Position numbers and translations under genes: made by a program. A stretch of DNA of 36,786 nt from Gammaproteobacteria bacterium (GTDB lineage Bacteria; Pseudomonadota; Gammaproteobacteria; Steroidobacterales; Steroidobacteraceae), in assembly GCA_028293805.1 (NCBI GenBank), contig JAQGOC010000312.1:1-36786 (forward strand), written 5' to 3'. This document shows positions 1-36,786 of this stretch, piece by piece. The notes beneath the pieces are model-generated. The model saw only the letters and a program-made list of their open reading frames with translations. It had not been told where the DNA came from and did no database searches. Positions within the stretch are counted from its first letter, which is position 1. The number at the start of each line of letters is the position of its first letter.

Positions 1-2357
1 CTCAGAAACGCGCACTCCGCGCGTTCGAGCCACAGGCTGAACGTCAACTCGTACTGGCTGTCCCAGTCTTCTTTATCGAGCAGCGCCATGCCGGCCGAAA
101 GATACGCGCTCGCCGACGCATAGGCCGCCGACGCCTTGGCCTTTCGCCCGGCACGCAGATCGATCGTCGCCACCTGGGTTTTCTCGGCGCGATTGATCAC
201 GAGTACGTTTCCGCGGTTGAACTGGTTTGCAACATCGAACAGATGCACGGCGAGCTGTTCCGCCGTCATGCCCGCCAGCAGAGCGCGGCCGAGCACCAAG
301 TGGACCTCGGCCCGATGCTCTTCTGGGATCAGTGTATAAGCCGCCTGCTGGATCCGGTCGTGTAGGAACTTGTAGGTGCTATCCATCCGAAAGATGAGCC
401 CAGCGTGGACCGCTTCACGGAGTGCCGCGTGTGTTGTCGCCTCGGCTTCCCCGCGAACCAGAGTCAGCATGTCGATCGGGGCGACGTTCCCCAGACAGGC
501 GAGCTGCTTGAGGGCTTCCTGCGTGGGGGCGGACAGCCGCTGCAGCTTCTCGGCCATGAGATCGACCACGTTGTCGCTGTAGCTGTGGGCGCGGATGCGA
601 TCCATGTCCCACTGCCAAGCCCGCGTGCCAGGGTCGAACGCGAGCAGTCCCTCTTCCGCCAGCGCGCTAAGGAACTGGATCGTGAAGAACGGATTGCCGC
701 CGGTCTTCTCCCGCAGCAGTTGCGCCAACGGCTGCGCGCGCCCGAGCTCGCAGTGCAGAGCATCGGCGACGAGGCGGCCGACATCCTCGAGCCCAAGGGG
801 CGCCAGCACGATCTGGTGCACCCTCGTATCGGTCTTGCGGATCGCCTCGAGCGCGCGCGTTAGCGGGTGCGCGGGGCCGGCCTCGTTGTCCCGGTAGGCC
901 CCCACCAGCAGCAGGTGCCGCACCTCCGCGCGCGTGACCAAGTACTCGAGCAAGTCGAGCGTCGCGACATCCAGCCATTGCAGATCGTCCAGAAACAACG
1001 CGAGCGGGTGCTCCCGGCGCGCGAAGACGCCGAGGAAGCGCTCGAATACCCGTCGAAAACGGTTCTGCGCATCCTGAGCCGGCAAATCGGGAACGGGTCG
1101 CTGTGGCCCGATCACTAACTCGAGCTCCGGGATGAGATTGACGAGCAGCTGCCCATTCGGGCCCACTGCCTCGCGCAGCGCCTCTCGCCAGCGGCGCAGC
1201 TCCGGGTCGCTTCGGCCCAGCAGCGAGCGGACAACGCTCTTGAAGGCTTGTGCCAGGGTGGCGTATGGGATGTCACGTTGATACTGATCAAATTTTCCTG
1301 ACGCGAACCAGCCTCGCCGGGGAACCAACACCTTGTGCAGCTCGTGCACCACCGAGGTTTTGCCGATGCCGGAATAACCCGAGACGAGTACGAGCTCTGT
1401 GGATCCATTGACCACAACGCGCTCGAAAGAGGCCAGCAGCGCTTCGATTTCGCGCTCTCGACCGTACAGCCGCTCCGGGATCAGCAGCCGGTCGAGCGCA
1501 TCCTGTGTTGCAAGCGGGAACGGGTCGATCCGCGCGCCTGACTCCCAGGCCGCGAGACACTTGCGCAGGTCGGCCTCGACCCCCGCGGCAGTCTGGTACC
1601 GCTCCTCAGCGGTTTTCGCCAGGAGCTTCATCACGATCGCCGACATCTGCCCGGGGATCGGGGCCCGCTCGCCGGGTGGCGTCGGCTGCCGGGCAACATG
1701 GCAATGGACCCACTCCAGCGGATCGGCGGCGCTGAAGGGCAGTGTCCCCGTGAGCATCTCGTAGAACGTGATGCCCAAAGAGTACAGGTCGCTGCGGGCG
1801 TCGATCGAGCGGTTCATCCGGCCGGTCTGTTCCGGCGCCATGTACGCGAGTGTCCCGGCGATCCCTTCGGGCGCTTCAGCTATTTGACGCTCGCGCGGCA
1901 AGTGGACGGCGATGCCGAAGCCGGTGAGCCACGCCCCGCCGCTCGCCACATTCACGAGAACATTCGCTGGCTTGATGTCTTTATGGATGAGACCTTGTTC
2001 ATGCACTCGACGCAGCGCACCCGTGAGCGGGATCGCGATACGTAGAAATTCCGATATGTCCAGGGGGCGCCCGAGCCGCCGATCGAGGGGCTCGCCCCCG
2101 GGGTCCTCGAGGACCAACGTCAAGCGGCCGCGGTAGCGGGACAGCGCGACGGGGCGGGCAGCCCAGGCCACATCCAGTTCCGCGCGGAGCGTGAATTCGT
2201 GTTCGAGCCGCTTGAGGCCCGCGACCGAGGTCTCTTCCGCGGTGACCAATAAAACCGGCGCCAAGCTATCGCTGGAGCCCCGGTAGAGGGGGAAGTCTCC
2301 ATCCCGTAGCGGCGAGAACGCGTAGCCCGAAAGCTCGCTCTCAAGGGTACCTATCAT
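1..2357 (-). CDS. Kinase-like / AAA ATPase signalling protein, C-terminus beyond window
   Basis: The minus frame is open from ATG 2357 (GGAG about 10 nt upstream) to the window edge, giving 785 codons; the rest lies outside. Residues about 14-270 form a Ser/Thr kinase-like domain with the catalytic loop HKDIKPAN near 124, the APE-type motif YMAPEQ and the DLYSLG segment. Residues about 300-600 form a P-loop ATPase with Walker A GYSGIGKT near 328 and Walker B LFLDDLQWLD near 456, followed by the start of a helical repeat-like region. This order matches the large PknK-like proteins, many of which end in GAF and histidine kinase domains, but that end is not visible. Two kinase residues look wrong: PVLLV stands where the ATP-binding lysine is expected, and GFG replaces DFG. 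The kinase domain may therefore bind or signal rather than phosphorylate. Probable cytoplasmic signal integrator; input unknown. Confidence 0.9.
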   Translation of the reverse strand, partial: MIGTLESELSGYAFSPLRDGDFPLYRGSSDSLAPVLLVTAEETSVAGLKRLEHEFTLRAELDVAWAARPVALSRYRGRLTLVLEDPGGEPLDRRLGRPLDISEFLRIAIPLTGALRRVHEQGLIHKDIKPANVLVNVASGGAWLTGFGIAVHLPRERQIAEAPEGIAGTLAYMAPEQTGRMNRSIDARSDLYSLGITFYEMLTGTLPFSAADPLEWVHCHVARQPTPPGERAPIPGQMSAIVMKLLAKTAEERYQTAAGVEADLRKCLAAWESGARIDPFPLATQDALDRLLIPERLYGREREIEALLASFERVVVNGSTELVLVSGYSGIGKTSVVHELHKVLVPRRGWFASGKFDQYQRDIPYATLAQAFKSVVRSLLGRSDPELRRWREALREAVGPNGQLLVNLIPELELVIGPQRPVPDLPAQDAQNRFRRVFERFLGVFARREHPLALFLDDLQWLDVATLDLLEYLVTRAEVRHLLLVGAYRDNEAGPAHPLTRALEAIRKTDTRVHQIVLAPLGLEDVGRLVADALHCELGRAQPLAQLLREKTGGNPFFTIQFLSALAEEGLLAFDPGTRAWQWDMDRIRAHSYSDNVVDLMAEKLQRLSAPTQEALKQLACLGNVAPIDMLTLVRGEAEATTHAALREAVHAGLIFRMDSTYKFLHDRIQQAAYTLIPEEHRAEVHLVLGRALLAGMTAEQLAVHLFDVANQFNRGNVLVINRAEKTQVATIDLRAGRKAKASAAYASASAYLSAGMALLDKEDWDSQYELTFSLWLERAECAFL

Positions 2358-3299
2358 TGCCAGCGCTCCGCGATGCGGGTCACGCACCCGCCGCTCCAAA
2401 CGTGGGCTAAAGCGATGGCGCCACGTGCCTTGACGCTGCAGCATAGTCTAGTCGCGAACAATCCATGTGGGGCACCTCCCGTTGAAATGGCATGGCCAGC
2501 GTCTGTGCCGCTTGTTTCATATGCGATTACTTTCCTTGCGTATCTGCGGAAATGACCGGAGATCCTGCCGATCGGGGCAAAAGAAACAATCCCTCATGAT
2601 GAGCGCGCCTCATCGAATCGCCGGAAAGTCGAGAAATAGCGCGGTGGGGTACGACGTTGTCAGCGGCCTGTCCCTTGGTCTGCCGGTGCCCTGATAGCCG
2701 CACCCTGCTCCGTTCCAACCTGCTGCTCATTTGCCAACGTCGAACGTATTGCCCACTTCGATCTCTCGACATCGGTTGGGAAGGCCTTGACCACCGTCTC
2801 GAGGTCCAGCTGCTCGACGGCGCCCCGATCGTCGCGGCTGGCGCATACGGAGCAAACTCCTCGCGCGGCCCCGCGCAGCGTTGGCAGAATTGCCGCGCCC
2901 CGGGGTCTGGCGTGCGACGTAGGCCGCACCATACCTGGTATGTTCCCCGAACATCTCGCCCGCATTAAGGGCTCTCGCCTGCTACAACTGAAACATTCAA
3001 CAGAGCGCGGCGAAATATAGCCGTAACTTTCCTGAGCGAAGTTCTGCACCCGGCCGCGCCCGGAACGGCCTGTGAGCAGGCAAGCGCCCACGCACCAGCG
3101 TGGAATGCGTCCGTTGTACCGCATGCGAGGGATATCTCGCGCCGAGGGAGACCTAGGTTGACGCCACGCATGCGACGCCCTGCGTACAGAAGCGCGATAT
3201 GACGCTTTTCAGGGTAATCCGCGGATTACCTCGGCTCGCGACGACAGTGCAGACAGGCCACCCCTACCATTTTTGTATCAAACACTGCAGGAGACTCTC
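2358..3299. other. Long intergenic region, no supported gene
   Basis: About 940 bases separate the divergent kinase-ATPase and HD-domain genes. The minus ORF 2660-3124 (154 codons) has Arg/Cys-rich composition and no recognisable motif, and other frames overlap it, so I do not call it. Short perfect or near-perfect palindromes occur at 2598-2614 (GATGAG/CTCATC arms) and 2930-2942 (CATACCTGGTATG). The strongest element, at 3213-3230, is listed separately. Confidence 0.5.
3213..3230. promoter_or_regulatory. Perfect 18-bp palindrome, candidate operator
   Basis: GGTAATCCGCGGATTACC is fully self-complementary with no spacer. It lies 70 bases upstream of the HD-domain gene start at 3300, where a repressor or activator site would be expected. 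Its half-site length suits a dimeric helix-turn-helix protein. No regulator gene adjoins it, so its partner is unknown. Confidence 0.45.
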
Positions 3300-3941
3300 A
3301 TGAAGTTGAAAGTACAGGGAGTAAGCGTTCCCGACAGCAAGCTTTCCCGGGAGATCACGGAACTGGTCCGCGATACGCAGTCGCCGCTACTCTTTCATCA
3401 CTCGAGCCGGGTTTACTACTTCAGCGCGCTGGCCGGACAGCACCGGGATTTGAGCGTCGATCCGGAGCTCTTATATGCCGGGGCGATGTTCCATGACATG
3501 GGACTTACCCCTAAGCACAGCAGTGACCATGAGCGCTTCGAGGTAGACGGCGCGAACACAGCCCGCGATTTCCTGCGCAGCCGCGGGATTCCGCCGACGG
3601 ATGTCGACACAGTTTGGACGGCGATCGCGTTGCACACGACGCCTGGCATTCCACAACACATGCACCCTGTCGTCGCATTAATCACGGCAGGCGTCGAGAT
3701 GGACGTGCTCGGCATGGCCTATTCCGAGTACAGCGATGCCGAGCGAAATGCGGTGGTCGATGCGCATCCGCGCGGCAATCACTTCAAGGAAGACATCATC
3801 CAGGCCTTCTACGACGGCATCAAGCACAAGCCGGAGACGACATTCGGCAACGTCAAGAATGACGTCCTTGCCGACAAGGACCCCACCTTCAAACGTGGCA
3901 ACTTCTGCAGCGTGATCCGCGGATCGGCTTGGCCTGCGTGA
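3300..3941 (+). CDS. HD-domain metal-dependent hydrolase, cyanamide hydratase-like
   Basis: A 213-aa soluble protein. The HD signature is visible: His33/His34, the HD pair in MFHDMG (65-66), His112 in ALHTT and Asp135 in GVEMDVLG, which together would hold a divalent metal. The spacing resembles the HD proteins often annotated as cyanamide hydratase-like or phosphohydrolase. The real substrate cannot be read from sequence. I chose ATG 3300 because AGGAG lies 6-7 nt upstream; an in-frame TTG at 3273 lies upstream of this ribosome binding site and is unlikely. There is no signal peptide. It stands alone behind the palindrome at 3213-3230, suggesting it is individually regulated. Confidence 0.85.
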   Translation: MKLKVQGVSVPDSKLSREITELVRDTQSPLLFHHSSRVYYFSALAGQHRDLSVDPELLYAGAMFHDMGLTPKHSSDHERFEVDGANTARDFLRSRGIPPTDVDTVWTAIALHTTPGIPQHMHPVVALITAGVEMDVLGMAYSEYSDAERNAVVDAHPRGNHFKEDIIQAFYDGIKHKPETTFGNVKNDVLADKDPTFKRGNFCSVIRGSAWPA

Positions 3942-4133
3942 CGCGGATTGTTTCCCGCCGCAGTCTAGATTTCGGCCGCTAAGCAAGGACGCTCGAGGCC
4001 GGCCACGATCATTTCAGTTGATTCCTGATCTCGAGCGGCACGACCGATGACACAGGAGCCATCCTACGAACCGGAATTCCACTTCCCCACCCCTGACTCA
4101 GGCAGGGAGCTCAACAAGATATCGATGCCAACA

Positions 4134-4150
4134 CGCCGCTTCCAGCGGCG
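4134..4150. other. Short hairpin upstream of multicopper oxidase
   Basis: CGCCGCT and AGCGGCG are perfect 7-bp arms around TCC, about 90 bases upstream of the oxidase start. It could be a regulator site, a leader hairpin or chance in GC-rich DNA. The surrounding stretch 3942-4239 holds no convincing gene; a 51-codon frame at 4047-4202 lacks a ribosome binding site. Confidence 0.25.
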
Positions 4151-4239
4151 CTGCCGGCGCGCAATGACGTCACTGTGCCGCAGGCAGCGCAGATGCCCAT
4201 AAGCAGCGACGAAGGCCAATACACGCGGCTTAGCCTTAG

Positions 4240-5793
4240 ATGGTCGGAAATATGATGGATTCACTGATTACACGCCGCCATCTCCTGACTACCGCCGTGA
4301 CTACGGCCGGCATTGCTGCTCTCGCGCGCGTTCTTCCTGCCCGCGCACAGCCGGCGACCGCGATTCGGCTCACGGCAGAACGCCGGACCATCGAAGTAAA
4401 CCGCAAGGCGGTCTCAGTCTTCGCGCTGCGGCAACCAGGCGGGACGCAAGGGGTGATCCTCGACCCTGGACAACGTTTCACGCTCGACCTCACCAATCTG
4501 TCAGGGCAACCGACGATCATTCACTGGCATGGTCAATTACCGCCTTGGAAGGAAGACGGATTCCCTTGGCGACAGACGCCGCCCTTCGCCCCGGGCGCAG
4601 CGCGCTACTACGATTTCCAGCCGATCACGGGGACATATTGGATGCACTCGCATCGGGGGCTGCAGGAGCAGAGCCTGATGACGGCGCCCCTGATCATCCG
4701 AAACGCCTCCGAAATCCGGGAAGACCGTCAGGAAATAGTGATGATGCTGCACGATTTCAGCTTCCGCACACCGAATGAGTTGCTGGCCGGCCTCACCGGC
4801 GCGACTCCCGATGCGGCGGATCGCATGGCGACGCAGATGGAAAACATATCGTCGCCGAGCGACCCGAGCATTGCCGCCAACAGCCCGGGTAGCACTCAGG
4901 GCAACATGACGATGCCCATGGGAGGCATGGACATGTCCCACATGAACATGCCAGGGATGCGCAGGGGCAGCAGCATGAGGATGAGTCTGAACGACGTCGA
5001 CTACGACGCTTATCTCGCGAATGACCGCACCTTGGCCGATCCGGAGGTGGTCCGCGTGGCAGCTGGTGGACGGCTGCGGTTGCGAATTATCAACGGTGCC
5101 TCGTCGAGCCAGTTCTGGATCGATCTTGGCAAGCTGACCGGTCAAGTCGTCGCGGCAGACGGTCATCCGGTGAATCCCGTGGCCGGTCGGCGCTTCCCGC
5201 TCGCAATGGCACAACGCCTGGACATTCTGGTCGATGTGCCCAGTGAGGGAACGTTCGCAATCCTAGCCCAGGTCGAAGGCAAGCGCGCGCGCACTGGTAT
5301 CATTATCGCAACCACGGATGCACACATTAGCCGTATCAACAATGCAGTTGCCGCTGCGCCTGCGGTGGACAATTCGCTGGAAGCGCGGCTCGCGGCGGTT
5401 AATCCTTTAGCGCCGCGCAAACCCGATCTGGTTTACCGAATCACTCTTTCCGGCAATATGCGCCCCTATGCATGGGCGCTGAACGGACAATACTGGCCAA
5501 ATATTACCCCCCTGATGCTGCGCAAGGGGCAGCGCGTCGAGATCGAACTGGTCAACCATTCAACAATGGCGCACCCCATGCATCTGCATGGGCACGCCTT
5601 CCAGGTAGTCGCGCTGAATGGAACATCGATTGTAGGTGCCGTGCGCGATACAGTCCTGGTGCCGCCGATGACGAGCGTACGCCTGGCGTTTGACGCGGAC
5701 AATCCTGGCCGTTGGGCGTTCCACTGTCACAATCTGTACCACATGGTGACCGGAATGATGACCGAGTTTCGATATGACGGTATCGCTTTGTAA
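4240..5793 (+). CDS. Tat-exported multicopper oxidase with Met-rich insert
   Basis: A 517-aa protein. The N-terminus has a twin-arginine signal (ITRRHLL, then a hydrophobic stretch ending near PARAQ), so it is exported folded. All four copper-binding blocks are present: HWHG (95-98), HSH (136-138), HPMHLHGH (445-452) and HCHNLYHMVTGM (495-506), which supply the type 1, 2 and 3 copper ligands. Residues 223-248 are rich in Met and contain MDMSHM-like motifs, as in CopA and CueO, where such inserts bind Cu(I). The likely job is oxidation of cuprous ions or phenols in the periplasm. ATG 4240 has no clear Shine-Dalgarno; in-frame ATGs at 4252 and 4255 are equally possible and keep the Tat signal. 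A terminator-like hairpin follows at 5852-5885. Confidence 0.93.
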   Translation: MVGNMMDSLITRRHLLTTAVTTAGIAALARVLPARAQPATAIRLTAERRTIEVNRKAVSVFALRQPGGTQGVILDPGQRFTLDLTNLSGQPTIIHWHGQLPPWKEDGFPWRQTPPFAPGAARYYDFQPITGTYWMHSHRGLQEQSLMTAPLIIRNASEIREDRQEIVMMLHDFSFRTPNELLAGLTGATPDAADRMATQMENISSPSDPSIAANSPGSTQGNMTMPMGGMDMSHMNMPGMRRGSSMRMSLNDVDYDAYLANDRTLADPEVVRVAAGGRLRLRIINGASSSQFWIDLGKLTGQVVAADGHPVNPVAGRRFPLAMAQRLDILVDVPSEGTFAILAQVEGKRARTGIIIATTDAHISRINNAVAAAPAVDNSLEARLAAVNPLAPRKPDLVYRITLSGNMRPYAWALNGQYWPNITPLMLRKGQRVEIELVNHSTMAHPMHLHGHAFQVVALNGTSIVGAVRDTVLVPPMTSVRLAFDADNPGRWAFHCHNLYHMVTGMMTEFRYDGIAL

Positions 5794-5851
5794 CTTCGTG
5801 CAGGGTGCTGTCGACTTTCCCCGTGCGTAAGGGCCCGGGGCGCACAGTAGT

Positions 5852-5885
5852 CAAGGGGGAGCGCAGCCCGGGGCGCTCCCTTTAA
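5852..5885 (+). terminator. Rho-independent terminator-like hairpin after multicopper oxidase
   Basis: A GC-rich stem (GGGAGCGC paired with GCGCTCCC) has flanking A and T residues, ends in TTTAATT, and lies about 60 bases past the oxidase stop. The T run is short. Confidence 0.55.
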
Positions 5886-6090
5886 TTGCGAGCACGTTGT
5901 GATAGCTTTGCGAGCAATCCGCCCTCCCCTCCGGTTCCAATTTTTGACCCGGAGTTGGTGATCGAAGCGATGATCGCCTGGCATGTCAAGCGAAACGCTC
6001 TCTGCGGTGCCGGCGAGCACACCGCGGAGAGGTCTGAGACGACCGCTACGAGGTCTACGGCAGCCTGCTCGCAATGCGTTGAGGATCAAA

Positions 6091-7203
6091 GTGAATACAG
6101 ATTGGATAAACACCTGGCGGAAGTGCGAGCGGCGGCGTGACCGGGCAAACGCAACTCATAGCCTCGCGTCGTTGGCACTCGCCGTCGCGCTTGCATTGCC
6201 AGGAATGGCGCTCGCGCAACCGCAGGAGCCAGGTCCGCGCCATGTTCCGGCGAAAGTGCTGGCAGTGCCGACCGATGTAAGCCCTGAGATGCAGGAGATC
6301 ATCGCTCGTCCACTCAACCCGGACTGGCATGACCAGTGGAAGACTGGAGAAGAAGCACGTCGCTACGCGGACAAGCAGGCCGCCGGCGTGGTCAAGACTA
6401 TTCCGGCGCTGCTGGAACGGATGCACGTGAAAATGGAGGCATCCATCATGGACGGCGTGAAGGTGCATGTCGTCACACCGGATGACGTTCCGGGCCAGAA
6501 CCGCAATCGCGTGCTGGTCCATGTGCATGGCGGGTGCTACGTACTGTTTCCCGGCGAGTCCGGCACCACCGAGGCAATCATGATGGCCGGGTTCGGTCAC
6601 TTCAAGGTAATCGCCGTGGACTACCGGATGCCACCCGAGGCGTATTTCCCTGCGGCACTGGATGACTCCATGGCGGTGTACAAGGCAGTCATCAAGGATA
6701 CCAATTCGAAGAATGTCGGCGTCTTCGGCACTTCGGCTGGTGGCGCACTGACGCTGGAAATGGTTCTGAAGGCCAAGCAGGACGGGCTGCCTATTCCAGG
6801 CGCCATTTCCTCCGGAACGCCAATGTCGGATGCCACCAAGACAGGGGACAGCTTCTATACCAACGAAAAAGTGGACAATGTGCTGGTCTCGCCCAACGGA
6901 TTCTGCCACGCGGCCACATTGATCTACGCGCACGGGCACGACCTGCACGATCCGCTGCTTTCACCGGTTTACGGCGACATGCATGGCTTCCCGCCTACCA
7001 TCCTGACCACAGGCACCCGCGACCTGCTTTTGAGCAACACCGTGCGCGTGCATCGCAAGCTGCGTGAACTCCATATCGACGCCGCGCTCAACGTGTTCGA
7101 GGCGCAGTCGCACGCGCAGTATGGGTTCGATGACCGGGCGCCGGAAACCAAGGAAGCGTTCGGCGAGATTGCCGAGTTTTTCAACGCGCATCTGGGTAAG
7201 TAG
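6091..7203 (+). CDS. Secreted HSL-family (family IV) alpha/beta-hydrolase, esterase
   Basis: A 370-aa protein from GTG 6091, chosen because GAGG sits 7 nt upstream and the resulting N-terminus is a normal signal peptide (Arg-rich start, hydrophobic core, cleavage near ALAQ). The longer frame from 5983 would bury this signal. Family marks are the oxyanion motif HGG (146-148), nucleophile Ser215 in GTSAGG, Asp311 in TGTRDLL and His341 in QSHAQY, which form the hormone-sensitive-lipase type triad. Such enzymes cleave short-chain carboxylic esters or lactones; the substrate is unknown. It follows the multicopper oxidase on the same strand but is separated by about 300 bases and a terminator, so it is probably transcribed separately. 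Confidence 0.88.
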   Translation: MNTDWINTWRKCERRRDRANATHSLASLALAVALALPGMALAQPQEPGPRHVPAKVLAVPTDVSPEMQEIIARPLNPDWHDQWKTGEEARRYADKQAAGVVKTIPALLERMHVKMEASIMDGVKVHVVTPDDVPGQNRNRVLVHVHGGCYVLFPGESGTTEAIMMAGFGHFKVIAVDYRMPPEAYFPAALDDSMAVYKAVIKDTNSKNVGVFGTSAGGALTLEMVLKAKQDGLPIPGAISSGTPMSDATKTGDSFYTNEKVDNVLVSPNGFCHAATLIYAHGHDLHDPLLSPVYGDMHGFPPTILTTGTRDLLLSNTVRVHRKLRELHIDAALNVFEAQSHAQYGFDDRAPETKEAFGEIAEFFNAHLGK

Positions 7204-7421
7204 TCTCGAAGCAATCACCGACCCGCCTGCTCACGCAACTCGCCGGCTTTTAGCTGCAAGCGTGGAGATCCCCCTGAGCTCGAATGCGCTGATACATAGT
7301 GTCGGGGCTGGCGCGCGGCTGAACACGACGGCATCGATCGATCCCGTAGCTAAATCCGATGCTCGGCAGCTAAAAGGATGTCTTTCCTTGTGCAGAAGGA
7401 GCTTCAGGGCTGCGGTCCATC

Positions 7422-9527
7422 TCAAGCCCCCCGGCGGGGTCTGGCAGTGGCAATCTCGAGCAGCAGCCGCTCAATCGCATCCGGCTCGACCGGCTTCGTC
7501 AGGTGTCTATCGAAGCCCGCCTCGAATGCACGGCGTTTGTCTTCGTCCTGTCCCCACCCCGTCACCGCCACCAAGGTGATCCCGAGCCCCCACGGCTCGG
7601 CGCGGATCCGGTGCGCGACCTCATATCCGTTCAGCTCCGGCATTCCAATGTCGATAAACGCTATGTCCGGATGAAAGATGGCGGCCGAGATCGTCGCTTG
7701 CCAGCCATCACCCGCCACTTCGACCTCGTGGCCGGCGAGCCGCAGCATCATTGCCAGACAATCAGCGGAGTCGCGATTATCGTCCGCGACGAGCACGCGG
7801 TGCCGATGCAGCTTTTCCGCCGTGCTCGGCTGTGGCAACCAAGCGACTTGCCGTGACTGCGGTTGGACGGGCAAACGGACAATAAACTCACTGCCTCGCC
7901 CCAAGCCCGCGCTTTTCGCCTCGATGTTTCCTCCATGGAGTTCCACGAGCCCATGCACCAGTGCGAGTCCGATCCCGAGTCCGCCCTCCGCACGATCAAG
8001 CGCATCACGGGCCTGCGAAAACATATGGAAAATGCGCGGAAGCATCTCAGGTGAGATCCCGATTCCTGTGTCCCGGACGCAGATGACGGCACTCGTGCGC
8101 TCCGGCACAACCTGCAGCGCGATCCGCCCGCGCGGATCGGTATATTTGGCCGCGTTCGTGAGCAGATTGGTGAATATCTGCGCAAGCCGTACGGGGTCCG
8201 CATCGACCCAGATCGGCTCGTCCGGCACATCCAGCGAAAGGATATGGTGCTTCAACTCCATCATCGGCCGCGCCGTCTCGATGGCGGTTTCCAGGGCCGA
8301 CTGCAAGGTCGTATTCTGCATCCTCAGCTCAAGCTTACCGCGCGAGATGCGTGAGGCCTCCAGCAAATCATCCAGCAGACGCGCCATGTGCGAGATCTGT
8401 CTGTCGATCACCTCGTGCGCCCATTGTCGTTGTGACTCCGTGGCATTGCCCGCCTCGGCGATCTTGGTGGCATGGCGAATGGGCGCCAGCGGATTGCGCA
8501 GCTCGTGTGCGAGGGTTGCGAGGAACTCGTTCTTGCGTCGGTCCGCGTGCTGAAGAGCCTCTTCCGCCTGTCTCTGAGCGGTGATGTCGATGTTCATACC
8601 CACCCATTTCTGAATGGACCCGTCCGGACCGCGCAGCGGCGCGGAGCGCTTGTTCGCCCAGCGCCACTCGCCAGTGTGATGGCGGAGGCGAAGCTGCGTA
8701 TTTAGCGGTGTGCCGCTCTGCACGGCATGGCGCCAGTCCCGCTCGACACGATCTCGGTCGTCGGGATGGATCGCACTCAGCCAGCCGAAGCCCAAGTACT
8801 CCTTCAGGGTCTGCCCGGTGTAGGCCCGCCAGCTCGGTGAGTCAGTAACGGCTTCGCCGTCGACGTTCGTCTCCCAGACGCTTTGGGCCCAAGACTCGAC
8901 GAGCAATCTAAAGCGCTCCTCGCTCTGGCGCAGCATGTGCTCGGTCTGCGCATGCTCGGCCACACTCGCCTCAAGCTGCGCAAGGTGATTCATCCGTTCT
9001 TTCTGGTCTAACTCGCGGTCGATGTCGAGGGCCAGGCGCGTGATCAGCGTAAGTTGATCGGAATTCGCATCAGCAACACGCGTTATGAGGTCGACTACGC
9101 CTGCCGTGCGGCCCCTCAGATGGAGCGGCGCGGCGCTGCCAGCGAGCCCGTATAGCGGCGGATACGAATGCTCCCTACCAACGACAGCGCTGGGTTGATC
9201 CGTCGCGAGCGCTGCGGTGGCAGCGTTGACTCCCATTGTCTGCTCTGACCAGTCGTTTCCCGGGAGTAGGCCGCAGCCGTTCTGCAAGCCCCCGGCCCCC
9301 AGCGAAAGCAGGATCACTGCATCCGCATCAAGAATGCACGCAACGTAGTCTCTGTCGTTTGCAATCGAAGTGAGCCATTCCAGATAGGGCGTGCCGACCT
9401 CGATGATCTGTTTGCCCTGCGCACGCCTCGCCGCCAGCTCAGACTCATCGACCCGTTTCAGATCGACCCTGGCGGTTTTCGCTGACTTCGGCGCAACTCC
9501 GCCCGCCATGTCGTGCTCTGGCTGCAT
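7422..9527 (-). CDS. Hybrid sensor histidine kinase (GAF-PAS-HisKA-HATPase-REC)
   Basis: A 701-aa protein with no membrane segment. Residues 45-150 resemble the GAF sensor of AcoR-type regulators (motif LLPGNDWSE, then SAAPL). Residues 205-320 are a PAS/PAC fold ending in GMNIDITAQRQ. His341 in LAHELRNPL is the phosphorylation site, followed by an ATPase domain (NLLTNAAKYT, DTGIGI and GIGLALV motifs). Residues 576-695 are a receiver domain with acidic pair DD, phosphoacceptor Asp626 in FIDIGMPE and Lys678. There is no output domain, so phosphate probably passes to an unlinked partner or the receiver modulates the kinase. ATG 9527 directly follows the stop codon of the small upstream gene, implying translational coupling. 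Confidence 0.95.
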   Translation of the reverse strand: MQPEHDMAGGVAPKSAKTARVDLKRVDESELAARRAQGKQIIEVGTPYLEWLTSIANDRDYVACILDADAVILLSLGAGGLQNGCGLLPGNDWSEQTMGVNAATAALATDQPSAVVGREHSYPPLYGLAGSAAPLHLRGRTAGVVDLITRVADANSDQLTLITRLALDIDRELDQKERMNHLAQLEASVAEHAQTEHMLRQSEERFRLLVESWAQSVWETNVDGEAVTDSPSWRAYTGQTLKEYLGFGWLSAIHPDDRDRVERDWRHAVQSGTPLNTQLRLRHHTGEWRWANKRSAPLRGPDGSIQKWVGMNIDITAQRQAEEALQHADRRKNEFLATLAHELRNPLAPIRHATKIAEAGNATESQRQWAHEVIDRQISHMARLLDDLLEASRISRGKLELRMQNTTLQSALETAIETARPMMELKHHILSLDVPDEPIWVDADPVRLAQIFTNLLTNAAKYTDPRGRIALQVVPERTSAVICVRDTGIGISPEMLPRIFHMFSQARDALDRAEGGLGIGLALVHGLVELHGGNIEAKSAGLGRGSEFIVRLPVQPQSRQVAWLPQPSTAEKLHRHRVLVADDNRDSADCLAMMLRLAGHEVEVAGDGWQATISAAIFHPDIAFIDIGMPELNGYEVAHRIRAEPWGLGITLVAVTGWGQDEDKRRAFEAGFDRHLTKPVEPDAIERLLLEIATARPRRGA

Positions 9528-9932
9528 TCAGCTGCTCCGCTTCGCTCCCTGGAGCGCGTCCTCCAGAGTCAGCGCAGCCCAGACCGTGCCGCCGGGCGGT
9601 GCGGTCCAGCATGGGTTGTGCTCCTTCAGATCCGCGATGACCGAATCTCCGGCCCAGATGGTGCCGTCGACGATGCTGACGTTCCCGAGCGGCCGCTCGC
9701 TACCGGTGCGCTCGCCGCGCTCGCTTTCGAATTGAATGAGCACCGGTTCGTGGACGCGCATGCGGGTGTAGCAGTCGCTCGTCCCCAGCCTCCAGCCGCT
9801 CACATCGTAGTGCGCGACGGGCTCAAGGTTCCTCCCACACGTAAGCAGGCCGTTTTGGAGGCGAAACAACGGTGCCGGCCCAATGGTGGGAGTGGCCAGA
9901 TTGGCAGCAGCCTCGAAGGTGAGCCTGACCAT
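9528..9932 (-). CDS. Unknown 134-aa protein coupled to the hybrid kinase
   Basis: I do not recognise this family. The ATG at 9932 has GAGG 5-6 nt upstream, and the TGA at 9530-9528 directly abuts the kinase ATG at 9527, the layout of a translationally coupled pair. The protein has no signal peptide or membrane helix. Its middle shows alternating hydrophobic and charged residues suggestive of a beta-rich fold (NVSIVDGTIWAGDSVIADL). It contains three cysteines, one in LLTCGRNLEP. It may supply or hold the ligand sensed by the kinase GAF domain, but that is inference from position only. Its upstream side adjoins degraded genes, so a promoter should lie in 9933-10060. Confidence 0.6.
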   Translation of the reverse strand: MVRLTFEAAANLATPTIGPAPLFRLQNGLLTCGRNLEPVAHYDVSGWRLGTSDCYTRMRVHEPVLIQFESERGERTGSERPLGNVSIVDGTIWAGDSVIADLKEHNPCWTAPPGGTVWAALTLEDALQGAKRSS

Positions 9933-10059
9933 ATGAGCCTCGACTCGTCGAGAGCCTCAAGCAGCAACCGGCATGCCGGTCCTCCGCGGCGTACGGCTCG
10001 AAACAGGTGCAAACTGGGCCGTGACGGGGTCGAGGTCACCCGCGAGGGGGGCGGATGCC

Positions 10060-10231
10060 TGGAGGCGACGACCTGGTTGACGGTGCCGCCCGCCATGGGC
10101 TCACCCAGCCGCACCGACGGCGCGTAGGTCGGTCCGCTTTCGTTCATCAGCTCGCGCATGTACGGATCGAGCGAAAGGTACAGTGTACGCAGCGGCACTT
10201 GTTCTTCATTCGGCGTCGGAAGTTTCGGCTC
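10060..10231 (-). pseudogene. Relic of NADP-dependent MDR-type oxidoreductase (N-terminal part)
   Basis: A minus-frame segment reads PTPNEEQVPLRTLYLSLDPY followed by MR, then APSVRLGEPMAGGTVNQVVAS. This is the conserved N-terminal region of the zinc-independent CurA/YncB-like medium-chain reductases. The first residues of the protein and everything after about residue 90 are missing. The reading frame continues into unrelated sequence, so the long open frame 9800-11215 is not a gene. It lies back to back with the LysR relic. Confidence 0.75.
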
Positions 10232-10693
10232 AGAGTCGTTGCCGCGCCGGATTATCTCGCACGCTGCGGCGTCCCGAGCACACCAGAGGAATTGATGCGC
10301 ATGCGTGCCTCCACCACCGCTTTGCGAACAGCGGCAAGTTCGAACGCTGGCCGCTGCGCCGTCGCGGAAGAGACATCGACGTGACGCCGCCGTCAGCGGC
10401 GATCGTGAATACGATCGAACCGTTGATGCATGGCCGAGCAGGGTCTGGGCATCGCATGCCTGCCTGACTTCGCGATCCGACGGCAACTCGAATCGGGGAC
10501 GCTCAGGACGGTGCTCGACGAGTACATCGAGCACTCCGGCCTCTTCCATATGCTGTGGCCATCCGGTGGCTACACGCCGCCGAAACTGCGGGCCTTCGTC
10601 GACTTCATGGCCGAGAATCTCTTTCCGGCCGCCACCTCGGTGAGCGCGCGCGCTTCCAGGCGGCCGCATGGCAGAGCCCGGCGACATGCGTGA
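10226..10693 (+). pseudogene. Relic of LysR-type transcriptional regulator (C-terminal effector domain)
   Basis: Three successive frames join into one LysR effector domain. RLRVVAAPDYLARCGVPSTP lies near 10226-10285, ACLHHRFANSGKFERWPL lies near 10295-10345 with NTIEPLMHG after it, and GLGIACLPDF begins near 10440 and runs on to FVDFMAENLFP and a stop at 10693. Two frameshifts (near 10290 and 10430) separate them. The whole DNA-binding domain is absent. LysR genes often lie divergent to the gene they control, and the relic on the other side is an oxidoreductase, so one deletion may have removed both starts and the shared promoter. Confidence 0.8.
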
Positions 10694-10798
10694 CGTTACG
10701 GATTTATTAGCGCAGTTGGCGTAGCAATGTCCGGCTTGTCGATCCGCCGGTTGCATGCCCAGTGTTATACTCCTTCCAACTCTGATGCGGATCGGCCT

Positions 10799-11305
10799 AT
10801 GAACCCAACAACCCTGAATGCACTCGCTGCATTTCCCGAGCACCTCGAAGGGCATTATGCAGCGATTCCAGAGAAGTTCACCCATTGGGCTCCGGCTTCT
10901 TGGGACGGTATTCCAAGCGAACGGTTCACGCCGATCGAGCAGGTGTGCCACGTGCGCGATATTGAAATCGACGGATATCATATGCGCTTGCATCGTGTTC
11001 TGCGCGAATCGAATCCAACACTTCCATCGATTGATTCGGAGGCTTTGGCCACCGATCGCTCCTACGCGACCTCCAGCGCAGAGGAGGCGTTTGCTGCTTT
11101 TCGAGCTGCTCGCGCCAAGACGGTTACGTTGATTTCGGGTCTCACCGCCGCGCAGTTCTCGCGAACCGCCGTATTTGAAGGCTACGGGACCCTCTCGCTT
11201 CGCAGTCTGGTGCACTATCTATGCAGCCATGACCAGCAGCACCTGGCCGGTCTGCAATGGCTCCTGGGCAAGATAGAAGCCGCTCGCGCAGGACTATCGC
11301 CCTGA
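10799..11305 (+). CDS. DinB-superfamily protein
   Basis: A 168-aa protein predicted as a four-helix bundle of the DinB/YfiT type. Three histidines expected to hold the metal are visible: His51 in EQVCHVRD, and His144 and His148 in SHDQQHL near the C-terminus. Members include thiol transferases for mycothiol or bacillithiol and many uncharacterised proteins; the reaction here is unknown. I prefer ATG 10799 because the N-terminus MNPTTLNALAAFPEHL matches where the fold should begin; the longer start at 10727 adds an unlikely leader. The ribosome binding site is weak. It is the one intact gene between two relic zones. Confidence 0.8.
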   Translation: MNPTTLNALAAFPEHLEGHYAAIPEKFTHWAPASWDGIPSERFTPIEQVCHVRDIEIDGYHMRLHRVLRESNPTLPSIDSEALATDRSYATSSAEEAFAAFRAARAKTVTLISGLTAAQFSRTAVFEGYGTLSLRSLVHYLCSHDQQHLAGLQWLLGKIEAARAGLSP

Positions 11306-11385
11306 AGTCGGGCCCGAGCGATTCCGCTAGGGGTCCCGAGTCACCCGTTTCGAAACCAGAGGCGGGTGCTGCCAATCCGCGGTGA

Positions 11386-12040
11386 AGGCCCGGAGCTGAC
11401 GCAACGCTGTCATCGGCCCCGAGCACAGTTACGCTACACGTGCAGAATTTCGCACCGGCCGTCACCGGTGTCGCCCTGCTCCCGCTTCCCCGAAGCGCAA
11501 CGATGCGATTTCTGTCACCGCGTCCATTGCCGATCCGGACCGTGACCAGCTCACCGTCACGTATGCCTGGACTCGCAACGGAGCGGCAGTCCGGCCGCGA
11601 CGGGCGGTGCCTGCCCGCTCGGCAATCAGACCAAGGGCGATGTCATCGGGGTGGCCATCACGGCCTCAGATGGCCAGCTCTCGACCATGACCGCCGCCAC
11701 CACCACCACGACAATCGCCGATACACTGGCCGTGCTTACGGCGACCCCACCCACCGCGGCGACCTATGGTGTACCGACCAGTTTGACGGTGACCGCACCG
11801 GACGTGGACGCAGATCCGACGGGTGCGTTCGAGGTGGATTACGGACCTGCGGGATGTACCGTGGATAGTACTGGCCAGGTGTCGTGGACGCCCAGGGAGC
11901 CAATCTTCGACCGTACGGTCGACGTCAACTGGGGTGTGCGGCTGAAGAACACGCCTTCAATCAGACTCGGCGGCAAGATCACAGTCAGTGACCCCACGCG
12001 CAAGTTGCCGATGGTGCGTTCGAATGCCGGCATACCCGCG
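11386..12040 (+). pseudogene. Relic of large extracellular Ig-like/cadherin-repeat protein
   Basis: Three frames join into one sequence typical of tandem bacterial Ig-like repeats. ATLSSAPSTVTLHVQNFAPA comes first, then SVTASIADPDRDQLTVTYAW, then GDVIGVAITASDGQLS. The last frame continues through VTAPDVDADPTGAFEVDYGP to about 12040. A stop lies just upstream at 11383-11385, there is no start codon, and frameshifts fall near 11500 and 11600. Such domains build long secreted adhesins or polymer-binding proteins. Sequence after 12040 in the open frame shows no repeat character. Confidence 0.65.
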
Positions 12041-12327
12041 GCTCCTGACGCCTCGGCCGGAACAGAATCTCGCTCACGTGTCCCTCCTCCCGGCTGGCTC
12101 ATGGCGAAAATGACTCCCGCGCGAACGGTTCGGCCGGGGCGCTATCGAGGGGCCCGGTATGCTGGTTGGGAGCGTCGTTTGGCAGCTCCAGGGCCTGTCG
12201 CGCCAGACTGGCGGCGGCCCGTCCAGGACGAGCCGGCGGATAGCTTTGTCTTAGACTTCAGGCGGTTCCCGCCGTTGGGGGGGTCGTGCTAGATTGGTTG
12301 GCCAACTTCGCGGGCGGGAGACAACTT

Positions 12328-12918
12328 TTGGCTAGGACACAGGCTGCAGATTACGACGAGCGGCGCGATGCCATCGTCGCCAAGGCGGCTGAGCTTTACG
12401 GCCAATTCGGGTTCCTGGGCAGCTCAATTGCCGATCTCGCGGCGGCTTGCGGCATGTCGAAATCCTTGCTTTATCATTACTTTTCCTCGAAGCAGGATAT
12501 CCTGTTCGAAATCATGGACGGCCATGTCACGGCGCTGGGCCGAATCGCCGCAGGGGTCCGGGACGAGGCCGATCCCAAACAGCGCCTGTTCCGTCTGACC
12601 CAAGGTTTCATGGCGCTCTACGTCCCCGCGTCGAGCCGCCACAAGGTCCTGTTGAACGATCTCGACAAGCTGCCGCCTCACCGGCGCAAGACCATCATCA
12701 CCGACCAGCGCGTGCTGCTGGATGCGCTCGATCAAATCCTGGTCGAACTTTCGCCGACGCTCGCGAAGAAGCCGCGCGAGCGGCGGGCCGCGACCATGAT
12801 TTATTTCGGCATGATCAACTGGACCCATACCTGGTTCGATCCCAAGGGCGCGCTCGGTGCCGCCGATATCGCGGAATTGGCGGTCGACATCTTCGTGCAG
12901 GGCGTGCTGCACCTTTGA
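12328..12918 (+). CDS. TetR/AcrR-family transcriptional regulator
   Basis: A 196-aa protein. The N-terminal DNA-binding domain is clear: SSIADLAAACGMSKSLLYHY lies at about residues 32-51 and includes the recognition helix. The C-terminal part is an all-helical ligand and dimer domain without recognisable specificity. I chose TTG 12328 because GGGAGA lies 7 nt upstream and the N-terminus MARTQAADYDERRDAI then starts just before the HTH; GTG 12286 would add 14 residues with no ribosome binding site. It faces the redox cluster tail to tail. TetR proteins bind short inverted repeats, and a fitting site is at 21248-21271 before the cluster, but nothing proves the match. A GC hairpin without T run follows at 12925-12937. 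Confidence 0.9.
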   Translation: MARTQAADYDERRDAIVAKAAELYGQFGFLGSSIADLAAACGMSKSLLYHYFSSKQDILFEIMDGHVTALGRIAAGVRDEADPKQRLFRLTQGFMALYVPASSRHKVLLNDLDKLPPHRRKTIITDQRVLLDALDQILVELSPTLAKKPRERRAATMIYFGMINWTHTWFDPKGALGAADIAELAVDIFVQGVLHL

Positions 12919-13143
12919 TCGGGCGCCGCCCGGCGGCGGCTGTCGTTGGACGCGACGGGTTCGGCGACCGGTCCGGCCTGGTCCGTCATGTTGTGCGGAT
13001 TGCCGACTATGTGTGCCGGCCGCGTGCTCAACAGATATGACGGCCCGTCCCGGCCGACCCGGCGCCACCTGTTCCTCCTGTGACCGCCCCCTCAACCGCA
13101 CCTTCGACTCACGCCTGGGACCTTCCTTTCCATGTGCGCTGCG

Positions 13144-13854
13144 TCATCGTCCCTTGCCGACCAGGTCGGCATCGACCCGCGAGGCGTGATGGCCCCAATT
13201 TCCACGAAGATAGTTGGCGACCGCTGCAATCTCCGAGTCGCCCAGGACATCTGCGTAAGGCCGCATGGTTTCCCAAGCCCCTAGCGAGATGCCCTTTGAC
13301 GGCCCCGCGCCGTAAAGGATGACGTTGATGAGTGAGGATGGATCCTCGGCCTGCACGATGGCACTTCCGGCAAGCGGTGGGCCCGTGAAAATGCCGCCGC
13401 GTCCGGAGGCGCCATGGCATTTCTGACAGCGATCGCGATAGATCGCCTCGCCCGGGGCCATCAGCTCCGGGGTCACGGGCGTAGCCGCTTCCCCGCCTTG
13501 CGGCAAGCTCTTGATGTAGGTAGCCACCGCTCGAACATCGCCGGCGGTCAACTTCGAAGTGCTGTTTGCGATGACCTTATTCATCGGGCCGAAAGTACCG
13601 GCACGCGGACTGAAGCCGGTGCGCAGATATTTTGCGAGATCGTCCAAGGACCAGGACTTGAGGCCTGCCGATGACGAAGTCAGATTGACCGCTGACCAGC
13701 TCCGACTCTTCTCGCCGTCTACATGCTCGCGAATGCTTCCTCCCTGCCGTGCTCGCCTGGATCGGAGCAGCAGGGTCTGAGACTCGTCAACACCTGAAAT
13801 ACCAATTGCAATGAGCGCTGCGAGGACCCGATACAGACTGCGCGAACGCGCCAT
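13144..13854 (-). CDS. Truncated c-type cytochrome (alcohol dehydrogenase cytochrome-subunit type)
   Basis: A 236-aa frame. Residues 136-220 form an intact monoheme cytochrome c domain with CQKCH (143-147) and probable axial Met197. Residues 53-118 (SAVNLTSS to YIKSLP, with a Met at 91) match the second half of a preceding heme domain in the multi-heme cytochrome subunits of membrane alcohol/aldehyde dehydrogenases, but its CxxCH half is missing. Residues 1-52 hold a weak signal-like stretch (YRVLAALIAIGI) and then Arg-rich sequence unlike the family. The gene seems to have lost its 5' half, roughly 150-200 codons by family comparison. It may be a pseudogene or a surviving exported one-heme carrier. 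ATG 13854 is chosen as the start of the hydrophobic leader; no good ribosome binding site is seen. Confidence 0.6.
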   Translation of the reverse strand: MARSRSLYRVLAALIAIGISGVDESQTLLLRSRRARQGGSIREHVDGEKSRSWSAVNLTSSSAGLKSWSLDDLAKYLRTGFSPRAGTFGPMNKVIANSTSKLTAGDVRAVATYIKSLPQGGEAATPVTPELMAPGEAIYRDRCQKCHGASGRGGIFTGPPLAGSAIVQAEDPSSLINVILYGAGPSKGISLGAWETMRPYADVLGDSEIAAVANYLRGNWGHHASRVDADLVGKGR

Positions 13855-13956
13855 AGCTGACGAAGTCGTAAATCTCAAGCGCGCCGCCAAGGCTGGCACA
13901 GGATGACCCGCGCCTCGGTCCGTCGGATATCTATCGCGAGTTTCCGGAACTCTCCC

Positions 13957-14259
13957 TCAACCTCTGGCGCTCCATGAATCGCAGTGCCCCTTGGAGTTGA
14001 CCGTAGCGCTGAAAATCGCGCAAGAGCCGCAACCAGAGCTGCCGGCTTGGAACAACCCGCAGGCCGAACAGGATTTGGATGGATCGGGCGAGAGCTCGCT
14101 GTAGTGCAATGAGCTCGCCAGGCCGCTATCCATCCCCTTGGGGTCCGCGCAGACCTGGTCAGCCGCCGCCGCCACCCCTGTCGCAGCGGCGATCGTTCCA
14201 GCCAGCGTGAGTTGCAAGCTGGATCGCAGTAATCCACGCCGTGAAATCAGCGTCGCCAT
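13957..14259 (-). CDS. High-potential iron-sulfur protein (HiPIP), Tat-exported
   Basis: A 100-aa precursor. Residues 1-33 are a twin-arginine signal (ISRRGLLRSS, then an Ala-rich hydrophobic run). The mature part carries KSCSACGLFQ (Cys64, Cys67), GCGSC (Cys77, Cys80) and GHCDSW (Cys93), the HiPIP pattern that binds one [4Fe-4S] cluster cycling between +2 and +3. One of Cys77/Cys80 is extra. HiPIPs are periplasmic one-electron carriers feeding reaction centres, reductases or oxidases; no photosynthesis gene is in view. GAGAG lies about 9 nt before the ATG. It sits downstream of two class II cytochromes, supporting a role as electron acceptor or relay for the cluster. Confidence 0.92.
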   Translation of the reverse strand: MATLISRRGLLRSSLQLTLAGTIAAATGVAAAADQVCADPKGMDSGLASSLHYSELSPDPSKSCSACGLFQAGSSGCGSCAIFSATVNSKGHCDSWSARG

Positions 14260-14390
14260 GGTTCAAAACTCTCTTTCATTCACGCAAACATCTCACCGCG
14301 GTAGGGAACCGAATAGCCCCTACCCGACCGTTCGCCGCAAATGCGGCGCCCTCCTGACGTTCCCGGCCGGTGTCGCCGCCGAATGGGGGA

Positions 14391-14831
14391 TCATTTCTTT
14401 TCGGCACGATAGACGTCGTGGCACCCTTTGCACGACAGCGCATCAACCACGTTCGCCAGCGCCGCGTCGGTTCCCTGCTCGCGCGAAATCTTCGCCATTT
14501 CCGCCGTCTTGCGCGAAAAATCATTCATGCGCTTGGAAAAGTCCGCCCAATTGCTCCAGACTTCCGGTTTCGCCTCCCCGCCCGGGGCCTTTGCCTCAAA
14601 GGCCTTGAGTGCGAGAGAAGCAGCCAGAGCGATGGCCTCCAAATGAGCCGCGGTATTGTCGCCGGGTATCGTCGTCGAAAGGATCTGCCCCAACGCCGCG
14701 CTCTGTTCGTTGAGCGTCTTCATGATGTGCTGGCGGTACTCGATGGTTTCCTTGCCGTCGGCATGGCCCGCCGCGGGCATCAACATGATCGCCGCAGCAC
14801 CGAACGCAGCCGCTCTGGTCGCCCGCATCAT
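14391..14831 (-). CDS. Class II cytochrome c (c556/c' type), copy A
   Basis: A 146-aa exported cytochrome. The signal peptide ends near AAGHA (about residue 24). The mature protein is a four-helix bundle with the class II layout: the heme motif CKGCH (134-138) is at the extreme C-terminus and YRQHIMK near residue 32 supplies the likely axial Met37, which points to a low-spin c556-like carrier rather than a five-coordinate c'. I chose ATG 14831 (GAGG about 9 nt upstream), discarding a longer frame that begins inside the upstream gene. It starts 11 bases after the stop of copy B, and its ribosome binding site adjoins that stop, so the two are co-translated. Confidence 0.9.
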   Translation of the reverse strand: MMRATRAAAFGAAAIMLMPAAGHADGKETIEYRQHIMKTLNEQSAALGQILSTTIPGDNTAAHLEAIALAASLALKAFEAKAPGGEAKPEVWSNWADFSKRMNDFSRKTAEMAKISREQGTDAALANVVDALSCKGCHDVYRAEKK

Positions 14832-14842
14832 TGGCACGCCCC

Positions 14843-15313
14843 TCACTTCTTTTCTTCCCGATAGACGTCGTGGCATCCCTTGCAGGTGAGCGCCGATTCC
14901 ATCTTCGGCGCCGCCGCCGCCAGGCCACCCTGCTTTGCCGTCTTGGCCAGGTCGGCGGTCGCGGCAACCAGCTCGTTGAGGCGCTTCGAGAAATCCTGCC
15001 AGTTGGCCCAGACTTCGGCCTTTGCCTTCCCACCGACCACTCTCGGCGTAAAGGCGTTCTTTGCCGTTGCGGCGGTCACGGCAAGGATTTCCGCATGCAC
15101 TGCCAGATTCTCGGGCGCGATCTTCGCCTGGCGCATCTGATTCATTGCCGCTACCTGCTCTCCCATCGTCTTCATGACGTGCTCTCGGTAATCGATGACC
15201 TCCTGGTCGTCGGCGAAAGCGTTCACCGGAAGGAGTGACGTCCCCATGAACGCCGCTCCCACCAATGTCAGCTTGAGGAGCGCTGCCGATCTGTTCCTGA
15301 GCAAGAGGATCAT
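14843..15313 (-). CDS. Class II cytochrome c (c556/c' type), copy B
   Basis: A 156-aa exported cytochrome paralogous to its downstream neighbour. It has a signal peptide ending near NAFA, YREHVMK (axial Met47), VWANWQDFSKR in the third helix and CKGCH (144-148). Both copies end CHDVYR-x-EKK, a sign of tandem duplication. ATG 15313 has AGGA 8 nt upstream; the longer frame to 15385 would precede the signal peptide. A 212-base gap separates it from the 367-aa gene upstream, and this gap contains a creatininase relic, so the present spacing was made by gene loss. Likely role: electron transfer in the periplasm together with the HiPIP. Confidence 0.9.
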   Translation of the reverse strand: MILLLRNRSAALLKLTLVGAAFMGTSLLPVNAFADDQEVIDYREHVMKTMGEQVAAMNQMRQAKIAPENLAVHAEILAVTAATAKNAFTPRVVGGKAKAEVWANWQDFSKRLNELVAATADLAKTAKQGGLAAAAPKMESALTCKGCHDVYREEKK

Positions 15314-15365
15314 TGGATTGTCCTGAGATAATGCCGCGAAATTCGCGACTGATGGATTCGGTGTG

Positions 15366-15480
15366 TCAACTCGCGACGGCGACAATGTGCTTAGTCAAGC
15401 CAATCGTACCGGGCAAGTCGGGGTTCGCGTTGTTCGGGGCAAGCGGTGTTGCCGGAAGCGCAATTGCGCGGCGCGCAGGT
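15366..15480 (-). pseudogene. Relic of a creatininase-family gene
   Basis: Read on the minus strand, this stretch gives AIALPATPLAPNNANPDLPG then TIGLTKH before a stop. It matches the intact creatininase-family protein at 25565-26434 in the segment AIAMPVLPVSPNNASAEMPG then TIGLTNE. Only about 30-35 residues remain, without start or metal-binding segments. It lies between the 367-aa gene and cytochrome copy B, so a homologous amidohydrolase gene once stood inside the redox cluster. Confidence 0.65.
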
Positions 15481-15525
15481 AAGCCCCCGCTCGATTTCGA
15501 ATTGAAGGCGCCCCGACGTGCGCGC

Positions 15526-16629
15526 TCAGTGCGCCGCATCCGCCGTCCTTTGGACCGGTTCCGCCGGGTTCGCATCGGTATGTTCGATGAACACCTGGGT
15601 CATATTGACCGTGATGGCGGACGAAATCGCAGTCATCGCGCCGTCCTTGTCCGGATAGGCATCCGCATTCTGGCGGAGGGCCCAATAAAACTCCGACGGA
15701 TCCAACCGGCCATAGGCCAAATGGTGCGTCGACCAGCTCGTGAGCCAGTGATAGTAGGAATCGACATCGGTATAGCCTGCGATCAGCCCGTCGGCCGAGG
15801 TCGAAGACAGCTTCAGATTCAAACGCATATCGTGGATGTGGAGAACCGTCGGGACATCGAAATAGATCGCCCAGGGCCACACCCCCTCGATCGGATCCGT
15901 AGTCAGGACACCGTTTGCGATCCTGCCATGCATGTGCTGGATGAGCTGCTTGCCGTAATGCATGTCGACTCTCTGCGACCCGCCCGGCGCGACCTTTTCT
16001 CCGGTTGCGTCGAGCAGTAAAGGATCCCGGCCCCGATAAATGGTCACTTCGACATTATCGGCATTCACCAAACTGTCGACCTGGGTGATCTCGATCATGA
16101 TTCGATCGAACCCGAAGCTTCGGATCAGTTTGTTGGCGAAAAGCTGCAGCTGACCGTCAGGCGAGCGGAATTGCGCATTGCAGCCGATTACGCGGAAGAA
16201 TTGATTGTTGATACCTGTCTCGCCCGTGGGGCTGACGAAATCATTCGGCCCGACCTTGCCGTCGAGGTTCAACCCGATGGCGACCGGTCCCTTGGCCAGA
16301 ATGTAGGGAAATTGCGCCTGCTTGTCCTGGGGGAACACTTTGAGCCCTTCGCGGGCAAGCTGGGTGGTCTCGACCGGTCCGCCCTGGGGAAACAAAGCCT
16401 TGAATGTTTCGCGCGGCCCGTTGCCGTTGAGCCCATCCGGACAATCCACGCTCAGGTTTGGAGTCTGATAGACGGACCAATGCAAATCGGTGGTGACATA
16501 GCCGATGCTGCGATCCCGGAGCTGCGATGTGGTCTCGTCCGCGTTGACGAGGCGAGTGCTCCCCAAGCCCGTGGTCGCCAGCACTGCGCACAGTGCCATC
16601 CCATACGCCCTGTTTGAAAGGCTTTTCAT
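15526..16629 (-). CDS. Unrecognised exported protein of the redox cluster
   Basis: A 367-aa protein that I cannot assign to a family. The N-terminus is a signal peptide (MKSLSNRAYGMALCAVLATT, cleavage near LVNA). The mature part has only two cysteines (VDCPDG, VIGCNA) and no heme motif. It has several His-containing stretches, DLHWSVYQTPN, QLIQHMHGRI, VLHIHDMRLN and STHHLAYG, that could bind metal. Many short beta-like segments suggest a beta-sandwich. The ATG lies 47 bases after the stop of the Lipoprotein_15 gene, so it is probably in the same transcript. Co-location with cytochromes, HiPIP and DUF1592/DUF1552 proteins suggests a periplasmic subunit or substrate-binding protein. Confidence 0.75.
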   Translation of the reverse strand: MKSLSNRAYGMALCAVLATTGLGSTRLVNADETTSQLRDRSIGYVTTDLHWSVYQTPNLSVDCPDGLNGNGPRETFKALFPQGGPVETTQLAREGLKVFPQDKQAQFPYILAKGPVAIGLNLDGKVGPNDFVSPTGETGINNQFFRVIGCNAQFRSPDGQLQLFANKLIRSFGFDRIMIEITQVDSLVNADNVEVTIYRGRDPLLLDATGEKVAPGGSQRVDMHYGKQLIQHMHGRIANGVLTTDPIEGVWPWAIYFDVPTVLHIHDMRLNLKLSSTSADGLIAGYTDVDSYYHWLTSWSTHHLAYGRLDPSEFYWALRQNADAYPDKDGAMTAISSAITVNMTQVFIEHTDANPAEPVQRTADAAH

Positions 16630-16676
16630 TGAATTCTCCCCTTGCCTGCACTCGCCCTGCAGACCGTTTTCATCGG

Positions 16677-18047
16677 TCAGCCGCGGCTGAACAACTCATT
16701 GCGAATCCAGAACGCCCTGAAACCATTGCGCCGGCCTTGCCATTCGCCGAGCGCATTTCCCTCAAAATCGGCGGGCTGCCTGTCGCCTGCATACGTGTAA
16801 ACTGGTCTGTCGCGATACGCCCAGACGCGCAACGCGCCGGGTTGATGAGGCTGCGCCGCGCGGCCGGTCTGCGGATCGATCGTGATGACTGTCCAGATCC
16901 GGCTGTTGCTTTTCGCCTCGGGCGCGGCGAGCACGTAATGCCACAAGCGTTGGCACCGGGCCGGATCGCCGCCGCCGCAAATCGCCAAACGGTATTGCTG
17001 GGGACTGTCCAACGTATCACAGGACAACTGATCGGCGGAGTCATCGCCGCAGGTGTAGAAATAAACGGTCATGCCCCTGCTGTCGGCAAGCACATCCCCG
17101 TTGATTGTCTGTTGAATCGAGAACGGTTTTGGCGGCGCGGGCGCCAATTGCGTGTACACGTTGTGCCAACCAGACACTTCGCTACCGTCGAGACTCGCCT
17201 CGACCTCATCACGTGCGTAGGTATAAAGGGGCTTCTTTCGGAACGCCCATTGCCGGACGGCGGGCGATCGTTTGATGATCGTCCATTCTCCCTGCGGCCG
17301 CGCCGTTGCAGGCGCGATCATGGGCTGCCAGATCAGCGCGCAAGCGTCATTGCAGTTGGATGCGTTGCGAGCATCATTGTCCGAAACGTAGACGGAAAGT
17401 CGCTTTTCGGCCAACAACATGCGGCCGCGAACGGTAGTTTCGACCAAGAAACCCGGTGGGACGGCGGGCGGCGGGCCGACCGGCATACGCTCGGCCGGCG
17501 TGTCGCCGCCGCTCCTGAACGTCGCTGTACCAGCCATAACGTCGCCCGGCGCGTGATCGAGATACGACGTGTATAGGGCGTGATGGTCGTACGCCCATTG
17601 CTTCGTATCGTCACTGCGCGTGATGATGGTCCAGTCGCCCACGGGCTTTGCCTTGGCATCCACCAGAACTGGTGCCCATTCGGCGACACAGCTCTTGCGT
17701 CGGTCGAGATCCGGCAGATCCAATCCGTCCGGATAAGGGCTCATGTACCCCCCGGTCTTTGTCGTGACCTTGTCCTCGCAGACCGACTTGTCTTTCGGAT
17801 CGCCCGCATATCCATTGCGCAACGATGCAATGGGCCATTTGTACAGAGTTCTGCCTCGGGAGTCGGCGAAGACCGGGCCCTCGAGCTCGGTCGGGATCAC
17901 CTTGAAACCCGGCGGCATGGGGACGTGGGAGTAGGCTTCCGAAAGCTGGGACGCTTCGGGGGCCGGAAAGGGTTTCTCTTTGCCCGAGCCGACGTTGACG
18001 ACGCCAAGCGCCAGGAGAATGCCCATTATTCCGACTGGCGGTCTCAT
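16677..18047 (-). CDS. Exported COG4315/Lipoprotein_15 protein, three repeats
   Basis: A 456-aa protein from ATG 18047 (GAGG 7 nt upstream) with a hydrophobic signal (GIMGILLALGVVNV). It contains three copies of the Lipoprotein_15 secreted repeat, whose hallmark is an aromatic-x-aromatic-x-x-D motif: GRTLYKWPIAS, LSVYVSDND and VYFYTCGDD open the repeats, while KKPLYTYARD and DRPVYTYAGD close two of them. Each repeat has a Cys-containing core (SCVAEWAPVL, NCNDACALIW, CQRLWHYVL), the family's C-x3-C-x3-W theme or a variant. The biochemical role of this family is not known to me. Its place between DUF1552 and the 367-aa gene, plus a single-repeat relative beside the creatininase gene, points to a shared envelope function. 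Confidence 0.82.
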   Translation of the reverse strand: MRPPVGIMGILLALGVVNVGSGKEKPFPAPEASQLSEAYSHVPMPPGFKVIPTELEGPVFADSRGRTLYKWPIASLRNGYAGDPKDKSVCEDKVTTKTGGYMSPYPDGLDLPDLDRRKSCVAEWAPVLVDAKAKPVGDWTIITRSDDTKQWAYDHHALYTSYLDHAPGDVMAGTATFRSGGDTPAERMPVGPPPAVPPGFLVETTVRGRMLLAEKRLSVYVSDNDARNASNCNDACALIWQPMIAPATARPQGEWTIIKRSPAVRQWAFRKKPLYTYARDEVEASLDGSEVSGWHNVYTQLAPAPPKPFSIQQTINGDVLADSRGMTVYFYTCGDDSADQLSCDTLDSPQQYRLAICGGGDPARCQRLWHYVLAAPEAKSNSRIWTVITIDPQTGRAAQPHQPGALRVWAYRDRPVYTYAGDRQPADFEGNALGEWQGRRNGFRAFWIRNELFSRG

Positions 18048-18079
18048 ACCAAATCCTCTGGTCGCGCGCAGCGTAGGGG

Positions 18080-19414
18080 TCACACCAGGATCTCGCCGAT
18101 TTCCTTGGACGTGTTGTTCGACTGGGTGCCCCACGCGGGAATGTCTACGCCCATCGTCTTCATCATCGTGTAGCCCAGGCGCGCCGCGGGAGTTCTGGCG
18201 CCGTCGATGTGCAAACCGGTCTTGAGCTTGCCGCCGGCGCGGCCGGCCGTGAACATCGGCAGGCCTTCGATGGAATGTATCTTGGCGAATGACTGATCGG
18301 TCGACGCATAGATCAGCATGTTGTCGAGCAGCGTCCCATCACCTTCCTTGACCTTCGAAAAAGCCTCCACGAAATAGGCCCAGGATTCGAAGGAGCGCCG
18401 CAGGAACCACGACACCATGGGCTGATAGCCTAGTTTCTCGTCGACCGGCTCTTCATGCGAGGCGGTGTGATGTGGCTTCTCGTAGCCGATCTTGGTCGTT
18501 GAGGCGAAAGACTTGGAATAGGTCATGTTGAACACGCGCGTCTGATCGCAGGCCACCGCCATGACCAGAAGATCCGTGAACAGACGATGGCGCTCCGCGA
18601 CCAATTCGAAGTCGACGCCTGTCTTGAGCTCCTTCGGAGCCGCAATCATACGACAGGCCTCGCGCGGTTCCGGCTTTTCAAGCTGCCGGTCCAATTGACG
18701 CTCGAGCTCACGCAAGCCCGTGAAATATTGATCGATGCGCGCCCTATCCTCCGCGCCGACCTCGGTCATCAGTTTCTTGGCGTCATCGCTTACGCTGGAG
18801 AGAACACTTTGCCGCACCAGAATCTTGGGGCTCGGCTTGAATTCCTTGGCATTCGGATCCTGAAAATCCCCGCCGAACATCGTCGTATACAGGGCCAGCG
18901 GCGACCCTTCGGCATTGTTGATCGAGCTGGCGCTTTCGTAGCTGTAGGTATCGCGCGGATCCCCTGTCGCCGACACAGTCACGGACGGAAAGCGCGTGGT
19001 CGTGCCGATCTTCTTTGCGACGGTGACGTCGATGGTCTCGCCGGGGCGCGAACTCGTATTTGCGGGCGCGCTGCCGCTGCGCAGAATGATCCACCCCGTC
19101 GTGTGGCAGAGATTCGGCATTGCGTCCCGAAGCGCATTGAAATTTGTAAAGAGATTGATCTTGTCGCGCACCGGCGCAAGCGAGGCAATCTCTTCCGGAA
19201 GATCGAAATCGGGGCCGGTCTTCGTGGGCACGAAGATGACTTTGCTCATGCCCAGACCCCAGCCCCAAGTGCCGAAGCGGATCGGAAGCGGCGCGCCATT
19301 GGCCAGGGCCGTCCCGTTATCGTTGATAAAGCAATTCAGCAGCGGCAGGCCCACCGCAACAGCAGCGCCATTCAACATTCCGCGCAATACGCGGCGACGA
19401 CTGAGAGCTTTCAT
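18080..19414 (-). CDS. DUF1552 family protein, Tat-exported
   Basis: A 444-aa protein. ATG 19414 has an excellent ribosome binding site (GGAGGTATCC then ATG). The N-terminus ALSRRRVLRGMLNG followed by a hydrophobic run is a twin-arginine signal. The body matches DUF1552: FGTWGWGLGM near the start, the SRPGETIDVTVAKKIG region, the ARIDQYFTGLRELERQL segment and PHHTASHEE near the C-terminal third. DUF1552 proteins are almost always partners of DUF1592-type proteins, as here, and their function is unknown; Tat export implies they fold, perhaps with a cofactor, before crossing the membrane. It begins 16 bases after the DUF1592 stop codon, so the pair is one transcript. Confidence 0.9.
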   Translation of the reverse strand: MKALSRRRVLRGMLNGAAVAVGLPLLNCFINDNGTALANGAPLPIRFGTWGWGLGMSKVIFVPTKTGPDFDLPEEIASLAPVRDKINLFTNFNALRDAMPNLCHTTGWIILRSGSAPANTSSRPGETIDVTVAKKIGTTTRFPSVTVSATGDPRDTYSYESASSINNAEGSPLALYTTMFGGDFQDPNAKEFKPSPKILVRQSVLSSVSDDAKKLMTEVGAEDRARIDQYFTGLRELERQLDRQLEKPEPREACRMIAAPKELKTGVDFELVAERHRLFTDLLVMAVACDQTRVFNMTYSKSFASTTKIGYEKPHHTASHEEPVDEKLGYQPMVSWFLRRSFESWAYFVEAFSKVKEGDGTLLDNMLIYASTDQSFAKIHSIEGLPMFTAGRAGGKLKTGLHIDGARTPAARLGYTMMKTMGVDIPAWGTQSNNTSKEIGEILV

Positions 19415-19430
19415 GGATACCTCCGGGACT

Positions 19431-21221
19431 TCATTGGGCCACAGCCTGAGAAGCCGGCAAGCTGGCCGTCCTCGGCGCCGGCGCCGGCGCAGCTGGGGTT
19501 TCGGCGACTTCTGAAAATGCGGTGCTGAGCGCGATGGCCCGCAGCAGATCGGGGACGCGATAGCCTGAGGCTGCAAAGCGCTGATTGAGATAGGCCAATT
19601 CTGGATTGTCGGCGTCCGTCAGTGGCCCACCAGCGCCATAGCTGTACATGCGCTTGACCAGGCATACAGGCAGCCCGGGATGATCGTGCACGGCTTGCGC
19701 CAGGCCGACGGGGTCTTTGAAATCCTTACCGTCCAGACTGCCGTTGGCGTCGATGTCAACGCCCCTCTCGGTGAGGCGATATTGGCCACCCCCGTCGAAA
19801 TTCTCCAAAGCCAAGCCGATCGGATCGGTGATGCGATGGCAGCCGGCGCATACCGGATTGCTGCGGTGAGCCGTCAGGCGCTCGCGCGCGGTATGAAAAT
19901 TCGCCTTTGGATCCTCGAGAATGGAAAAATCAACATTGGGCGGCGGTGAGGGCACTTTCTGGCACAGCAGCAGTTCGCGCAGCGCCTTGCCGCGCACGGT
20001 GGGCGAACTGCGCGCTGGATGGGAATGTACGGCGAGAAAGCTGACCTGGCTCAAAATGCCGCTGCGGGGACTATCCGGCGGAAACTCGTAAGGCACCCAG
20101 CCCGGGACCGCCGGCACCTGATACACCGCCGCCAAAGCGGGCGAAATGAACGTGTCACGAGTCGTGAACAAATCCCGGTAGTCACGGTCCCGGGTGATCA
20201 GATGGTCGACCACCGTGCGCAGGGTCTGCTCGCGGGCGTCTTTCAACGTAGTGCCGCTGACCTTCGGATAGATGGTCGCGTCCTTGGACAGATTGTCGAA
20301 ATCATCAAAGCCGAACATGTCATCGAAAAAGGCCCGGATGCCGTTTTCGAGGCGCGGGCTGGCAAGCATCATGTTCACCACGCGCGCGCGCCCTGCGGGC
20401 GTATTGATCTCAGCGCTTTCAGCCGACTTCAAAACCGCATCGTCGGGCGCCGAATTCCACAGAAAGAACGACAGGCGCGAGGCAAGCGAGAATGCATCGA
20501 GGCGGCGCCTGCCCGGATGCGCGGGATCCGGTTCGGTTTTGTCGACGATCATCAGCACCATCGGATCGACCAGCATGCCTTCGAGCACGCTCGACAATCC
20601 GGCGTAGAAATCCTTCAGCTCCTCGGCCGCGCGATGTGCCCGGCCCACGAACTCATCGACCTTGGGGCCGCTCAGCGGGCGACGGAACAACAGCCGTCCC
20701 GTGGATCTGATGAACTTGGCTGCGCAGGCATCATCGGGAGCATGGTCCGCCTTCGGTTTGCATGGGACCAGATAGTCCCGGTGCGCCGGCAGCTGGTTCT
20801 CGAGATTGCCGTTATCCACGACCTGGGTGGCGATGGCCGATGCGGAGCGCTGGAGCTGCATCACCTGTCCGGCGGTCACCCCAACCGAGGCACTTGTCGA
20901 GGCCAACAGTCCGTCGGTGCGGCGCAGCGGAGGAATGGGCGTCCCGGGTTTGATGTCGGCGCCGAAGACATCGGCAATCACATTTGCATATTGCTGAGCA
21001 GTCAAGAGGCGCACGCGCGGCGGCGTGCCGGCGTCCTGGGGGCCCAGGTTCTCGGTTGTCGCCGCGCCGGGTGCGCCGTGATCACCTAGAAAATGCGTAC
21101 ACCCCGCGATCCCTAGCGCGCCGGCACCAGCAACAGCCGCCCAGAATGCGCCACCGAATAGACCCGTTGACCGGGCTCGTGAAATTTCGCGAACCGACTG
21201 CACCTGCGTCCCCCTCGACAT
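19431..21221 (-). CDS. DUF1592/DUF1588-type lipoprotein with CxxCH motif
   Basis: A 596-aa protein. The lipobox LGIAGC near residue 42 marks it as a lipoprotein. Modules in order: a DUF1587-like start (RLLTAQQYANVIADVFG), DUF1595/DUF1592 (FIRSTGRLLFRRPLS, then SLASRLSFFLWNSAPDD), DUF1588 (SPTVRGKALRELLLCQ, then NPVCAGCHRITDPIGLALEN) and DUF1585 at the C-terminus. The N-terminal cytochrome domain often fused to these proteins is absent, so CAGCH is the only possible heme site. The start is ATG 21221 without a clear ribosome binding site, or GTG 21203 behind AGGGGG; both keep the lipobox. First gene of the redox cluster, directly behind the 24-bp inverted repeat. Confidence 0.9.
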   Translation of the reverse strand: MSRGTQVQSVREISRARSTGLFGGAFWAAVAGAGALGIAGCTHFLGDHGAPGAATTENLGPQDAGTPPRVRLLTAQQYANVIADVFGADIKPGTPIPPLRRTDGLLASTSASVGVTAGQVMQLQRSASAIATQVVDNGNLENQLPAHRDYLVPCKPKADHAPDDACAAKFIRSTGRLLFRRPLSGPKVDEFVGRAHRAAEELKDFYAGLSSVLEGMLVDPMVLMIVDKTEPDPAHPGRRRLDAFSLASRLSFFLWNSAPDDAVLKSAESAEINTPAGRARVVNMMLASPRLENGIRAFFDDMFGFDDFDNLSKDATIYPKVSGTTLKDAREQTLRTVVDHLITRDRDYRDLFTTRDTFISPALAAVYQVPAVPGWVPYEFPPDSPRSGILSQVSFLAVHSHPARSSPTVRGKALRELLLCQKVPSPPPNVDFSILEDPKANFHTARERLTAHRSNPVCAGCHRITDPIGLALENFDGGGQYRLTERGVDIDANGSLDGKDFKDPVGLAQAVHDHPGLPVCLVKRMYSYGAGGPLTDADNPELAYLNQRFAASGYRVPDLLRAIALSTAFSEVAETPAAPAPAPRTASLPASQAVAQ

Positions 21222-21247
21222 CAAAGTACTTGGTTCAAAAAAAACAA

Positions 21248-21271
21248 TAACACGACCGCTCGGTCATGTTA
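21248..21271. promoter_or_regulatory. 24-bp inverted repeat, candidate TetR-type operator
   Basis: Arms TAACAcGACCG and CGGTCaTGTTA flank a central CT; ten of the eleven arm positions pair. It ends 27 bases before the DUF1592 start codon on the minus strand. A TTGACA-like -35 hexamer lies 10 bases upstream at 21287-21282, so a bound protein would cover the spacer and -10 area and block transcription. The size suits a TetR dimer; the only TetR gene in view is 12328-12918. The pairing is inference. Confidence 0.6.
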
Positions 21272-21415
21272 AGCGCAAGTCTGTCAAGAAACTCGAAGCG
21301 GAGTGCCGAACACGCGATGGCACCGACCGAGACTTTGGTCTCCTCAATTCGCTTTGCCGGCATACCTCATCGTCGATCGCGCACGCTTGACTGGCGGCGC
21401 TGCACTGATTCTGGC

Positions 21416-21448
21416 CGGAAAAGCACCCGCGCCAGAATGTGGCGCGGG
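21416..21448 (-). terminator. Rho-independent terminator of the TonB receptor gene
   Basis: On the minus strand CCCGCGCC and GGCGCGGG pair around a 7-base loop and are followed by TGCTTTTCC. It lies 43 bases past the receptor stop and upstream of the 24-bp operator, so the receptor and the DUF1592-led cluster are probably separate transcripts. Confidence 0.7.
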
Positions 21449-21490
21449 CCGAAAGACAACAGTCCAAAAACATGACGTCTTAAGAAAACT

Positions 21491-24400
21491 TCACATTTCC
21501 AGACGCACGCCGAGGCGAAGGACGCGGCCAAGAACGTCGTACAACGCGGCGTTTGCCGGGAAGAAATCCCAGCCGCTAGCGCCCGGCCCCATCGCCACGA
21601 TCGGCGGATCCCTGTTCAACAGGTTGCGGACGTTGAAGTAAATCGCGGCGTCGGCTTTGTCGACCGTGAAGTGATAGGCAGCGCCGAGGTCGAGATAGAA
21701 AACCCCGGAAATGCGATTGTTCGAGACCGTCACGTTATTCGCGGTGGATGCCGGGCAGCCGGACGTACACTCGATGTTGCTTTGATTATAGACGCCGCTG
21801 CTGATGCCGCGCGCAGTGAGCTGCAAGCTGTAATGATCGAACGCATAATCGACGGCGGCCTGATATTTCCAGCTGGGCAAGCCGGTACTGCCGGCGTTCA
21901 CGCCGGCGTTTTGCGTGGGAATCGAATTGATCGCCCCGCTATCGATGACGTCGCTGATGTAATGCGTAACCTGAGCGTGGAAGCCAAGATTACCCTTCCA
22001 GCCGCTGCTGATCGAGTCCAGAGGCAATCGATATGTTGTTTCCATTTCGAGACGGCGCGCATGCTCGGTCGCGAAATTGAGTGGCTCGATCACGAAATCC
22101 AGGAGCGAGTTGCCGCCTGCGCTCGTTCTGGTAAATGTGTCGCAGGCGGGCGCGCTGCCCGCATAGCACAGATTGACCAATTGCTGCGCGGTAAAAGACT
22201 GGATGCCGCCCGTGATATCGATGATGTAGTAGTCGAGGGATACGCTGAAGCGCGGTATCCACGACGGCTGGTACACCGCCCCGATCACGGTGTTGTTGGC
22301 CCGCTCGGGCACGAGGCCCGCATTGCCGGTCGTCGTGGAACGGTACGCGACCGTCGCATTGTTGTTGAACGGATCGGTGACGCTGTTCGAGGTGGTCGTG
22401 CCCGCCTGGTACAGGTCGACCAATGTCGGTTCGCGAATGTCCAGAGAGCGGGTCGCACGAAATCTCAGATCGTCGAACGGACTATAGGAGGTGCCCACTT
22501 TCCAGGTGCGGGTCGAGCCGAAAGTGTTGTAGGCGGTCTCGCGGACCGCGGCGTTCAAGTCCAGTTCCTTGGCCAGGAAGACATCCTTCGCCAGCGGAAC
22601 GTTAGTCTCGACATAGCCCTCCGTCACCTTGAAGGAGCCGGAATAAGGAAGCCCGGCGGCAAGGAACCAGGTTCCCGTTTGCGCTTCCTCCGGGTCGGAG
22701 AAGGAGCTGGTGGATTCTTGGCGGTGCTCTACGCCGAGGGCAAAGGAGACAGGGCCGGCCCAATCGTGGAACGGCGAGCCGTGCAGATTGGCGCTGAAAA
22801 CCTTCTGATCCAGCCTTGCATGGCTGTACGGATTGGCAATGACGTAATCGATCGCAGCCTGGCTGGCGACGCCCGTGCCGAACACGTTCAGCGGAACGCA
22901 GCCATTGCCCGGATTGGCCAGCGTCGAGGCGCAGGCGATGGATCCGTCCGGCGCGCGCACGGCGTTTATCGCCTGCATGTAGCGCGGAACATTGATCGTA
23001 TTGCCCGAGATCACCTGCTGCAGGCTGAACCCATAAGAGGCATAGGCGTCCCACGTCCAATCCGTGTGGAAAGCGTTGAAGTTGCCGTCACTGCCGAGCA
23101 GGAACCGCGTGACCTGGCGATCCGTAATAGGGTGCTGGATACCGAGGTCGCCGTTGAAGGTTCCGAATTTGAATGAGGAGACATTCGCCGCCGCCAGGCC
23201 CGCGGCGATATTCGTGGGAAGGAACGCGTTTTGCGCCGAGATCGTCAAATTACCAGGATAGAACACCGGAACGCTGTCCGACAACGAGTGCAAATGAGCA
23301 TAAGAGACCTGCCCGTAGACCTCGGCACTATCGGCCACATCGTAGCTGGCGCGGGCGAAAATGTTCTGGCGACGTTGTTCAGGTGCAATCGCGGCGCCCA
23401 GGACGTTGGCTACGGTCTGCGAAGACCAGCTGCCGCCTGACATCAGCGGGTCGGACACAATGGATCCGAAGACTTCCTGCGTCTGGGCACCACCCGGACC
23501 AAACATCGTTCCTCTGAACGGGCCACTGGCGATCGTGCCGCCATAGCTGGCGGTGTCGACCCCGATGTGGTTGGTGAGAATGTTGAGCGGTTGCCCATTT
23601 GTCCGCGTGTAGTTGGGATTCGTGATGTACCCCCAACCGTTATTGTTCCAAGGCCGTTTGGCGATCAACAGGCCGTCGTCGTTGGACGTTTCGCCGCTGA
23701 TTTCAAAATGGCCGCGCCCCTGCGCGAATGACGTGCCGGCGGTAAGATTGGCCCGCCAGTTCCGGTCATCGCCATAGCTCGTTTCACCGCCCGACACCTC
23801 GGCTTTGATGCCGGTGAACTTCGTATCGAGCACAAAGTTTACAATGCCCGTCAAAGCATCCGAGCCGTACCCCGCGGACGCGCCCCCGGTGACCACGTCG
23901 ACACGCGTGATGAGCTGTTGCGGCAGTTCGCTGACATCGACGACACCGGTCAGAAGCGAGCCGACGGTACGCTGGCCGTTGACCAGGACCAGAGTCCGGG
24001 TGGCGCCGAGACCACCGATATTCAGGGCATTGACGGCTTGCTGACCACTGGTGACCGTGACGGCGGTGGTTTGCGGGGTTGAGCTCCCCGCAAAATTCGG
24101 CAGCGTATTGAGCGCATCGGCTACGTTCGAAGTGGCGTTGCCTTGCAAGACCTCGCTGCTGATCACCGAGACGGGCGTCGGAGACTTGTATCCGTCGCGA
24201 ACGATGCGCGATCCCGAAACGACCACCTCTTGGACGGGCGTCGACGTTTGCTGGGATTCGGCCTGGGCATAGGCGACACTTGCACCGCCACCTTCAATTG
24301 CGGCCAGCAGCGGCGCCGCGCAGAACGCGGCCAGCGCTCTGCGTTTTGCCATTTTGCGTACGATAGGCTCTGTGCCGAACCTGTATCCAATAAGACTCAT
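21491..24400 (-). CDS. TonB-dependent outer-membrane receptor
   Basis: A 969-aa protein from ATG 24400 (GGAGAGGGGG about 10 nt upstream). A long basic leader precedes a hydrophobic signal (RRALAAFCAAPLLAAI) cleaved near AYAQ. A TonB-box-like VQEVVVSGSR leads into the plug domain (PTPVSVISSEVLQGNA, then ALNIGGLGATRTLVLVNGQR, then GGASAGYGSDALTGIVNFVL), and the rest is a 22-strand-type beta-barrel with many aromatic strand ends. The last residues LRLGVRLEM deviate from the usual terminal aromatic residue. The plug style is that of receptors for organic substrates rather than siderophores, though the ligand cannot be read. It stands alone between a terminator and its own leader and adjoins the redox cluster it may feed. 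Confidence 0.95.
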   Translation of the reverse strand: MSLIGYRFGTEPIVRKMAKRRALAAFCAAPLLAAIEGGGASVAYAQAESQQTSTPVQEVVVSGSRIVRDGYKSPTPVSVISSEVLQGNATSNVADALNTLPNFAGSSTPQTTAVTVTSGQQAVNALNIGGLGATRTLVLVNGQRTVGSLLTGVVDVSELPQQLITRVDVVTGGASAGYGSDALTGIVNFVLDTKFTGIKAEVSGGETSYGDDRNWRANLTAGTSFAQGRGHFEISGETSNDDGLLIAKRPWNNNGWGYITNPNYTRTNGQPLNILTNHIGVDTASYGGTIASGPFRGTMFGPGGAQTQEVFGSIVSDPLMSGGSWSSQTVANVLGAAIAPEQRRQNIFARASYDVADSAEVYGQVSYAHLHSLSDSVPVFYPGNLTISAQNAFLPTNIAAGLAAANVSSFKFGTFNGDLGIQHPITDRQVTRFLLGSDGNFNAFHTDWTWDAYASYGFSLQQVISGNTINVPRYMQAINAVRAPDGSIACASTLANPGNGCVPLNVFGTGVASQAAIDYVIANPYSHARLDQKVFSANLHGSPFHDWAGPVSFALGVEHRQESTSSFSDPEEAQTGTWFLAAGLPYSGSFKVTEGYVETNVPLAKDVFLAKELDLNAAVRETAYNTFGSTRTWKVGTSYSPFDDLRFRATRSLDIREPTLVDLYQAGTTTSNSVTDPFNNNATVAYRSTTTGNAGLVPERANNTVIGAVYQPSWIPRFSVSLDYYIIDITGGIQSFTAQQLVNLCYAGSAPACDTFTRTSAGGNSLLDFVIEPLNFATEHARRLEMETTYRLPLDSISSGWKGNLGFHAQVTHYISDVIDSGAINSIPTQNAGVNAGSTGLPSWKYQAAVDYAFDHYSLQLTARGISSGVYNQSNIECTSGCPASTANNVTVSNNRISGVFYLDLGAAYHFTVDKADAAIYFNVRNLLNRDPPIVAMGPGASGWDFFPANAALYDVLGRVLRLGVRLEM

Positions 24401-25030
24401 TGTTAGATAACCCCCTCTCCAGTCTATTCTTAGGATGACTGGTCGGCTAATTAATAGCAAGGGGTACTTTGCGGTTTACCGCCTGTGTATTTTCGAATTT
24501 GCATGCGCGGATGATGGCCGGCGTCTCCCTGACCTTCCGAATACCGCTGCCGATGTTCAGCGCTTGGGTCTTGTCCTTTAAAGGAGCCAACCCTGGCGTG
24601 TGAACTGCTTGCGACTCCACCCGGATAGCCATCGGCATGTTACATACATGAATATTCCGGAAGATCGACGACTACCCGGATATGAGGTGGCACAAGGGAG
24701 ACAAACAAGAATGAGCCGCGCATCGAGTGGACGCCTGCGCACGCGATTTTACTCGCGCGGTGCTCACCTGACGGACGCATTTCGCCACGGAGCGGATGCA
24801 AGGGTTACCCGTACTGTTGTCTGCTCGTGTTACTCGACGCGAGGCAGATGGTCGCGGGGCACCCCACGAAGCGGTGCGTCGGCATTCACAAACAGCAGAC
24901 TTTCCGACAGCTGGCACGATATCACTGCCGTCACGTATCGCTCATTGCTGCGCGTGGAGACATTCTCGTTAGCTCAGGTCACGGCAACGACAAGCATTAT
25001 TCACCCGAGGATCGGACAATTCTCCCGTCA
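24401..25030. other. Intergenic region upstream of TonB receptor, no supported gene
   Basis: About 630 bases. CCAGTC and GACTGG arms at 24419-24442 may be a regulator site close to the receptor start. A plus ORF 24711-25034 (107 codons) is preceded by GGGAGA, but its product is Arg/Ser/Thr-rich with no recognisable motif, so I leave it uncalled. Confidence 0.4.
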
Positions 25031-25387
25031 TTAGGGCGATAGCAAGTGCCATACACCGTCTATGCCATCACCCTTGTTTCCGCCGGGTATGTCCTGCGCG
25101 TGGGTGTAGACCGGATTGCCACGGAACGTCCACTGGCGAGCCTCACCGCGCTCAATCGTCTTCCACTCGCCGACAACAGGCGTCGCACCGATAGAGGCGA
25201 TCAGCGGCGGCCAGCTTTTGCTGCACGCCTTGATACAGTGCGATTGGCCGTCCACATCGAAGTCATATCGGTACAGAGCCATGCCATCTTGATTCCGCAG
25301 AATGTAGACGCCGTCTTCTTCGAACAAGCTCACATCGACCGGTGTCGGCGGCGCAGTACGCTGCGGCCTGGATTGGCGATCAGTCAT
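25031..25387 (-). CDS. Single-repeat COG4315/Lipoprotein_15 protein, no signal peptide
   Basis: A 118-aa protein with one secreted-repeat unit: GMALYRYDFDVDG opens it (aromatic-x-aromatic-x-x-D), HCIKACSKSWPPL is the cysteine core and NPVYTHAQD the closing motif. It is the same family as the three-repeat protein at 16677-18047, and its core is closer to the family consensus. The N-terminus MTDRQSRPQRTAPPTPVDVS has no export signal, which is odd for this family; it may act in the cytoplasm, or have lost its 5' end. The ribosome binding site is weak. It lies 177 bases downstream of the creatininase-family gene on the same strand and could share its transcript. Confidence 0.75.
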   Translation of the reverse strand: MTDRQSRPQRTAPPTPVDVSLFEEDGVYILRNQDGMALYRYDFDVDGQSHCIKACSKSWPPLIASIGATPVVGEWKTIERGEARQWTFRGNPVYTHAQDIPGGNKGDGIDGVWHLLSP

Positions 25388-25564
25388 GTTGTTTCTGCAG
25401 TACCGAAGCGCGCAAAATGGCGTTGTAGCAGATTAATAGGACGCAGCGGGCCAGCTGCCACCGGTCAGCGAAGAAGCCTTGCAGCGATTTGGAGGTGCTT
25501 TACGCTCCTCCCGGTTACGGAACTCGCGGATGTAGCTGCCGTGCTGCATACTTTAGCGCGTACG

Positions 25565-26434
25565 CTATCCCTTCGGCGGAATGAAGGTCTCGATCTGCTT
25601 GACGGCATAGTCCACCTTGATGTCGAAGGCGCGCTTGCCGAGTTCGGCACTGGAGCGCCGAGCATCGCCGATGATCCCGTTCTTCTGCGCGCCCGGGGCG
25701 GGTTGCGGCCGCCCGTCCGGACCTACAGGGATGCCTACTGCTGTAGGAAGCAACTCCTTGCGCACGTATGTTCCGTCATGGTCCAGATACATCATCATTG
25801 AGGTATCCACCATCCCGCCATGCAGGCTGCGCGGGTAGCCCTGCTCGCCCAGTATTTTGTCGAACGCCGTGTTCGCCGGCATGTATACCTGATCGCAGTA
25901 AAAGACGTGAATGCCCGTGGCGCTGTACTTGTCGTTCAACCGTGTCGCCACTTTTCTATAGACGTTCGCGTCCCCATCGCCCTGCCCGCCCCCGTGGTCG
26001 CCCATCACCACAACATTCTTGAATCCTGTCACGATCGATTGTTCGACCAGGCGCTCCAGCACCTGCTCCAGCAGCTCATTGGTCAACCCGATGGTTCCCG
26101 GCATCTCCGCGCTGGCGTTGTTCGGACTAACGGGCAGCACTGGCATGGCGATGGCGTTGCCAAGGCGTAACGCAATCGCTCTGACGATCCCGCGTGCCAT
26201 CAGGTTGTGGCCGCCGTTGGCGTTCTGAGGTCCCCGCTGTTCAACGCCACCGGTATAGATGAGCGCAGTCGTCTTGCCCGCGGCCAGGGCGTCTCTCACT
26301 TCAGGCCAAGTCATCAGCTCGAACTCGACAGGCTGCGCGCGAGAAGTTGAGCCCGCAGCGCAAGACGACCGCGGGGTCAGTGCCGCAGTTGCAAACAACG
26401 CGAGCGCCAGGCTCGCTACAAAAAGATTGCGCAT
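25565..26434 (-). CDS. Exported creatininase-family amidohydrolase, altered metal site
   Basis: A 289-aa protein with AGGGA 8 nt before the ATG and a signal peptide (SLALALFATAALT, cleavage near SCAA). Family blocks: TWPEVRDALAAG (42-53), TGGVEQRGPQ (61-70), GGHNLMA (74-80), MPGTIGLTNE (111-120), VVVMGDHGGGQ (141-151) and HGGMVDTSMMMYL (205-217). Classical creatininase uses a EQHGP and TD pair and NGHGG; here Arg replaces the His in EQ-x-GP and His76 replaces the Asp, as in the exported branch of the family, which I recall using EQNGP and GKHN. It should be a metal-dependent hydrolase of a cyclic or linear amide in the periplasm; substrate unknown. A short tandem pattern of CCAAGT units precedes the ribosome binding site at about 26446-26470. 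Confidence 0.88.
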   Translation of the reverse strand: MRNLFVASLALALFATAALTPRSSCAAGSTSRAQPVEFELMTWPEVRDALAAGKTTALIYTGGVEQRGPQNANGGHNLMARGIVRAIALRLGNAIAMPVLPVSPNNASAEMPGTIGLTNELLEQVLERLVEQSIVTGFKNVVVMGDHGGGQGDGDANVYRKVATRLNDKYSATGIHVFYCDQVYMPANTAFDKILGEQGYPRSLHGGMVDTSMMMYLDHDGTYVRKELLPTAVGIPVGPDGRPQPAPGAQKNGIIGDARRSSAELGKRAFDIKVDYAVKQIETFIPPKG

Positions 26435-26509
26435 GTGGTGTTCCCTATTGGACTTGGACTTGGATTTGAAATTCAGCGAAGACTTGCCCGATATGGCCGA
26501 ATCGATTGC

Positions 26510-27841
26510 TTATCCCATCTCGGGCACGGTTTGCAAGGCCGCGACGTCAGCGCCGTGGGCATCATTTCGTATCTGTCCGTCATGACGCTTCACAAGTAAA
26601 CTCGCCACGAGGCCGAGCGCTGCTGCTGATGCCAAGAACCATCCGGGCGCATACAAGAGGCCCGTCTCGCGAATGAGGGAGGTGGCGACCAGAGGCGCCG
26701 CGCCACTGAAAACTGTCATGCCAATGTTGAGCACCAGTGCGATGCCCGTGAAGCGGATGCGCGTTGGAAACAGATCCGCGATCAGGTAGGCGAATGTGCC
26801 ATTGAACAAGCCAGCGGCTATTCCTCCCAATATGAGTGGAAGCCGCGGGTCTGCACCGCTATGCACGATGGCGCCATACCACGGCACCGAGAGCAGGGTG
26901 AACAGCAACGTGCCTGTCATCATGAGGCGGCGGGGAGGGACGTAGCGGCCGATCCATGCCGTCGCCAACAATGCGACGCTATGGGCGACCAACGCCATGT
27001 TCTGAGCAAGCACCGCCATGCCCGGGCCGACGCTCAAAACGGTTTTCAGGTAGGCGGGCATGTAGGCAAACAGCAGACCGTTGAACGCTCCCGTGCTCGC
27101 CACGAGCCCGATCCCGATCAGCACCTTTTGCGGATGTGTTCGCAAAAGCTCTGCGAATGGCCTTGACGACGTTTGCCTCCGAACGCGTTCGAACTCGGGT
27201 GATTCTTCCAGGGATCTGCGCACCCAGAATCCAACTACGCCCAATGCGCCGCCGATCCAGAACGGAATCCGCCATCCGTAGGTGGGAACGAGGTGCGGGG
27301 GCAGGAAATTCTGAATTAACAAGCTGAGCACGGTCGCCACGACCACGCCGCCCATCACACAGAAGAACACGAAACCGCTCGCAAAGCTCGCTCGCTTCGG
27401 CGCAACTTCTACGACATAAGTAATCGCGCCAGGCAACTCTCCGCCAAGGCAGAAGCCCTGCAGCAATCGCAGCACAACCATCAGGATCGGTGCGGCGAGT
27501 CCCCAGTGCTCATAGGAGGGCACGAGTCCCATCCCGAGCGTCGCGCCCGACATCCCGAGCAGCGAGACAACGAAGACTCGCCTGCGTCCGAACCGATCTC
27601 CAAAATGACTCAGCACGATGCCGCCAACTGGCCGGGCGACATAGCCGACGGCGAACGCGCCGAAGGAGGACATCAGAGAAATTAAAGGAGAGGACGACGG
27701 AAATATGGCGCGGGCAATCTCTGCCGCAAAGATCCCGTAAACGATGAAGTCGTAGTATTCAAGCGCCCCGCCAAGACTAGCGAGGAGCATCGTGCGCTTG
27801 CTCGACTCGGACAACCGCGACGCATCCGGTGTTGAACTCAA
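26510..27841 (-). CDS. MFS transporter of the metabolite:H+ symporter (MHS/ProP) family
   Basis: A 443-aa protein with about 12 hydrophobic segments. MHS marks are GALEYYDFIVYGIFA in the first helix, ARPVGGIVLSHFGDRFGRRR in the 2-3 loop and RLLQGFCLGGELPGA in helix 4, then YGWRIPFWIGG with ESPEF in the central loop. MHS proteins take up organic acids and osmolytes (for example shikimate, citrate, dicarboxylates, betaine) with protons. The start is TTG 27841 with an AGGGGGGG run just upstream. A 9-bp inverted repeat at 27925-27953 lies about 85 bases before it. It precedes the creatininase gene by 75 bases on the same strand, so transport and hydrolysis may be co-expressed. Confidence 0.92.
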   Translation of the reverse strand: MSSTPDASRLSESSKRTMLLASLGGALEYYDFIVYGIFAAEIARAIFPSSSPLISLMSSFGAFAVGYVARPVGGIVLSHFGDRFGRRRVFVVSLLGMSGATLGMGLVPSYEHWGLAAPILMVVLRLLQGFCLGGELPGAITYVVEVAPKRASFASGFVFFCVMGGVVVATVLSLLIQNFLPPHLVPTYGWRIPFWIGGALGVVGFWVRRSLEESPEFERVRRQTSSRPFAELLRTHPQKVLIGIGLVASTGAFNGLLFAYMPAYLKTVLSVGPGMAVLAQNMALVAHSVALLATAWIGRYVPPRRLMMTGTLLFTLLSVPWYGAIVHSGADPRLPLILGGIAAGLFNGTFAYLIADLFPTRIRFTGIALVLNIGMTVFSGAAPLVATSLIRETGLLYAPGWFLASAAALGLVASLLVKRHDGQIRNDAHGADVAALQTVPEMG

Positions 27842-27924
27842 CTGCCCCCCCCTGCCTCATTCCATGCTCATTCGATAGGCACGCCAGATCGTTGCTAAGC
27901 AAGTCTCACAGTAGCGCACGTGCC

Positions 27925-27953
27925 TGCCTCACCCGTCGTGATGCGGTGAGGCA
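27925..27953. promoter_or_regulatory. 9-bp inverted repeat before the MHS transporter
   Basis: TGCCTCACC and GGTGAGGCA are perfect arms separated by 11 bases. The element lies upstream of the transporter start on the minus strand and also upstream of the acyl-CoA synthetase relic on the plus strand. It could be an operator or a hairpin. Confidence 0.35.
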
Positions 27954-28096
27954 TGGTCGAAAAAGCCGGATCGAATATGACACACCATTTTCAGATCCAC
28001 AATCATTTTTGTGTCATCTTGATCGGGCGAGAACGTGGCGCTTTACGAGTTCCAGGAAGAACGTACTACCCCGGCTTAGTAGTCCGATGCCGGTGC

Positions 28097-28302
28097 GCCA
28101 TCATACGACTGCGCGACGGACAGACTGCTGACGCAGAAGAGATAATCGAGTTCTGCCGAAACCAGATTGCGCGTTTCAAAATCCCGCGGTACGTACGGTT
28201 TCTTGACTCATTCCCAACGACCGTCACGGGGAAGTCCAGAAATACCTGATGCGCCGACAGATGCAGGATGAGCTCGGGCTCAGCGCGGAGCAGACCGCTT
28301 AG
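28097..28302 (+). pseudogene. Relic of acyl-CoA synthetase (AMP-binding enzyme, C-terminal end)
   Basis: The first frame reads [20 protein letters not shown], then the hinge-proximal [18 protein letters not shown]. After a one-base loss near 28237 the next frame gives [20 protein letters not shown] and a stop at 28302. Together these are the last 65 or so residues of a FadD-type ligase, including the catalytic Lys region (TVTGK-x-QKYLMR). The other ~90% of the gene is absent. It lies on the opposite strand to the MHS transporter. Confidence 0.8.
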
Positions 28303-28414
28303 CTCCTCGCTGTTCATCAATTGGTGATCACTTCGACAGACCTGCCCTACCCTTCACCACGCTGTAAAGGGAGGGTACGCACTTGAATCTCAGACGAATC
28401 GCATTGTTCGCAGC

Positions 28415-28780
28415 TCAAACGTGACGTCGGGGCACCGGCGGGCGAATAAGTACGTGCAATTCATGCGCCGCTCGCTCGATGTCCAGGTACTTGTACTGGC
28501 CCGCGCGCACTTCTGCTGCAAGCAACGCGCATCGGTGCACGTTCCGAAAATCCCCGTAAAGGAACTTGTACCGTTCCTTTGAATCCTCCTCAGCCTCATT
28601 ATCGAATCCGAGATGCCAGCGCCCGTACTCACCGAATCCGTGTGCCCGAATGAACCTATTCTCCTCTCTCGTGATGGGCTGGTGCTCACTCCAGTTGCCC
28701 CTCTCGTCATTGACGAAGCGCTTTTCGCGCAAAAGGTCTTTCGCGTAGTCGAATGCCGGCCTGTTGAGCTCGACAGCCAT
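28415..28780 (-). CDS. Conserved small protein of unknown function
   Basis: A 121-aa soluble protein with AGGA 9 nt before the ATG. I recall close relatives as an uncharacterised family in several phyla sharing FDYAKDLLREKRFV, WSEHQP, GEYGRWHLG, YKFLYGDFRNVHRC and GQYKYLDIERAAHEL, but I know no function. Dense charged and aromatic residues and absence of signal or membrane segments suggest a compact cytoplasmic helical protein. It is followed by no close partner; its neighbours are a ligase relic and an unassigned region. Confidence 0.75.
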   Translation of the reverse strand: MAVELNRPAFDYAKDLLREKRFVNDERGNWSEHQPITREENRFIRAHGFGEYGRWHLGFDNEAEEDSKERYKFLYGDFRNVHRCALLAAEVRAGQYKYLDIERAAHELHVLIRPPVPRRHV

Positions 28781-29325
28781 TTTTCATCATCCTCTGCAGC
28801 CGCGTCGGCCTGCGCCCGCTAAGATGCTACCGCTTTGCCGGCGGAGTAATGACGGCAGTCAATTCTGCCAATTGTTGGGCCCGTGGCACGTCCATGACAC
28901 AGCTAGAACTTCGGCTTGCGCGCAATCTTCTCCCGGCCTGACCCTTCCACCAGCGCGTTGTTGGGAGGCCGCGCACCGCCAGGACCAGAGAGCCTCAGTA
29001 ACACGCCATCAGGCCATGACGCGACCAGGGTGCGACGATCTCCTTCCGAAACTTCCCGCGACTGAGAATAGCCGCAACCCTGGGCTGAAAGGAAATGGGG
29101 TGCCCATTCCAAGATCTGCGATAAATCAATCCCCGAGTAAGAATCCACGCTCTGCCTCGCCACGGGAGGACCGTACCAAGGGTACGACCATCCGTCTCCA
29201 TGGTTTGGCGGCTGAAGCCGATGGCGGAGCCTGATCGTTTGCACTCATGCCAGAGGCCCGAGGTCATCTGCACATTTCGACATGGATTGCAGATTCAAGA
29301 TCAGGCAGAATTTACCTCAAAGCCA
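28781..29325. other. Intergenic region, no supported gene
   Basis: Two overlapping minus frames (28903-29244 and 28995-29273) and one plus frame (28764-29234) are open, but none has a recognised motif or a clear ribosome binding site, and they exclude one another. It should contain promoters for the small conserved gene (minus) and the cyclotransferase (plus). Confidence 0.4.
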
Positions 29326-30144
29326 ATGATGAAAGCGTTCCAGACCCCGCGACTGTTCACCGTCACGCTATGTGCTCTAACAGGATTCTTTGTTTCGCAT
29401 GCGTCGGCGGCTGAGGGGGACATCCCCGTTTACACCTATAAGGTGGTGCATGTGTACCCGCACGACCCGAACGCGTTTACGCAGGGGCTGTTCTATCAAA
29501 ATGGATTTCTATACGAGAGCACCGGCCTTCTCGGGCGCTCCTCCGTTCGCAGGGTGGTCCTACAGACCGGTGATGTCGTGCGTAAGATGGATCTGTCGCC
29601 TGAACACTTCGGTGAGGGCATCACATACTGGGGCAAGCGCTTGATTAGCCTGACATGGAAATCGCACGTCGGATTCGCTTTTGACCTGAACACCTTTGCC
29701 TTAGAGAGACGCTTCAGCTATGCGGGCGAAGGCTGGGGACTCACCCGGAGCGCGCAGGCGATCGTCATGAGTGACGGCACCTCCGAGCTGCGGTTCCTGA
29801 ATCCGCAGACGTTGCAGGAATTACGTCGAGTTCGTGTGACTGCAGGCGATAAAAAGGTAGACCAGCTCAACGAGCTCGAGTGGATCAAGGGAGAGATCTT
29901 CGCCAACATCTGGCAGACGAACCTGATCGCGCGCATCGACCCGCAGACCGGCAAGGTCGTCGGCTGGATCGATTTGAGTGGAATCCTGCCGCCCGGTGAC
30001 AGGATCGAAGGCCACACCGATGTGTTGAACGGCATCGCTTACGACGACGCGACCGACCGTCTTTTTGTTACCGGAAAACTATGGCCGAAACTCTTCGAAA
30101 TCCGTCTTCTCAGGAAGCCTGACTCCGCAGGCCGGTCCCACTGA
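29326..30144 (+). CDS. Glutaminyl-peptide cyclotransferase, exported (plant/bacterial type)
   Basis: A 272-aa protein with a signal peptide (RLFTVTLCALTGFFV, cleavage near SHASA). It forms the five-bladed propeller of the non-animal glutaminyl cyclases, which turn an N-terminal Gln into pyroglutamate. Family blocks are HDPNAFTQGLFY, LYESTGLLGRSSVR, EHFGEGITYW, LTWKSHVGF, YAGEGWGLT, VMSDGTSELRFL, LNELEWIKGEIFANIWQT, DVLNGIAYD and VTGKLWPKLFEI. The Glu, Asn and Trp residues of the active site are in the FGEG, NELEW and VTGKLWP blocks. I chose ATG 29326 (ATG 29329 is equivalent), which gives a proper signal peptide; no strong ribosome binding site is seen and the frame is open upstream to 29200. 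Likely acts on periplasmic proteins or peptides. Confidence 0.93.
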   Translation: MMKAFQTPRLFTVTLCALTGFFVSHASAAEGDIPVYTYKVVHVYPHDPNAFTQGLFYQNGFLYESTGLLGRSSVRRVVLQTGDVVRKMDLSPEHFGEGITYWGKRLISLTWKSHVGFAFDLNTFALERRFSYAGEGWGLTRSAQAIVMSDGTSELRFLNPQTLQELRRVRVTAGDKKVDQLNELEWIKGEIFANIWQTNLIARIDPQTGKVVGWIDLSGILPPGDRIEGHTDVLNGIAYDDATDRLFVTGKLWPKLFEIRLLRKPDSAGRSH

Positions 30145-30261
30145 TCCCAACAGACTTAACAACCGCCCGGGCGAGTGCCCTAACCCCGAATCGTCTCTCG
30201 GGCTGCAACGCAATCGTGGCATATATCAGCGAAAACGACCGTACAATCGCAAGGGGTAGCC

Positions 30262-30900
30262 GTGCAACTCATCGGAATGCTTGATTCGCCTTACGTACGC
30301 CGGGTGGCCATCTCTCTGCAACTGCTCGGCCTGCCCTTTGAGCATCGGTCGATTTCGGTGTTCAGCACGTTCCCGCAGTTTCAGCAGATCAATCCGGTCG
30401 TCAAAGCCCCCTCGTTTGTTTGTGACGACGGTGAGATCTTGATGGATTCAACGCTGATCCTCGAATACGCCGAAGCGTTGACGGGCCTCCGCCGGAGCTT
30501 GCTGCCGAGCCCGATATCCGAGCGTCAGCACGCATTGCGCGCGATCGGGCTGGCGCTTGCTGCGTGCGAAAAGAGCGTTCAGATCGTCTATGAGCGAAAC
30601 CTACGGCCGACGGAGAAAATGCATGAGCCCTGGGTCGACCGCGTAACCGGTCAGCTTCTGGCCGCGTACCACCTCCTCGAAGCGGATCTCATGAGTCGGC
30701 CGCTTGCTGTCACGAGTACAACGATCAACCAAGCCGGTGTCAGCGTGGCGGTCGCGTGGCACTTCACGCAACAAATGCTCCCGGAGATCGTACCCGCAAC
30801 GCGCTATCCTGCGTTGCGCAAGCTATCGGCCAGCGCGGAGGTCCTTCCGGAGTTCATCGCTGCGCCCCACGGTGCCAGCACCTATCGCCATACCGGCTAA
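30262..30900 (+). CDS. Glutathione S-transferase family protein
   Basis: A 212-aa protein from GTG 30262 with AGGGG 6 nt upstream. The thioredoxin-like N-domain shows SPYVRRVAISLQLL (catalytic region), INPVVKAPSF (cis-Pro loop) and MDSTLILEYAE (glutathione-binding Ser/Thr). The helical C-domain follows from about residue 88. The closest remembered relatives are uncharacterised proteobacterial GSTs. The electrophilic Ser9 in SPY could be the catalytic residue. It has no signal peptide and follows the cyclotransferase by about 120 bases with its own ribosome binding site; function in detoxification or ring cleavage cannot be decided. Confidence 0.88.
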   Translation: MQLIGMLDSPYVRRVAISLQLLGLPFEHRSISVFSTFPQFQQINPVVKAPSFVCDDGEILMDSTLILEYAEALTGLRRSLLPSPISERQHALRAIGLALAACEKSVQIVYERNLRPTEKMHEPWVDRVTGQLLAAYHLLEADLMSRPLAVTSTTINQAGVSVAVAWHFTQQMLPEIVPATRYPALRKLSASAEVLPEFIAAPHGASTYRHTG

Positions 30901-31251
30901 GGCTCGATTGAGCGGACTCTCACCCGACAGCCGGCAACTTCCTGTCAGCCGCCGTTCGTGAAGGACCGCAATGGGTCGAACGCGCCACGTCGCCGCCCAC
31001 CGGCCGCGACGGGCGTCAGTCGGCCAATGACGTCCTCGGTGCCGCAAAAAGTTCTTCGCAAAAGCGGGCCATTCGCAGACTGCGAATTCGTCTATTGCTG
31101 TTGTTCCCGCGCTGTACGATGCGCGCCAACGCGCCCAGCCCGATGATTTCCCCGGGTGTTAGGGGGCGCCGCGGCAATCGGCCACCGGCGGATCCGACGC
31201 CTCCGCTGCATCGGACGTTAATCCCGTAGACGGTCCCCCTCGTCCTCCGCT
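30901..31251. other. Intergenic region with a 17-bp palindrome
   Basis: About 350 bases between convergent genes (GST plus, esterase minus). ATTCGCAG and CTGCGAAT pair perfectly around one base at 31071-31087. There is no T run, so it is not a classical terminator. The overlapping frames here are not convincing. Confidence 0.35.
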
Positions 31252-32949
31252 TCATTGCGGCAGGATTGGATCCCAAAAAGCGCAATGATGATTGACCGAG
31301 AATTGCGCGCCGGTGAGTGTCGACAAGGGTATGTTCTCCGAGAAGAAGACCGGCGAGTCAGGCGTGAATGTCGGCCACGGCGAATTTCCGGAGCCATTGG
31401 GATCGCCGGTGGCCGCAAAGTTCGTCCACGCCGCGATCAACTGCTCAGACAGGGTAATCTCCTTCCCCTGCAGTTCGCGTGGTTCCCCGGTGGTTTGATC
31501 CAAATTCACTCCCAGGTTTCCGCCATGGTAGCCTGAGAACAAAAACTGGATGTCGATGGTGTGGGCTGCCAGAGGCTGGAAATGACCCGTGGGAGAGGAG
31601 ACATTCGGCATCTGTGGGAAATAGTATGGCGCATTCTGGTAATTAAACTCATACATATACGTGGGCACCTGCGGGGCCAACAATTGGGCCACCCGCCGCG
31701 TAGTACACGCAATCGGATCGGTACCGACCCTGTCCTGGGCCAATTGCGGATCATTGCCGTAGTTGGATAGCGGATACTCGGCCAGCACGTTAGCCGGAGT
31801 GTTAGCCATATATTGCGCCGCCGTCAGTGCGACTTGGGGTGGACCGGAGAAATATTCTGCAATGCTCAAGCCGAAATTTTCCTCGTCATGAACCAGTCCG
31901 GCCATGATTGGCATGTGGTGGAATTGACCCGTCCTCCATGCATCACCCGGTTGAAGGGGTACGATAGTGCCATCTGGGAACACCTGTTGGGCGTATGGAC
32001 CATTTGCATTGGGCGTGCCCTGCAGCTGCAGAATGCGTGCGGCCGACAAGCTTCGCAGACAGCCAGCATCCGAACAGCCGGCCGCGGCGGCGAAACTGTC
32101 GCCGCGGGGCAACATCTGGGCGGCAGTTACCCACGAGATCTCCGGATAACTTTCTAAAATGGCCCGTTGGAAGAGCCCCTTGCTGAATGGCGATATCAAG
32201 TTCGCGGTGGTGTCTCGCGCGCCCGCGGATTGCCCGCCGAGCGTGACCTTGTTGGGATCGCCGCCGAAGGCGGCGATATTGGCCTGCACCCAGCGGAGCG
32301 CGGCTTGTTGATCCAGGATCCCGTAGTTGCCCCAAAGATGGCCTTCGGCATTGATAAAGGAGTTGGAAAAGAAGCCAAATATGCCCAGACGATAGTTTAT
32401 CGTCACCACCACGGTGGGGGTACCGTTCGGCCCGGCAGTGGCGAGCTTGCTTCCGTTGTAGTCGTTGGACTCACCATCAATGTTGCCGCCGCCATGAATC
32501 CAGACCAGGACCGGCTTTAAGGCGCCTTTCGTGCCCCGAACGCCGGTCGTGAAGATGTTGAGATAGAGGCAGTCCTCCGAGGTGCTGCTCGGGCCCGCAA
32601 ACGCACCGAACTCAGTAACCTGCGCGCACGTGTGCGCATAATGCGTCGCATCCAATGCTCCGTCCCACGGCTTGACCGGCTGCGGCGGCATCCAGCGCAA
32701 ATCACCGACAGGAGCAGCGGCGTACGGGATGCCCAGGAACTCATATACTCCGTTCCGTGAGATTCCACGAACAGGTCCCTCAACGGTCTTGATGACTGGT
32801 CCCTCCTCCCGCTGCTCATCGTCCCAGGCCATTGCGGAGGAAGTCGACAGCACGCCCGCTATGAGCCATGAGCCCAGCAGGAGCCCTCGCCTGATGGAAT
32901 TTCGAGGCGCGCGTGAAACGAAGACGACATTCTGTTGAGACTTCTTCAT
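31252..32949 (-). CDS. Exported type-B carboxylesterase
   Basis: A 565-aa protein from ATG 32949 (GGAGAG 6-7 nt upstream; the longer frame to 33045 is a leader). The signal peptide RRGLLLGSWLIAGVLSTSSA ends near AMA. Type-B esterase blocks: FLGIPYAAAPVGDLRW (71-86), SEDCLYLNIF (124-133), the oxyanion hole IHGGG (151-155), nucleophile Ser241 in GGQSAGA (Gln in place of the usual Glu), the acid in HDEENFG (Glu356 or Glu357) and His463 in AAHTIDIQFLF. Four or more cysteines could form disulfides. Such enzymes cleave esters of bulky alcohols or acids; the substrate is unknown. A 7-bp inverted repeat lies about 80 bases upstream. Confidence 0.94.
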   Translation of the reverse strand: MKKSQQNVVFVSRAPRNSIRRGLLLGSWLIAGVLSTSSAMAWDDEQREEGPVIKTVEGPVRGISRNGVYEFLGIPYAAAPVGDLRWMPPQPVKPWDGALDATHYAHTCAQVTEFGAFAGPSSTSEDCLYLNIFTTGVRGTKGALKPVLVWIHGGGNIDGESNDYNGSKLATAGPNGTPTVVVTINYRLGIFGFFSNSFINAEGHLWGNYGILDQQAALRWVQANIAAFGGDPNKVTLGGQSAGARDTTANLISPFSKGLFQRAILESYPEISWVTAAQMLPRGDSFAAAAGCSDAGCLRSLSAARILQLQGTPNANGPYAQQVFPDGTIVPLQPGDAWRTGQFHHMPIMAGLVHDEENFGLSIAEYFSGPPQVALTAAQYMANTPANVLAEYPLSNYGNDPQLAQDRVGTDPIACTTRRVAQLLAPQVPTYMYEFNYQNAPYYFPQMPNVSSPTGHFQPLAAHTIDIQFLFSGYHGGNLGVNLDQTTGEPRELQGKEITLSEQLIAAWTNFAATGDPNGSGNSPWPTFTPDSPVFFSENIPLSTLTGAQFSVNHHCAFWDPILPQ

Positions 32950-33027
32950 GGTGGCTCTCCGCTGCAAGTGCTCTCCTGCGCAAAGCGTGCCTGCAATCTC
33001 TCGAGGAAATGACATTGTCGGATTGAG

Positions 33028-33053
33028 CAGGTCCTCATTCAGCACCGGACCTG
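33028..33053. promoter_or_regulatory. Inverted repeat upstream of the carboxylesterase
   Basis: CAGGTCC and GGACCTG are perfect arms 12 bases apart, ending about 80 bases before the esterase ATG on the minus strand. The position fits an operator or activator site; no partner is identified. Confidence 0.4.
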
Positions 33054-33705
33054 AATCATTCTCGACGTGTGCATCAAGCTATCCGATGACCACGCCCACC
33101 GCCCGAAGATTGTGCTTGTCCTGACATGAACGTGCGGCTGTTGCCAAGCGACCCGACGGTATACAGCAGGGTGTAGCAACTGGCATGGCCAACCTCGGAA
33201 ATACGGCGCAACAAACTGGAATTGGGTGGTCTTCATCGGAATCTTCCGATGCCCTCGCGCATTCATGTCGGAGCGGCCGGCATGCATTGGACCGGTATGA
33301 ATAACCTGTGGCCGGAACTCAACATTCACAAAGTTTCAGGCAGTCAATTTACGCCGGCAGCCGGCGGGCGTCTACGAAAATTGGCAACTATCCCGGCGTG
33401 AGCATGTGCTCAACCGCGTTCTGCGACTGTCGCGTCAACCTTTCGAAGCACGGTGAATGAAGGCCGCACGAATATCTCATCTTGGTCCGCTTTCGTGAAG
33501 TCGGCATATGAGACCACCAGCCATAACAGTATGAGAAATGCAACATCGCCCAGCCAGAGACTCAGCAAAGCTCGTAAGCGGTCTATGATCCACCGGGCTA
33601 GAGATACGTGACGCACTCAAACTTGTGACAACTTTCACCCCTTGAACAAATCTTCCGAAGTCGTCTGAGATGTGGCGACTGCTGCCTCATACTACGTCGG
33701 CCGGT
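33054..33705. other. Intergenic region with a possible small membrane protein
   Basis: About 650 bases. The minus frame 33410-33616 (GTG start, 68 codons) contains one strongly hydrophobic stretch (DVAFLILLWLVVSYADF) and ends in a charged tail. It lacks a clear ribosome binding site and could be a remnant, so I do not call it. Nothing else is supported. Confidence 0.35.
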
Positions 33706-33945
33706 AAAAGACGCAGGATTTCTACAATCGGCTCGCCGAGACAGCCGGTATGCCGGGCGGAGCGAACGTGATCAGATATACGGTGCGCACGTGGCTCGCG
33801 GAACACATGGTGTACCCGATTCCGAGGCCGATGTGCTCATGAGCCACAAGGAGGAAGGCAGCGCCACCGGCAGGCGCTACAAACACCGTCGGCCCGAGTA
33901 TCTGTGGGGTGGCACGGAGGCGATCGAGGCGCTGGCGTCGTACAA
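33706..33945 (+). pseudogene. Relic of tyrosine recombinase/integrase C-terminus
   Basis: Frame one reads DFYNRLAETAGMPGGANVIR then YTVRTWLAEH; after a shift near 33805 frame two reads HGVPDSEADVLMSHKEEGSA then TGRRYKHRRPEYL. This is the catalytic end of a phage-type integrase: the Arg of the HxxR-like box, the SHK box and the Tyr in RRYKH remain. A stop lies just before 33706 and the rest of the enzyme is missing. The relic ends where the IS481-type sequence begins. Confidence 0.7.
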
Positions 33946-34135
33946 CCCCTTGAATCGAAAGAAGCTGTCGCGGCTGTAGCCCATGATCTTGCACGCTTGA
34001 CTGACATTGCAAAATTGCCGCGCGAGTTCCAGGAGGCCGACTTTCGGTCGGATGATCTTCTCAGTCTGAGTCACTGACAGTTTACTCCTCTTCGATTGCC
34101 ATCAACCGACACCGAAGGGAGTCAGCAAGTGTCAG
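33946..34135 (-). mobile_element. IS481-type insertion sequence remnant (transposase N-terminus)
   Basis: From GTG 34074 (AGGAG about 11 nt upstream) the frame reads TEKIIRPKVGLLELARQFCN then VSQACKIMGYSRDSFFRFKGLYD, the N-terminal HTH of IS481-family transposases. The match stops near 33946 and the DDE integrase core is absent. The bases between 34074 and about 34135, with GTCTGACACTTGCTGA-like sequence on the minus strand, probably include the element's terminal region. Only one end survives; it abuts the integrase relic. Confidence 0.75.
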
Positions 34136-34292
34136 ACCGAATCGTAGCTTCTACAGCTCATGTATAAGTTTAAGGTTCGAAATGATCGTTATTCAACTTG
34201 CCTGGCGCTACCCACGAAGAGCTATCCTCTAGGAGGACACCGGTCGGAGGCATCGGCGCACTATTCTGGCGGCTCACTTTGCGAGGCCCCCG

Positions 34293-34922
34293 ATGAGAGC
34301 CCTAGCACAACCGCGCGCACAATCTAGCCTCCCGACGTTGGCCGATGTCTGTCGCGGGATACCAGTGGGCGGCTTGCGCGGCGTCGATCCCGCCTGGGAT
34401 CCGGATTCTAGACTGCTCTCGGCGATTGCCGCCGGCAACGAAACGGCATTGAATGTGATTCGTTCGCGTTACTCTCGAAGGATTGGCAGGTTTGCGCTGA
34501 AACTCACAGGACACCACGAGTCGGCACAGGAGGTTGCCAACGACACGCTCCGAGTGATCTGGCAGCGCGCGTCGAGTTTCAAAGGAGATTCCGAAGTATC
34601 GACATGGATCCTTGGCATCGTGTACCGACTCAGCATGCGTACGCTCCGAACCAACTGCCGATGGCGGACGTCCGTTACGGCTTATGATCGGCCGGAGTCA
34701 TATGACCCCTGGTCAGGAGGTGAGCTTTGCGAATGGCCAGCCGCGGCGCTCTCGCACCTGCCTGATGAACAGCGCATCGTGCTAGAGCTCTTCTACCAGC
34801 TAGACCTTTCCTGTAAAGAGATTGCATTCAGACTGAAGTGTCCCGTGGGCACTGTTAAGACCCGCATGTATCAAGGACGTCTAAAGCTGCGAAGGCTGCT
34901 TTCAAACGATATCGGAGACTGA
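34293..34922 (+). CDS. ECF-type RNA polymerase sigma factor
   Basis: A 209-aa protein with GAGG 6 nt before the ATG. Region 2 (about 53-120) contains RYSRRIGRFALKLTGHHESA, then the VANDTLRVIWQRASSF core that binds the polymerase and melts the -10, and STWILGIVYRLS. Region 4 (about 150-205) holds LSHLPDEQRIVLELFYQLDL and the HTH CPVGTVKTRMYQGRLKLRRLL that reads the -35. An N-terminal extension of about 40 residues precedes region 2. No anti-sigma gene follows; a hairpin at 34996-35016 ends the transcript instead. Control may come from an unlinked anti-sigma factor; the ChrR-like cupin at the right edge is a remote candidate. Confidence 0.93.
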   Translation: MRALAQPRAQSSLPTLADVCRGIPVGGLRGVDPAWDPDSRLLSAIAAGNETALNVIRSRYSRRIGRFALKLTGHHESAQEVANDTLRVIWQRASSFKGDSEVSTWILGIVYRLSMRTLRTNCRWRTSVTAYDRPESYDPWSGGELCEWPAAALSHLPDEQRIVLELFYQLDLSCKEIAFRLKCPVGTVKTRMYQGRLKLRRLLSNDIGD

Positions 34923-34995
34923 CCTGATGTTCAGCACTTGCTAGAACTCATCCAGGCCGACGGGATCCTGCGCAAACTGCCACCCTCTCCCGAAT

Positions 34996-35016
34996 AGCCG
35001 GCGTGCGCCGGCTTTC
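34996..35016 (+). terminator. Terminator-like hairpin after the ECF sigma gene
   Basis: AGCCGGC and GCCGGCT pair around GTGC and are followed by TTCTG; the T run is minimal. It lies 74 bases past the sigma-factor stop. Confidence 0.5.
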
Positions 35017-35283
35017 TGCAGCTCTGACAGGTTGGGAACTCTTGCAAGCCGCCTTCCGGATCTACGATGATGTGTTGGATGGATATGGGGACTTCGTAGA
35101 GCTCGTATGACCGCGCTTGGTGTGTGCTGTCACGTATCGACAGCCCTCGTCCCGGAATCCCCCGCTCGAAAAGCGTGCGCCCAATCGAAATTGGGCATTC
35201 TGATACTGACTAGAGCGCGGCCCGGAGCCTAAGCGCTCGATCTTCTCGCTTGGACGCAAGGAACGCGGCGCGGCAACTGGACG

Positions 35284-36210
35284 TCATTTGAAGCTTTCGG
35301 CGTTTCTCACCTCGCCGCCAGACGAACGATACGCGCCGGATAGTTGCTCGAGCCTCCCGTCCTCATATTTCCGTGCCATCCACAAACCGATCAGCGCCAC
35401 TACCACTCCAGCCAGCAGGTCTACGAAGTAGTGGAAGCGTAGATATAGGGTGGACCACCAGAGCACCAGGCATGGCACCAAAGCCCACCAGAATCGGCGC
35501 CGCGAATGTTGCCAGTCGAACAGCAACAAATAAAATGAGGCCGCTACGTGTACGCTGGGGAATACATCCACGGTGTTGCTCCCGCGGTGCACCGCGTTGA
35601 GCGTCGAGTCCAGGAGCAAGGGCCCATGGAGAGCCGTGTGGAAGGTCATTGAGAGATGCGGGCCGCCAGCCGGGAACACGGTATAGCCCATGAACGCGAG
35701 TCCATACATGGTGAACAGGCCGACGATGCACTTGCGGTACACCGGAAGGTCCCGAATGCAATAGTATCCAGGCCCGGCAAGTAGGTAGTAAAAGAAGAAC
35801 AGATAACCCGCCATGGCCAAGTCTTCCAGCCACGGATATAGCCATGCCTCCCAGGCCACTGCCGGCGTCTCGCCCAACAGATCGCGATCCCATTGCTCCA
35901 GCAGGTCGTCCACCCTGGGATTATCCAGCAATGGCACGCCCGCACGCATTGCGTAAAAACTGACGCCCATTGCGACGAAATAAAAAGAAAGTCGCACCCG
36001 CCAACGCCACGGCGTCGGCCTACGCTCCGCCCAAAAGACCATGACGATGGCGGATGCCAGGCACGCAAAAAAAACGAATGACGAGCTTCGCGCCGCGCTA
36101 CTCGCGAATAACCGTATCCCGGTTACCAAAAGAAAGGTGCCGAACACCCATTCATGCGGCAAGACTGCTGCGCCGGCGGCCTTCAGAGACCACTTATTTG
36201 CTAATTTCAC
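35284..36210 (-). CDS. PAP2-superfamily integral membrane protein
   Basis: A 308-aa protein with about seven to nine hydrophobic segments. The catalytic motifs of the PAP2_3 branch (inositol phosphotransferase/phosphatidic acid phosphatase type) are visible: GYTVFPAGGPHL (175-186), FPSVHVA (217-223) with the phosphate-site His221, and YLRFHYFVDLLAG (256-268) with Arg258, His260 and Asp264. It probably moves or removes a phospho-headgroup of a lipid at the membrane face. The start GTG 36210 has only a weak ribosome binding site, so the first residues are uncertain. It points away from the cupin gene and towards the sigma-factor gene. Confidence 0.88.
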   Translation of the reverse strand: MKLANKWSLKAAGAAVLPHEWVFGTFLLVTGIRLFASSAARSSSFVFFACLASAIVMVFWAERRPTPWRWRVRLSFYFVAMGVSFYAMRAGVPLLDNPRVDDLLEQWDRDLLGETPAVAWEAWLYPWLEDLAMAGYLFFFYYLLAGPGYYCIRDLPVYRKCIVGLFTMYGLAFMGYTVFPAGGPHLSMTFHTALHGPLLLDSTLNAVHRGSNTVDVFPSVHVAASFYLLLFDWQHSRRRFWWALVPCLVLWWSTLYLRFHYFVDLLAGVVVALIGLWMARKYEDGRLEQLSGAYRSSGGEVRNAESFK

Positions 36211-36551
36211 CCACGCCTACTTGTTCCCGGCCTGCGGCTCTGTCTTCAAGGCCGGAAATTCCTTTATTGAGCACGAGCAAGCGTAAGCGAATTCAATCGT
36301 TTGCGCCATTCTGGCGGATGGAATCCCGTCCCCGCTCCTCTCTAAGTCTCTGATTGTGCCATCCGCTCCGGTTGGCGCCGTCTGGTCTGATCTGAACTGA
36401 ACGCTCGTCGAACGTGGAATCTGTAGAACTGACGCGTTTTCGATGCCAGGCCGCAGCCGAGATAACTGACTGCGCTCAGAGACGCACGCCTACATCTCGC
36501 GCCCTGTGCAAGCTCCTCGCCGCCTGGCGATCTGCACGAGATCGCACTGCT
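36211..36551. other. Intergenic region, nothing supported
   Basis: About 340 bases between two minus-strand genes. Short frames on either strand lack motifs. It should carry the promoter of the PAP2 gene. Confidence 0.4.
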
Positions 36552-36786
36552 TCAGCGAAGCACGTCCCGGATAGAGGTGATGAGAACGCACGTGCAGCCC
36601 GTCTCGCTCCATACGCGTGCGTCGAAAGTTCCGAGTTCCGCCCTGTTGTAGTCCCCAGGATAGAGTTTGCGCTCATCTATAAATAACTCTCCGTGAAGTA
36701 GATGCAGTTCCTCCACGCCCGCGTGGGTGTGCGGCGGATACTCACCTCCCGGTGCGAGTCGCACGAGCATACTGACCCGATCGTTC
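36552..36786 (-). CDS. Cupin-domain protein (ChrR-like), N-terminus beyond window
   Basis: The minus frame is open from the right edge and ends at 36552; the last 78 residues are visible. VSMLVRLAPGGEYPPHTHAG, then VEELHLLHGELFIDERKLYP and GDYNRAE, form a cupin core whose HTH and Glu would hold a metal. The C-terminal part FDARVWSETGCTCVLITS matches the cupin half of ChrR-type anti-sigma factors and stand-alone cupins of that group. Met at 36770 lies inside the domain (NDRVSM precedes it), so it is not the true start. Whether an anti-sigma N-domain exists is outside the window. Confidence 0.8.
   Translation of the reverse strand, partial: NDRVSMLVRLAPGGEYPPHTHAGVEELHLLHGELFIDERKLYPGDYNRAELGTFDARVWSETGCTCVLITSIRDVLR

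Follow-up and report, generated by a model that had tools for sequence, protein, structure and literature searches.

Closest described systems

The closest described arrangement is the ordinary PSCyt/PSD and DUF1552 pair, in which, as in the locus analysed here, the domain series PSD3-PSD5-PSD4-PSCyt3-PSD2 is followed by a DUF1552 gene. Unlike this pair, our locus encodes a DUF1592 protein without the N-terminal PSCyt1-type domain and a DUF1552 protein with THEE for SHH. Models of its two further core proteins, Lipoprotein_15 and a 367-residue protein (U367), found neither in 21 ordinary loci. PSCyt3 genes of Verrucomicrobia were described as adjoining families of unknown function (PMC5615132). 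No functional account of DUF1592/DUF1552, PSCyt, Lipoprotein_15 or the cassette was found in the literature searched, a body that excludes most subscription journals.

Three other systems share single traits with the locus. Like the DUF1592 protein described here, Cbp2D of Cellvibrio japonicus is exported, has several domains, contains heme and is annotated with DUF1587, but it also has a carbohydrate-binding module (CBM), an FN3 and a YceI-like domain (PMC8981238), none of which was found by Pfam in our protein. Triheme subunits of membrane-bound alcohol and sugar dehydrogenases have three CXXCH motifs, as do 32 of 33 distinct relatives of the cytochrome c of our locus. Unlike those systems, the locus copy has one heme motif, and no GMC, PQQ or molybdenum dehydrogenase was present among the scanned neighbour representatives (26 of 32 non-core clusters, all but 16, 28, 30, 31, 32 and 35). 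SusCD-type polysaccharide utilisation loci resemble the cassettes in having many paralogues per genome, many of them beside a TonB receptor; unlike them, the scanned cassette neighbours included no glycoside hydrolase or SusD, and heme proteins are encoded instead.

Gene content of the window

The window, the whole stretch of 36,786 nucleotides that was analysed, contains the following genes.

19431..21221 (listed frame to 21224), minus strand: DUF1592-type heme protein (Pfam PSD3+PSD5+PSD4+PSCyt3+PSD2, equal to DUF1587/1595/1592/1588/1585)
18080..19414 (listed frame to 19576), minus strand: DUF1552 (HXXSHH family) protein (Pfam; start at an internal ATG)
16677..18047 (listed frame to 18134), minus strand: Lipoprotein_15 repeat protein (Pfam; start at an internal ATG)
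15526..16629, minus strand: U367, 367 aa, exported, unrecognised (no Pfam or NCBIfam model; alignment; predicted structure)
14843..15313 (listed frame to 15385), minus strand: class II cytochrome c with distal Met (Pfam Cytochrom_C_2)
14391..14831 (listed frame to 14876), minus strand: second class II cytochrome c (Pfam Cytochrom_C_2)
13957..14259, minus strand: HiPIP, high-potential iron-sulfur protein (Pfam HIPIP)
13144..13854 (listed frame to 13899), minus strand: triheme cytochrome c remnant (Pfam Cytochrom_C; DNA comparison)
21491..24460, minus strand: TonB-dependent receptor, an exchangeable partner (Pfam Plug + TonB_dep_Rec)
25031..25387, minus strand: small Lipoprotein_15-like protein (tblastn)
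25565..26434, minus strand: creatininase-family protein, signal peptide by eye (Pfam)
26510..27841, minus strand: MFS transporter (Pfam; an NCBIfam metabolite/H+ symporter model was nearest, below its cut-off)

An earlier sequence-only reading had described eight collinear minus-strand genes beside a TonB receptor; open reading frame positions and Pfam placed all of them as described, and Pfam agreed with its family calls above the curated cut-offs. The likely starts are at 19414 for DUF1552, 18047 for Lipoprotein_15, 15313 and 14831 for the class II cytochromes and 13854 for the cytochrome c. With the starts of several listed frames thus moved downstream, the gaps between the eight genes are 11 to 212 nt. 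The export signals claimed for all eight products were also seen by eye: DUF1552 and HiPIP appear to carry twin-arginine signals, DUF1592, a predicted lipoprotein, a lipobox (IAGC), and the remaining five products ordinary-looking signal peptides.

A nearly fixed four-gene cassette

The genes for DUF1592, DUF1552, Lipoprotein_15 and U367 occur as a unit that is nearly fixed. All 82 mapped U367 copies, from 65 loci, followed either Lipoprotein_15 (74) or another U367 (8), and the full four-gene order was present in 43 of the 49 copies with room for it; as the loci were collected via U367, these counts describe the partners of U367, and the locus scan was biased toward close relatives. The comparison was also made from the DUF1552 side in 12 genomes. 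Of 56 cassette-type DUF1552 genes, 54 had a same-strand U367 no more than 6 kb away and two had none, versus 0 of 26 ordinary DUF1552 genes with such a neighbour. Eight of the 66 U367 rows in these genomes had no DUF1552 within 6 kb, several of them on short contigs. The linkage is beyond chance. Absence of linkage in other genomes had been named as the finding that would speak against the sequence-only reading; the core proved to be collinear elsewhere. That reading had treated the eight genes as one island. The whole set does occur in four other loci (L029, L076, L081 and L084), but the fixed unit is the four-gene core.

Scattered proteobacteria carry the cassette, with its gene order unchanged. 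Among 99 relatives, the genome of the window included, five carried U367, and the same five showed clear cassette-type DUF1552 scores; a further 369 genomes from the class had no U367, which makes for a patchy distribution. One more DUF1552 match among the 99 relatives, a partial one of 84 bits in G058 (profile positions 1-111), fits neither type clearly, and two matches of 126 and 106 bits in G062 fall below the 137-184 range obtained before. The most expanded genome, G474 (4.0 Mb), contained 30 U367 match rows, a count in which one protein appears twice, as two halves. The cassette subfamily is present in cultivated Steroidobacter and Peristeroidobacter strains, which makes its function directly testable.

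A separate DUF1592/DUF1552 subfamily

The sequence-only reading took the DUF1592/DUF1552 genes for the common pair. The tree, the motif, the heme domain and the linkage to U367 indicate instead that those of the cassette belong to a distinct subfamily. In the window DUF1552, HHTASHEE stands at the place of the ordinary HxxSHH. HEE was present in 61 of 61 distinct cassette DUF1552 rows of the first set; the 14 divergent cassette rows all had TH(E/D)E, and all 22 ordinary rows had SHH. In a tree built from DUF1552 proteins (64 tips, of which 63 are distinct, one gene appearing as both L037 and L095), the 22 ordinary proteins formed one clade and the 42 cassette proteins lay across the midpoint root, with supports printed as 1.0 and 0.83; the tree labels A and B were assigned by source and score and not by clade (A spans 38 tips).

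The window DUF1592 carries a single CXXCH heme motif that had escaped the sequence-only reading. In the first set, all 60 cassette DUF1592 rows (57 distinct) had one CXXCH; the later set had 16 low-scoring rows, and 15 of these also had one. Among the 16, L111 is without CXXCH and L104 is cut by a contig end. Ordinary DUF1592 proteins had two CXXCH in all 20 found; for the other two of 22 ordinary DUF1552 genes (L143 and L144) the model found no DUF1592. The extra N-terminal heme part of the ordinary proteins, missing from the window protein, is PSCyt1-like: of two such proteins scanned, one exceeded the PSCyt1 cut-off and the other fell short of it. Sequence searches of the PDB starting from DUF1592 (protein and profile) and DUF1552 (protein) returned nothing of weight. 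These comparisons set apart a DUF1592/DUF1552 subfamily whose partners are nearly fixed, whose candidate metal site is changed and which lacks one heme domain.

U367 and Lipoprotein_15

U367 had been called unrecognised, and this was confirmed: it matched no Pfam or NCBIfam model, and with nine relatives it gave no Pfam model at E<=1. U367 represents a new protein family, one that neither collection contains. An AlphaFold model from an 81-sequence alignment (pLDDT 86.0) predicted an up-and-down barrel and a long N-terminal segment; a first run with 10 sequences (pLDDT 49.8) was discarded. Foldseek with the model gave no match at E<=0.001, and the U367 profile had one match against the PDB, at E 0.32. 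The best comparison with lipocalin- and avidin-like barrels reached a VIA-align Z of 6.4 (rmsd 4.4, 111 aligned). The best look-alikes, avidins and one barrel domain of quinohemoprotein amine dehydrogenase (1jju, Z 5.5), were within the range of common arrangements and were not used as evidence. As for Lipoprotein_15, described earlier as a three-repeat protein, two stretches passed Pfam alone and the third repeat was seen by eye only. The protein has conserved Cys, Trp and Tyr residues, and protein and profile searches against the PDB yielded nothing of weight (three matches at E 0.76).

Electron carriers

Of the 30 fully flanked cassette loci, 21 encoded separate electron carriers; with the same models but shorter flanks, none of 21 ordinary loci did. 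Of the nine fully flanked loci without a separate carrier, L027 and L028 adjoin a carrier-bearing cassette. HiPIP matches were on the opposite strand at L079, L083 and L085. In the genome with most copies, G474, none of 20 examined stretches had a triheme cytochrome or HiPIP match, and a single weak class II match was on the opposite strand (L096).

The two class II cytochromes of the window matched PF01322 with 73.4 and 74.3 bits (cut-off 26.5). In the second, the alignment places a Met opposite Leu16 of Alcaligenes cytochrome c', the non-ligating residue at the distal position, and Met occupied the distal position in 15 of 15 aligned class II rows. A distal Met in place of a non-ligating residue predicts a six-coordinate electron carrier, unlike the five-coordinate cytochrome c'. 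The HiPIP matched PF01355 with 26.3 bits (cut-off 22), and its Cys residues were conserved in nine members. The terminal gene had been read as a cytochrome c, and Pfam agreed, but it is what remains of a triheme protein after an internal deletion. The one relative without three CXXCH has two, and the window copy retains only the third; the DNA that separates its signal-peptide region from the part for the third heme measures 66 nt, compared with 645 nt in L029, indicating that hemes 1 and 2 were lost by internal deletion.

Receptor and other neighbours

A receptor homologous to that of the window was present in 19 of 30 fully flanked loci and missing from 11, and receptor and carriers come and go around the four-gene core. 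A terminator-like hairpin with a T-tract (21271-21248) between the receptor and DUF1592 suggests that the receptor may be transcribed apart. In G474, which has at least 44 TonB receptors among the matches listed (67 scored per genome), 16 of the 25 U367 frames in the examined stretches (of the 30 match rows) were within 8 kb of a TonB receptor, whereas a hand estimate gave about 5 of 25 by chance.

Clustering covered 71 loci, three of which repeat a contig that also appears under another label (L018/L091, L021/L046 and L022/L043); neighbour counts therefore use 68 distinct loci, many of them near-identical relatives. Genes for 2-oxoacid dehydrogenase E2 and E3 were near six of the 68 and E1-alpha near five, Lrp/AsnC near nine and CstA near six; amidases were neighbours in five and agmatinases in four. 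These substrate-hinting neighbours thus concern just 4 to 9 of 68 loci, partly close relatives. In L084, a dCache kinase, a sigma-54 regulator and an MHS-type transporter are encoded upstream of the cassette. Thirteen of 31 creatininase-family genes lay within 10 kb of a cassette against 1.5 expected under uniform density and independent copies. The window member reached 129.7 bits with PF02633 (cut-off 31.3) but 47.7 bits with the true creatininase model TIGR04448, not reaching its cut-off of 235. VOC-family (glyoxalase/dioxygenase superfamily) proteins adjoin cassettes in five loci, and one shares a 567-aa frame with a divergent U367.

Proposed function and alternatives

The interpretation offered by the sequence-only reading, import of a large compound with electrons leaving through the cytochromes and HiPIP, is partly supported; no specific evidence pointed to the imported compound being large. 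We consider it close to an even call, with the doubt slightly heavier, that the locus encodes a periplasmic, membrane-anchored oxidoreductase module that oxidises a small imported compound and passes the electrons to cytochromes, as one copy of a duplicated and re-equipped cassette family. The compound would enter via the TonB receptor, be bound by the U367 barrel and Lipoprotein_15 and be oxidised at the candidate metal site of DUF1552 (HxxTHEE...D...H). Electrons would reach the one heme of DUF1592 and continue through exchangeable carriers (Met/His class II cytochromes, HiPIP and triheme cytochrome c, encoded nearby or elsewhere) to the respiratory chain; having lost the built-in N-terminal heme domain, the subfamily would need separate carriers. 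Creatininase-family and amidase enzymes may trim the compound, the MHS-type transporter may take up an organic acid, and the window MFS protein is a possible inner-membrane uptake step. Among possible substrates, compounds that resemble amino acids, amides or peptides and that yield 2-oxo or organic acids seem the most likely, a guess that we would expect to hold about one time in three.

The flow of electrons could also be reversed, from the respiratory chain through the carriers to a DUF1592 protein that feeds an oxygenase, as has been studied for Cbp2D and lytic polysaccharide monooxygenases (LPMO). Both HiPIP and class II cytochromes are able to transfer electrons in either direction, and the VOC-family proteins, with their one fused frame, would suit such a scheme. 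A cytochrome domain of Cbp2D, the protein annotated with DUF1587, was studied as an LPMO electron donor (PMC8981238), and a DUF1592 protein has a CBM2 call in a lignocellulose table (PMC6004670). However, no glycoside hydrolase, CBM or LPMO was among the neighbour representatives scanned, and in the window DUF1592 Pfam finds neither CBM nor FN3; we hold this direction to be unlikely. An explanation that we find quite improbable is hydrolytic uptake: an imported compound would be hydrolysed by DUF1552 together with creatininase-family and amidase proteins, and the cytochromes would take no part in the reaction but act in general respiration or stress defence. The probable placement of DUF1552 near the alkaline phosphatase superfamily, the creatininase-family enrichment, the amidase and agmatinase neighbours and the near lack of carrier genes beside the G474 cassettes all fit it; against it are the invariant DUF1592 heme motif of the first set and the association of carriers with cassette but not ordinary loci. 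The carriers missing near the cassettes of this most expanded genome slightly lowered our estimate for oxidation of an imported compound and raised that for hydrolysis. Classical cytochrome c' proteins bind NO, and Pfam names both small cytochromes cytochrome c', which would fit detoxification of gas or peroxide by class II cytochromes and HiPIP protecting the periplasm, the rest being incidental; the distal Met in every aligned row and the position of the carriers outside the core leave this very improbable.

The oxidative module may, tentatively and with more doubt than the reading itself, exemplify a previously undescribed class of periplasmic oxidoreductase. Its catalytic unit would be a THEE-type DUF1552 with U367 and Lipoprotein_15, with DUF1592 as the heme exit and interchangeable carriers. 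With nearly 30 copies per genome in some bacteria, many of them paired with a receptor of the TonB type and each presumably serving a different substrate, such cassettes would be a redox counterpart of polysaccharide utilisation loci. In L029, as in the window, a small Lipoprotein_15-like protein is encoded upstream of the receptor.

Organization of the island

The source genome comprises 5.77 Mb in 392 contigs, and the window is one entire contig (C307). Pfam confirmed the family of every island gene except U367, the 367-aa exported protein, which matched no model when Pfam and NCBIfam were searched. The features of the island and its surroundings were as follows:

24460 down to 13144, minus strand: TonB receptor and eight genes (DUF1592, DUF1552, Lipoprotein_15, U367, two class II cytochromes, HiPIP and cytochrome c)
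Upstream of the receptor, minus strand: small Lipoprotein_15-like gene
Upstream of the island, minus strand: creatininase-family gene
Upstream of the island, minus strand: MFS transporter gene, nearest model a metabolite/H+ symporter
29200-30144, plus strand, a few kb upstream of the island: glutamine cyclotransferase gene (Glu_cyclase_2)

Measured from the likely start codons, the spacings between successive genes, DUF1592 through cytochrome c, were 16, 32, 47, 212, 11, 131 and 102 nt. Between the receptor and DUF1592 there is a terminator-like hairpin with a T-tract; the scan that gave it yielded 17 terminator-like sites overall, compared with 12.9 in shuffles.

Recurrence of the cassette

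The sequence-only reading had claimed that these genes form a linked unit, and this linkage was borne out in its core in other genomes. A U367 profile built from ten sequences identified 65 loci in named genome records, in which 82 U367 copies were mapped; the same-strand predecessor was Lipoprotein_15 (74) or another U367 (8). Among the 49 copies that had Lipoprotein_15 in front and 5.5 kb or more of room, the full order DUF1592, DUF1552, Lipoprotein_15 and U367 (the cassette) was found for 43; the remaining six belong to additional Lipoprotein_15-U367 pairs or have no DUF pair. Cassette records included Steroidobacter, Peristeroidobacter, Pseudohongiella, Woeseia, OM182, Bradyrhizobium and many metagenome-assembled bacteria; the Marinimicrobia and Klebsiella labels among them look like mislabelled or mixed bins. 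The distribution of the U367 family is patchy: it was present in 5 of 99 relatives, counting the window's own genome, and in none of 369 other genomes sampled from the class. Rhodospirillaceae bacterium SSF9 (4.0 Mb) gave 30 U367 match rows, two of them halves of one protein, and 24 DUF1552 matches of the cassette type, which is an unusual paralogue expansion.

More remote relatives of U367 (E values 1e-8 to 1e-37) also accompany a cassette-type DUF pair, in different gene orders. U367 comes first, for instance, in the divergent units at loci L093, L110, L112, L115 and L119; in L114, L116 and L118 HiPIP and a class II cytochrome come first and a Lipoprotein_15 match is absent (in L118 the class II cytochrome scored above the Pfam cut-off and HiPIP below it). 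At L118:8941-10641 a divergent U367 and a VOC domain (glyoxalase/dioxygenase superfamily) share a single 567-aa open frame. Separate VOC-like genes adjoin cassettes in L019, L072, L083, L085 and L086.

A distinct DUF1592/DUF1552 subfamily

The cassette is classed here as a variant of an already known, uncharacterised type. In the 12 genomes holding U367, DUF1552 scores formed two groups, one of 26 proteins (235-360 bits) and one of 56 (137-184 bits); a same-strand U367 lay no more than 6 kb away for 54 of the 56 low-scoring proteins versus none of the 26 high-scoring ones. Among the 99 relatives, the five with U367 were the same five with a clear low-group DUF1552, a partial match in one further genome (G058) being unassignable. 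A DUF1552 tree of 64 tips (63 distinct) placed 22 ordinary proteins, those of the high-scoring type, apart from 42 cassette tips, with printed supports of 1.0 and 0.83.

Ordinary DUF1552 proteins carry HxxSHH and a later stretch such as GSNMSNSxxH; in the cassette proteins the first motif is HxxTH(E/D)E or HxxSHEE, and the later stretch is (T/S)Dxxxx(R/K)xH or something very similar. Judged from these motifs, the altered positions may form a changed metal site. Two CXXCH motifs were present in all 20 ordinary DUF1592 proteins found, and of two scanned for PSCyt1 one scored above the cut-off and the other below. Cassette DUF1592 had one CXXCH in 60 of 60 first-set rows (57 distinct) and in 15 of 16 later low-scoring rows, and complete proteins were about 250 aa shorter than ordinary ones.

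Electron carriers

Of 30 fully flanked cassette loci, 21 contained a match to at least one of the carriers (triheme cytochrome c, a class II cytochrome, HiPIP), and the same models matched in none of 21 ordinary loci, whose flanks were shorter. L029, L076, L081 and L084 carry the same carrier set as the window; L019, L083 (HiPIP match on the opposite strand) and L087 carry similar ones. By contrast, in the 20 stretches fetched from SSF9, the genome richest in cassettes, the triheme and HiPIP models matched nothing, and a single weak class II match lay on the opposite strand. A Met occupies the distal position of the class II cytochromes, which are therefore predicted to carry electrons rather than bind gases. 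One simple interpretation is that the subfamily dropped a built-in entry or exit heme and relies on separate carriers, nearby or elsewhere according to lineage. The pathway earlier drawn around the linkage, in which the receptor imports a large compound, the DUF proteins and U367 act on it and electrons leave via the cytochromes and HiPIP, is supported in part. The mechanism proposed in this analysis is the best fit, with about an even chance of being right; the substrate class suggested with it is a guess.

The window's terminal cytochrome c (gene region 13144-13957) keeps its N-terminus and third heme motif and is internally deleted, with 66 nt at the place of 645 nt in L029. Three CXXCH motifs are present in 32 of 33 distinct relatives and two in the remaining one. 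The second cassette of the same genome (L019) encodes an intact cytochrome c of 445 aa. The deletion may reflect real decay or a fault of the assembly.

Predicted structure of U367

A confident AlphaFold model of U367 from 81 sequences (mean pLDDT 86.0, pTM 0.83) predicts an N-terminal segment with short helices followed by up-and-down barrel strands. Against PDB chains the model gave no match at E<=0.001, and the best VIA-align hit (Z 6.4) was an avidin-like barrel, a likeness that may reflect a common arrangement only. Cys63, Cys150, Asp123, Asp130 and Arg199 are among the invariant residues; the STHH stretch at 300-303 hardly varies.

Receptors and neighbouring genes

Of the 30 fully flanked loci, 19 had a receptor homologous to the window's. 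In SSF9, which has 44 receptors in total, one lay within 8 kb of 16 of 25 mapped U367 frames, against about 5 of 25 by chance (hand estimate). A PaaX-type regulator, confirmed by Pfam in the L027 member, is divergent beside the receptor in L027:1101-2168, L028:1186-2340, L029:607-1788 and L084:18795-19862, all of them close relatives; no gene of this cluster occurs in the window.

Creatininase-family genes accompany 14 of 56 cassettes. Of 31 such genes, 13 lay within 10 kb of a cassette DUF1552 gene versus 1.5 expected (Poisson 7e-9, copies taken as independent), and 2 within that distance of an ordinary one versus 0.2 expected. Since they also stand beside two ordinary pairs (L132:4086-4922 and L135:8974-9828), the partnership may be older than the cassette.

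Among 68 distinct loci we counted Lrp/AsnC regulators in 9, an aminotransferase in 8, CstA in 6, amidases in 5 and agmatinases in 4. The 2-oxoacid dehydrogenase E2 and E3 occurred in 6 of the 68 and a branched-chain-type E1-alpha in 5, these loci belonging to the Steroidobacter group, RYN_607 and a Rhodospirillaceae MAG. Three genes upstream of the L084 cassette encode a sensor kinase with a dCache domain, a sigma-54 regulator and a transporter whose best NCBIfam model, below cut-off, was PRK10406, of the alpha-ketoglutarate permease group. Together the neighbours point weakly to nitrogenous compounds and organic acids.

A protein of about 145 aa directly follows U367 in five loci (L089:11018-11452, L061, L066, L067 and L074); the L089 member had no Pfam match. 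Near both cassette and ordinary DUF1552 loci a family of about 350 aa recurs (L077:13795-14790, L133:11332-12405 and L049:14107-15189), the L077 and L133 members of which gave no Pfam match when scanned; it has an HPDLQG motif in L049 and multiple copies in some loci.
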